Source of the DNA: Acidobacteriota bacterium
GTDB taxonomy: Bacteria > Acidobacteriota > UBA4820 > DSQY01
Assembly (NCBI GenBank): GCA_021813555.1
Contig: JAKAKG010000116.1
Location: 1-46,256 of the forward strand
Direction: 5' to 3'
DNA length: 46,256 nucleotides
Shown here: piece after piece, positions 1 to 46,256 of the stretch
Position numbering within the stretch: position 1 is the stretch's first letter
Layout of the letters: each line of letters opens with the position of its first letter
Notes under the pieces: model-generated
What the model was told of the DNA's origin: nothing
The model's input: the letters and a program-made list of their open reading frames with translations, nothing else
Database searches by the model: none
Made by a program: the position numbers and the translations under genes

Positions 1-147
1 TGGCTCCCCGCAATGGGGAAACGGCGGGAGAACCAAAGGCGCCAAAGGAGGGCCAAAGGCGCCTGGAGGGCGCGCCGATTTGGCGCACGCTGGAAAGGCG
101 CCACGCGCGCTGGCCTTGAGAATCAAGAGGTTGGCGGCGCCCTGGCG

Positions 148-163
148 TGGCATCGCTATTGCT
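148..163 (+). promoter_or_regulatory. Candidate sigma-54 (-24/-12) promoter of CK1
   Basis: TGGCAT, five bases, then TTGCT matches the sigma-54 consensus TGGCAC-N5-TTGCW, with the essential GG and GC at the correct spacing. The predicted start of transcription falls near base 174, about 15 bases before the ATG at 189. No activator site was identified upstream. Confidence 0.55.
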
Positions 164-188
164 TATATTTTCTTGGGGGTTAGGGTCC

Positions 189-998
189 ATGCCCATCATC
201 ACCATATCCCGGGGCTCATACTCTGGCGGGAAGGCGCTGGCCGAGTGCTTGGCCGGGCGCCTCGGGTACCGGCTGATCGACCGGGAAACGGTCATCGCCA
301 ACGCGGCGCTGTGCGGCGCTTCGGAGGAGAAGCTCCGCGGCGCCATCGTGGACCCGCCCGGGTTCTGGGACCATTTCAAAGAAGAAAAACGGCGCTACAT
401 GGTGCTGTTCCAGGCGTGCCTCGCCGAGGAGGCCCGCAAGGACGGCCTCATCTACCTGGGCAACGCGGGGCACCTTCTTCTGGGAGGCATAGCCCACGTG
501 CTTCGGGTGCGGGCCATCGCCCCCATGGCCAGCCGCCTGCGCATCGTTCAGGATGACCTTCACCTAAACCGCGAGGACGCGCTGGCGTACATCGAAAAGA
601 GAGACCAGGACAGGGCCAGGTGGACGCACTACCTCTACGGCGTGGATTGGAGCGACCCGGCCCTGTACGACCTCGTCATCAACCTGGAGCGGGCCACCGT
701 GGAGGAGGCGTGCGCGACGGTGACGGCCATGGCCAAGGAGCCCAGCTTCCAGGCCACCGCCGAGTCCTCGGACGCGATGGACAACCTGGCGCTTTGCAGC
801 CGCATCCACGCCATGCTCCTGAAGCACCCTGAAACGAAAGAGCTGCTGCTGGACGTGGAAGCCCATAAGGGATCCGTCGTGCTTCACGGCAAAGTCCGCA
901 ACCGCAAGCAATGGGACGAGGTGGAGGCGGTCGTCCGGCAGACGCCGGGCGTGGACCATCTCGCCATGGATGATCTCGTGCAGGTGCTGGATAGCTGA
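189..998 (+). CDS. Cytidylate kinase-like protein with C-terminal BON-like domain (CK1)
   Basis: A 269-residue protein that resembles the cytidylate-kinase-like P-loop family rather than true CMP kinase. The N-terminus ISRGSYSGGKALAE is a variant P-loop with its lysine kept. Further family landmarks are GNAGHLLL near the middle and DQDRARW before an LYG segment. The last 70 or so residues (VVLHGKVRNRKQW, TPGVDHL) look like a BON domain, a fold usually linked to membrane or ligand binding. The ATG at 189 is chosen over the ORF-track start at 147 because MPIITISRG aligns with paralogue CK4 (MAVVTISRG), which also has 269 residues, and because a purine-rich GGGGGTTAGGG precedes it. Substrate unknown. 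It is one of four paralogues in the window. Confidence 0.8.
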   Translation: MPIITISRGSYSGGKALAECLAGRLGYRLIDRETVIANAALCGASEEKLRGAIVDPPGFWDHFKEEKRRYMVLFQACLAEEARKDGLIYLGNAGHLLLGGIAHVLRVRAIAPMASRLRIVQDDLHLNREDALAYIEKRDQDRARWTHYLYGVDWSDPALYDLVINLERATVEEACATVTAMAKEPSFQATAESSDAMDNLALCSRIHAMLLKHPETKELLLDVEAHKGSVVLHGKVRNRKQWDEVEAVVRQTPGVDHLAMDDLVQVLDS

Positions 999-1051
999 CC
1001 GGGGCAACGCAAGGCGGCTTCACGTGTGATTGGCGACCGGGGGGTTGAGCC

Positions 1052-2527
1052 ATGGAAACGCCGCTGGGCATCGTTTCAAGCTCCACGCACTATCGCTGGT
1101 ACGTGCTCGGGACGGTGCTCATCGGGGCCTTCATGTCGGCCCTCGACGCGAGCATCGTCAACATCGCCCTGCCCGCCATCAACGTCAGCTATAACTCCCG
1201 GCTCGGCGTGGTGGAGTGGGTGTCCCTCTCCTACCTGCTCGCGCTCACCCTCATGCTGCCCGCCATGGGCCGTCTGGCCGACATGTTCGGGCGCAAGCCG
1301 CTCTACAACCTCGGCTTCGTGGTCTTCACCGTGGGATCCTACTTCTGCGGCTCCGCGCCCGGCATCGTGTCCCTCATCTTGTGGCGGGTGGTCCAGGCCA
1401 TGGGCGCGGCGCTCCTCCAGTCTAACAGCCTCGCGCTGATTACCCAGGTCTTCCCCGAGCGGGAGCGGGGGCGCGCCATAGGGATTCAGGGCGCGGTCCA
1501 GGCCGCCGCCATGTCCTTGGGGCCCTACCTGGGAGGCATGCTCGTCAAACACATCTCCTGCCAGGCCATCTTCTACGTGAACGTGCCCATCGGGATCGCG
1601 GGGACGATCGTGGCCCTGCTGGTGCTGCCCAAACCCGCGCCGCGCAAGGGCCCCGTGTCCATGGACTACGCCGGAGGCCTGGCCTTTTCGGTGGCCCTCG
1701 CCTCGCTCATGCTCGTGCTCACGCAGCTCACGGCCCACAACTGGGTTTCGGCCCACGCGGGCCTGCTCCTTTTCGTGGCCGCGGCCAGCTTCGTGGCCTT
1801 CTTCCTCATCGAACGGCGCACCGCCGAGCCATTCATCAAGCTGAGCCTCTTCAAGGAGCGGAACTTCACCATCGGCAACGTCTCGGGCATGCTCTCCTAC
1901 ATGGCCCTCTTCGCGCCCATGTTCCTGCTGCCCTTTTACCTTGAGAAGATTCTGAAGCTCGACCCGGAGAAGGCGGGCGTCCTCCTGACGCCCGTTCCCA
2001 TCGCCCTCTCCGTGGTCGCCCTTTTGAGCGGGTACTTCTCGGACAAGCTCGGCGTGCGGCTCTTCACCGTGGGCGGCATGGCGCTCACGGCGGTGAGCCT
2101 CTTCGCCTTGAGCACCCTCCACCACGATTCCACTCTTTTTGACGTGGTGTGGCGGCTCGCCCTCCTCGGCGTGAGCCTGGGGCTCTTCACGCCGCCCAAC
2201 AACCGCTCCGTCATGTGCGCCGCGCCGGAGGAGGATCTCAGCGTGGCCGGCGGGCTCCTCAACATGATGCGGAGCCTGGGCATGATGTGCGGCGTGGCCT
2301 TCGCCCAGATCATCTACAGCGTGGAGCTGCACGACCTTCTGGAGGTGGCGGCCCAGGATGCCGAGCCGGTCACCAAGCGGCTGCGCCACCACGACATGAT
2401 GATGAGCTTCGACAAGGTCTACTTCACCATGATCTTCGTGGCCCTCGTGGCGGCGGTCCTTTCCCTCGTGAAGGAGCGGGAAGAGCTGGCGGGCCGCAAG
2501 CACACCGACCTGCCCATGGAGTTCTAG
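1052..2527 (+). CDS. MFS transporter, DHA2 (EmrB/QacA-like) family
   Basis: A 491-residue integral membrane protein of the usual length for 14-helix drug:H+ antiporters. Family motif A is clear (GRLADMFGRK, after helix 2), and a motif-C-like GPYLGGM lies around residue 155. The N-terminus FMSALDASIVNIALP is the classic DHA2 first-helix signature. The gene starts 53 bases after CK1 behind GGGGGGTTGAG and is probably cotranscribed with it. Its TAG stop shares the palindrome CTAG with the stop of the convergent histidine kinase. The substrate cannot be told from sequence. Export of a toxic compound is the family role. Confidence 0.9.
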   Translation: METPLGIVSSSTHYRWYVLGTVLIGAFMSALDASIVNIALPAINVSYNSRLGVVEWVSLSYLLALTLMLPAMGRLADMFGRKPLYNLGFVVFTVGSYFCGSAPGIVSLILWRVVQAMGAALLQSNSLALITQVFPERERGRAIGIQGAVQAAAMSLGPYLGGMLVKHISCQAIFYVNVPIGIAGTIVALLVLPKPAPRKGPVSMDYAGGLAFSVALASLMLVLTQLTAHNWVSAHAGLLLFVAAASFVAFFLIERRTAEPFIKLSLFKERNFTIGNVSGMLSYMALFAPMFLLPFYLEKILKLDPEKAGVLLTPVPIALSVVALLSGYFSDKLGVRLFTVGGMALTAVSLFALSTLHHDSTLFDVVWRLALLGVSLGLFTPPNNRSVMCAAPEEDLSVAGGLLNMMRSLGMMCGVAFAQIIYSVELHDLLEVAAQDAEPVTKRLRHHDMMMSFDKVYFTMIFVALVAAVLSLVKEREELAGRKHTDLPMEF

Positions 2528-4050
2528 CAGGGGCGTTCGCCGAGGCCGGGGACCATGGCGGCGGGGAGGAGGACGGTGAAGGTGGTCCCCTCCTGGGGAG
2601 AGCTTTGGACGCGGATGTCGCCGCCGTGCTGGCGGACGATGCCGAGGCTGACAGAGAGGCCGAGGCCCGTGCCCTTGCCCTTGGATTTGGTGGTGAAGAA
2701 GGGGTCGAAGATGTAGGGCAGTACGTGGGGGGGGATGCCGTGGCCGTCGTCCGACACCCGCACGCTCACGTAGCCGGGATCTTCCTTGCCGCCGCCGGCG
2801 GAGATCCGCACGCTTCCGCCCTTCTGCACGGCGTCGAGGGCGTTGAGCAGGAGGTTCAGGAAGACCTGGCTGAGGGACTGCTTGTCTCCGTACACGGGGG
2901 GCAGGTTCTCGGGGATGTCCATGAGGATCTTGGCCCCCGTGAGCTTGATCTGGTTGGCGGCGAGCCCCGCCGTCCGGCGGAGGAGCTCGGCCATGTCCAG
3001 GCTCTCCGTCTCCATCTCGCCTTCGCGGGCGAAATCGAGGAGGTTCCTCACGATCTTCTGGGAGCGGCCCGCCTCGCCCACGAGGTCGTCCACCATCTCC
3101 AGGCGCTCCGCGTCGCTGAGGGTGGTGTAATCCTCCTTCAACATCTCGGCCGTGAGCATGATGTTGTTGATAGGATTGTTGAGTTCGTGCGCCACACCGG
3201 CGGTGAGGGTGCCCACGGCGCGGAGTTTGTGGGATTGAACCAGGATCTCCTGCCGGTGGGCCACCTCCCTCATCATGGTGTTGAGGGCCACGGCCAGATC
3301 TGAAAACTCATCCCTGTACTTTCTCGCGGGCGTGATGGGCGTGAAGTCGCCCGTGGCGATGCGCTGGGCCGTGGCCATGAGGCGGCTGAGGGGGCCGAGC
3401 ATCTGCCGCGCCAGAAAGTTCACGATGAAGGCCACCAGAAGCAGGAGGACGATGAGGAAGGCCACGGGCAGCCGCTTGAAAAGGGCGAGGGTCTGGTTGA
3501 CGCTGTTGCGCTCCTTCTGCGACAGCTCCATGGCGAAGGAGACCATCTGCGAGCCGTGGGCCCTCACCTCCACCTCCACGGCGGCCTGTTTGGCGGCCCG
3601 GTCCGCGGGGGCGTTCTTCTCCATCTCCACGAGGCTCTGGATCAGCGCCTCGTAGCGGTCCAGGTGGTCGCGCATGCGCCGCAGATCGGCGGCGGAGAGC
3701 ACCTTGAAGACCTCCGCCTCGGAGGAGCCCAGCAGTTTCCGCGCGTTGGCCACGTGCTCCTGCACGTCCTGAAGGTTCGTGCCGTAGAGAAAGTAGTTCT
3801 TCTCAAAGCGCCGTGCCTGCTGAATCTCAAGGGTGTAGCGGTCCGCCACCTCCAGGAACTTGAGGCGGACTTCGAGGCGGGAGAGCATGATCCAGGCGGC
3901 GGCGGTGACGGCGGCGGCGAGGAGGAAGAACGCCAAAAAACCCAGGGCGAGCCTCGCCCTGATGCCGAAGCTCGGCCGCTGCAAAAGGGCCTTTTCGGCG
4001 CTGCTCACCTCGCCCGGCTCGGGCGCACCCGTCAAGGATGGCTCCGCCAT
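2524..4050 (-). CDS. HAMP-domain sensor histidine kinase (HK1)
   Basis: About 508 residues. Two membrane segments (FLAFFLLAAAVTAAAWIML and LPVAFLIVLLLLVAFIVNFL) enclose a helical periplasmic sensor of about 150 residues. A HAMP linker follows, then a HisKA box with phospho-acceptor GVAHELNNP and an HATPase domain with its N box (NLLLNALDAV), DDGHGIPP and GKGTGLGLS. The ATG at 4050 is preferred because AAGGAG sits six bases upstream. The ORF-track start at 4149 runs into the preceding gene. It is the last gene of the minus-strand cluster. The single-domain regulator three genes upstream is the obvious candidate partner. The signal is unknown. Confidence 0.9.
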   Translation of the reverse strand: MAEPSLTGAPEPGEVSSAEKALLQRPSFGIRARLALGFLAFFLLAAAVTAAAWIMLSRLEVRLKFLEVADRYTLEIQQARRFEKNYFLYGTNLQDVQEHVANARKLLGSSEAEVFKVLSAADLRRMRDHLDRYEALIQSLVEMEKNAPADRAAKQAAVEVEVRAHGSQMVSFAMELSQKERNSVNQTLALFKRLPVAFLIVLLLLVAFIVNFLARQMLGPLSRLMATAQRIATGDFTPITPARKYRDEFSDLAVALNTMMREVAHRQEILVQSHKLRAVGTLTAGVAHELNNPINNIMLTAEMLKEDYTTLSDAERLEMVDDLVGEAGRSQKIVRNLLDFAREGEMETESLDMAELLRRTAGLAANQIKLTGAKILMDIPENLPPVYGDKQSLSQVFLNLLLNALDAVQKGGSVRISAGGGKEDPGYVSVRVSDDGHGIPPHVLPYIFDPFFTTKSKGKGTGLGLSVSLGIVRQHGGDIRVQSSPQEGTTFTVLLPAAMVPGLGERPC

Positions 4051-4060
4051 CATGAGCTCC

Positions 4061-4948
4061 TTACGGGCCGATGTCCGCGAAGCCGGAGTCTTTCTCCAGG
4101 ACCGCCGCGCGCTGCTTGAGGCGCGTGCTGGCCTTGCGGTAGCCCGCACCGCCGTAGATGACGAGCCAGACGCTCGCCAGGATGAGGGCGCCGTCGAAGA
4201 GGCTCCACCAGGAAAGGCCGAAGTACCTGAAGAGGCTGATGCCCAATGTCAGGAAGGCGAGGCCCGTGCGGACGAAGGCGAGGTAGGTCCGCCCCCACGC
4301 AAGGTCCGTCCGGTGCAGCGACAGCCGGGTACGCGTCTTGGCCCTGAGAGTGCGGTTCTCGGCCAGGTCGTTTCGTACTTGGGCCAGGTCCGTCCGCCGG
4401 ATGGAGAAGTCCGTTCGCTGCTCGGCCAGCTCGTTGCGCTTGGCGGCCATGTCCGTGCGGGCGGAGGACAAGCGCGTCCTGTTGTCGGCCATCTCCGTGC
4501 GCCGCTGGGCCTGGGCGGTGCGGTCCTCGGCGAGCCGGGTGCGCATCTGCGCCAGGTCCGTCCGCCCCTCCGCGAGGTGGGTGCGCCGCCGGGCCATGTC
4601 GGTCCGTCCCACGGCCAGGTCGGTCCGCTGGTTCGCCAGGGCCGTGCGCTCGCGGCCCAGCTCCGTCCGGATGTTGGCGAGTTCCGTGCTGCGCGTGGAC
4701 AGGCGCGTCTGCTCCCGCGTGAGGGCGGTCCGCTCCTGGGCCATGGCCGTCTGCTTTTCGGTGTGTTTGGCGGTGGACGAGGAAAAGGTCAGCAGGTTGC
4801 CGACCCCGTCGTCCATGTGCCGCGAGATCTCGTTGCCGGACTTGGCGAGATCGACCTGCGACTGCTCCGCGTCCACGGCCCTGGCGAGCAGGGATTCGAT
4901 CCGCTCGAGGGCCTCGCCCGGTTCTGCTCCGCTGCCTTCCCTGGCCAT
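4061..4948 (-). CDS. DUF202 membrane protein with about 23 heptad repeats
   Basis: 295 residues. Residues 1-65 are a charged helical region. From residue 73 to 227 the protein is a gapless 7-residue repeat of form R-T-x-L-A-x-x, with the arginine position recurring every 7 residues for 23 units. T at position 2 is replaced by N only twice. The last units (RTDLAWG, RTYLAFV, RTGLAFL) are the normal N-terminal signature of DUF202, and two membrane helices follow (about 226-245 and 251-268). The protein should be a long helical rod anchored in the inner membrane by its C-terminus. The start ATG has AGGAGG six bases upstream. It lies between CK2 and HK1 with small gaps, so it is probably in the same operon. 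Function unknown; a scaffold or sensor role is only a guess. Confidence 0.8.
   Translation of the reverse strand: MAREGSGAEPGEALERIESLLARAVDAEQSQVDLAKSGNEISRHMDDGVGNLLTFSSSTAKHTEKQTAMAQERTALTREQTRLSTRSTELANIRTELGRERTALANQRTDLAVGRTDMARRRTHLAEGRTDLAQMRTRLAEDRTAQAQRRTEMADNRTRLSSARTDMAAKRNELAEQRTDFSIRRTDLAQVRNDLAENRTLRAKTRTRLSLHRTDLAWGRTYLAFVRTGLAFLTLGISLFRYFGLSWWSLFDGALILASVWLVIYGGAGYRKASTRLKQRAAVLEKDSGFADIGP
4265..4753 (-). repeat. 21-bp in-frame tandem repeat coding RTxLAxx heptads
   Basis: The DNA encoding residues 66-228 of the DUF202 protein repeats every 21 bases. A GTCCGT- or GTGCGC-like core (plus strand) recurs in each unit, coding for the R-T or flanking residues. Units diverge at the DNA level while the protein pattern is kept, which suggests selection on the protein rather than very recent duplication. 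Confidence 0.85.
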
Positions 4949-4978
4949 GTGGGGCCTCCTACCCTTGGTTTCGATTCA

Positions 4979-5800
4979 TCAGGTGGTAAATTCCATGCTC
5001 GAAGGGCAGCCCGGCTCGTACTCCACGGCCGTCACCCCGGGCACAGCACTCACGATTTCCATGACCTCGGCGAGGGGGGCGTCCTCCAAATAGGGTCCCT
5101 CCAGCACCACGGCTCCTCCCCTGGCGCGGGCCCCCACTTCCAGCTCGTGGGTCCGGGGATCGCTCACCAGGGCCGCCTCCACGCGGGTGGCCAGGAACAG
5201 GTTCGCCATGGCCTCCATGGACTGGGGCGTGTGCTGGAACTCTTTCTCGCGCAGCGCGCCCACGATCATGTTGCAGATGGCGGGAACGGTGAGCCGGTCC
5301 AGGGAGAACCACGCGTCGTAGAGGTGCGGGTCCCTGATGTCGCACCCGTAGACGAACCGGGCCCAGCGGACCCGCTCCTCGTCCTCCTGGAGCACGGCCT
5401 CGCTCGCCTCCTCCTTGGACAGGTTGAGGCGCTTCATGGCGTTCTCCACCCGCCGCGCCTTGGTGGTCGTGATGCGGACCCTGAGGCAGCAGGAGAGGTT
5501 GGGCAGGAGCAGGTGGCCCGCGTGGCCGTGGTAGACCACGTTGCCCTCGCGCACGAACTCCAGCAGGGCCGACCGCATGAGGATCAGGTAAGACCGGCGC
5601 AGCCGGCTGAACTGCTCGTAGGCGCGGGTGGCGTGGTTCAGGCCGTCCACAACCTTCTTGGCCAGCTCCCCGCCCTGGGCATCAACCACCGCCACCAGGT
5701 CTTCACGGGAGACGGGGCGGAGGCTGAGCTGCTCGGAGAGGCACGCGGCCAGGTCGCGCCCTCCCGACATGGTTCCGCGTGAGATCAAGACGACTGCCAT
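4979..5800 (-). CDS. Cytidylate kinase-like/BON protein (CK2), altered P-loop
   Basis: 273 residues, paralogous to CK1 along its length. The N-terminus SRGTMSGGRDLAA replaces the P-loop lysine with arginine. The middle motif is HGHAGHLLL, and DEERVRW replaces DQDRARW. A BON-like C-terminal domain (AVVLEG, VPGVTAVEY) is kept. The start ATG follows AGGTGA at good spacing. It lies 56 bases after the receiver gene and 30 bases before the DUF202 gene. The weakened nucleotide site suggests a regulatory or binding role rather than catalysis, but this is inference. Confidence 0.75.
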   Translation of the reverse strand: MAVVLISRGTMSGGRDLAACLSEQLSLRPVSREDLVAVVDAQGGELAKKVVDGLNHATRAYEQFSRLRRSYLILMRSALLEFVREGNVVYHGHAGHLLLPNLSCCLRVRITTTKARRVENAMKRLNLSKEEASEAVLQEDEERVRWARFVYGCDIRDPHLYDAWFSLDRLTVPAICNMIVGALREKEFQHTPQSMEAMANLFLATRVEAALVSDPRTHELEVGARARGGAVVLEGPYLEDAPLAEVMEIVSAVPGVTAVEYEPGCPSSMEFTT

Positions 5801-5856
5801 GGGTCACCTGATGCCCGAAGGGGCCGGGGGCGGCGCCGCGCCGCGCGGTTCGCTCT

Positions 5857-6270
5857 TCAAGGGACGTCGGGCACCGCCGCGTGGGCGACGCCGTGGAAGC
5901 CCAGGGAGTCGGCGGCCTTGGCGATGACGTCCCGAAGCTCCTGGGGTTTGAAGGGCTTGGCGATGAAATCGAAGGCGCCCTTGGCCTCCGCCTCCCGGGC
6001 CATTTCCACGGTGGCGTAGCCGGTGATCATGATGACCCGGGTCTCCGGGTTGCGCTCCATGACCCGCTCCAGGACCTCGATGCCGTCCATGTCGTCCATG
6101 CGGATGTCCGTCACGACGATGTGGAAGGCCTTCTCCTTGAGGCGCTCCAGCGCGGGCCCGGGGGCCTCGAAAATCTCCACGTCGCATCCGATCTTGGCGA
6201 GGGCGGGCTGCAAGCGCCTGCCCACGATGGGCTCGTCGTCGAGCACCAGTACGCTCAGTCTCTCGTCCAT
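5857..6270 (-). CDS. Single-domain response regulator (receiver only)
   Basis: 137 residues comprising one receiver domain. The acidic pair is in LVLDDE, the phospho-acceptor aspartate in VVTDIRMDDMDG, the conserved T in MITGY and the lysine in AKPFKP. There is no DNA-binding or enzymatic output domain, so it must act through protein contacts, as CheY or Spo0F do. AAGGAGAG precedes the ATG by about six bases. HK1, downstream in the same run, is the likely kinase. Confidence 0.9.
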   Translation of the reverse strand: MDERLSVLVLDDEPIVGRRLQPALAKIGCDVEIFEAPGPALERLKEKAFHIVVTDIRMDDMDGIEVLERVMERNPETRVIMITGYATVEMAREAEAKGAFDFIAKPFKPQELRDVIAKAADSLGFHGVAHAAVPDVP

Positions 6271-6284
6271 GTGCGCTCTCCTTG

Positions 6285-6307
6285 GGAGGCGCCCTTTCGG
6301 GGCCTCC
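6285..6307 (-). other. GC-rich hairpin between permease 1 and the receiver gene
   Basis: GGAGGC pairs with GCCTCC around a short inner stem and a CTTTC loop, just after the permease stop codon. No T-run follows on the minus strand, so it may be a processing or attenuation site rather than a full terminator. Confidence 0.35.
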
Positions 6308-7419
6308 TACGGCTCTCCGGCGGTGGTCCTGACGAGCAGCGTGGCGTGGACCCTCCGCCGCTCCAGGGTGGCCTTCACCACGTGATAAAGCACCAGCGCC
6401 GCGCCTCCGATGCCCGCCGCGAACAAGATGGCGGTGCTTCCCCCCTTGAGCCAGGGGACCCACGCCTCGCTGAAATTCAGTTTGCCCATCTCCCGCAGGT
6501 ACACGGGCACGGCCACGGCCCGGCTCAGCACGGCCAGGAGGATGATGCTGCTCGACACCATCCTCACCAGGACCTCCTTGACCACCTTCGTGCCGTAGGC
6601 CCCGATGTAGACCCCCAGGAGGGAGCCGATGAGGAGGAGGCAGGAGAGGCGCAGGTCCACGAAGCCCTGGTAGGCGTAGCTGATGGCGCCCCAGGCGCCG
6701 CCGAACATGGCCATGAAGAGCTCGCTCCCCGTGGCCACGGTCGTGGGAACCCCGAAGAGGTAGATCATGGCCGGAACGCCCACGAAGCCTCCGATGGCCA
6801 CGGTGCCGTCCAGGTAGCCCACCAGGAGCCCCAGGCCCAGGACGAGCCAGAGGGACACCCGCACGTCCGCCACGGGGAAGTGCACGTAGGGAGGGAGGGG
6901 CAGCTTGGAGAAGAAGTTGGCCAGCTTCATGGAAGGCCCCGCGCCTTCCTTGGAATCGGGGCTGCGGAAGGCGTCCCGCAGCATGAAGGCGCCCACCAGG
7001 GTGAGGACGCCGATGAACACGACGCTGATGTACAGGTTGGACACGGCCCCGCTTCCCGAGCCTTCGCCGTGCCCCTCTCCTCCGCCGCCGAGATTGAAGA
7101 GCTTGCTGTTGATCCAGACGGCGAGCTGGACGCCCGCCAGCGCCGTCACGAGGAGGAAGATGGAGAGTTTCTTGTCCACGTTGCCCAGGCCCGCGTGCCG
7201 CTTGGCGCCCATCATGTTGTTGCCAAAGCGGTGCGCCATGTTGCTGCCCACGGCCACGACGCCGGGGACGCGGAGGTTCATCATGCCGGGCGTCATGATG
7301 AAGGCCGCCCCGCTTCCCGTGAACCCGCTGAGGATGCCTCCCACGAGGCCCAGCAGGACCAGGGCCAGGGCGTTGCCCCAGGTGAGCTGGATGAAGATGC
7401 CGCCGATCAAATGAGACAT
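6307..7419 (-). CDS. TauE/SafE family permease 1 (sulfite-exporter type)
   Basis: 370 residues with about eight to nine membrane helices in the two-fold internal repeat typical of TauE/SafE. The two repeat signatures are GGILSGFTGSGAAFIMTPGM near the N-terminus and GYLDGTVAIGGFVGVPAMI in the second half. A loop of roughly 60 residues, rich in Gly and Ser, lies between helices in the first half. Family members export sulfite, sulfoacetate or other organosulfonates, or move sulfur anions. Next to dsr genes, sulfite or thiosulfate is the natural guess. It sits 21 bases downstream of CK3 and ahead of the receiver gene. Confidence 0.85.
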   Translation of the reverse strand: MSHLIGGIFIQLTWGNALALVLLGLVGGILSGFTGSGAAFIMTPGMMNLRVPGVVAVGSNMAHRFGNNMMGAKRHAGLGNVDKKLSIFLLVTALAGVQLAVWINSKLFNLGGGGEGHGEGSGSGAVSNLYISVVFIGVLTLVGAFMLRDAFRSPDSKEGAGPSMKLANFFSKLPLPPYVHFPVADVRVSLWLVLGLGLLVGYLDGTVAIGGFVGVPAMIYLFGVPTTVATGSELFMAMFGGAWGAISYAYQGFVDLRLSCLLLIGSLLGVYIGAYGTKVVKEVLVRMVSSSIILLAVLSRAVAVPVYLREMGKLNFSEAWVPWLKGGSTAILFAAGIGGAALVLYHVVKATLERRRVHATLLVRTTAGEP

Positions 7420-7440
7420 GGTTCTCTCCCCCCCATCCCG

Positions 7441-8946
7441 TCAATCCATCTTGAGCCATTTCATCATGGACGCTAACACCGATCCGTACAGGAACGCGAT
7501 GACCGGAGCCATGAGGGCCACGAGGACCGCGGCGAACCAGGGAGCGGCCTTGTGGGCCGGCCCCCCGAGCAGATCGATGAGCTTGTCCTGCCACAGGAAG
7601 ACCCCGCAGTAGATGAGCACCACGAGCACGCCCGCCACGGCCCCTCTGGCCACTTCTCGGCCGCCGAGGTGCAGCTTGGCGGCCAGGTCGGCGGTGGAGA
7701 GCACGGGCGCCTTCACGTGGTCGCCCAGGAACATGCTCAGCTCCCGGACCAGGCGGGTGCGGGTGGCGGGGGGCTTGTCGAGGAAGAGGTCGCCCAGCAC
7801 CACGAGGCTGTAGGGGATGCTCGGGCTGATCACGGCGGAGAGCCGGTCGCGGCTGCCCGAGACGCGCTGGCCGCCGCCGGAGCGGCCCTCGTGGACGAGC
7901 GCCTCCAGGGTCTCCTGGAAGGACTTTTCCTCGGAGGAGGGCCGGGCCTCCGGCACGTCGTCCTCCACGCCGCCCGTGCGCGCCTCCATGGCGGCGGACC
8001 GCCCTACGGCCACGGCCACGGCGTCCGAGGGCGCGTCGCCGGGCTTGTACTGGAGGAGCTCCACGGCGGCCCCCCAGCGGCGGGCCAGCTCGTTCACCTC
8101 CCGGAAAGTCTCCGAATCGGGCTTGAACGCCTCCTGGATCCAGAGCACGTTGGTGCTGGCCATGGTGCAGCGGATCTCCCGGCAGCCGGGAAGGTCCCCC
8201 ACCGCGTCCGAGATGAGGGACGCGGCCCTGGCCTGAAGGGGCACGTAGGTGATGGTCAGCACCCCGTCGTTGGCCCGCACCGTGAGATCCACGTCGGCCG
8301 TGCGGTCGTCCAGGGAGAGCTTGATGCGCGCCTGGGCCTGGAGGAACCGGTCCTGCATGGCCCGCTGGCTCGCCGGAGTGGGCCTGAAATCGGGGAGCTC
8401 GGCGACGCCGCAGAGGGCCGTGGCGGCGTTCTCCAGGTTCAGGTTCTCCAGGTTGGCCACGAAGTCGTACATGCGCGAGTCGTCCATGTCGATGCCGTGG
8501 ACGAAGCGGACCCAGGCGAGGATGTCGCCGTCGATGTCCCTGAGAAACTTCTCCGCCTTCTCGCGGCTCAGCTTGAGGCGGGTCATGACGGTTTCCACCC
8601 GCTGGCCGTGCTCGGGCAAGACGTGGAGCCTGAGCACGTGGCTCACGCCGGGCAGCAGGCGGTGTCCCGCCCTGCCGTAGTAGACCAGGTTGCCGTCCTG
8701 CGCCTTCTCGCAGATGGTGGCCGTGGCCACGGCCAGGTAGCGGTCTTTCAGCCGGGCCATGCGCTCCTGGACCGAGGGCCGCTTCACCATGGCCACTTCC
8801 AGCTTGCCCACCGGAATGCCGGCCTCGTTCGCCCGGGCCACCACGTCTTCCCGGCTCATGTAGCCATAGCCCAGCTTCTGCGCAAGGCTCTTGGCCACCC
8901 TTTCCCCACCGCTGAACGGAACGCTGCAGATAAAGATGATTGGCAT
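7441..8946 (-). CDS. CK-like/BON protein with USP-like region and membrane tail (CK3)
   Basis: 501 residues from the ATG at 8946 (MPIIFICS). The ORF-track start at 9120 would overlap the PEPS1 stop and lacks homology to the paralogues. The first 260 residues match CK1/2/4 (YYGRAGHRLL, then a BON-like part), but the P-loop reads SVPFSGGERVAK, with glutamate for lysine, and the DxDR motif has become DGDILAW. Residues 270-440 contain VLWIQEAFKPD and YSLVVLGDLFLD, which recall a universal-stress-protein fold (tentative). The end has two membrane helices (VLVVLIYCGVFLW and AAVLVALMAPVIAFLYG). It is probably a membrane-tethered pseudo-kinase. Neighbours are PEPS1 upstream and permease 1 downstream. 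Confidence 0.7.
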   Translation of the reverse strand: MPIIFICSVPFSGGERVAKSLAQKLGYGYMSREDVVARANEAGIPVGKLEVAMVKRPSVQERMARLKDRYLAVATATICEKAQDGNLVYYGRAGHRLLPGVSHVLRLHVLPEHGQRVETVMTRLKLSREKAEKFLRDIDGDILAWVRFVHGIDMDDSRMYDFVANLENLNLENAATALCGVAELPDFRPTPASQRAMQDRFLQAQARIKLSLDDRTADVDLTVRANDGVLTITYVPLQARAASLISDAVGDLPGCREIRCTMASTNVLWIQEAFKPDSETFREVNELARRWGAAVELLQYKPGDAPSDAVAVAVGRSAAMEARTGGVEDDVPEARPSSEEKSFQETLEALVHEGRSGGGQRVSGSRDRLSAVISPSIPYSLVVLGDLFLDKPPATRTRLVRELSMFLGDHVKAPVLSTADLAAKLHLGGREVARGAVAGVLVVLIYCGVFLWQDKLIDLLGGPAHKAAPWFAAVLVALMAPVIAFLYGSVLASMMKWLKMD

Positions 8947-9064
8947 AAGGTCCCCCAGACTCCCCGACCCCTCCGCCCGTTTCGGCCCGCCCCCAGGCGT
9001 GCCCCCCGGTTCCGCGGCGGCCTTCCGAAGCACCGCTCGCGTACCAACGCGCCCTACAAACCCG

Positions 9065-11644
9065 TCACGTGCGGCGCGGCGCCGGCCGCGGCTGCGTGGT
9101 GACGGCCGCCCCCTCCGCACCCTCCGCCAGAAACCCGTAGTTGCCTTCCACGAACTGCTTCACGTACCACTTCATGGCGTGTTCGCCCCCCATGTACATG
9201 TCGAGCTGGCCCGCCGACGCCAGGAGGCGGCCCACGATGTCGAGCTTGGCCTCCGTTTCCTGCGCCGATCCTTTCTTGAACCAGGCGTTCACGATGTCGC
9301 CCCGGCGTTCGGCCTGAAATCCGTAGTGGCAGAGACATGCCTCGATGAAGCAGGCCCGCAGGATCCTTCGCGACCGGCTGGCCCCGCCTCCCGCGAAACG
9401 GAAGGAGATGTAGTTGTTGTTGGGCACGGCCGAGACGCAGGCATCCACGAGCGAGTAGTGGTAGGCGAGGCGGGAGTTGAGGTTCATGTATTCGTCCGCC
9501 ACGAGAAGGTAGCTCTTGTCGCCGAGGGGCCGCTGGGCCGAGTGGGACGAGAAGGAGCTGGCCATGACGGAGGCGATCCCCGCGAGGCTGGCGGCCATGT
9601 CCCGGTTCCAGCTCACGCCGGGATGGCTCGCGCCCCTCCAGAGGGCTTGAAAGGGCCGCGAGACGATGTGTTCGGGGCGAACGTCCGTGGATGAGGGATC
9701 GTCCATCACCAGCCCTCCGCCCAGGTCGAGGACGTGAAGGTTGACGGGAATCGGGGCCACCAGGCGCTTGGCACATCGCGGCCCCCGCTCCAGCTCCACG
9801 TCGTTCACCGCGAACATGGCCTCGATGGCCTTTTCGTGGCAGTAGCGCAGCACGTCGTGGGCCGATTTGCACCCCGAGGGGCGGAAGCTGAAGGCCGCCG
9901 GGTCCACGAGGTGCAGGGTGAGGAAGCGCCCGCTGATGGGGTCGGCGTCCCTCCGCGCATACCGATCGGGCAAGGCCACCTCCCCCTCCTTCCGGGGCCA
10001 GCGCAGTCCTTCGTACAGTCTGGGTTGGACCGCGTCCAGGCTCACGGCGTCATCGGGCTTGATCGTATCAAAGACGTCCTTCATCTGGAAGACGGAGGGG
10101 ACCTTGAACTCCCTCAGCAGGGCAGCGCCGTGTCCCGTCACGTTTCCCCCCTCGGCCACGAGGCCCACGATGCGGGGGAAGACCTTCACGATCTCGGGCG
10201 AAGGGCGGCGCATGACCAGCAGCGCCCCTTGGGGCGTTTTGCTTAGATCCTGCACGTCTTCCACGAGGAAGGCACGCCCCGAGGCCCGTCCCGGATAGAC
10301 GGTCTGGCCGCCGGCGAGAAGCGGTGCCCCCCGGGTCCGCACCTTCTGGCGCGCCTTGGGGTCGGCCAGGGACAGGGGCCGGGTCTGGACGATCCAGAGG
10401 TTGCCCTCCTCGTCCAGGAGCCACTCCACGTCCTGGGGCGCGTTGAAGTGGGCCTCCAGGTGCACGGCCCACTCGGCGAGAACTTGGAGGTCCTCGGTCT
10501 GAAGGCTGGGGGCCGAGGCTTCGTCCGGGCTCGCCTGCTCCCGGGTCAGCCCCCCGCCGGGCATGGGGAGGAGGCGCCCTTCCTTGCGCGCGATCCGCCG
10601 TTCCATGACCGTGTGGCCGCCCCGCCTGGAAACCACGAAAAGGTCCGCCGCGGTCTGTCCGCTGGCTACGTCTAAGGCCAGCCCCCTGGTGGCCGCGATC
10701 CACGCCGAATCCTTCCCCGGATCGCCCGGGTCGCGGGTGTACATGATGCCTGAAGCCCGTGCCCGGAGGGTGGGCATGAAGAGGACGGCCATGGGGCTGT
10801 CCACTTCCATCCGCCCCGTGCTGACCCGGTACGACAGGGCGCGCGCGCTGAAGCGGCTGGCCACCACGCGCTTATACGCTTCCGTGACTCCCGCCGGGGC
10901 CACGTTGATGAGGCTCAGGAACTGGCCCGCGAAGGTGCCCGTCCCCCCTTCGCCCACGGCGCTCGAACGGACGGCCAGCCCCAGCCCCCCCGTCTCCAGC
11001 GCCGCGGCCCGCTCGCTCACGGCCACTTCCACCGCCCTGGGCAGGTCCGCCGCCATGACGAGGGCCGACAGCCGGGCCGAGGCCTCCTGGAAGCCCTGAA
11101 GCTCGTCCAAATCCAGGCCTTCCACGGTGTCCCTGATGTGCTTCCACAGGGGGACGCCGCAGAAGCGCCAGTAGGATTCCGTGGTGATGACGAACCCTTC
11201 GGGAACGGGGAGCCCGAGCCTGTTCTTGACCTCCCCCAAAGCCGCCGCCTTGCCTCCCGCCTCTGGCGCGGCTTCCGCGCCGATCTCGTGGAGCCAGACG
11301 GAGAGGCGCGGCGAGACCAGCGCCTGCCGCGCGGCGACGGAACCTTCCACGTCCCGGCGCTGGGAGGCGAGAGCCTTCCAGAGGACCGGCTGGCGCTCCC
11401 CCTCCAGCCGTTCCAGGGCGGCCACGGCCCCCTCGGCCTTGTCAAAGACGGCGGGCACGCGGTCCCCCAGCACGTCCGCCCTCGGAGGGGCATAGCGAAG
11501 ATCTTCCTGAAGCCCCGCCAGGAGTTCCAGGCAGTCGTTGTTGAGGGTGAGCAGCTCTTTGAAGCTGCCGTACTTCTCCCGGACTCTCGTTTCGGCGGGA
11601 GCCGCCGCGGCAGGCTCCTTCCCTTTGCGCCACCATGCACTCAT
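9065..11644 (-). CDS. PEP synthase/PPDK-like phosphotransferase without PEP barrel (PEPS1)
   Basis: 859 residues. An N-terminal helical region (about 25-120) is followed by the ATP-grasp domain of the pyruvate phosphate dikinase type: KAAALGEVKNRLGLPVPEGF at 132-151, AVRSSAVGE near 224 and DVEWLLDEEGNLWIVQTRP near 405-423. The swivelling phosphohistidine domain follows, with GHGAALLREF and the candidate catalytic His at about 505. The final 300 residues are an unrecognised domain shared with PEPS2 and are not the PEP/pyruvate TIM barrel. The layout recalls rifampin phosphotransferase, where the third domain binds a different acceptor. Acceptor unknown. It sits between the TIGR02186-like gene and CK3. 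Confidence 0.75.
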   Translation of the reverse strand: MSAWWRKGKEPAAAAPAETRVREKYGSFKELLTLNNDCLELLAGLQEDLRYAPPRADVLGDRVPAVFDKAEGAVAALERLEGERQPVLWKALASQRRDVEGSVAARQALVSPRLSVWLHEIGAEAAPEAGGKAAALGEVKNRLGLPVPEGFVITTESYWRFCGVPLWKHIRDTVEGLDLDELQGFQEASARLSALVMAADLPRAVEVAVSERAAALETGGLGLAVRSSAVGEGGTGTFAGQFLSLINVAPAGVTEAYKRVVASRFSARALSYRVSTGRMEVDSPMAVLFMPTLRARASGIMYTRDPGDPGKDSAWIAATRGLALDVASGQTAADLFVVSRRGGHTVMERRIARKEGRLLPMPGGGLTREQASPDEASAPSLQTEDLQVLAEWAVHLEAHFNAPQDVEWLLDEEGNLWIVQTRPLSLADPKARQKVRTRGAPLLAGGQTVYPGRASGRAFLVEDVQDLSKTPQGALLVMRRPSPEIVKVFPRIVGLVAEGGNVTGHGAALLREFKVPSVFQMKDVFDTIKPDDAVSLDAVQPRLYEGLRWPRKEGEVALPDRYARRDADPISGRFLTLHLVDPAAFSFRPSGCKSAHDVLRYCHEKAIEAMFAVNDVELERGPRCAKRLVAPIPVNLHVLDLGGGLVMDDPSSTDVRPEHIVSRPFQALWRGASHPGVSWNRDMAASLAGIASVMASSFSSHSAQRPLGDKSYLLVADEYMNLNSRLAYHYSLVDACVSAVPNNNYISFRFAGGGASRSRRILRACFIEACLCHYGFQAERRGDIVNAWFKKGSAQETEAKLDIVGRLLASAGQLDMYMGGEHAMKWYVKQFVEGNYGFLAEGAEGAAVTTQPRPAPRRT

Positions 11645-11772
11645 GGCCTAACTGTCCCACGTCCCGGTCCTGAGCGCCAGCGCGCGGGCGTGGTGGACCC
11701 AGGGCCCGTTCCGCGGACGTGCGCGGGAGACCGAGGGGCGGAGCGGAGGGCGGAGGACACGGCGGCCCGTCA

Positions 11773-12570
11773 TCAGTGGCCCGCCAGATTCCTCTTGCCG
11801 AACCTGGCCATGATGAAGTCGATGCCGAAGCCGGCCACCATGGCGATGAGAACGCACAGCATCCCGTAAAGGTAGACCCGGTTCTTGGCAAGGGCGGCGA
11901 TTTTTTCGGGGAGGCCCGTCTCCCGCACCTCCAGCCGGGCCGTCGTTTTCGTGGCCACGAGGCCGTCCCGGCACTCGTAGGCGGTGACGTCGTAGAGGGC
12001 CGGGGGCGCCTTCCTGGACCAGGGGAGGTCCAGGACGAAGGGGACGCCGCCGGGGCCGGGAGTTCCGAGCTTCACGGCACCCTCCACCTCTTTGTAGAAC
12101 CCTTGCTGGCTTTTGAGGGAGAGGTAGTTGTCGCGGATCGTCTCCTGATCCATGGCCTTGGGCTCCACGAGCATCTGGGCCTTGATGGCGGCGTCGTCGA
12201 GCTGGTCCTGGCTGAGGGATTCGCGGGTGAGCATGTCCTTCACGGGGCCGCTCGAGTAGCGCAGGAAGAGGGAGGGAACGCCCGAGATCGAGACGTGCCC
12301 CACGTTGACCCAGACGGGACCGAAGCGCCCCTTCTTGTTGAAGGCCTCCGCCGCCTCGGGCCCGCGGACCACCACCAGGACCTGGGCCCCCGGGGCCACG
12401 GTCCCTTCCACCTTCAGGCTCGCCCCGCCGTAGAGTGCCCCCATGTCCACCACGGCCGGTGTCACGCTGAGGCCCGGCGAGCCGCCCTGGACCGAAGCCA
12501 CCGCCAGGGGAACCATGGCCGAGGAGATCAACAGGCCCGCCACCATCAGTATCCACGTTCGGCGTCGCAT
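11773..12570 (-). CDS. TIGR02186-like membrane-anchored periplasmic protein
   Basis: 265 residues with an N-terminal signal or anchor (WILMVAGLLISSAMVPLAVA), a beta-rich periplasmic body, and a C-terminal membrane helix (YLYGMLCVLIAMVAGFGIDFI) ending in a short basic tail. The segment LSVTPAVVDMGALYGGASLKVEG and the phrase VLVVVRGP match my memory of the TIGR02186 putative transmembrane family, which is often coded beside TauE/SafE permeases. The start at 12570 lies two bases after the stop of permease 2, which supports translational coupling and a joint function. The longer ORF (to 14337) is read-through of the upstream gene in another frame. Confidence 0.75.
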   Translation of the reverse strand: MRRRTWILMVAGLLISSAMVPLAVASVQGGSPGLSVTPAVVDMGALYGGASLKVEGTVAPGAQVLVVVRGPEAAEAFNKKGRFGPVWVNVGHVSISGVPSLFLRYSSGPVKDMLTRESLSQDQLDDAAIKAQMLVEPKAMDQETIRDNYLSLKSQQGFYKEVEGAVKLGTPGPGGVPFVLDLPWSRKAPPALYDVTAYECRDGLVATKTTARLEVRETGLPEKIAALAKNRVYLYGMLCVLIAMVAGFGIDFIMARFGKRNLAGH

Positions 12571-12572
12571 GG

Positions 12573-13487
12573 TCAGTGCCCCTTCGCGTAAGAGAGCAGG
12601 CTGGAGGGCGTGAGCACCAGCCCGACGGCCATTTTCACCATCACCAGCAGCACGATGGAGGCCAGGAGGATCTTGAGCTGGTCGCCCCGCAGGCGCTTGC
12701 CCGCCCGGGCCCCGATCTGGGCGCCGATGGTGGAGCCCACCATGAGCAGGATGGCCAGAACGATGTCCACCGTGTGGTTGGTGACGGCCTGCATAAAGGT
12801 CACCCCGGCGCAGGTGAAGAGGATCTGGAAGAGGTCCGTGCCCACCGCCACGTGCATGGGCATCCTCAGGAGGTAGACCATCATGGGCACCATGATGAAC
12901 CCGCCGCCCACGCCCATGATGGCGGCCAGGATACCCACGAGGGTGCACAGCAGGAAGGGCACGAAGACCGAGTGCTGGACGCCCGACCGGGGGAAGCTCA
13001 TCTGGAGGGGCAGCTTGGCCAGAAGGCTCCCCCTTTTGGCCGAAGAATGGGGCTTCCCCGTCATGGTGCCTCGCCGAAGGCTCTGGAGGCTCTCCACGAA
13101 CATGTAGCTGCCGATGCTGCCCAGCACCACGATGTAGGTCACCACGATGACGAAGTCGGCGTTCCCCAGGCTGCGGAGGATCTTGATGATCTGGACGCCG
13201 ATGGCGGCGCCCACGAGTCCGCCCACGAGGAGGATGCTGCCGAGCTTGAGATCCACGTTCCCGAGCCGGAAGTGGGCCGCGGCCCCGGAGGCGGAGGCCC
13301 CCACGATCTGGCAGGAATCGGAGGCGGCGGCCACGGTGGGCGGGATGCCCACCATCATGAGGATGGGCGTGAGGAGAAACCCTCCGCCTACGCCGAAGAG
13401 GCCCGAAAGAAACCCCACGAGGGCCCCCACGCCCACGAGGAGAAAGAGGTCGATACTTACACCCGCGACTGGAAGAAAGATCGTCAT
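12573..13487 (-). CDS. TauE/SafE family permease 2
   Basis: 304 residues, eight or so membrane helices, and both halves of the family repeat are textbook: GFLSGLFGVGGGFLLTPIL and AAIMGVGGGFIMVPMMVY. A cytoplasmic loop with basic residues (TGKPHSSAKRG) divides the halves. It resembles the sulfite-exporter branch more closely than permease 1 does. It is coded between CK4 and the TIGR02186-like partner. Anion exported unknown. Sulfite or another sulfur oxyanion is inferred from context. Confidence 0.88.
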   Translation of the reverse strand: MTIFLPVAGVSIDLFLLVGVGALVGFLSGLFGVGGGFLLTPILMMVGIPPTVAAASDSCQIVGASASGAAAHFRLGNVDLKLGSILLVGGLVGAAIGVQIIKILRSLGNADFVIVVTYIVVLGSIGSYMFVESLQSLRRGTMTGKPHSSAKRGSLLAKLPLQMSFPRSGVQHSVFVPFLLCTLVGILAAIMGVGGGFIMVPMMVYLLRMPMHVAVGTDLFQILFTCAGVTFMQAVTNHTVDIVLAILLMVGSTIGAQIGARAGKRLRGDQLKILLASIVLLVMVKMAVGLVLTPSSLLSYAKGH

Positions 13488-13583
13488 GCCCCCCCCGAGA
13501 TCCTCTTAAAGAATCCACCCCTGGCCCTAGTCCCCCGCCGCCCGACGGCGGCGCGCCACCCGCCACGACGGTTGTATCTCCTC

Positions 13584-14393
13584 CTACAGGTCCGGCACCT
13601 GGACGAGCCCGTCCAAATCCACGGTCCGCCCCGCCGCGGCCTTTTCGGCGACGGTCCGCACGTCGTTCAACTGCGCCGCGCCCCGCACCTTCCCCTGGAT
13701 GGCCACGGTGCCGCCCTGGGCCGAGACGTCCAGCTCCAGGTCCGCGGTGGACGGACTGCACACGAGATTGGCCCTCACCTTGCTGGCAACCGCCAGGTCC
13801 TCCATGGCGGCCATGGACTGGGGCGTCTCCTGGAAGCAGGTCTGCCCGGCCATGGCCACGATCGTTTCGCACGCGTCCCGGATGTCCATGGACTCCAGGT
13901 TGAGCACCACGTCGTACAGGGTCGGATCGCCCCAGTTGACACCGTAGAGGTACTGGCTCCACTTGGCCCGGTCCTGGTCCACCCTCGCGATGTAGGCGAA
14001 CGCTTCGCTGCGGCTCACCTTGAGCGTGTCCTGGATGGCCCTCGCCCGCAGGTCCACGGGGGCGATGATGCGCGCCCGCAGAACGTGGCTGACCCCCCGA
14101 AGGAGCAGGTGGCCCGCGTTGCCGTGGTAGACCGCCTTGCCCGCCCGCACTTCTTCGGTGAGGGCGGCTTGGATCAGGGTCAGGTAGATGTACTTGCTGT
14201 GCCTGAACCGGTCCCAGAAGGAGGGAGGCTTTTCGAGCGCGTTGCGGAGCTTCTCCTGGGAGGCGCCGTACACGGCGCCCCGCTCCACGATCACGTCCCG
14301 GTCGATGCAGCGGTAGCCCAGCCGCTCGGCGAGGCACTCCGCCAGGCGCTTGCCCCCCGTGAAGGAACCCCTCGAGATGGTGACGACGGCCAT
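13584..14393 (-). CDS. Cytidylate kinase-like/BON protein (CK4)
   Basis: 269 residues, the closest paralogue of CK1 in length and motifs: SRGSFTGGKRLAE (P-loop lysine kept), HGNAGHLLL, DQDRAKW, LYG, and a BON-like end (TVAIQGKVRGAAQ). The start at 14393 is fixed by alignment of MAVVTISRG with CK1. The ORF-track start at 14681 overlaps the opposite gene dsrN. It is the first gene of the ten-gene minus-strand run, divergent from dsrN across 82 bases. If any paralogue is catalytic, CK1 and CK4 are the likely ones. The substrate is not known. Confidence 0.8.
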   Translation of the reverse strand: MAVVTISRGSFTGGKRLAECLAERLGYRCIDRDVIVERGAVYGASQEKLRNALEKPPSFWDRFRHSKYIYLTLIQAALTEEVRAGKAVYHGNAGHLLLRGVSHVLRARIIAPVDLRARAIQDTLKVSRSEAFAYIARVDQDRAKWSQYLYGVNWGDPTLYDVVLNLESMDIRDACETIVAMAGQTCFQETPQSMAAMEDLAVASKVRANLVCSPSTADLELDVSAQGGTVAIQGKVRGAAQLNDVRTVAEKAAAGRTVDLDGLVQVPDL

Positions 14394-14411
14394 CGGATTT
14401 CCCCCTCGCTC

Positions 14412-14420
14412 TGGTACAAT
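14412..14420 (+). promoter_or_regulatory. Extended -10 promoter candidate for dsrN
   Basis: TGGTACAAT is a good extended -10 (TGn plus TACAAT), about 55 bases before the dsrN ATG. No clear -35 is seen. It lies in the 82-base divergent gap with CK4. Confidence 0.45.
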
Positions 14421-14475
14421 CCCCGTGTCAGGCGCGGACGGCCGCCGCGCGTGCCCACTGAGGGAGGCTGCCCGC

Positions 14476-15882
14476 ATGGAGAACGATACCCCCGTCGCCG
14501 TCCCCCGGCTCGTCATCGCCGGCATCTCGGGGGACTCCGGCAAGACCCTCGTGTCCCTGGGCCTGGCCGCCCTCGCGCGCCGCGAAGGACGGGCCGTGGC
14601 GGCCTTCAAGAAGGGCCCGGATTTCATCGACGCGGCGTGGCTCTCGTGGGCCAGCGGCCGGCCCGCGAGGCACCTGGACACCTATCTCATGGGCGTTTCG
14701 GGGGCCCGCGACGCTTTCCTGATGCACGCCCTGCCGGGCGGCTTCAACCTCGTGGAGGGCAACCGGGGCCTCTACGACGGCATGGACGCCTCGGGAACCC
14801 ACAGCACGGCCGTTCTCGCCAAAACGCTGGGCGCGCCCGTGGTCCTCGTCCTCAACGCCACCAAAATGACCCGCACCGCCGCGGCCCTGGTTCTGGGGTG
14901 CCAGCACCTCGACCCCGAGGTGCCGCTTCGCGGCGTGATCCTCAACCGCGTGGCCGGCAAGCGGCACGAGAAGGTTCTGAGGGAGTCCATCGAGGGAACC
15001 TGCAAAATCCCCGTGCTGGGGGCCATCCCCAAGCTCCCCGGCGACACCCTCCTTCCGGGCCGCCACCTGGGCCTCTTCACGCCCCAGGAGCACCCGCAGA
15101 TGGAGGGCCTGAGCGATTCCCTGGCACGGATCAGCGCCAGCTACCTCGATGTGCAGGGCCTGATGGATCTGGCCGCGTCGGCCCCGACCCTCCTCCAACC
15201 GCGTCCTCAGGCTCGAATCGAAACGGGCTTCGGTCCTACCATCGGGGTCCTTCGGGATTCGGCCTTCACCTTCTACTACCCAGACAACCTGGAGGCCTTG
15301 GAACGCGAGGGCGCTCGCCTCGTCCCCGTTTCGCCCCTCTCCGGCGAACCTTTCCCGCGGAACTTGGACGCCGTCTACGCCGGCGGCGGGTTCCCGGAAA
15401 CGCACGGCGCCCGGCTCGCTGAAAACCGTCCGTGGCTGGACGCGCTCGCCGCCGCGGCCCGCGACGGTATGCCCGTGTACGCCGAGTGCGGCGGCCTCAT
15501 GCTGCTTTGCAGGGCCATCGTTTGGAAGGGTGAGCGGTTTCCCCTGGCGGGGCTCCTGCCGCTGGAGGTGGAGGTCCTGCCCGCCCCCCAAGGCCACGGG
15601 TACACGGAGCTCGAGGTGGACGAAGGGAACCCCTTCTTCCCCGTGGGGACGCGCCTGCGCGGCCACGAATTCCACTATTCGAGGATCGTGGATGGTCCCG
15701 GGCGGCCGGCCACGGCCTGCCGCGTCACGAGGGGCGCCGGCTGTTTCTCCGGCCGGGATGCCATCGTCCAAGACCGAACCTGGGCCAGCTACACCCATCT
15801 GCACGCCCTCGCGTCTCCGGAGTGGGCTCCCTCGTTGGCCGCGCTGGCCAGGCTCTACCGGGGAGAGAAAGGCGGGAGGTAG
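14476..15882 (+). CDS. dsrN: DsrN/CobB-CbiA-type glutamine amidotransferase
   Basis: 468 residues. The N-terminal CbiA-like ATPase has P-loop GISGDSGKTLVSLGL and KKGPDFIDAAW. The C-terminal class-I-like amidotransferase domain (GATase_3) has the nucleophile cysteine in YAECGGLMLL and a histidine in the last strand (YTHLHA). The family includes cobyrinic acid a,c-diamide synthase. When coded with dsr genes it is called DsrN and is thought to amidate siroheme for DsrAB. Context strongly favours dsrN. The ATG at 14476 has AGGGAGG upstream. It is the only dsr gene on the plus strand here, convergent with sat. Confidence 0.88.
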   Translation: MENDTPVAVPRLVIAGISGDSGKTLVSLGLAALARREGRAVAAFKKGPDFIDAAWLSWASGRPARHLDTYLMGVSGARDAFLMHALPGGFNLVEGNRGLYDGMDASGTHSTAVLAKTLGAPVVLVLNATKMTRTAAALVLGCQHLDPEVPLRGVILNRVAGKRHEKVLRESIEGTCKIPVLGAIPKLPGDTLLPGRHLGLFTPQEHPQMEGLSDSLARISASYLDVQGLMDLAASAPTLLQPRPQARIETGFGPTIGVLRDSAFTFYYPDNLEALEREGARLVPVSPLSGEPFPRNLDAVYAGGGFPETHGARLAENRPWLDALAAAARDGMPVYAECGGLMLLCRAIVWKGERFPLAGLLPLEVEVLPAPQGHGYTELEVDEGNPFFPVGTRLRGHEFHYSRIVDGPGRPATACRVTRGAGCFSGRDAIVQDRTWASYTHLHALASPEWAPSLAALARLYRGEKGGR

Positions 15883-15888
15883 GCGGCC

Positions 15889-15906
15889 CGGGAACCCGAG
15901 GTCCCG
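15889..15906. terminator. Weak hairpin between convergent dsrN and sat
   Basis: CGGGaACC, loop CGA, GGTCCCG: seven pairs with one bulge, in the 56-base convergent gap. No T-run follows on either strand, so terminator function is uncertain. Confidence 0.3.
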
Positions 15907-15938
15907 AACCGCCTTGCCGTCCCGCCCGTTCATGCGCC

Positions 15939-17207
15939 TTACTTCTTCTTGACGTCGCCCGTGGCCGCGCCGTGGAGCTTCACTTCCACCTTGTTTTCGA
16001 GGTGGTCGTAGTACTCCTTGAGGACGGCGATGACCTCAGGCTTGGAGAACTCCTTCGGGACGGGCTTGCCTTCGCTCATGAGCTTGCGCAGCAGGGTGCC
16101 GGAGAGGAGCAGCCTGGCGCCGCCCTTGTAGTTGCCCTCGTCGTCGATGACGGCCTTGCTCTCGTGCGGGCAGGTCTTCATGGAGGCCATGGTGCCGCAC
16201 TCGTAGCAGTAGAAGGTCCAGTCCATGCAGAGGGGCTTGAGCTGAAGGGCGTCGGGGGGGATTTCCAGGAAGATCTTCTGGGCGTCGAAGGGGCCGTAGT
16301 AATCGCCCACGCCGGCGTGGTCGCGGCCCACGATGAGGTGCGAGCAGCCGTAGTTCTGGCGGAAGACGGCGTGGAGCAGAGCCTCGCGGGGCCCGGCGTA
16401 CCGCATGTCGAGGGGGTACCCGGCCATGGCCACGCGCTCCTTGCGGAAGTACTTGTTGACCAGGGCGTCGATGGCCTTCACGCGCACGTCGGCCGGTATG
16501 TCGCCGGGCTTGAGCTTGCCCACGAGCTGGTGGATGTAGACGCCGTCGCAGACCTCGATGGCGATCCAGGCCAGGTAGGCGTGGGAGCCGTGCATGGGGT
16601 TGCGGAGCTGGAGGGCGGCCACCGTGTTCCAGCCGCGCTCCTCGAACATCTTGCGGGACTCGGCGGGGCGCTGGTAGAGGCCCTTGAACTGCTCGGGGAA
16701 GTAAGACTCGGAGAGTACCTTGACGGGGCCCGCCAGGTTCACGTCGGCCTGCTCCATGACCATCTTCACGCCCGGGTGAGCCATGTCGGTGGTCTTGAAG
16801 ACCTGCTGGCACTCGTGGGCCTTGTCGATGGCGTACTTCTCGGTCACCTTCATGGTGGCCATGAGCGTGTTGGTCTCCGTGTCCCAAAGCGCCACTTCCT
16901 CGTTGAGCTTGATGGAGTCGGCGAGGGCCTTCTCGGCGGAGAGGGTGATGGGGATGGGCCAGAAGAGCCCGTTCTTGGAGGGCATCTTGTACTCCTCGCA
17001 GACGCCTTTCCAATCGGCGTAGCCCATGAATCCGTCCAGGGGCGTGAATCCGCCGATGCCCATCATGATGAGGTCGCCGGTTTCGCGGCTGGTGATGGGG
17101 ACCTTCTTCAGGCCTTGGGCCTTCTTGATCTCTTCCTCGAGTGCCTTGCCTTCAAGCAAGAGGCACTTGAGTTCTTTGCTGCCATGCGGGGGGACCAGCT
17201 TGCTCAT
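15939..17207 (-). CDS. sat: Sulfate adenylyltransferase (ATP sulfurylase)
   Basis: 422 residues, the usual length of the homo-oligomeric enzyme. It activates sulfate with ATP to adenosine phosphosulfate, the first step of dissimilatory sulfate reduction. Nucleotide-binding motifs are LRNPMHGSH (H-x-x-H) and [29 protein letters not shown] gives a likely zinc site, as in sulfate reducers. AAGGAGGT lies upstream of the ATG with good spacing. It follows dsrP by 70 bases as the last gene of the island. The enzyme acts in the cytoplasm and depends on pyrophosphate removal by an enzyme not coded here. Confidence 0.97.
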
Positions 17208-17277
17208 GGACGACCTCCTTAAATTGGGTTTCCGAAAACCACGCTTCCGATGTGCTTCTTCGTCAAGGTTAGGTACC

Positions 17278-18441
17278 CTACTCGGCCAGGCGCTCCCGAA
17301 CCGATAACGCGATCTTGTAAAACACCGTGATCATGAGGAGGCCGATGGCCCAGATGGCCACCACGATGGCCAGCTCCGGCGCCGTGGGCACGTACCTCGT
17401 GACCACGTTCAGGGGCGACGGCGTGAAGCCGCCGATGATCAGCCCGAGCCCCTTGTCGATCCAGAGCGACGCGAAGACCATGACGCACGTCACCGCGAGC
17501 ACCTTCTCGTTGCGCCGGTAGCGCGGCACCAGCAGGAGGAAAATGGATGCCGCCGCGAGGATCATGGACGTCCACATCCAGGGCACGAGGGGCGCCTGTC
17601 CCTGCAGGCCCACGAAGAGGAACTTGAAGTGCTCCATGTGCTCGGGGATCTGGCTGTAGAAGACCGTGAAGATCTCCATCAGGACGAAGAAGATGTTCAC
17701 GATCATGGCGTAGGTCACGATGACCGCGAGCTTCTGGATGGGCTCGGAGCCCACGTCGAACTTGGTGAGCTTGCGGATGATCATGCACAGCAGGATCAGG
17801 AGGGCGGGGCCCGCCGCGAAGGCCGAAGCCAGGAAGCGGGGCGCCAGGATGGCCGTGAGCCAGAAGGACCTGCCCGGAAGGCCGTTGTACAAGAACGCCG
17901 TGACGGTGTGGATGGACACGGCCCACGGTATGGACAGGATGATGATGGGCTTGATCCAGTGCGGCGGAGGCACTTCCTTCCGCTCCGAGCTCAGCGTCAC
18001 GTAGGCGATGAGGGCGTTGAGGACCAGGTAGCCCGAGAGGGAGATCATGTCCCAGAACATCATGGAACCGGGCGTGGGATGGAGCATCACGTTGAGGATG
18101 CGCATGGGCTGCCCCATGTCCACGAAGATGAAGAGCATGCACATGGTGACCGCTGAGATGGCCAGGAACTCGCCCAGGATGGTGAGCTTCCCGAAGGCCT
18201 TGTAGTTGTGCAGGTAGTAGGGAAGCACCACCATGACCGCCGAAGCCGCCACCCCCACGAAGAAGGTGAACTGGGCGATGTACATGCCCCAGGTCACGTT
18301 CCGGCTCAGGCCCGTGATGCCCAACCCTTCGGTGAGCTGGAGGAGGTAGCAGAGGAACCCCACCAGGATGACCGCGGAGAGGGCGCCGATCCAGGCCCAA
18401 TATCGCTTGCCCCCGACGACCGCTTTCTCGAACATGAACAT
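17278..18441 (-). CDS. dsrP: DsrP, NrfD-like membrane subunit of DsrMKJOP
   Basis: About 387 residues with roughly ten membrane helices of the NrfD/PsrC type, which exchange electrons between the quinone pool and the periplasmic ferredoxin subunit DsrO. The family motif region [21 protein letters not shown] is near the N-terminus. ATG 18441 is preferred to the GTG at 18450 because GAGGT, overlapping the dsrO stop, lies about eight bases upstream. It is last in the dsrMKJOP order and followed by sat. Confidence 0.93.
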
Positions 18442-18451
18442 GGGCCGCACC

Positions 18452-19216
18452 TCACACTATGTAATAGATCTCGGGTTGGGTGCCCAGTTCGGGCTTGCGC
18501 CGGATGGTGAAGTGCTCCCTCAGGAGGGACCGCACCTCCGACGCCGGGTCGTCCAGATTGCCGAAGACGAGGGCCTTCTCGGGGCAGGCCTCCACGCACG
18601 CGGGCTGCTCGCCCTTGGCCAGGCGCTCCTCGCAGAAGGTGCACTTCTCCACCACGCCCTTGGTGCGCGTGGGGAACTCGGGATCCAGGGCCGGAATCCG
18701 CGGGCGCGGGTCGAGCCAGTTGAAGCTCCTGGACCCGTAGGGGCAGGCCGCCATGCAGTACCGGCATCCGATGCACCGGTGCCAGTCCATCATGACGATG
18801 CCGTCCTCCCGCTTCCACGTGGCCTTGGTGGGGCAGACGCGCACGCACGGCGGATTGTCGCAGTGGTTGCAGAAGACCAGCACGGGCTTGTCCTTGAGGG
18901 CCTCGGCCGTGTAGGGATTCTCCTCGCCCGTGAAGGCGTTCTCGAAGGGCTCCTTCCAGATCCACTTCACCTCGTGGTCCTTGTCCTTGAACAGGGGCAC
19001 GTTGTGGACCTTGTCGCAGGCGCCGATGCAATCCTTGCAGCCCTCTTTCCTCAGACAGCGCTGCGGATCAATCACCATGGCCCAGCGGGTGGCGGCGCCC
19101 GCCGCGGGGGCGGCCTCCTCCCCGGCCTTCGCGAGGGCGCCGATGGTGGACTTCCCCGCGAGTGCCACCGCCGAGAGTCCGGCGACGCCAAGGAATGTTC
19201 GTCTGTGGATGGTCAT
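18452..19216 (-). CDS. dsrO: DsrO, Tat-exported periplasmic ferredoxin
   Basis: 254 residues. A twin-arginine signal (HRRTFLGVAGLSAVALA) directs the folded protein to the periplasm. The body has clusters for several [4Fe-4S] centres: CLRKEGCKDCIGACDK, CNHCDNPPCVRVCP, CIGCRYCMAACP and CTFCEERL with CVEACP. It passes electrons between DsrJ and DsrP. It overlaps dsrJ by four bases and is separated from the dsrP start by a few bases. Confidence 0.95.
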   Translation of the reverse strand: MTIHRRTFLGVAGLSAVALAGKSTIGALAKAGEEAAPAAGAATRWAMVIDPQRCLRKEGCKDCIGACDKVHNVPLFKDKDHEVKWIWKEPFENAFTGEENPYTAEALKDKPVLVFCNHCDNPPCVRVCPTKATWKREDGIVMMDWHRCIGCRYCMAACPYGSRSFNWLDPRPRIPALDPEFPTRTKGVVEKCTFCEERLAKGEQPACVEACPEKALVFGNLDDPASEVRSLLREHFTIRRKPELGTQPEIYYIV

Positions 19217-19608
19217 CCCTTGCTCCTCTGGACCAGTTTGGGGTCAATGTGGCAGTCCCAGCAGTAGGGTTTGACGCCCGCGTAGTCGTGGCATTTGTCG
19301 CAGAACTCGGCCTTGTTGTCGTGGCATTTGAGGCACGTGTTGGTGAGGCTCATGTCGTAGCGCTTGCCGTCGGCGGCCACGTAGGTCCGGTCGTTCTGGC
19401 GCACCACCTGGTCTCTCCAGGTGATGAGCATCTCCATGTGGGACATGCGCATGGTCTCGGTGGGAGCCACGCACTGCTTCTCCGTGGTGGGAAGCTTGAG
19501 CTCCGGGGGTTTGGAGGAGGTTCCCGATGCGAGGTTGTACCAGACGGGGAACGTGATGAGTCCCAGGAAGAGCACCAGGCCGGTGAAGATCAGCCCTCGG
19601 TCACGCAT
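19213..19608 (-). CDS. dsrJ: DsrJ, triheme cytochrome c
   Basis: 131 residues: an N-terminal membrane anchor (GLIFTGLVLFLGLITFPVW) and three CxxCH haem sites at about 92-96 (CLKCH), 103-107 (CDKCH) and 116-120 (CWDCH). DsrJ is the periplasmic haem subunit of DsrMKJOP, known for unusual His/Cys haem ligation. An extra cysteine at about 46 could serve there. Its start overlaps the dsrK stop by eight bases. Confidence 0.96.
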   Translation of the reverse strand: MRDRGLIFTGLVLFLGLITFPVWYNLASGTSSKPPELKLPTTEKQCVAPTETMRMSHMEMLITWRDQVVRQNDRTYVAADGKRYDMSLTNTCLKCHDNKAEFCDKCHDYAGVKPYCWDCHIDPKLVQRSKG

Positions 19609-21217
19609 GGGCCGCCTCCTTTCCCCGTAGCGGCGTGCCGCGAAGGTCCGTGGTCCGCTCCTTCTCGCCCTTCATCACCAGGGCGTTGCCCACGAACTCG
19701 TGAATGCCCGCCACCTCCACGCCTGGCACCCAGTACTCCATGAGGGTCGAGAGGTTGGCCTTGTCGATGGCGCAGATGCAGGAGAGGACGTTGACGCCCT
19801 TGGTCTCGTGCACGTGCTTCACGGCGTTGGCCCTGGGCAGGCCGCCCCGCATGCGCATCTCGAAGTTCTCGTCCGTGCCCAGGCCCGCGCCGCTCCCGCA
19901 GCAGAAGGTCTGTTCGCGGATGGTGTTCTCGGGCATCTCGTGGAAGTTCCGGCACGTGTTCTTGATGACGTAGCGCGGTTCCTCGAAGAGGCCCATGGCG
20001 CGGGCCGGGTTGCACGAGTCGTGGAAGGTCACGTTCCAGTGGTCGTTCCGGGTGGGATCGAGCTTGAGCTTTCCGTTCCTGATGAGGTCCGAGGTGAACT
20101 CCGTGATGTGCACCATCTTCGTGGATTTGGCGTTCTCGAAGACGGTTCCCGTGATGGGCGACTTGGGCACTTCCAGGAAATTCGCGGGGCCGTTCATGGT
20201 GTCCATATATTGGTGGATCACCCGCCACATGTGGCCGCATTCCCCGCCGATGATCCATTTCACGCCCAGGCGCTTGGCCTCGGCGTAGATCTTGTTGTTC
20301 AAGCGCTTGATCATCTCGTGGCTGGTGAAGAGCCCGAAGTTTCCGCCCTCGCCCGCGAAGGCGCTCCACGTGTAATCCAGCCCGATCTCGTGGAAGAGCT
20401 GGAGGTAGCCCAGGAGGGTGTAGTAGTGGGGCGTGCCGAAGTAGTCGGCGGAGGGGGTCACGAACAGGACCTCCGCCCCCTTGCGGTTGATGGGAGCCTC
20501 CACCCGGACGCCCGTGATCTCCTCCAGCTCGTCCACGGCGAAGCCGATGGAGTCCGCGAAGCCGTGGGGCTGGATGCCCAGGTGGTTGCCCGTGCGGAAG
20601 CAGTTGGCAGCGGGCTCGATGACCCAGTTGATGTTGAGCCCCAGGAGGTTGAGCAGCTCGCGGCCGATCATGGTGATCTCCGCCTGGTCGATGCCGTAGG
20701 GGCAGAAGACCGAGCAGCGGCGGCACTCGGTGCACTGGTAGAAGTAGTAGAACCACTCCTTGATCACGTCCTCCGTGAGCTCGCGGCCGCCCGCCAGGGC
20801 GCCGAAGGCCTTCCCCGCAGGCGTAAAATAGCGGCGGTAGACCGAGCGGATCAGCTCGGCCCGGAGAACGGGCATGTTCTTGGGGTCACCCGAGCCCACG
20901 TAGAAGTGGCACTTGTCGGCGCAGGCCCCGCACCTCACGCAGATGTCCATGAAGAGGCGGAAGGATCGGTACTTCTCCAGCCGGTCCTTCATGCCGTCCA
21001 GGATGATCTGCTTCCAGTTGGGCGGCAGCTTCCAGTCCGCGTCGAAGGGCTGCCAATCCCTGGGATTGGGCATGCCCAGGTACTCGATGTTCTTGGCCAG
21101 GGCGCTGTAGCAGTAGGTCCCCTTGCGGAAGTCCACGTGGGGGTCCATCCAGCCCTTCTTGGGGGGCCGGTAGTCGACCTGCGCCAGGTCCTCGGGTTTG
21201 GGTTGCTTCTCCGCCAT
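19601..21217 (-). CDS. dsrK: DsrK, HdrD-like iron-sulfur subunit
   Basis: 538 residues. Two ferredoxin-like clusters (CVRCGACADKCH and CTECRRCSVFCP) are followed by a CCG-type catalytic part with GGECGHMW, HDSCNPAR, CCGSGAG and a late CICA. This is the subunit thought to act on the DsrC trisulfide on the cytoplasmic side, as in heterodisulfide reductase. It starts two bases after dsrM ends and overlaps dsrJ, so dsrMKJOP is tightly coupled. Confidence 0.96.
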   Translation of the reverse strand: MAEKQPKPEDLAQVDYRPPKKGWMDPHVDFRKGTYCYSALAKNIEYLGMPNPRDWQPFDADWKLPPNWKQIILDGMKDRLEKYRSFRLFMDICVRCGACADKCHFYVGSGDPKNMPVLRAELIRSVYRRYFTPAGKAFGALAGGRELTEDVIKEWFYYFYQCTECRRCSVFCPYGIDQAEITMIGRELLNLLGLNINWVIEPAANCFRTGNHLGIQPHGFADSIGFAVDELEEITGVRVEAPINRKGAEVLFVTPSADYFGTPHYYTLLGYLQLFHEIGLDYTWSAFAGEGGNFGLFTSHEMIKRLNNKIYAEAKRLGVKWIIGGECGHMWRVIHQYMDTMNGPANFLEVPKSPITGTVFENAKSTKMVHITEFTSDLIRNGKLKLDPTRNDHWNVTFHDSCNPARAMGLFEEPRYVIKNTCRNFHEMPENTIREQTFCCGSGAGLGTDENFEMRMRGGLPRANAVKHVHETKGVNVLSCICAIDKANLSTLMEYWVPGVEVAGIHEFVGNALVMKGEKERTTDLRGTPLRGKEAAHA

Positions 21218-21219
21218 GG

Positions 21220-22212
21220 CTACTCCCTATCCAAAGGCAGGCCAGCCGCCTTGATCTTGTCGTGAAACTCCTCTTCCCACTCGGCGTAGGTGTGCACCTT
21301 CACGGGGTAGTCCCACGGATTCACGTGGCGTTTCATCCTGTTGTTGTTGGCCAGGTTGCGCGTGGGGCTGAGGAAGACCCCGGGGGCGTGCATGAGCTTG
21401 CTGAAGGGGAAGTAGGCCAGGAGCACGCAGAGGAGGAAAAGGTGCACGAAGAACAGGGGCCCCACCTCCTTGGGAATGACGGGAGAGAAGGTCACGAGCC
21501 CGATGGCCAGCTCCTTGATCGCCACGATGTCAGCGCGGGTGAAGTAGCGCATGAGGACGCCCGACCCGGCCAGCCCCAGAAGAAGGAACAGCGCGAAGTA
21601 GTCCGTGAAGAGAGAGAGATACCGGATCTGCGGGTCCCGCAGCCGCCTGAACAGGAGGTAGAGGAGGGCCGCCAGGATCACCAGGTCCGTCACGTACAGG
21701 ACCGGAGCGCCCACCTGGAAGAAGCCGTCCACGTCCGCCAGCAAATTCACCAGGCGGGGCACGGGCTCCATGAAGAACCGCAGGTGGCGCAGGAAGATCA
21801 CGAGGAACGTCCAGTGAAACGCCAGGGCGCCCAGCCAGAGCCACTTGTTCTCGCCGTAGACGAGCCTGGGGCCGTCTCTGAGTTCGGCTTTGGTGTTGCG
21901 GAAGAGCGACCGGAACAGCAGCACTTCAAGGGCCATCCTGCCCATGACGCCGAGGGTCGAGGAGGGGCTCTCCAGGCGGCCCTGCTTGATCCAGGGCAGG
22001 GACTTCTGCTGGCCGCACGTGCTGGGGATGCGGAAGGGCACGGGCGTGTTGGCCCACTTCACGACGCGGTACGCCAGGCCGGCCAGGAATACGGCGATGG
22101 CCGCGAACGGAATGACCGTCCCGAACAGGACCCCGAGGTGCGCCGCCGCCACGCCGAAGTAGGCCAGGAGGATCAAGACAAGAACGGTCAATAGGGAATA
22201 CAAGGCACTCAT
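21220..22212 (-). CDS. dsrM: DsrM, NarI-like cytochrome b subunit
   Basis: 330 residues with about six membrane helices. The C-terminal half resembles the NarI/HdrE di-haem cytochrome b that oxidises menaquinol. It is the quinone-facing partner of DsrK. AAGGGAGGCAG precedes the ATG. It is the first gene of dsrMKJOP and follows the RsbRD-N gene by 85 bases. Confidence 0.94.
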   Translation of the reverse strand: MSALYSLLTVLVLILLAYFGVAAAHLGVLFGTVIPFAAIAVFLAGLAYRVVKWANTPVPFRIPSTCGQQKSLPWIKQGRLESPSSTLGVMGRMALEVLLFRSLFRNTKAELRDGPRLVYGENKWLWLGALAFHWTFLVIFLRHLRFFMEPVPRLVNLLADVDGFFQVGAPVLYVTDLVILAALLYLLFRRLRDPQIRYLSLFTDYFALFLLLGLAGSGVLMRYFTRADIVAIKELAIGLVTFSPVIPKEVGPLFFVHLFLLCVLLAYFPFSKLMHAPGVFLSPTRNLANNNRMKRHVNPWDYPVKVHTYAEWEEEFHDKIKAAGLPLDRE

Positions 22213-22297
22213 GAACCGCTGCCTCCCTTCTTAAGGCCCATTCGCACAGAGCACCGCCCCGGACATGCCGACTGCCGGCGGCCCCTGGCCTTCAGGA

Positions 22298-22822
22298 TCA
22301 AGAGCCGCCGGGCTCGGGATCTTCGTCGAAGAGGCGGCTCGCCTTCTCCAACATGAAGATCTTTCTCCTCATCTCGCCCAGCCGGATGTCGCAGATCTTT
22401 TCTCTGTTGGCGGAGTAGATGTCGAACGCGCCCAGGGCCAGATCGTCCACCCTCGCGTCGAAGGCCGCCCATTCGGCGGCCATGGGCGCGGCCCGAAGGG
22501 CCTCCCCCGCCTGCTCCCTGGCGATCTGCTTCAGGAAGAAGATGAAGGAGACCACCTGGGAGGCCGTGAAGTCCTGGACGCTTCGCAGTTTGATGAGGGA
22601 TTCAAGGGCCGGTGCGACCTCGGCCGGTTTGGCCAGCCCGAGGACGCCGTCGCACAGGACGGCAAGTTCCCTGGAGAGGGTGGCTCCCACAGGGTTGGCG
22701 AAGGGATCCTTCACCTGCGTGAAGAAGCGTCCCGTCTCCGCGGGATACGTCTCCATCACCCCTTGGAGCCACCTCTCCAGGATGGCGGCTCTCCTTCCGT
22801 GCAATGACTCCATCAGGGCCAT
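22298..22822 (-). CDS. RsbRD N-terminal-domain protein
   Basis: 174 residues, all helical, matching the RsbRD_N type sensor domain (VMETYPAETGRFF, DPFANPVG, LIKLRSVQDFTASQ). No STAS domain is present, so it is a stand-alone sensor-like protein. The same gene is often seen just upstream of dsrM in sulfate reducers, so a link with DsrMKJOP assembly or regulation is plausible but unproven. ATG 22822 (MALMESLHG) follows GAGGGGGGAGGG. A second ATG at 22813 is possible. Confidence 0.75.
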   Translation of the reverse strand: MALMESLHGRRAAILERWLQGVMETYPAETGRFFTQVKDPFANPVGATLSRELAVLCDGVLGLAKPAEVAPALESLIKLRSVQDFTASQVVSFIFFLKQIAREQAGEALRAAPMAAEWAAFDARVDDLALGAFDIYSANREKICDIRLGEMRRKIFMLEKASRLFDEDPEPGGS

Positions 22823-22845
22823 CGGCCCCCTCCCCCCCTCACGCA

Positions 22846-22859
22846 CCGGCGTACGCCGG
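22846..22859. repeat. Perfect 14-bp palindrome CCGGCGTACGCCGG
   Basis: A perfect palindrome in the dsrC-RsbRD gap, about 25 bases upstream of the RsbRD-N start. It could be an operator or part of an RNA hairpin. Confidence 0.4.
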
Positions 22860-22883
22860 CATGCGCGCCGGGAACCGGAGGCC

Positions 22884-22920
22884 GGGAGCCGGTGCGGCAC
22901 CGTTGGGCCGCCCGGCTCCC
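22884..22920 (-). terminator. Strong GC hairpin just after dsrC
   Basis: GGGAGCCGG pairs with CCGGCTCCC, and an inner GCGGC pairs with GCCGC around an eight-base loop, with one bulged T: 14 pairs, about 26 bases past the dsrC stop. No T-run follows on the minus strand. It is more likely a 3'-end stabiliser or partial terminator than a complete stop, which would raise dsrC message relative to dsrMKJOP. Confidence 0.5.
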
Positions 22921-22945
22921 CGCCGCCGATCCCTGCCGCCTCGTC

Positions 22946-23263
22946 TTACACGCAGCCCGTGGGCTTGGGCAGGCCGGCGAGCTTGCAGGCCCCCTTGGCC
23001 GGGCCAGAGGGAAACAGCTCGTACACCTTGTTCAGCGGGAACCCTGTCTCCTTGCACAGCTTGCGGATCATGGGGGCGATCCCGAACTGCAGATAATAGT
23101 TCCGCAGGTAGTTGATCATCTTCCAGTGCTCTTCGGTGAGGTCGGTGATGCCCTCAATGCCGGCGAAATCCTTGGCCACGTCCTCGTTCCAGACAGTGGG
23201 ATCTTCCAAGAATCCGTCCTCGTCCACCACGTAAGCTTTTCCGTTCAGTTCGAGTGTCGGCAC
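22946..23263 (-). CDS. dsrC: DsrC sulfur-carrier protein
   Basis: 105 residues, the full length of true DsrC. The flexible C-terminal arm CKLAGLPKPTGCV holds both redox cysteines eleven residues apart, the penultimate residue being CysA. It is therefore the substrate partner of DsrAB that leaves as a trisulfide, not a TusE or RspA-type paralogue with one cysteine. It is reduced by DsrK and possibly by the DsrL-like protein coded next to it. Confidence 0.98.
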   Translation of the reverse strand: MPTLELNGKAYVVDEDGFLEDPTVWNEDVAKDFAGIEGITDLTEEHWKMINYLRNYYLQFGIAPMIRKLCKETGFPLNKVYELFPSGPAKGACKLAGLPKPTGCV

Positions 23264-23313
23264 GGTCTCTACCTCCTGCCGGATTTGGCCCTGTTCCGGC
23301 GTCCAGTGGATCT

Positions 23314-23327
23314 GCCCCCGAGGGGGC
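23314..23327. other. Hairpin in the dsrL-dsrC gap
   Basis: GCCCCCGAGGGGGC can fold with a tiny loop in the 108-base gap between dsrL and dsrC. No T-run follows. It may help process the message so that dsrC is expressed separately. Confidence 0.3.
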
Positions 23328-23371
23328 CGCTCGCCAGGTTTCTCCCGCCGGGTTTCCCCGCCGCGGCACCT

Positions 23372-25033
23372 CTAGATCAAATCGATATACCCGCAGGGGC
23401 ACTCTTCCGCGCACTTCTTGCAGCCGTTGCATACCTCGAGCTTGATGCGGTAGTGCTCGCCCTTGGGGAGCTTCACGAAGCAGCTGTTGGTGCAGTACAT
23501 CCAGCAGGTCTCGCAGTCCATGCACATGCCGCAGGACATGCACCGCTTGGCCTCATCCACGGCCTGCTCCGGCGTGAGCCCGAGCTCGATCTCCGTGTCC
23601 TTGCCGCGCTGGTCGGCGGGCACGTGCGGCCGCTCGTGGCGGGCCGCTTCCTTGTACCATCCGATCTTCATGTGGTCTGTTTTGACGAGGGTGGGCTTGG
23701 CCCGCTTCTCCAGCTCCAAACCCCGGAACCGGGCATCGATGGCCTCCGCGGCGAAGCGGCCCTGGGAGATGGCGATGGTGGCCAGCCCCAGCTCCACGTC
23801 GTCGCCGCCCGAGTAAACGCCGTCTTCTTTGGTGACGCCCCACTCGTCCACGGCGATCCAGTTCTTGCCGTCGCGGAGCGATTCGAACCCGTCGAAGGCC
23901 GGTTCCTGGCTGATGGCGGCCACGATGGCCGTGGCGTCCATGTCGAACTCCGACCCCGCCTTGGGCACGGGCCTCCGGCGGCCCGAGGCGTCGGGCTCGC
24001 CCAGTTCCATGCGGATGCACTTGAGGCCCACGGCCGTCCCGTCCTTCACGAGGACTTCCACGGGCGCCACCAGGTAGTCGATGGCCACGCCCTCTTCCAG
24101 GGCCCCCTCGATCTCCGGGGCAATGGCGGGCATCTCGGCCCTGGTGCGGCGGTACAGGAGGGTCACGTCCGCGCCCAGGCGCTTGCTCACCCTCGCCGCG
24201 TCGATGGCCGTGTCGCCGCCGCCGATGACGAGGACCTTGGTACCCACCTGAACCTCTTCCCCGCTGTTGACCTTGTTCAAGAACTCCGTACCCGAGAACA
24301 CGTTGGGAGTCTCTTCTCCGGGCACCCTGAGCTTGATGCCCTTGTGGGCTCCGAGCCCCACGAAGATGGCTTTGTACTCGCTGCGCAGGTCGTCGAGGGA
24401 CTTGTCCTTCCCGATGACGAAGTTGCACTGGAGGTTCACGCCGAGGTCCAAGATCCGCTGGATCTCCGCGTCCAGGACCTGCCGCGGGAGCCGGTACGCC
24501 GGAATGCCGTAGCGGAGCATGCCGCCGGGCTTGCTGAAGGCCTCGAACACGGTCACGGAGTACCCGCGCCGGGCGAGCTGGTACGCGCAGGAGAGCCCCG
24601 CGGGGCCGGCACCTACCACGGCCACTTTTTCCGGCCGCGTTTCTTCCGTGAGCTTTGCGGGCTTCAGGCCTTTGCCGAGGGCGAAATCGCCGATGAAGCG
24701 CTCGATGGCGTTCACCGCCACCGGCCCTTCCTTCTCGTTGCGGTTGCAGCCCGCCTCGCAGGGGTGCGGGCAGACCCGGCCGCAGGTGGCCGGAAAGGGA
24801 TTCTTCTCGGTGACCAGGCGCCAGGCCAGTTCAAAGGCTTGGTCGTTGGTGCGCCCGTAGGCTTCCGCCTGCGCGATGGTCGTGAGGAGGCCTCGGATAT
24901 CCGTGCCGCTGGGGCAATTGCCTACGCAGGGCGGCGTCTTTTCCGCGTACTTCGGCCGCATCGGGCTGATTTCTCCGCCCGTGCTCCCGCCCGCCTTGAT
25001 GATCGGTTTCTTCACTTCCTTGAAGAGGCCCAT
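23372..25033 (-). CDS. dsrL: DsrL-like NAD(P)H oxidoreductase, iron-sulfur flavoprotein
   Basis: About 553 residues. An N-terminal Fe-S adapter as in glutamate synthase small subunit (CVGNCPSG, CGRVCPHPCEAGC) is followed by an FAD site (VAVVGAGPAGLSCAY), an NAD(P)H site (VLVIGGGDTAIDAAR) and a C-terminal di-cluster ferredoxin (CMSCGMCMDCETC, CNGCKKCAEECPCG). DsrL interacts with DsrAB and couples NAD(P)H to sulfite or DsrC-trisulfide chemistry. The length is shorter than DsrL of phototrophic sulfur oxidisers and fits the DsrL-2 or reductive type. ATG 25033 has AGGATGG upstream, so the longer ORF start is rejected. It is coded between dsrD/ferritin-like and dsrC. Confidence 0.85.
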   Translation of the reverse strand: MGLFKEVKKPIIKAGGSTGGEISPMRPKYAEKTPPCVGNCPSGTDIRGLLTTIAQAEAYGRTNDQAFELAWRLVTEKNPFPATCGRVCPHPCEAGCNRNEKEGPVAVNAIERFIGDFALGKGLKPAKLTEETRPEKVAVVGAGPAGLSCAYQLARRGYSVTVFEAFSKPGGMLRYGIPAYRLPRQVLDAEIQRILDLGVNLQCNFVIGKDKSLDDLRSEYKAIFVGLGAHKGIKLRVPGEETPNVFSGTEFLNKVNSGEEVQVGTKVLVIGGGDTAIDAARVSKRLGADVTLLYRRTRAEMPAIAPEIEGALEEGVAIDYLVAPVEVLVKDGTAVGLKCIRMELGEPDASGRRRPVPKAGSEFDMDATAIVAAISQEPAFDGFESLRDGKNWIAVDEWGVTKEDGVYSGGDDVELGLATIAISQGRFAAEAIDARFRGLELEKRAKPTLVKTDHMKIGWYKEAARHERPHVPADQRGKDTEIELGLTPEQAVDEAKRCMSCGMCMDCETCWMYCTNSCFVKLPKGEHYRIKLEVCNGCKKCAEECPCGYIDLI

Positions 25034-25050
25034 TTTTCCATCCTTTCGAA

Positions 25051-25160
25051 GTGAGTAGTGAGGTGTAAGGAGTGAGGAGGCCAACAGACATCGACCGACC
25101 TCGCTCCCTGGATCGCTCCCCCGCTCTTTCTCCTCACTCGCTCACTCTTTGCTCCTCACC
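25051..25160. repeat. Purine/pyrimidine inverted-repeat element A
   Basis: The gap upstream of dsrL carries a GTGAG/GAGGAG-rich left half and a CTCCTCACTC-rich right half. GAGTGAGGAG (25070-25079) pairs perfectly with CTCCTCACTC (25130-25139). Related elements occur at 25959 and 29597. Confidence 0.6.
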
Positions 25161-25164
25161 GTCT

Positions 25165-25599
25165 TTACGCGTACGGGTAGAGATTTCGCTTGAAGTCCTC
25201 GAGCTGCCCAAGGAGCCTGTCGTGCTTCTTCTCGTCCTCGATGAGGTAGGTCAGCAGGTGCCGCTGGGCGAAGAGCCGGCAGTTCTTGCGGGCCTTCTCG
25301 GCGAGGGCGATGGTTTCCTTCTCCATCTCGGCGTGCTTCTCGATCATGTCCCATACGTCGCCGAGTTCCTCGGGCGTGAGCGAGATGGCCTGCTTCTCCA
25401 GGCTGTCCAGAATCACCTGCTGGACTCGCTTGTGCATGGCCGAGTCCTGCCGGATGATTTCCATCACGAGCCGGATCAGGGGATTCCCCGTCTTCTCCAT
25501 GACGGCGGTGGTCTGCGCGACGGTCTGGACTTCGATGTCCTGCCAGCGCTTGAGGAGGGCCACCAGCTCTTCCAGATTTTCAGCCGCTTTCTGTGCCAT
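25165..25599 (-). CDS. Ferritin-like four-helix protein between dsrD and dsrL
   Basis: 144 residues, predicted to be all helical. Possible metal ligands lie in the pattern of ferritin-like or rubrerythrin-like bundles: E47 and H56, E87/H89/E91, and EDEKKH at 121-126. There are no CxxC rubredoxin motifs. I do not recognise a named family with certainty. Its place between dsrD and dsrL suggests a role in DsrAB function, oxygen protection or sirohaem handling, but no direct evidence exists in the sequence. A hemerythrin-like fold is the main alternative. Confidence 0.6.
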   Translation of the reverse strand: MAQKAAENLEELVALLKRWQDIEVQTVAQTTAVMEKTGNPLIRLVMEIIRQDSAMHKRVQQVILDSLEKQAISLTPEELGDVWDMIEKHAEMEKETIALAEKARKNCRLFAQRHLLTYLIEDEKKHDRLLGQLEDFKRNLYPYA

Positions 25600-25681
25600 G
25601 GTTTCGTCCTCCGCTCAAACCCTATCTCCAACCATTGAGGGCGGCGGGCCGGGTGGTCCCCGTCGCCCGCCCGGCTCGCCG

Positions 25682-25930
25682 TCAATCGGGCGCGGCGCCT
25701 TCCTTGTGGGGCAGCGTGATGAAGCTTCCCCCGAAGTAGCTGTACACGCAGCGGCCCGAATCCATGAGGATGCGGATGGCGGCCTTGCAGTCGTCCTTCG
25801 TGCACTCGGCCTCGCCGTATTTCGCGATCATGGCCTTGGTCAGGTCACCCGCCTTCAGGTTTTTCTTGCCATAGTATTCGGACACCATATGGAACATCTC
25901 GTCGGCCAGCGCTTCATGGGTCACGGCCAT
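25682..25930 (-). CDS. dsrD: DsrD, winged-helix activator of DsrAB
   Basis: 82 residues with the compact winged-helix fold of DsrD (AIRILMDSGRCVYSYFGGSFITLP). DsrD allosterically activates DsrAB sulfite reduction and is a marker for the reductive direction of the pathway. It is downstream of dsrB across a 121-base gap holding inverted-repeat element B. Confidence 0.95.
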   Translation of the reverse strand: MAVTHEALADEMFHMVSEYYGKKNLKAGDLTKAMIAKYGEAECTKDDCKAAIRILMDSGRCVYSYFGGSFITLPHKEGAAPD

Positions 25931-25958
25931 GGTCCTCTCCTATCAGCGAGCCGGAGGG

Positions 25959-26036
25959 GAGGAGCAAGGAGCGAGGGAACCGCGGAGCACGCCGGTCACG
26001 GCGCCTTCGTCGTTCGTCCCGCCCGCCTTGCTCCTC
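25959..26036. repeat. Purine/pyrimidine inverted-repeat element B
   Basis: GAGGAGCAAGG (25959-25969) pairs perfectly with CCTTGCTCCTC (26026-26036) across 56 bases in the dsrB-dsrD gap. The right arm continues as CTCACTCCTCAC, the same motif type as elements A and C. Confidence 0.6.
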
Positions 26037-26051
26037 ACACCTCACTCCTCA

Positions 26052-27134
26052 CTAGAACTTGATGTGGGTCGACCTGGCGTAGGTCAGGCCCGCGTTCTTG
26101 AAGTCGTCGATGTGGTAGCGCGTGAACTCGATGCCCGTCAGCTCGAAGAATTTCGGCCAGCCGATGCGCTCGATCCACTCGCCCATGCGCTCGTATTTCT
26201 TGGCGTTCTTGGCGTAGACCTCAACGATGTTCACCACCGCCTCCACCACCTCGGGCCAGCGCGGGGGGTTGTTGGGGATGAAGGGGATGGCCAGCTTGGA
26301 GAACTTGGGCGTCGTGCGGGCGTTGCTCACCTTGCCGCCGACCCAGATGGAGATGCCGTCGTTGTCGGGGTCGTTCAGCGGCATGGACGGGCAAACCGTG
26401 TAGCAGTTGCCGCAGTACATGCACTGGTCCTCCACCACTTCCACGGACTGCTTTTCGTTGACCGTGGCGGGGCGGATGGCGCCCGTGGGGCACGAGGCGA
26501 TGAGGGTGGGCACTTCGCAGGTCTTGGGCAGGGTGTCGTGGTTGACCTTCGGGGGCTTGCGGTGGACGCCCAGGATGGCGATGTCCGAGCAGTGCACGGC
26601 GCCGCACATGTTCAGGCAGCAGGCCAGCGCGATGCGGAGCTTGGCGGGGAGGTTCTCGTGGGTGAAGCGGTCGTACAGGGCGTCCATGACGGCCTTGACG
26701 ATGCCCGACGCGTCCGTGGCGGAGGAGTGGCAGTGGACCCAACCCTGCGTGTGGACGATGTTGCTGACGGCGTTGTTGGTGCCGCCCACGGGGAAACCGT
26801 TGGCCAGAAGGTCCTTCTTCAGCGCCTCGATGTTGTCCTTGTTGTCCATGAGAAATTCGACGTTGTTCCGGCTCGTGAAGCGCAGGTAGCCGCCGCAGTA
26901 CTTGTCCGCCAGATCCGCGAAGAGCCGGATGGACTGGACACTGAGCAGGCGCGGCGAACCGGCGCGAACCGTGAACAGCTTGTCGCCCGATTCGGCGACG
27001 TGGCACAGCACGCCAGGGGCCAGGGTTTCATGGTACTTCCACAGCCCGTAGTTCTTTTTGATGACGGGATGCAGGAACTTCTCGTAGCTCGGCGGTCCGA
27101 TATCGGTGATCCTCTTGACGGGTTCTGCTGCCAT
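26052..27134 (-). CDS. dsrB: Dissimilatory sulfite reductase beta subunit
   Basis: 360 residues. DsrB carries the catalytic sirohaem-[4Fe-4S] site. Seen here are [11 protein letters not shown] with a later [10 protein letters not shown] segment, and a ferredoxin domain [12 protein letters not shown]. It reduces sulfite by two electrons at a time and passes the product to DsrC. It follows dsrA after 65 bases. Confidence 0.98.
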
Positions 27135-27199
27135 CGTTCATCTCCTCAATCTCGAAGGGCCGCGCCTTACGGCGGCCCGAATTCCCTGCGAAGCCTCCC

Positions 27200-28378
27200 C
27201 TATTCCTCGCCCTTGAAGAAGATGTAGGGATTGTCGCGCGGCGCCGTGACCATCTGCGGGATCGGGTCCAGGCCGATGGCGTCGAGGAAGTTGGACATGC
27301 CCACGCGCTGGATCAGCTCGCCGATGCGCTCGCGGTTCTTGCCGTACTCATCCCAGAACTCCCAGACCCTGGAGACGAGTTCCTTGAGGGTGTCCATGAG
27401 CTCGTCCGCGGGGACGAAGGGAACCAGGACCGAGGCGAGCAGGGCGCCCTGGACGATGGGGGCCTTGGCGCCGATGAGGATGGTGGCGCCCCTCTCCTTG
27501 CCGGGCCTCAAGGCCTTGGGCATCACGTTGATGCAGTGCATGCAGCGCACGCATTCGTGATTGTCGATGCTGAGCTTCTTTCCGTCCCACTTCATGCACT
27601 TGCTGGGGCAGTTGGCGCAGACGTCGTTCTGGATGTCCATGCCGGCGGCGGCGTAGGCGGCGACCTCGGCGTCGTCCTGCTGGATCTCGTCCTTCCACGT
27701 GCCGATGACGGACATGTCGGAACGGGCGATGGAGGCCACGCAGTCGTTGGGGCAGCCGGAAAATTTGAACTTGAACTTGTACGGGAACGGGGGCCGGTGC
27801 AGCTCGTCCTGGTACTGGTGGGTGACGTCGTTGCACATCTTAAGGGTGTCGTAGCAAGCCCACTCGCAACGCGCCATGCCCGCGCAGGCCGAGGGCGTGC
27901 GCATGCAGGATCCCGAGCCGCCGAGGTCGAACCCGGCTTCGCCCAGCTCCTTGAAGCAGGGCTCCAGTTCGTCGGTCTTGGTGCCCAGGAAGACGATGTC
28001 GCCCGTGGAGCCGTGCATGTTCGTGAGGCCGGAGCCGTGGCGCTCCCAGATGTCACAAAGCGTCCGCAGGGAGCCGCTCGTGTAGAACCAACCCGAGGGC
28101 TGGTTCACGCGCATGGTGTGGAAGTGGGCCACCTGGGGGAACTGCTCGGGCACGTCGCTGTAGCGCCCGATGACGCCGCCGCCGTATCCCATGACGCCGA
28201 CGATGCCGCCGTGCTTCCAGTGGCCCTTCTTCTCTTCGTACGACAGCTCGAGCTGTCCCAGAAGGTCGTCGCACACCGGGCTCGTCTTGGAAGCGTTCTT
28301 GATTTCCTTGACGAAGCTCGGCCACGGGCCCTTCTCAAGCTCGTCCAGCAGTTTCGTGTCCCTCTTCTGATCCGCCAT
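27200..28378 (-). CDS. dsrA: Dissimilatory sulfite reductase alpha subunit
   Basis: 392 residues. Sirohaem/Fe-S ligand motifs are CAGMARC (C-x5-C) and SGCPNDC (C-x3-C). The ferredoxin insert has CANCPSKC and CVRCMHC. ATG 28378 is chosen because AGGAGG lies seven bases upstream, against four for the GTG at 28381. The presence of dsrD favours the bacterial reductive type. It is preceded by a 114-base gap after qmoC in which I see no clear promoter. Confidence 0.98.
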
Positions 28379-28492
28379 CACTAGTCCTCCTAAAATCCAC
28401 GCCTAGGATCATCTGGTCGCGGCTGCCTGACCTACGTGCCGAACATCCTCCTCCGATGATGGTGCTCCACCGTTCCTTGGCTCATCGCCGGC

Positions 28493-29581
28493 TCACGTCC
28501 TCTTTCTTGTGGCCGCCATGGCCACGGTTCGGTACGCCATGTGGGCGAACTTGGTGTACGGTGCGAATAAGAACAATGCGAAGATCAAGACCAAGTGAAC
28601 GAAGTAGACGGTGTACATGGCGGTCACCAGTTGCCCCGTGCGCAGGAGCTCGGCGGCGATGCCCGTGCTCACGATGCCCACGAGGATCAAGAGGAACGAC
28701 CAATCGAAGTACGTCGTGGCCTTCCTCTTTTCAGAGTCCGCCAAGCGGTCCACCAGGAGGATCAAGCCGCCCACGAGGACCACCGCCGCGCAAACGTTGG
28801 CGAAGATCTTCCACGGATTGGTCCAGGCCAGCGGCGTGTGCATGAACCCCGCCATGGTGCCGATGCCCACCACCGTGCCCATGAGGGCCAGCCCCGCGAA
28901 GCCCCAGAGGGTCAGCAGGTGGCCCCAGAAGCGGTTCTTCTCCTTGCCGCATTCCTTGAAACGCTTGTGGGTCATGATCTCCACGGCGGCCGGGATGATG
29001 CCCGCCAGGATGGAGCCGTCCGCCCCCGAGGATCTCAGTCCCTTGATGAATTTGAAGAGCCCCATGGCGAAGGCCAGGAGCACGAGGCCCGACACGGCGA
29101 AGAAGATGGGTTCGAGCACGTGGAGGGGGAAGATGTTGGCGAACTCCCTCGGCTCCGTGATTTCCTTGGGCCCCCAAAGGGCCAGGGCGCCGAACACCAC
29201 GATGCCCGGAACGAAGAGGAGGGGCCACGCCTTGGGGCTCGTGGCCATGCGGCTCAGGCACGAGGGCGCGGCGAAGTGCTGTATGGCCTGGTTCCGCAAG
29301 GCTCCCAGCACGTTGCCGGGCTTGGCGCCACGGGGGCAGAGGGTAGTGCAGTCCCCACAGTTGTGGCAGAGCCAGAGGGCCGGGTCCGCCAGGAGCTTGT
29401 CCTTGAGCCCCCACTGGGCCAGGATCATCTGCTTCCTCGGGAAGGGCGAGTCTTCGGGCGAGAGGGTGCAGGCGACAGAACACGTGGCGCACTGGAAGCA
29501 CTTCTTGAGGTCGCCGCCTCCGGAAGCCAGAACATTCTTGATGAACTCGGTGTCGGGCGTGAGAAGAATGGGTTCGGCCAT
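28493..29581 (-). CDS. qmoC: QmoC, HdrC/HdrE-like membrane subunit
   Basis: 362 residues. The N-terminal HdrC-like part has two cluster motifs (CFQCATCSVAC, CHNCGDCTTLC). The C-terminal half has about six membrane helices of the cytochrome b type. QmoC links menaquinol oxidation to QmoAB and APS reductase. It is separated from qmoB by 155 bases containing inverted-repeat element C. Confidence 0.95.
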   Translation of the reverse strand: MAEPILLTPDTEFIKNVLASGGGDLKKCFQCATCSVACTLSPEDSPFPRKQMILAQWGLKDKLLADPALWLCHNCGDCTTLCPRGAKPGNVLGALRNQAIQHFAAPSCLSRMATSPKAWPLLFVPGIVVFGALALWGPKEITEPREFANIFPLHVLEPIFFAVSGLVLLAFAMGLFKFIKGLRSSGADGSILAGIIPAAVEIMTHKRFKECGKEKNRFWGHLLTLWGFAGLALMGTVVGIGTMAGFMHTPLAWTNPWKIFANVCAAVVLVGGLILLVDRLADSEKRKATTYFDWSFLLILVGIVSTGIAAELLRTGQLVTAMYTVYFVHLVLIFALFLFAPYTKFAHMAYRTVAMAATRKRT

Positions 29582-29596
29582 GTCGTCCTCTTCAGA

Positions 29597-29733
29597 GAGG
29601 TGAGGAAGTGAGGAGGTGAGGAAGCGAGGAAGGACGAACCGCCGGTCTTGCCTTCATCGCCGCTTCCATCTTCCCGCCTCCCCTTCTTCCTGACTTCCTA
29701 ACTTCCTATCTTCACTACTTCCTAACTTCCCGA
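29597..29733. repeat. Purine/pyrimidine inverted-repeat element C
   Basis: The qmoB-qmoC gap has a GAGGAAGTGAGGAGG-rich left half and a right half of tandem ACTTCCTA octamers (29693, 29701, 29717, then a partial copy). The halves are complementary in style and could form a long imperfect hairpin. Same family as elements A and B. Confidence 0.6.
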
Positions 29734-29736
29734 CGC

Positions 29737-31992
29737 CTAGAACCCCTTGTAAGGATTGGGGCCAATCTCACGGATCTTGTCCATGAATTCGTTGATGAGC
29801 ACCGGCAGTTTGCCGTATTCATTGATGGCGAGCTGGGTGACCTGGATCCGCTCCGACTCGAGCTGAAGCCGCTGCAGCGTCTCCTTCACGTTTTCGAGGC
29901 GGCGGTTGGCGAGCTCGCTGCCTTTGGCGAAGTGGCACTGGTAGTCGTCGCCGTATTTGCAGCCCACGAGCATGACGCCGTCGATGCCGCCGGAGAGCGC
30001 GTCGGCGATCCAGACGATGTTCATGGAGCCCAGGCAGCGCAGGGGGATGATCCGCACGCTCGGGTCGTACTGAATCCGGTTCATGCCCGCGATGTCCAGG
30101 GCCGGGTAAGCGTCGTTCTCGCACATGAAGACCAGGACGCGCGGCTTCTCCTCGTCTTCCTCGGGGACCTCGATGGCCTTGATCTGAGAGGCGATCATGT
30201 CCACGGAGTAGTTCTTGAAGGAGATGATCCGCTCGGGGCAGGCTCCCATGCAGATGCCGCACCGCCGGCAGCGGTACGGGTTCGGTTTAGGCGTGCCCTT
30301 CTCGTCCTCATCCAGCGTGCCGAAGGGGCACTCTTCCGTGCAGCGCTTGCACTGGGTGCAGCGCTGGAGGAAGAAGCTCGGGAAGGACATGTCCCTGGAC
30401 CGGGGATGGACCGCCTGTCCCTGGGCCGCCAGCTCCGTGGACTGGATGGCCTTCATGGCCGCGCCCAGCGCGTCCTCCTGCGCGTGGCCCGAATCCATGG
30501 GCGCCCGCACGGTCCCCGCCGCGTAGATGCCCGTGCGGCGCGTCTCGTAGGGGAAGCACACGAAGTGAGAATCGGGGAAGCCGTAGCGCAGGAGAGGAAG
30601 ATCGGGGCCCTGCCGGTAGGTCAGGTGGAGGATCTCCGTGCCCTCGTGGGCCTTGAGCTCCTCAGCCTTCTTTTCGGCCTCCTGGCGCTGGGTGTCGGAC
30701 TCGTTCCGCAGTACCTTGGCCTGGGCGTCGTGGAGCTGCCGGATGGCCTCGCCGTCCGCCGAATTGGGAACCATGCCCGTGGCCAGAACCACCAGGTCGA
30801 CCACGACTTGGATGGACTCGCCCAGCAGGGTGTCTTTCACCCGCACCGCGAGCTTGCCGCCCGCGGCCTTGTCCACACCGTCCACCTCGCCCTTGGTGAG
30901 GAAGGTCCCGGGATGGTTCTGCACCTTGGCGTAGTACTTCTCGTACTGGCCGGGGGTCCGCATGTCCTTGTAAATGATGTAGACCTTGGCGTCGGCGTTC
31001 TGCTGGTGCACGTACTCCGAGTGCTTCAGCGTGGCCATGCAGCACACGGAGGAGCAGTAGGGCAGATGGGCCTGATCGCGTGATCCCGCGCACTGGACGA
31101 AGAGGACGCTCTCCACGGCCTTCCCGTCTGAGGGCCGCTTGAGGGGCCCCGCGGCGGCCATGTTCTCGAACTCCACGTTGGTGACCACGTCGGGCGTCAG
31201 GCCGTAGCCCAGGTGCCCGAGCTTGGAGGCGTCGTAGGGTTTCCAGCCCGTGGCCATGACGATGGCGCCCACCCGGTGAACGATGGTGTCGCCGTCTTTC
31301 AAAAGGGTCACGTCGAACTGGCCGGGCTGGCCGGAGGTCTGGGTGATGGCCGTGGAAGTGTAGACCTTGATTTTGGGGTGGTAGGTGGCGGCCTGAATCT
31401 GATCCGCCAGGTCCGCGGGTTCCATCTCCGTATACGGGGCCTGCCGGGGGAAACGGCTCTTGAGCGTTCCCACGAAGCCGCCCAGTTGCGCCTGCTTCTC
31501 CACCAGCACCACTTCGTAGCCCGCCGCCGCCGCTTCCAGGGCCGCGGTCAGGCCGGTGACGCCGCCGCCCACCACGAGGATGGCCTTGCTCACTTCATCG
31601 GACACGGGCTCAAGGGGCTCCATTTTCTGGGCCTTGACGATCCCCATGCGGAGGTAGTCCTCCGCCATCATCTGGGTGTCCTCATCCTTGGGCTTCTGGC
31701 ACCACGCCACGTGCTCGCGCAGGTTGACGCGTTCCTGCACCATGCACGGGTCCAAGGCGAAGGCCTCCGCCTTCACGCGGGGAGAGCAGGCGGCGATGAC
31801 CACCGAGTCCACGGAGCCTTCCTGGAGATCCTTGTGGATCAGCTCGACCCCCTCCTTGCCGCAGAGAAAGGAGTGCACGCGGCAGACGGGAGCCTTGTAT
31901 TCTTTCTGGGCCACCTGGGCCAGCTTGTCCGTGTCGAGGGCGTCGCCGATGGAACACCCGCTGCAGATGTAGACGCCAAGCTTCTTATCCAT
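29737..31992 (-). CDS. qmoB: QmoB, HdrA-like flavoprotein with MvhD-type tail
   Basis: 751 residues. An N-terminal CSGCSIGDALDT segment is followed by an FAD-binding HdrA core (ILVVGGGVTGLTAALEAA), a twin-cluster ferredoxin (CTQCKRCTEECP, CRRCGICMGACP) and a C-terminal MvhD/FlpD-like domain (VFMCENDAYPALD, PLRCLGSMN). QmoB probably bridges AprBA and QmoC, and electron bifurcation or confurcation has been proposed. It overlaps qmoA by eight bases. Confidence 0.96.
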   Translation of the reverse strand: MDKKLGVYICSGCSIGDALDTDKLAQVAQKEYKAPVCRVHSFLCGKEGVELIHKDLQEGSVDSVVIAACSPRVKAEAFALDPCMVQERVNLREHVAWCQKPKDEDTQMMAEDYLRMGIVKAQKMEPLEPVSDEVSKAILVVGGGVTGLTAALEAAAAGYEVVLVEKQAQLGGFVGTLKSRFPRQAPYTEMEPADLADQIQAATYHPKIKVYTSTAITQTSGQPGQFDVTLLKDGDTIVHRVGAIVMATGWKPYDASKLGHLGYGLTPDVVTNVEFENMAAAGPLKRPSDGKAVESVLFVQCAGSRDQAHLPYCSSVCCMATLKHSEYVHQQNADAKVYIIYKDMRTPGQYEKYYAKVQNHPGTFLTKGEVDGVDKAAGGKLAVRVKDTLLGESIQVVVDLVVLATGMVPNSADGEAIRQLHDAQAKVLRNESDTQRQEAEKKAEELKAHEGTEILHLTYRQGPDLPLLRYGFPDSHFVCFPYETRRTGIYAAGTVRAPMDSGHAQEDALGAAMKAIQSTELAAQGQAVHPRSRDMSFPSFFLQRCTQCKRCTEECPFGTLDEDEKGTPKPNPYRCRRCGICMGACPERIISFKNYSVDMIASQIKAIEVPEEDEEKPRVLVFMCENDAYPALDIAGMNRIQYDPSVRIIPLRCLGSMNIVWIADALSGGIDGVMLVGCKYGDDYQCHFAKGSELANRRLENVKETLQRLQLESERIQVTQLAINEYGKLPVLINEFMDKIREIGPNPYKGF

Positions 31993-33265
31993 GGTGAGCG
32001 CTCCTTACAGCGCACTGGAGGGCCTTCAAGGCCGCACCCGTCGCGTCCTGCACCGTGGCCGAGACCTCCTCGGGCCGTCTCACGCACCCCGCGCCGTAGA
32101 ACCCCGTCTTGCCCGGCCGGTTGTCCACGAAACCGAACTCGTCCAGCGTGGCGGCGGCGGGCAAGCCCTGGGTCTGGGGCACGATGCCCGCGGCCAGCAC
32201 CAGAAGGTCCACCCGCTCCGTGATCTTCTTGCCATGGAGCACGTCTTCCACTTCGAGGATCACGTCTTTGGTGGCGGGATCTTCCTCCACCTTGGCCACT
32301 TTTCCCTTGATGAGTTCCACCAGGGGGTCCGCGCCCACCTTGGCGTAGAAATCCTCCAGGCGTCCTGGCGTGCGTATGTCGATGTAGAAGATCTTCACCT
32401 TCGCTTCGGGATAGGCGCTCCGGACGTAGGTGGCCTGCTTGAGCGAGGCCGAGCAGCACACCGCCGAGCAGTAGGGCAGATGGTTCTCGTCGCGGGAACC
32501 GGCGCACTGCACGAAGGCCACCGTCTTGGGCTCCTTGCCGTCGGATGGACGGAGGATCTTGCCTTGCGTGGGTCCGCTGACGGAGGCCAGCCGCTCCATG
32601 AGGACGTTGGTGACCACGTTGGCGCAGCGGCCGTAGCCGAGGTTCGTGATCTTGGAGGCGTCGTAGGGAACCCACCCCGTGGCGGCGATGACGGCCGACG
32701 CGCTGAAGGTTTGGGTTTCGGCCTTTTGGTTCAAATCGATGGCGCCGTAAGCGCATGCCTTGACGCACAGGTCGCAGCCTGCGGGGCACGCCTCCCGCTC
32801 CAGGGCGTAGAGGGCTGGGAAGGCATTGGCCTGGGGAAGATACACGGCTTTCGTCTTGCCCATTCCGTAATCGAACTCGCTGGACCGCTCGGCGGGGCAA
32901 ACCTTGACGCATTCCCCGCACTGGGTGCAGGCGTCCGTCACGTACCTGGGCGAGACCTTGACGGTGGCGGTGTAATCTCCCGGCGAACCCGCAAGATCCT
33001 GGACCTCGGCCTGGGTGAGCACCTGGATACCTGGATTGGACTTCATTCGCTTGAAGTTGATTTCCAGGCCGCAGGCGGGCGGGCACAGCTTGGGGAAGTA
33101 CTGGTTCATCCGGGCCACCCGTCCCCCGAGGGATGGCGCCTTCTCCACCAGGACCACCTGGCATCCCGCCTCGGCCGCTTCGATGGCCGCCGTGATGCCG
33201 GCCACGCCGCCGCCGATGACGAGGACCTTCTTCGCGTCGGGCTTTCCAGAAGCTTCTTGCGTCAT
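31985..33265 (-). CDS. qmoA: QmoA, HdrA-like flavoprotein
   Basis: 426 residues. FAD site VLVIGGGVAGITAAIEAAEAG near the N-terminus, GGRVARMNQYFPKLCPP (HdrA-like), and two cysteine clusters (CTQCGECVKVCP and CPAGCDLCVKACAYG). First subunit of the QmoABC complex that supplies electrons to APS reductase. It is preceded by YkgJ-like and zinc-ribbon genes rather than directly by aprA. Confidence 0.96.
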   Translation of the reverse strand: MTQEASGKPDAKKVLVIGGGVAGITAAIEAAEAGCQVVLVEKAPSLGGRVARMNQYFPKLCPPACGLEINFKRMKSNPGIQVLTQAEVQDLAGSPGDYTATVKVSPRYVTDACTQCGECVKVCPAERSSEFDYGMGKTKAVYLPQANAFPALYALEREACPAGCDLCVKACAYGAIDLNQKAETQTFSASAVIAATGWVPYDASKITNLGYGRCANVVTNVLMERLASVSGPTQGKILRPSDGKEPKTVAFVQCAGSRDENHLPYCSAVCCSASLKQATYVRSAYPEAKVKIFYIDIRTPGRLEDFYAKVGADPLVELIKGKVAKVEEDPATKDVILEVEDVLHGKKITERVDLLVLAAGIVPQTQGLPAAATLDEFGFVDNRPGKTGFYGAGCVRRPEEVSATVQDATGAALKALQCAVRSAHHG

Positions 33266-33289
33266 GCTATTCCCTGCCTCTTAGGACGT

Positions 33290-34123
33290 CTATGGGGCTG
33301 AAGGGGCCGAAGGCGCCGCTGACTCGGCGGCCTTCCGCCTGGCCTCGATGACCGACTTGCGAACCTTCATGGTCCGGTCCCCGAAGAGGCTGAACCGGAG
33401 CCACTGCATGGCGAAGTCCAGGAGTTCCTCGTCGTCCATGGCGATGGCCTCCGCGAGGGCTTCGTCCACCTCGAAGTACTCCATGAACTTGGTCTCGAAC
33501 ACGAACCGGCGGAAGCGGTCCAGGTCGTAGCAGGCCATGTAGACCATGTCGAGCTTGCCGGCCGGAATCCCTTCGGATTTGCTCCAGCCGGGGTGAAGCA
33601 TGAGCGATTTAAAGGAGGCGCCCATCATGTCGTACTCTTCCACGCCCTGGTTGGCGATCCACTCCCGGACCGTCCATGTTCGGCCCTCGCCGTGCCCCTT
33701 GCAGAGGTCCTCCTTGAGGAGGAAGTGGAAGGCGTGGTCCGTGGGGTTCGGGTTCTCGGGTTCCGCCGCCCCCAGCGGATACATGCGGCACGCCCAGGGC
33801 CGGTCGCCATACACCGAACAGCCCTGTTCGCCCACGAAGGGGCAGCGCTTGGCCTCGCCCTCCATCTTGAGCAGAACCACGGGAAAATTGGGCTCGCTGG
33901 TGACACCCGTGATGGTGTGCTTCTCCAGAAAGTCTGAGGAATCCATGTTCAGGACGCGGGTCAGTCTCAGGACGTCGTAGGGCGTGAGCACGATGGAGAC
34001 GTCCTGGCAGCAGCACGTGAAGCACGAAACGCCGGGGCGGCACTCGAAGACGAAACGCTCGTCCGGCTTCATCCGCGGATAGTCTTTGAGGATGCTCTCT
34101 CGGGTAATGGGCTTGTCAGTCAT
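33290..34123 (-). CDS. YkgJ-type cysteine-cluster protein
   Basis: 277 residues. The N-terminal half has the YkgJ pattern: [15 protein letters not shown], then [23 protein letters not shown]. Such clusters probably bind zinc or an Fe-S centre. The C-terminal part is helical with an alanine-rich tail. It overlaps the upstream zinc-ribbon gene by eight bases and lies 24 bases before qmoA, so it is probably cotranscribed with qmo. The role is unknown; cofactor insertion or assembly for Apr/Qmo is a reasonable guess. Confidence 0.75.
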
Positions 34124-34403
34124 GGAGGGGTTCCTTCTCGGCGAGAATGCCGTTTTTCAAGGCGTCCCGGGACCAAACGGGCAGCGGGCCCTTGTCCCCG
34201 GTGGCAGGATCCATTCGGTGGCGGTAGGACGCGGACACGTTGAACTGGCTCTGCATCCACTCCCAGCCGCGCACGAAGTAGGGGCAGTCGTCATTGAAAC
34301 ACACGAACTGGAACTCGCCGCTCCAACTTCCCATTTCGGGATTGGCCCAGCGGGCCATGGGCTGGCTGCAGTGCGGGCAGAGGACCGGCTCTTCCAGAGT
34401 CAT
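34116..34403 (-). CDS. Small zinc-ribbon protein
   Basis: 95 residues with a four-cysteine zinc ribbon, CPHC and CFNDDC, and a conserved WEWM segment, followed by a short basic C-terminal part. Similar ogr/Delta-like zinc fingers are coded near apr and qmo in other sulfate reducers. It overlaps YkgJ by eight bases. DNA-, RNA- and protein-binding are all possible. Confidence 0.7.
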
Positions 34404-34423
34404 TCGGGCGCCTTAAAAGAAGT

Positions 34424-34453
34424 GGAGGCCCCCGCCCCCCCGCGGGGGCCTCC
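34424..34453 (-). terminator. Intrinsic terminator after aprA
   Basis: GGAGGCCCCCGC pairs with GCGGGGGCCTCC around a loop of six C: a perfect 12-pair stem. Read on the minus strand it is followed by ACTTCTTTTAAGG, a short T-rich tract. It would separate aprBA transcripts from the qmo genes downstream. Confidence 0.8.
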
Positions 34454-34493
34454 GTCAATTAGGAACTGATCAACGGGCGAGGAGTTCGTCCTC

Positions 34494-36398
34494 CTACGCC
34501 TGCGGGAAGATGTGCTTGATGGGACGTTTGATCATCTCCCAGTTGCCCGTCTTGGGATCGCACTTGCAGTTCGCGAAGACGAGCCAATCTTTGTCATTGA
34601 TCTTGGGCGTATCGGCGCGGAAGTAGTAGCCGGGCCAACGCGTCTCTTCACGGAACAGCATGGTGCGGACGTGCGCTTCGGCCTGCCACATACGGTGCTG
34701 GTTCTCCCAGCAGCGCATGAGCTCGTGCAGGTTGGAGGCGGCCAGGTTCGCCGCGTCTTCCTTCAGCAAGCCAAGGAGTTCCAGCGCCCGCTCGAGCTGA
34801 GCCTTGTTGACCATGAACTGGGAGGACACGCCGCCCGCGTACTCGTCCATGATCTTCTGGAGGCGGAACATGAACATTCTGGGCTTGATGTAGTTGGGGT
34901 TGATGTCGGGATCGGTGGTGGCGTTCTTGTGGGCCTCGAAGGTCTCCATGGGCTTGAGGATCGCGGCCTTGAGGGCGTCGATCTCGGCCTGGTCAACCTT
35001 GGGCTGCGTGTTGTTCTCCACGATGAACTTGATCGCCGCCTTGGCCGTGATGCGCCCTTCGGCGTGGGAGCCCGAGGAGAACTTGTGGCTGGAGGCGCCC
35101 GAGGCGTCGCCGGCGCAGAAGAGGCCCTTCACGGTGGACATGTTGTCGTAGCCCCAGAAGTACTCGCTCTTGGTCTCGGCGGTCTGGAGATCGGCGGGGC
35201 CGGAAACCCAGGCGCCTGACGCGCCGGAGTGGGAGCCGATGAAGTAGGGCTCGCAGGCGGCGATCTCGGAGCTCCGGGTCTCGGGCTCCACGTTGCTGGC
35301 GGCCCAGAGAATGGCCTGGGAGATGGTCATGTCGAGGAAATCTTCCCACGCCTCGGACTCGAGTTCCTTCATCTTTTTCTTGTAGGCCTTCGGATCGTCC
35401 TTGTACTGCTCGGCGATCTTCTGGATGGCTTCCTCGGTCCGCATGAAGATCGGGCCCTTGCCTTCGATCAGATCGAGCATGCCGAGGTAGTTGCGGAGGT
35501 TGGCCGGGATGGGCTTCACGCGGCCGTAGGGGCCCCAGTTGTCCAGCTCGGGCCTGCGCTCGACCATGTACTCGCCGCCCATGGCGTTGGTGGCGCGGGA
35601 CTTGAAGAGCAGGAACCACGCACCCACCGGTCCGTACGCATCCTTGAAGCGGACGGGGATGAAGCGCACTTCCTGGCAGGTCATCTCGGCGCCGGCCTTC
35701 AGGGTGAAGTAGGCCGAAGAGCCGGAGTTCCACGGCGGATACCAGGCGCGGCCGAGGCCTTCGCCCATGCTCCGCGGCTTGAAGACGTGCACGGCGCCGC
35801 CCATGGTGGCCATGGTGGCTTTCGCCTTGAAGATGTAGAACTTGTTCTCGCGCACCGAGAAGCCCACGGCGCCGGCGACGCGGTCGCCGTCCATGAGGGG
35901 CCCGACGATGAACACGCGCTCGAAGATCTGGCCCACGCCGCTCTGCAGCAGGGCGTTCTTGGCGGCTTCCGCCACGATCACCTTGTAGGATTCGCCGTTG
36001 ATCATGAGCTGCCAGCGGCCCTCATGAACGTAGGCGCCCTTCTCGTCCTTCCAGATGGGAAGGCCCCACTTCTCGAAAAGGTGCACGGTGGAGTCCACGT
36101 GGCGGGCGATGTTCGCCACCAGGTCCTCGCGGGTCACGCCCATGAGGTCGTTGCGGACGTAGTCCACGTAATCCTTGACGCTGTTGGCCCCATCCTTCAG
36201 GCCCACGTACTGGTTGATGGCGGAAAGGCCCATGGCCACGGCGCCGGAGCGGTCCATGGCGGCCTTGTCGACCAGGGTAACCTTCAGGCCGTTCTGCTTG
36301 GCCCAGTACGCTGCTTCCACCGCTGCTCCGCAGGCAGCCATGCCTCCCCCGAGGATCAGGAGGTCGGTCTCTACGACGACGGTCTCAAAGTTGGCCAT
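34494..36398 (-). CDS. aprA: Adenylylsulfate reductase alpha subunit
   Basis: 634 residues, FAD-dependent fumarate-reductase-like fold. FAD site LLILGGGMAACGAAVEAAYW at the N-terminus, DRSGAVAMGLSAIN, and substrate-side segment NAMGGEYMVERRPEL. It reduces APS to sulfite and AMP together with AprB in the cytoplasm. It is 14 bases after aprB, behind an AGGAGGG-type site. Confidence 0.98.
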   Translation of the reverse strand: MANFETVVVETDLLILGGGMAACGAAVEAAYWAKQNGLKVTLVDKAAMDRSGAVAMGLSAINQYVGLKDGANSVKDYVDYVRNDLMGVTREDLVANIARHVDSTVHLFEKWGLPIWKDEKGAYVHEGRWQLMINGESYKVIVAEAAKNALLQSGVGQIFERVFIVGPLMDGDRVAGAVGFSVRENKFYIFKAKATMATMGGAVHVFKPRSMGEGLGRAWYPPWNSGSSAYFTLKAGAEMTCQEVRFIPVRFKDAYGPVGAWFLLFKSRATNAMGGEYMVERRPELDNWGPYGRVKPIPANLRNYLGMLDLIEGKGPIFMRTEEAIQKIAEQYKDDPKAYKKKMKELESEAWEDFLDMTISQAILWAASNVEPETRSSEIAACEPYFIGSHSGASGAWVSGPADLQTAETKSEYFWGYDNMSTVKGLFCAGDASGASSHKFSSGSHAEGRITAKAAIKFIVENNTQPKVDQAEIDALKAAILKPMETFEAHKNATTDPDINPNYIKPRMFMFRLQKIMDEYAGGVSSQFMVNKAQLERALELLGLLKEDAANLAASNLHELMRCWENQHRMWQAEAHVRTMLFREETRWPGYYFRADTPKINDKDWLVFANCKCDPKTGNWEMIKRPIKHIFPQA

Positions 36399-36412
36399 CT
36401 TTTTCCTCCCTC

Positions 36413-36853
36413 CTAACCTTTCAGGGTGAAGATCGCGTTAAGGCCCGAGGATTCGGGCTCGGTGAACAGCGCATTGCTTCCCAGATCGGCCTTGGTGGCG
36501 AACCCGCCGTCAGGAACCGCCGCCCCTTCGGGGGTCGTACGGATGGGGAACTTGAAGCGTTTGACCATGCCGTTGCGGAACTTCACCGTCCACATGATGG
36601 AGTCGGTGGAACGCAGCGGGGTGACCGCGGCGCCCATGGGGACGAAGTCCGCGTAGCCGCGGATCTCGATGGCCTGCGTCGGGCAGATCTTGACGCAGTT
36701 GTAGCACTCCCAGCACATGGAAACGTCCTGGTTGTAGGCCTTCATTTTGTCCTTGTCCAGGACCATGAGGTCATTGGGGCAAATGTGCTGGCAGGCTGTC
36801 TTGTCCAGCGCCTTGCACCCATCGCATTTTTCAGGATTCACATAGCTTGGCAT
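36413..36853 (-). CDS. aprB: Adenylylsulfate reductase beta subunit
   Basis: 146 residues with two [4Fe-4S] motifs (CDGCKALDKTACQHICP and CWECYNCVKICP) and a C-terminal tail that wraps around AprA. It accepts electrons, most likely from QmoABC, for APS reduction. GGAGG lies seven bases before the ATG. First gene of the minus-strand island, downstream of the AT-rich control region. Confidence 0.98.
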   Translation of the reverse strand: MPSYVNPEKCDGCKALDKTACQHICPNDLMVLDKDKMKAYNQDVSMCWECYNCVKICPTQAIEIRGYADFVPMGAAVTPLRSTDSIMWTVKFRNGMVKRFKFPIRTTPEGAAVPDGGFATKADLGSNALFTEPESSGLNAIFTLKG

Positions 36854-37047
36854 CCGCTAACCTCCACTCGGATCAGAACCAGTGCCAGCACTTGGTCGTC
36901 ACGAAGAAGACCAGTCCTTTCCGTCTTGTACCCTCGATTAAGCCCCCGGGGCGGATCGCACCTCCTTTCGTTCTGGTCTTACGCGGCCCGCAGGAAAATC
37001 GGGGGGGATTCATGGGTGACATCCCTTCTCGTCCTCAGGGGCCGCTA

Positions 37048-37065
37048 AATTAATAACTATTAATT
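37048..37065. promoter_or_regulatory. AT-rich palindrome, candidate operator upstream of aprBA
   Basis: AATTAATA, AC, TATTAATT: perfect eight-base arms. It lies about 195 bases upstream of aprB. It does not match my memory of Rex or HcpR sites, so the binding protein is unknown. Confidence 0.5.
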
Positions 37066-37225
37066 CAGAGTCCCCCGCGATCTTCCCTAGTGAGTATTGG
37101 GCTGGGGCTTCCGTCAATTCAATCCATTGCAAATAAAGACAAAAGGCGTGGGCGAAAAGACCCATTACGAGGTGTGAGCGGACCCCTTCCCTTTGGTTTC
37201 AAGCAATTATGCAAATAATAACATG

Positions 37226-37240
37226 GTGCCATATATGCAC
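37226..37240. promoter_or_regulatory. Partial palindrome GTGC-N7-GCAC
   Basis: GTGCCATATATGCAC has complementary GTGC/GCAC ends and an AT centre. Possible operator, weak evidence. Confidence 0.3.
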
Positions 37241-37317
37241 TTCGGTATCCTTACTTTTCGATATTTTGGGTGATCTGAACACCTGCTCGGTCGAAGCGTA
37301 GATAGGCCAACAGCTTG

Positions 37318-37344
37318 ATTATAAAGGTTATATTCAATTGTAAA
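37318..37344 (-). promoter_or_regulatory. Sigma-70-like promoter candidate toward aprBA
   Basis: On the minus strand TTTACA is followed after 15 bases by TATAAT. The -10 is perfect and the spacing is short. It lies about 465 bases from aprB, implying a long leader if used. Confidence 0.4.
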
Positions 37345-37384
37345 GGGCTGGCAAGCGGTTCCATTCTAAGTGACGAGATGGACC

Positions 37385-37416
37385 TGCATACCAGCCAGAT
37401 CCATCCTGGTTATGCA
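37385..37416. repeat. Imperfect inverted repeat upstream of transposase
   Basis: TGCATACCAG (37385-37394) pairs with CTGGTTATGCA (37406-37416) with one extra base. It may be a hairpin that protects the transposase from read-through transcription, or a relic of an element end. No matching copy was seen after the gene. Confidence 0.4.
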
Positions 37417-37436
37417 TGAGGCTCTCCCCATTTCCG

Positions 37437-37445
37437 TGGTATAGT
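37437..37445 (+). promoter_or_regulatory. Extended -10 candidate for transposase
   Basis: TGGTATAGT resembles an extended -10 element about 85 bases before the chosen transposase start. No -35 is evident. Confidence 0.35.
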
Positions 37446-37529
37446 GCGCCCTTTCCGGGCCCCCGTGCCCCAGATGGGCACCTGGGAACCCCGTCGGAGC
37501 GGATGTCTTTAAGCGGCTGGAGTCTCGCC

Positions 37530-38507
37530 ATGGCCAAGGCTTTTGAGGAGCTTTTCCCTTCTGAGGAAACCTGCCACGAGCACCTGTTCCGCCTGCGGTG
37601 GCCGGAAGGGTTTCGCTGTCCCCGCTGCCAGGGCCAGAAAGCCTGGCGGGTCCACGGGGACCTCTACCGTTGTCAGCAGTGCGATCATCAAGCCTCCGTG
37701 ACCGCGGGGACCATTTTCCACGGCAGCAGGCGCCCCCTCCTCATGTGGTTCCGCGCCATGTGGTACGTGACGAACCAGCGCTTCGGGGTGAGCGCCCTTG
37801 GGCTCATGAAGGAGCTGGACCTGGGGAGCTACCACACGGCCTGGGCGTGGATGCAAAAGCTGCGGACCGCCATGGTCCGCCCAGGCCGGGACCGCCTGGC
37901 GGGGACCATCGAGGTGGGCCTCACTTACCTTGGGGCCCACAAGCCAGGCAAGCGGGGACGGGGGGCGAGCGGCAAGGTCCTGGTGGTCGTCGTGGTTCAG
38001 GACCTGGGGAACCGCATCGGGCGGATCCGCCTCCGGAGGATCCGCAACGCTTCGGCCGATAGTCTGGCCACGGTCATCTGCGAAGAGGTGGAACCGGGCA
38101 GCCGCGTGTTTACGGACGGCTGGAGGGCTTTCGGCGGATTGGCCGAGCTGGGATACAGGCACGTCGTCGTCCCCAAGGAGGGCGGACCGGGGGAAACGGC
38201 CCTCCCCCTCGTGAACCGGGTCGCCCACCTCATCGACCAGTGGCTGTTGAAATCTCACCAGGTGGCCGTTCGGCCGTCGTACCTGGACTATTACCTGGAC
38301 GAGTTCACGTTCCGCTTCAACCGAAGAACGTGGCGCTCCCGCGAATGGCTGTTCTTCGCCCTGATCCAACAGGCCGTGGCCGTTGCCCCTCTGCCCGCCA
38401 GCATGATGAACACGCCCAGGCCCCTGGCTCCCCCTCCGGACAAGGGCGCGGGACCGCCGAAACCGCCGCGGGCCCTCACGCCCGCGGGCGGGAAGAGGGG
38501 CGCCTAG
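37530..38507 (+). CDS. IS1595/ISXO2-like transposase, catalytic site altered
   Basis: About 325 residues. An N-terminal zinc ribbon (CPRCQGQKAW, CQQCDHQ) and the fold signatures FRLRWPEGFRCP and LDEFTFRFNRR mark the IS1595 family. The usual EVDETY motif reads EVGLTY, so the first catalytic aspartate is glycine. The second (TDGW) and the final glutamate (LDEF) remain. ATG 37530 is chosen because GGAG lies seven bases upstream and the homologous N-terminus begins there. The proline-rich tail is unusual. No paired terminal repeats or target duplication were found, so it is a dead remnant or a domesticated protein. Confidence 0.75.
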   Translation: MAKAFEELFPSEETCHEHLFRLRWPEGFRCPRCQGQKAWRVHGDLYRCQQCDHQASVTAGTIFHGSRRPLLMWFRAMWYVTNQRFGVSALGLMKELDLGSYHTAWAWMQKLRTAMVRPGRDRLAGTIEVGLTYLGAHKPGKRGRGASGKVLVVVVVQDLGNRIGRIRLRRIRNASADSLATVICEEVEPGSRVFTDGWRAFGGLAELGYRHVVVPKEGGPGETALPLVNRVAHLIDQWLLKSHQVAVRPSYLDYYLDEFTFRFNRRTWRSREWLFFALIQQAVAVAPLPASMMNTPRPLAPPPDKGAGPPKPPRALTPAGGKRGA

Positions 38508-38742
38508 CCGACGGAGCCGGGCGCTCCATCGAAGAGCTCTCCCCGCGCGGCTCGGGATGCCGGGTTGCGCGCCCGCCCGAAGTTGCGGGACGCATACAGG
38601 GTGTATCAACCCACCTTTGCCTCCTTCCCTCTTGACAGCGTTGCAGTACCCCGAAGGCGGCCCTAAAGTCACCTCAACGAAGGAGGGACGTGACAGGGGT
38701 CGTTCGGTGGCGGTTCGGCAGCCAATTTGGGGGGGAGGAGAC

Positions 38743-39297
38743 ATGCGCAGACCGAGGCTGAGGGCGGCTGTAAAGTTCTTTTTCTGGGCCGCGGCGACGT
38801 TGGTGGTATTCACCTACGCCATCCATTTTTACAGGTCCGGAAAGATGGTGCACTGGTACTACTACAAGGCCAAGGCCGACGGGTTCGCCGTCAACACCAA
38901 GACATTCGCGGACGCCTCGCCGGAGAAGCCCGCCTCGCTCGCGGTGGGCGACTTCAAAATCCTGGACGGCCTCAAAGCCACACCCGTCAAAGCGGGCGAC
39001 ATACTGCCCGCGGAGACCACGGGGGTCATCGACCTCCGAACCGTGGAGGACGGGAAGCGCGTTCGGCTCAGGGGCGACCGCCTCGACATTCTGGTCCCCT
39101 GGCAATTCAAGGAGGCCAAGGGCTTCAAATACAAGGATTCGTTCACGCACAAAAACATCAAGACGAACCCCGTCTCGGGGGTCTGGAACCTCGTGATGGT
39201 GGGCCTTATCGGCCTGTGCCTGGGCTACCTCGCGGAGGGCTTCACGGACTTCATCGGCCTGAAATTCAAGAAGATCGACCATACGGTCGGCCACTGA
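38743..39297 (+). CDS. Two-TM membrane protein preceding permease 3
   Basis: 184 residues. One N-terminal membrane helix (FFFWAAATLVVFTYAIHFY), a soluble, probably periplasmic middle part of about 110 residues with beta-like composition (KRVRLRGDRLDILVPW), and a C-terminal helix (VWNLVMVGLIGLCLGYLAEGF). I do not recognise the family. GGAGG lies just before the ATG at 38743; the longer ORF has no site. It is 15 bases before permease 3, so it is probably its partner, as the TIGR02186-like protein is for permease 2. Confidence 0.7.
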   Translation: MRRPRLRAAVKFFFWAAATLVVFTYAIHFYRSGKMVHWYYYKAKADGFAVNTKTFADASPEKPASLAVGDFKILDGLKATPVKAGDILPAETTGVIDLRTVEDGKRVRLRGDRLDILVPWQFKEAKGFKYKDSFTHKNIKTNPVSGVWNLVMVGLIGLCLGYLAEGFTDFIGLKFKKIDHTVGH

Positions 39298-39312
39298 AGA
39301 GGGGGGGGCAAC

Positions 39313-40389
39313 ATGTTTGACTTTCTCATCGCTGGCATCCAAGCCCCGGCCTTCCTGCTCATCTTCACGGGCTTCACGGTGGGCGTCGTGGGCGGGTTCA
39401 TCGGCGTGGGCGGCGGTTACATGGTGACTCCCGCCCTGATCGTGTTCGGGTTCCCGGGGTACATGGCCTCGGGCATTGACATGACGCACATCGCGGGGAA
39501 GGGCATCGTCTCCACGGTGAGGCACAAGCAGCTCGGGAACATCGACTGGGTCCTGGCCCTGAGCATGGTGGCCGGAACCATGTTCGGCGTGGAGGAGGGA
39601 ATCCGCCTCCTGGGCTACTTCAAGCACCGCGGGCTCTCCACCGTGGCCCTCCTCACCGCCTCGGTCTTGCTCATGTTCACCCTCTTTCTCTACACCCTCT
39701 ACGAGACCCTGAAGTCGCACCGGCGCATGGAGCAAATGGCTCGGGACGGCCAGAGCATCGCCCGGGAGGTCATGACCTCCAAACTGCCCCAGATCTTCCA
39801 GGGGTTCGCCCTCGCGCCCATCGTCCGGTGCCGGACGGCCCGCGTCGTGGTGTCCATGTGGGTCATCGTCCTGGTCGGGGTCATCACCGGCGTCCTCGCG
39901 GGATTCCTGGGCGTGGGCGGCGGCTTTATCCGCGTCCCGGCCCTCGTGTACATCGTGGGTGCGTCCACCCACATCGCCGTGGGCACGGACCTGGTAGAGA
40001 TCGTCTTCTCCGGAGCCTACGGCTGCCTCCGCCATTCCATCGAGGGCAATGTGGACTTCATCGCCGTGATGTTCATGATCTGCGGCGCCATGTTCGGAGC
40101 GCAGGTGGGATCCATCGCCACGGCCTTCGTCCGGGGACCGGCCATCCGTTACATGCTCTCCTTCTCGCTGGCGCTGGCCACGCTGGGCGCCGGACTCCCG
40201 CTCGCGAACCTTCTCCTGGGCGGCAAGTTCAAGGTTCTCGTGGCCCTGTCGGTGATCATCACATTGGGCCAGATGTTCTTCCTGTGCCTGTTCATTTTCT
40301 CCTTGGTTTACTTCGCCTACCGCAACCGGCGCAACCGCTGGGTGCCCGAATGGGTGGCGCCGCTCCTGGTTCAGAACGTCACCGAGTGA
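39313..40389 (+). CDS. TauE/SafE family permease 3
   Basis: 358 residues with both family repeats (GVVGGFIGVGGGYMVTPAL and GVLAGFLGVGGGFIRVPAL) and eight or more membrane helices. A central cytoplasmic loop (residues about 135-160) is longer than in permease 2. HIAGKGIVSTVRHKQLGNIDW matches the first-half signature of sulfite-exporter members. Start follows GGGGGGG. Likely exports or imports a sulfur oxyanion. It is the third such permease in the window. Confidence 0.88.
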   Translation: MFDFLIAGIQAPAFLLIFTGFTVGVVGGFIGVGGGYMVTPALIVFGFPGYMASGIDMTHIAGKGIVSTVRHKQLGNIDWVLALSMVAGTMFGVEEGIRLLGYFKHRGLSTVALLTASVLLMFTLFLYTLYETLKSHRRMEQMARDGQSIAREVMTSKLPQIFQGFALAPIVRCRTARVVVSMWVIVLVGVITGVLAGFLGVGGGFIRVPALVYIVGASTHIAVGTDLVEIVFSGAYGCLRHSIEGNVDFIAVMFMICGAMFGAQVGSIATAFVRGPAIRYMLSFSLALATLGAGLPLANLLLGGKFKVLVALSVIITLGQMFFLCLFIFSLVYFAYRNRRNRWVPEWVAPLLVQNVTE

Positions 40390-40401
40390 GGGAGGACTGC
40401 C

Positions 40402-40509
40402 ATGAAAAAAGTGCTGGACAACATGTGGTCCTTCGTCTTCATCCTGCTCGCGATCTCCATGGGACTGTCCACCCTGGTGTTTTTCCTGTACATGCGCACC
40501 CTGGTGTAG
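40402..40509 (+). CDS. 35-residue single-TM protein
   Basis: MKKVLDNMW then a hydrophobic helix (SFVFILLAISMGLSTLVFFLY) and a short MRTLV tail, absent from the ORF track because of its size. GGGAGGACTGCC precedes the ATG. It lies 12 bases after permease 3 and nine before the next small gene. The strong ribosome site and tight spacing support a real gene, possibly an accessory peptide of the permease. Confidence 0.65.
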   Translation: MKKVLDNMWSFVFILLAISMGLSTLVFFLYMRTLV

Positions 40510-40518
40510 GAGGAGGCC

Positions 40519-40722
40519 GTGAAGAAACTATTCCAGGTATTCGCCAACTTGCTCCTCTACGGCTTTCTCTTGTTTTACGCCGTGGAATCGACGTTTTTGA
40601 AGCCGGACCCGTGGTTCGCCTTCGTCGTCTGGTTCCTCTTGTCCGTCGCGCTCCTCATTACGGTCACCCCAGGCCTCCACGCCCGCGGGATATCCCCGGG
40701 CGAATATCCTTATGAGGATTGA
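40519..40722 (+). CDS. 67-residue two-TM protein
   Basis: GTG start with AGGAGG immediately upstream. Two hydrophobic helices (FANLLLYGFLLFYAV and WFAFVVWFLLSVALLITV) and a short polar tail. It overlaps the next gene by 11 bases. No family recognised; a small permease-associated membrane protein is likely. Confidence 0.65.
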   Translation: MKKLFQVFANLLLYGFLLFYAVESTFLKPDPWFAFVVWFLLSVALLITVTPGLHARGISPGEYPYED

Positions 40723-41383
40723 GCTTCCGGAGACTCAGCCGGAGGTCGAAGCCCTGAGGGAAAAGCTGGCGAGCCTTGCGCGCCGGTTCGAGCTGGGCGA
40801 CGTGACGCCCAAGCGTTACGCCCGAGGCAGGCAAGACCTCCTGGCCTGCCTCGGGCGAGCCAAGATCGCCACGGTGAGGGAAGCCGGGGAGACGGTCCTC
40901 GCGGAACACCATTGGGTCGAGGGACACGCGCGGATTCCGGACTCCGTCTTGCGGGAGACCGCCCAGGTGGCGGAAAGCCTGTACGCCACGGACCGCCGCC
41001 TCTTCCGCTGGCGGTTCCAGGATCAGAGCGCCCCCAGCGCGGCCCTGGTGGACGGCGTGGAGGAAACCTTCGAAGACCGATGGTACAAAGATGTGGCATC
41101 CATGGACGTCCGGCGCCTTTACCGCTGGGGCGAAGCCCTGGCGGGGGCCGGCATCGGGGCGGCCGCCCTCCTGCTGGGCCGCCACCACGGCCTGACGGCC
41201 TACGTTCTCGCCGGAGTGGGCCTCTTCGGCATCCTGCACGCCCTCCTCATGCCCACCCGCTGGATCGCCGTCACGAGCCGAAGGGAGGGCGACGAGCCCT
41301 GGGCCGTCTACGCCGCCCGTACGAAAAGCGGGCGCGCCCTTCTGGAGGAGGTTGAGCGCAGAACCCGTTCCGAGCGAGGATGA
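40712..41383 (+). CDS. Membrane protein with PH-like soluble parts
   Basis: 223 residues. The N-terminal half is soluble, with an early helical segment and LYATDRRLFRWRF, which resembles the start of a bacterial PH-like domain (tentative). Two adjacent membrane helices lie at about 140-185 (ALAGAGIGAAALLLG, LTAYVLAGVGLFGILHALLM), and a soluble C-terminus follows. I do not recognise the family. It overlaps the upstream small gene and is 13 bases from the regulator gene, in the same probable operon. Confidence 0.6.
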   Translation: MRIELPETQPEVEALREKLASLARRFELGDVTPKRYARGRQDLLACLGRAKIATVREAGETVLAEHHWVEGHARIPDSVLRETAQVAESLYATDRRLFRWRFQDQSAPSAALVDGVEETFEDRWYKDVASMDVRRLYRWGEALAGAGIGAAALLLGRHHGLTAYVLAGVGLFGILHALLMPTRWIAVTSRREGDEPWAVYAARTKSGRALLEEVERRTRSERG

Positions 41384-41396
41384 ACCCGGAGAGCCC

Positions 41397-41801
41397 ATGC
41401 AGAAGCGCCGATCGGTCCTGCTGGTGGATGACGAAGCTCTTTTCCTGGCCGCCATGGCCAAGGTGCTGGGACGCCACGGCCTGGAGGTTCTCACGGCCCC
41501 CGGCGGCGGGGAAGCGCTGGCCCTCCTGGAGAGCGCGGATCCCGACGTCGTCGTACTGGACGTGAAGATGCCCGGCCTAGACGGGCTGGCCACGCTGAAG
41601 GAAATCAAACGGCGGCGCCCCCATGCTCCGGTCATCCTCCTGACGGGGCACGGCACGGTGGAGTCGGGGCAGGAGGCCTTGCGGCAGGGGGCCTTTGATA
41701 TGCAGACCAAACCCGTCAACGTGGCCAAGCTCCTGGACCTCATCGAGGAGGCCATCCGGTCCCGAGGGCTCGCCGAAGAAGCCGCCCGGAGGGAGGGTTA
41801 G
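41397..41801 (+). CDS. Single-domain response regulator 2
   Basis: 134 residues, receiver only: LLVDDE, VVLDVKMPGLDG (phospho-acceptor D), LLTGHG and the TKPV lysine. ATG 41397 is chosen over an upstream alternative start because the homologous domain begins there and GGAG is seven bases before it. It is adjacent to HK2, which starts two bases after its stop, a typical coupled pair. Confidence 0.9.
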   Translation: MQKRRSVLLVDDEALFLAAMAKVLGRHGLEVLTAPGGGEALALLESADPDVVVLDVKMPGLDGLATLKEIKRRRPHAPVILLTGHGTVESGQEALRQGAFDMQTKPVNVAKLLDLIEEAIRSRGLAEEAARREG

Positions 41802-41802
41802 G

Positions 41803-43473
41803 ATGATCGCCGCCGCCAAGCGCCGGCGCGCCACCCTCTACCGGCGGCTCCTGGAGAGCATGCTCCTCATGTGCCTGGTTCCCCTTTTCCTCGTGGGGGG
41901 AGCGGCCTACGTGCAGTTCCAGCGCTATGCCAGCAGGATGGTTCTGGATCAGCAGGAGCGCCTGGTCCTGAACCACAGGAACTTCATCGAGTCCTATCTG
42001 CGCGGGCGGAGCGCCGAGCTGGCGGCCATCGCCAACCAGTACACGCTGGAACAGCTCAGAAACGGGGAGCTGGAGCGAGCTTTCGCCGTGATCCAGCAGG
42101 GGGCTGGGATCTACACCGACATCGGCATGATCGATGACCGGGGAAACCACCTCAGGTACGTGGGCCCCTACAATCTTGAAGGCCGCAACTACAGCAGCGC
42201 CGAATGGTTCCTGAAACTCAGAACGCAGGACATGGTCATCAGCGACCTCTTCACGGGTTACCGGGCGGTCCCCCATTTTATCATCGCGGTGAAGCGCACC
42301 ACGCCCACGGGGTACTGGATCCTGCGCGCCAGCCTGAGCACCGACTACTTCAGCCAGCTCGTGGAGCGGATCCACGTGGGCAGCACGGGGGAGGCGTTCC
42401 TCCTGGACCGGCACGGGCTCTACCAGACCAAGACCCTCTTCGATAGCGCCCCCCTCCAGCCCTCTCATTTCCCTTTCCTTTCGCCCCATGAGGGAGTGCG
42501 CACGGTGGACCTGAACTTCAGAGGCCGGACGTTCTTGTGCTCGCACGTCTGGATCATGGGGGACCAATGGCTTCTTGTGTTTCGCCAGGAGCGGGCGGAG
42601 GCCTTCGCCCCGCTTCACCGCGCCCTCTGGACCTGGGCCCTCATCACCCTCGCCGCCCTGATCGTCGTCTCCCTGGCCACCTTCGCCATCGCCAGGAACC
42701 TCGTGGGCTTCGTGGCCCGGGCGGACGCCGAAAAAGAGAACCTTCACGCCCAGCTTCTGGCCAGCTCCAAGATGGCGGCCATCGGAGAGATGGCGGCGGG
42801 GGTCGCCCACGAGCTGAACAACCCTTTGGGCATCATCGAAACTCTCAGAACCTGGATCTTGGACCTGATGCCCGAGAAGGGCCCGGCCGAGGCGGATGTC
42901 CCCGAGGTCATCGATTCGGCCCGCAAGATCGGGGACCAGGTGGAGCGCTGCCGGCGCATCACCCACGACCTCCTGAAGTTTTCCAGGAGGGTCGAATCGG
43001 AGCGCACCCTCACGGACATCAACGCCCTCCTCGTGGAGATGCTTCAGATGGTGGAGCACCGGGCCAAAGCGGATAACGTGGCGTTTCATCTGGAGGCCGG
43101 GGCTCTCCCATCCATCGTCACCTCGCCGTCGAGGCTCCAGCAGATCATCCTGAACATCCTGAACAATGCCGTGGACGCCATGGAGGGCAGGGGCGGCACG
43201 GTTACGGTGCGCACGGGCATGAGGGGCGGCGCCGTGGAGATGGTTTTCAAGGACACGGGCTGCGGCATTCCGGAGGAAAACCTTCAGCGGATCTTCGAGC
43301 CTTTTTTTACGACCAAGCCCGTGGGAAAGGGGACGGGCCTGGGTCTCGCCGTCTGCTACGGGCTCGTCCAGCAGATGGGAGGTACCCTTGAGGTTCAGAG
43401 CCGGGTCGGTGCCGGCACCACCTTCACGCTGACCCTGCCCGCCACATCCGCCGAGCCCGGTGAGGCTCACTGA
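41803..43473 (+). CDS. Cache-domain sensor histidine kinase (HK2)
   Basis: About 556 residues. A first membrane helix (SMLLMCLVPLFLVGGAAYVQF) is followed by a double-Cache type periplasmic sensor of about 250 residues (IGMIDDRGNHLRYVGPY, FTGYRAVPHFIIAV, GEAFLLDRHG) and a second helix (ALITLAALIVVSLATFAI). HisKA (GVAHELNNPLG) and HATPase (NILNNAVDAM, DTGCGIP, GKGTGLGLA) domains follow. No HAMP is obvious. The Cache sensor binds a small ligand, unknown here. It lies between two single receivers. Confidence 0.93.
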   Translation: MIAAAKRRRATLYRRLLESMLLMCLVPLFLVGGAAYVQFQRYASRMVLDQQERLVLNHRNFIESYLRGRSAELAAIANQYTLEQLRNGELERAFAVIQQGAGIYTDIGMIDDRGNHLRYVGPYNLEGRNYSSAEWFLKLRTQDMVISDLFTGYRAVPHFIIAVKRTTPTGYWILRASLSTDYFSQLVERIHVGSTGEAFLLDRHGLYQTKTLFDSAPLQPSHFPFLSPHEGVRTVDLNFRGRTFLCSHVWIMGDQWLLVFRQERAEAFAPLHRALWTWALITLAALIVVSLATFAIARNLVGFVARADAEKENLHAQLLASSKMAAIGEMAAGVAHELNNPLGIIETLRTWILDLMPEKGPAEADVPEVIDSARKIGDQVERCRRITHDLLKFSRRVESERTLTDINALLVEMLQMVEHRAKADNVAFHLEAGALPSIVTSPSRLQQIILNILNNAVDAMEGRGGTVTVRTGMRGGAVEMVFKDTGCGIPEENLQRIFEPFFTTKPVGKGTGLGLAVCYGLVQQMGGTLEVQSRVGAGTTFTLTLPATSAEPGEAH

Positions 43474-43480
43474 GGGCGCC

Positions 43481-43885
43481 ATGGCCGAGGCCAGGATTCT
43501 CATCGTGGACGACGAGAAGGAGTTCCGGGATACCCTGGTGAAGCTCCTGGGCCGGAGGGGCTACGACGTCTCAACGGCCCAGGACGGGGCACAAGGTCTC
43601 CGCGTGGTGCTGCGAGGAGGCATCGACGTGGTCCTGCTCGACCTCAAGATGCCCGGCCTGAGCGGCATAGACACCCTCAGAGAATTCAAGCGAATTTCCC
43701 CTGGACTCGAGGTCATCATTCTCACGGGACACCTCCTCAAATCCACCGAGCAGGAGGGCATGACGCTGGGAGCCTTCGCCTACCTGACCAAACCTTGCAC
43801 CGTCGCGGAGCTGGTGCAGACCATCGAGGCGGCCCGCGCGGCGCGCGCCGCGGGTGAGCCCTCCGGCGAGGAGGGCCTATCTTGA
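43481..43885 (+). CDS. Single-domain response regulator 3
   Basis: 134 residues, receiver only: ILIVDDE, VLLDLKMPGLSG, ILTGH and the TKPC lysine. ATG 43481 is preferred to the GTG at 43460, which would overlap HK2. Its TGA stop overlaps the TTG start of PEPS2, so the two are translationally coupled. This suggests that the receiver and the PEPS protein work together. Confidence 0.88.
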   Translation: MAEARILIVDDEKEFRDTLVKLLGRRGYDVSTAQDGAQGLRVVLRGGIDVVLLDLKMPGLSGIDTLREFKRISPGLEVIILTGHLLKSTEQEGMTLGAFAYLTKPCTVAELVQTIEAARAARAAGEPSGEEGLS

Positions 43886-46256
43886 GCGGGGGCGATCCGG
43901 GCGGCCGCGCCTCAGGCATCCCCGAGTCGCTCCGGCGTCTGGGTCGAGCCTTCCTCACGTTCCTGGAAATCATCGGGCTGAGACAGGAGCGGACGGCCGG
44001 CTTCGAATCCCGCCTGAGCCGGCTCAAGCTCAGATATTTTCACTTTCGGACGTTGCTCTCCGCCAACAACGACCTGCTCGAAGCCATCTCCGAGATGGAA
44101 GTGCGGCTCGCCTCCGACGCGCCCCTCACCCTCGACGAAGTCCGGCCCAGGGCCCTGGCAGCGCAGACCAGCGCCCACAGGATGGCCGCGAGCTTCTCCA
44201 CCCTGTCGGAGGGGGCGTATCCCGCCGTGGACACGGTCCTGGCGAACCTCCATCAGCGCATCGCGGGGTGCCTCCGGGGAGACGAAGCCGGCGAAAAGGC
44301 GCCCCTGGTGCTGCCTCTGGACCGGCTCGACCTGACTCACGCCTCGATCGTGGGGCACAAGATGGCGGCCCTGGGCGAGATCAAGAACAGACTCGGCCTT
44401 CCGGTGCCCGACGGATTCGCCATCACGACTTCAGCTTTCGAGCGGTCCATGGGCGCCGCGTGGCTCGGCGGCCCGAAGGGAGCCTCCCTCGAATCGGGAC
44501 CCGGGCACGCCGCGGCGCGGGACCACCTGCGGGACTCTCCTCTCCCGGAGGAGGTAGGCGCGGCGATCCACGAGGCATACGAAACCCTTGCGGGCGGACG
44601 GAAGCCTCGCGTGGCCATGCGCTCCAGCGCCCTCGACGAAGACCGGAGCGCCTCCTTCGCGGGGCAGTACCTCACCATCCTCAACGTGGGCGAAGAGGGC
44701 CTGGTCCCCGCCTACGGACGGATTCTGGAGAGCGCCTTCGAACCTGACGTCCTCTTTTACCGCCACATCCTCGGGTTCGACGATGACGACCCAGCCGTGG
44801 CCGTGGGCTGCATGGTCATGGTGGACGCGCTCGCCTCGGGCGTCGCCTTCTCCAAGGACCCGCAGAGTGATGCCACCGGCAGGGTCCTCATCCATGCGGC
44901 TTGGGGGCTCGGCCCCTCGGTGGCAGACGGCACGGTGAACCCTGACGTGTACTGGGTCGGACGGGAAGGAAGCCCCCCCTCGGTGGAGGTCCGGACCTCG
45001 CGCAAGACATGCCGCACCGTGGGTCTGGCGGGCGGCGGCGTGCAGGAGGAAGGGGTCCCTGAGGACCTCCAGTTCTCCACGCCCCTTTCCCGAAAGGAAA
45101 TCCTGACCCTCGCCGAGTGGACCCTGAAGCTGGAGGAACACTTCGGTTCCCCTCAAGACGTGGAATGGGCCATGGACCGCGACCGCCGCCTGTACCTTCT
45201 CCAAAGCCGGCCCAGCACCTCGGCGGCCCCTGGGGACACACAGGCGCCCCCCGTTGAAGGGGCCCCCATTCTCCTGGAAGGGGGGGATACGGCGGCCCCC
45301 GGCGCGGGCGCGGGCCCCGTGTTTATCCCCGATGCGGACGACGGGCTGGAGAACTTTCCGGCGGGGGGCGTCTTGGTGGTTCGGCATTCAAGCCCCAGAT
45401 ACGTTCGCGTCATGAAAACGGCCTCCGCCATAGTGGCCGACGTGGGGAGCGCCATCGGCCACATGGCGTCTCTGTCACGAGAACTGGGCATCCCCACGAT
45501 CGTGGGCGCGGAAGGAGCCACGTCCCTCCTGAAGCCGGGCGAGACGGTCACTGTCGATGCCACGAGGCGCCGCGTCTATGGGGGCCGGCTGGAGGCGCTC
45601 CTTGCCGTGGCCCGCCCCTCCCCGCCGCGCAGGCCCAGAAGCCGAACCCATCAGGCCATGGCGGAAGTAGCGCGGTACATCGTTCCCCTCACGCTCACGG
45701 ACCCGGCGGATCCGGGATTCACCCTGCGCAACTGCCGCTCCCTCCACGACCTGGCGCGCTACCTGCACGAAAAATCGTTCCAGGAGATGTTCGGCATCGG
45801 CCAGCTCGTGGGAGACGTGCGCCGCGAGACGCCCCTCCTCGACGTCTTTCTCCCCGTGGACCTCTACGTCATCGATCTCGGCGGAGGCCTTCAGGCAGAG
45901 CCGGGCGCACGCAAGGTGAAGCGGGGCCAGATCCGCTCCCTGCCCTTCGCGGCCCTGGTGGCGGGCATGCTCCACAAGGACATCCCCCGCTTCGGGCCTC
46001 GCGCCATGGACGCCAGGGGTTTTATGAGCGTGATGTTCCGCCAGGCCTTCGCGGGTCCGGACCGGGACGGAACGCTGCGCGATCCCAGCTATGCCATCGT
46101 CTCGGACAAGTACGTGAACCTCGCCACCCGCGTGGGGTTCCACTTCAGCGTCGTGGACGCCTACTGCACGGAAGCCCTCAACCAGAATTACATCACCTTC
46201 CGCTTCAAGGGGGGCGCGGCGGACAAGGTTCGCCGGATCCGCAGGGTGGCGGCCAT
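43882..46256 (+). CDS. PEP synthase/PPDK-like protein 2 (PEPS2), cut by window end
   Basis: At least 791 residues, open to the last base. It is missing from the ORF track because no stop is reached. TTG start overlapping the receiver stop (TTGA). Same layout as PEPS1: N-terminal helical part (LLSANNDLLEAI against LLTLNNDCLELL), ATP-grasp (KMAALGEIKNRLGLPVPDGF, AMRSSALDE, PQDVEWAMDRDRRLYLLQSRP), swivelling His domain (SAIGHMASLSRELGIPT, His about 527), and a C-terminal domain matching that of PEPS1 (YVNLATRVGFHFSVVDAY against YMNLNSRLAYHYSLVDAC). No PEP barrel is visible up to the window end. Confidence 0.78.
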   Translation, partial: MSGGDPGGRASGIPESLRRLGRAFLTFLEIIGLRQERTAGFESRLSRLKLRYFHFRTLLSANNDLLEAISEMEVRLASDAPLTLDEVRPRALAAQTSAHRMAASFSTLSEGAYPAVDTVLANLHQRIAGCLRGDEAGEKAPLVLPLDRLDLTHASIVGHKMAALGEIKNRLGLPVPDGFAITTSAFERSMGAAWLGGPKGASLESGPGHAAARDHLRDSPLPEEVGAAIHEAYETLAGGRKPRVAMRSSALDEDRSASFAGQYLTILNVGEEGLVPAYGRILESAFEPDVLFYRHILGFDDDDPAVAVGCMVMVDALASGVAFSKDPQSDATGRVLIHAAWGLGPSVADGTVNPDVYWVGREGSPPSVEVRTSRKTCRTVGLAGGGVQEEGVPEDLQFSTPLSRKEILTLAEWTLKLEEHFGSPQDVEWAMDRDRRLYLLQSRPSTSAAPGDTQAPPVEGAPILLEGGDTAAPGAGAGPVFIPDADDGLENFPAGGVLVVRHSSPRYVRVMKTASAIVADVGSAIGHMASLSRELGIPTIVGAEGATSLLKPGETVTVDATRRRVYGGRLEALLAVARPSPPRRPRSRTHQAMAEVARYIVPLTLTDPADPGFTLRNCRSLHDLARYLHEKSFQEMFGIGQLVGDVRRETPLLDVFLPVDLYVIDLGGGLQAEPGARKVKRGQIRSLPFAALVAGMLHKDIPRFGPRAMDARGFMSVMFRQAFAGPDRDGTLRDPSYAIVSDKYVNLATRVGFHFSVVDAYCTEALNQNYITFRFKGGAADKVRRIRRVAA

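Follow-up and report, generated by a model that had tools for sequence, protein, structure and literature searches.

The window analysed here, a 46,256-nucleotide contig of an acidobacterial MAG, carries a gene module on both sides of a sat/apr/qmo/dsr sulfate-reduction island, and we propose, with a probability slightly above one half, that this module, under the control of a histidine kinase and a receiver, works as a phosphotransfer switch on sulfur-oxyanion permeases in dissimilatory sulfur metabolisers. Pfam scans found every gene kind that a sequence-only reading of the same DNA had named: four PF13189 CK-like proteins, three TauE/TSUP permeases, two PEPS-like proteins, two histidine kinases and three receiver-only regulators. 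Only some of these genes fall in the interval to which that reading had assigned the module, 189-14393; the others lie at 38803-46254, inside the second interval that it had also named (38743-46256). To its inventory we add the proteins P10 and P35, a DUF202-like protein and two conserved proteins of 67 and 223 aa at 40519-41383.

The first part of the module opens on the plus strand with CK-BON protein 1 (189..998; PF13189 116 bits, BON 35 bits), directly followed by an MFS transporter (1052..2527), a pairing seen again in genomes G003, G006 and G018. All further genes of this part lie on the minus strand: the histidine kinase HK1 (2524..4008, the start possibly at 4149; HAMP, HisKA and HATPase by Pfam); the DUF202-like coiled-coil membrane protein (4061..4948) and CK-BON protein 2 (4979..5800; PF13189 76 bits, P-loop Lys changed to Arg), which are also paired in G003, G006, G084 and G261; the receiver-only regulator RR1 (5857..6270); permease TauE-b (6307..7419); a CK-like protein with C-terminal transmembrane segments (7441..8946; PF13189 81 bits, P-loop Lys changed to Glu); PEPSc1 (9065..11644; PPDK_N and PEP-utilizers); the membrane protein P10 (11773..12556), assigned to the PF09608 type through its homologues, the window copy having no Pfam match of its own; permease TauE-a (12573..13487); and CK-BON protein 3 (13584..14393; PF13189 118 bits, P-loop Lys kept).

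The second part is encoded on the plus strand, where the small membrane protein P35 (38803..39297) stands 5' of permease TauE-c (39313..40389). A MoeA_N match to the open reading frame at 38557-39297 scored 18.6 bits against a cut-off of 30.8 and was judged spurious. There follow the 67-aa protein with two transmembrane segments (40519..40722), a gene for 67 aa also occupying the equivalent place in G244, L133 and L139; the 223-aa protein with one predicted transmembrane segment (40712..41383), whose gene overlaps that of the 67-aa protein; RR2 (41397..41801); HK2 (41803..43473; dCache, HisKA and HATPase); RR3 (43481..43885); and PEPSc2 (43882..46254), truncated by the contig end. The three permeases match PF01925 at 119-165 bits, above the Pfam gathering cut-off. 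We found no RNA features or tRNAs in the window, and a PADLOC search for anti-phage defence genes gave no match.

We call the PEPS-like proteins PEPSc. Like PEP synthase/pyruvate, water dikinase (PDB 8a8e, 2ols), they have an ATP-grasp domain followed by a phospho-histidine mobile domain and keep the catalytic residues (K132, R226, E407, Q420, R422 and H505 are conserved in 105/105 PEPSc sequences), but an unassigned C-terminal domain (about residues 560-840 in PEPSc1) stands in place of the PEP/pyruvate TIM barrel. The loss of the barrel, together with scores of 233 and 281 bits against the cut-off of 740 for the NCBIfam PEP synthase equivalog, rules out an ordinary PEP synthase. The C-terminal domain had no Pfam match in any of 90 members, no PDB profile match and no Foldseek match at E <= 0.001; its AlphaFold model reached a pLDDT of 87 with 90 sequences (68 with 11). 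Its invariant residues include H596, D597, R600, H603 and G671 in PEPSc1 numbering. Rifampicin phosphotransferase is likewise an ATP-grasp and phospho-histidine enzyme whose acceptor is not pyruvate; its domain order, however, is ATP-substrate-His, whereas that of PEPSc is ATP-His-acceptor. PTS enzyme I and PTS-Ntr offer a functional analogy only, as phospho-histidine proteins that control transporters; PEPSc differs in having an ATP-grasp rather than a PEP domain, a receiver/histidine-kinase input and no HPr-like partner that we could see. A plasmid search with a Desulfocapsaceae PEPSc returned partial matches only (at most 56% of the query), and those among the matches listed that bore an annotation were labelled as ordinary PEP synthases.

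Several observations connect PEPSc to the two-component proteins. The window receivers (134-141 aa) are single-domain proteins, and Pfam scans bore out the claim that none of the three has an output domain. The receiver gene described as translationally coupled to a PEPS gene is that of RR3, whose stop shares 4 nt with the start of PEPSc2 (TTGA, 43882-43885). Among 92 non-redundant PEPSc genes, 29 directly adjoin a receiver-only gene, with several overlaps of 4 nt, and at one locus (L166:4849-7806) the two are fused into a single protein of 985 aa, a PEPSc carrying Response_reg at its C terminus. We infer a route in which a membrane histidine kinase of the HAMP or Cache type would pass phosphate to a receiver-only protein, which would act directly on PEPSc. 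PEPSc would use ATP to phosphorylate its conserved histidine, probably releasing AMP as members of the PEP synthase family do, and hand the phosphate to an acceptor held by the C-terminal domain; the phosphorylated product would then switch on or gate the neighbouring anion permease, which we suggest is TauE/TSUP with its PF09608-type partner in the window and DASS or SulP in other loci.

PEPSc occurs in 17 of 396 Acidobacteriota genomes, of which 16 carry aprA and the remaining one, which is incomplete, carries dsrA; it occurs in 69 of 176 Desulfobacterota genomes, 64 of them with dsrA. Sulfur-respiring bacteria from two phyla account for nearly all occurrences of the module, and the expected tie of its homologues to sulfur metabolism was upheld. 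The gene neighbourhood is kept between genera, between families and between phyla, and it recurs beyond chance: for non-redundant acidobacterial PEPSc genes, the share with a given neighbour no more than three genes away was 45% for receiver-only genes (background 4%), 47% for TauE (2%), 36% for CK (0%) and 17% for sulfate-reduction genes (0%). For high-GC comparison loci, genes were called with a codon model taken from the window. Unrelated regulatory and transport genes might instead have moved horizontally with the sulfate-reduction island and share no function. In favour of this, an IS1595-type transposase (37530-38507) lies at the island's flank as the modules do, and the closest relative has the same arrangement. 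Such hitch-hiking is already disfavoured and we consider it very improbable: the module recurs in Desulfobacterota with its own gene order and away from sat, apr and dsr, a receiver fusion exists, three transporter families are paired with the module, and it is genetically coherent in Desulfovibrio.

PEPSc could alternatively be a metabolic enzyme of sulfate activation that handles the AMP and PPi released by Sat and APS reductase, through a PPDK-like reaction (AMP + PPi + X-P -> ATP + Pi + X) or its reverse. The CK-like proteins would then be AMP kinases, the permeases would bring in sulfate and the two-component proteins would tune flux. The lack of a structural relative for the acceptor domain makes a metabolic acceptor as possible as a regulatory one, and the intact ATP-grasp and histidine machinery fits this reading too. 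Five acidobacterial loci (L073, L076, L082, L084 and L176) have a contiguous qmo-sat-CK-TauE-PEPSc order, and aprBA lies upstream of it wherever the contig is long enough; a membrane H+-pyrophosphatase gene adjoins PEPSc at two loci (L133 and L167). Most Desulfobacterota PEPSc loci, however, are not beside sat or apr (sulfate-reduction neighbours 0-5%), genomes of that phylum carry up to 12 PEPSc copies, which is odd for a pathway enzyme, and P-loop or acceptor residues are altered in several CK copies. Desulfovibrio PEPS transposon mutants, moreover, grew on lactate-sulfate with identical kinetics with and without nitrate (PMC4001038). We regard this metabolic role as unlikely, if worth keeping in view.

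Returning to the proposed switch, the CK-like proteins appear to be peripheral to it. All four exceed the PF13189 (Cytidylate_kin2) cut-off of 28 bits (76-118 bits) and so share that fold family, but they are fused to BON or transmembrane segments, vary at the P-loop Lys and, at 19-30 bits, do not reach the NCBIfam (d)CMP kinase equivalog (102 bits). Their description as four CK-like/BON paralogues held for the CK-like part in all four and for the BON part in three: BON (PF04972) passes the Pfam cut-off only in the protein at 189-998 and is weak in two others (19.5 and 19.7 bits), and in the protein at 7441-8946 Pfam detected no BON and the C terminus has hydrophobic segments instead. Among the 396 Acidobacteriota genomes CK-BON shows the same restriction as PEPSc, and CK lies near 0 of 39 non-acidobacterial PEPSc genes. 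CK-BON is therefore an acidobacterial addition outside the core module, and the idea of a CK-PEPS pair is weaker than that of a receiver-PEPS-permease unit. These proteins are most likely nucleotide-sensing or membrane-anchoring partners, with putative kinase activity; in Acidobacteriota they may form an added layer reporting the AMP/ATP state that results from sulfate activation.

The link to permeases extends beyond TauE. The share of PEPSc genes with a TauE, DASS or SulP gene no more than eight genes away, DASS and TauE being assigned at family level only, is 83% in Acidobacteriota and 46% elsewhere (background 4%); roughly every second non-acidobacterial gene lacks a recognised permease in that range. 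A PEPSc-HK-RR-CBS unit is accompanied by SulP-STAS in L181 and by a Na+:sulfate symporter in L080. SulP is absent from the window's own genome (98.6% complete) and from the relatives tested (G001, G003, G005, G006, G018 and G244), an absence that would allow TauE to be the importer. One survey recorded TSUP permeases, with no function assigned, in each of its 44 sulfate reducers (PMC5840216).

The Desulfovibrio 'nitrate cluster' (DVU0245-DVU0251/Dde_0597-0605) also unites TauE, a histidine kinase, a response regulator, a PEPS-like protein and a phosphatase (Korte et al. 2014, PMC4001038). Like the window, it groups TauE, a small hypothetical protein, a histidine kinase, a receiver-only regulator and a PPDK_N/PEP-mobile-domain protein. 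Unlike the window, where no DSP/PTP phosphatase gene lies beside a PEPS-like gene, it contains a DSP-type phosphatase as well as a periplasmic protein resembling PtxB, and it has neither CK-BON nor a reported apr/sat link; a phosphatase does adjoin Desulfobulbaceae PEPSc. DVU0246, at 744 aa, is shorter than PEPSc and is likened to it by published annotation only. Mutants of DVU0246, 0247, 0250 or 0251 all resist 100 mM nitrate, so that loss of TauE, receiver or PEPS has the same effect; the DVU0245 phosphatase mutant does not resist it, but that of D. alaskensis G20 does, which spoils a simple kinase/phosphatase antagonism (PMC4001038). This placing of TauE, receiver and PEPS-like genes in one pathway, together with the exchange of TauE for DASS or SulP in related PEPSc loci, strengthens the tie to sulfur-oxyanion transport. 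The phospho-signalling or metabolite-phosphorylation system tied to such transport that the sequence-only reading inferred is supported in part, its CK-PEPS pairing less so.

The same genetics could mean that what the module senses and transports is not respiratory sulfate but an inhibitor, or else an electron acceptor used in place of sulfate (thiosulfate, sulfite or nitrate-like oxyanions), its restriction then reflecting niche. G20 cluster mutants are mildly sick on thiosulfate, and Korte et al. proposed a leaky thiosulfate transporter (PMC4001038); the Cache-domain kinase also suggests extracellular ligand sensing. Its position directly beside sat and apr in Acidobacteriota and the pairing with SulP or a Na+:sulfate symporter nevertheless point to sulfate, as does the absence of SulP from the window's genome, and we hold this alternative to be quite improbable.

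More tentatively, and with clearly less confidence than in the switch itself, we suggest that the module may belong to a class of transporter control that has gone unrecognised among sulfur-respiring bacteria, where an ATP-driven phospho-histidine enzyme with a new-fold C-terminal domain is commanded by a histidine kinase and a single-domain receiver and gates sulfur-oxyanion permeases of unrelated structure (TSUP, DASS or SulP), with CK-BON as a nucleotide-sensing layer in Acidobacteriota. The C-terminal domain of PEPSc is widespread, though it has neither a Pfam family nor a relative in the PDB, and PEPSc with CK-BON forms a marker pair for sulfur-respiring Acidobacteriota. The module would also explain the Desulfovibrio cluster, which is poorly annotated and without which souring bacteria become resistant to nitrate. 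In two phyla it is a dsrA-linked candidate for controlling how sulfate reducers take up and meter their sulfate.

Pfam searches confirmed every gene kind that the sequence-only reading had named on both sides of the sulfate-reduction island: CK-like (PF13189)/BON proteins, TauE/SafE permeases, PEPS-like proteins (PEPSc), histidine kinases and receiver-only regulators. Its four CK-like/BON paralogues are all CK-like; BON was clear in one and weak in two, while the fourth (7441..8946, -) gave no BON match and has C-terminal transmembrane segments instead. The P-loop lysine is missing in several copies of the PF13189 + BON proteins (CK-BON). Members overlooked by that reading are a PF09608-type membrane protein beside TauE, a DUF202-like protein and, within the right-hand set, small membrane proteins that are conserved. 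The window copy of the first has no Pfam assignment; its homologues at loci L033, L115 and L166 match PF09608 at 138-146 bits. The DUF202-like protein (4061-4948, -), with a long RT-x-L-A heptad-like repeat run and then two transmembrane segments, pairs with CK-BON 2, and pairing with CK-BON recurs in other genomes.

Both PEPSc copies (PEPSc1, 9065..11644, -; PEPSc2, 43882..46254, +, cut by the contig end) have PPDK_N and PEP-utilizers domains ordered as in PEP synthase; the PEP/pyruvate barrel of that enzyme, however, is absent from both, its place being taken by a ~300-residue domain with 40% identity between the two. Aligned against solved PEP synthases, the ATP-grasp residues K132, R226, E407, Q420 and R422 and the phospho-histidine H505 are invariant in 105 homologues. 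A separate set of residues (H596, D597, R600, H603, P633 and G671) is invariant in the C-terminal domain, which matched Pfam in 0/90 members; its profile matched no PDB sequence, and its AlphaFold model (mean pLDDT 86.6) matched no PDB fold at E <= 0.001. Given these invariant residues and the unmatched C-terminal domain, PEPSc is likely active as an ATP:histidine phosphotransferase and likely carries a new acceptor domain.

That receiver and PEPSc belong together is strongly indicated: a receiver immediately adjoins PEPSc in 29 of 92 non-redundant cases, the two reading frames overlap in the window (43882-43885), and genome G244 encodes a 985-aa PEPSc-receiver fusion.

Compared with 270 background genes taken from acidobacterial regions picked arbitrarily, module neighbours of PEPSc are strongly enriched. 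Another genus of the same family (L027/L028, L038) retains the left-hand order (CK-BON, TauE, PF09608-type, PEPSc, the CK-like protein with transmembrane segments, TauE, receiver, kinase). The right-hand order (the small membrane protein at 38803..39297, +, then TauE, a 67-aa protein, kinase, receiver, PEPSc) is repeated at L167 of G244 and at L133 and L139 of two 'Deltaproteobacteria' MAGs, whose PEPSc group with PEPSc2 with full support. G244 also holds several right-hand-type modules with apr/qmo/dsr in one >50 kb stretch of a single contig (L166-L168); on its contig C6 (L168), dsrA seems to be broken into two frames (140 + 237 aa), possibly an assembly frameshift. Desulfobacterales loci L115 and L116 read TauE, kinase, PF09608-type, PEPSc, two receivers, kinase; in Desulfobulbaceae and Desulfocapsaceae, PEPSc precedes a DSP-type phosphatase, sigma-54 regulator, kinase and single receiver, the DSP/PTP-type phosphatase lying directly 3' of PEPSc (L131:10827-11795 and relatives).

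The contig (C224, 46256 bases) belongs to a 98.6% complete, 3.3-Mb genome, identified through named relatives as an acidobacterial MAG, whose nearest relative among named genomes, also in the tree, is 'Acidobacteria bacterium BP8.bin17'. Its island (~14.4-36.9 kb) carries sat, dsrPOJKM, dsrC, dsrD, dsrBA, qmoCBA and aprAB, named by homology; NCBIfam models confirmed the DsrA and AprA assignments. A CobB/CbiA-like amidotransferase protein at its edge (14359-15882, +) is probably DsrN (siroheme amidase), because its homologues lie inside or adjoin dsr clusters in G018 and G084; within the dsr cluster, an oxidoreductase like the glutamate-synthase small subunit (23372-25033, -), conserved in the relatives examined, is likely a DsrL-type protein. 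An IS1595-type transposase (37530-38507, +) sits between aprB and the right-hand module, as in the closest relative, G001; in G007 it adjoins CK-BON.

PEPSc distribution follows sulfur metabolism. Among 100 relatives it is confined to genomes with a dsrA match (one a fragment). Across 396 Acidobacteriota genomes it occurs in 17, spanning six families; 16 carry aprA (Fisher p about 3e-22, phylogeny uncorrected), and the one remaining genome, 67% complete, has a dsrA fragment. Two families (f8, f28) contain both states, PEPSc presence following aprA within each. CK-BON (>200 bits, a threshold placed at the score gap) occurs in 24/396, including every acidobacterial PEPSc genome, and was not found at non-acidobacterial PEPSc loci; 20 of the 24 have aprA, the others being G079 (with dsrA), the incomplete G002, and G122 and G264 from G079's family. 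In Desulfobacterota, 69 of 176 genomes encode PEPSc and 64 of these have dsrA, against 23 of 107 lacking PEPSc (p about 3e-22, phylogeny uncorrected); dsrA is present in 41/44 genomes underlying the named loci. Three Desulfobacterota (G486, G397, G479) carry 9 to 12 PEPSc copies each, an expansion reminiscent of those of sensory families.

A sulfate-type permease lies within 8 genes of 83% of acidobacterial PEPSc, 46% of other PEPSc and 4% of background genes. The unit PEPSc, kinase, receiver, CBS protein accompanies SulP-STAS in L181 and a Na+:sulfate symporter in L080, a strong clue that the paired transporter can be exchanged; symporter genes also occur in PEPSc loci L121 and L180. Of the SulP, DASS, CysP and SulT families, the search covered SulP and found none in the window's genome or six module-bearing relatives; TauE may therefore import sulfate there.

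By published annotation, the poorly annotated Desulfovibrio cluster DVU0251-DVU0245 has a nearly identical parts list: TauE, hypothetical, PtxB-like, kinase, receiver, PPDK/PEP-mobile-domain protein and DSP phosphatase (Korte et al. 2014, PMC4001038), this last beside the PEPS-like gene as in Desulfobulbaceae and Desulfocapsaceae. There, transposon mutants in 0246 (PEPS), 0247 (receiver), 0250 and 0251 (TauE) grew equally well whether or not 100 mM nitrate was added, unlike the phosphatase mutant, and G20 cluster mutants were mildly sick on thiosulfate; Korte et al. suggested a leaky thiosulfate transporter. The shared phenotype would place receiver and PEPS either ahead of the permease or acting jointly with it. 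The main texts, as searched, of a sulfate-transporter survey (PMC5840216), a dsrAB genome survey (PMC10591310) and a peatland Acidobacteria study (PMC6018796) mention neither cytidylate-kinase nor PEPS.

The main rival is metabolic: the module would handle the AMP and PPi from sulfate activation. It is still viable because of sat/apr contiguity and the H+-pyrophosphatase genes nearby, which are suggestive because sulfate activation yields PPi. In other Acidobacteriota (L073, L076, L082, L084) the left-hand order takes a compacted form behind the genes for sulfate activation (qmo, sat, CK-BON, TauE, PEPSc, TauE, PF09608-type), and a membrane H+-pyrophosphatase lies beside PEPSc modules at L133:11561-13669 and L167:1-1392. 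Our best reading is a switch, in which the histidine kinase would signal through the receiver and PEPSc to the permease; the outcome would be phospho-control over the uptake of sulfur oxyanions, to which CK-BON may add a nucleotide-sensing layer in Acidobacteriota.
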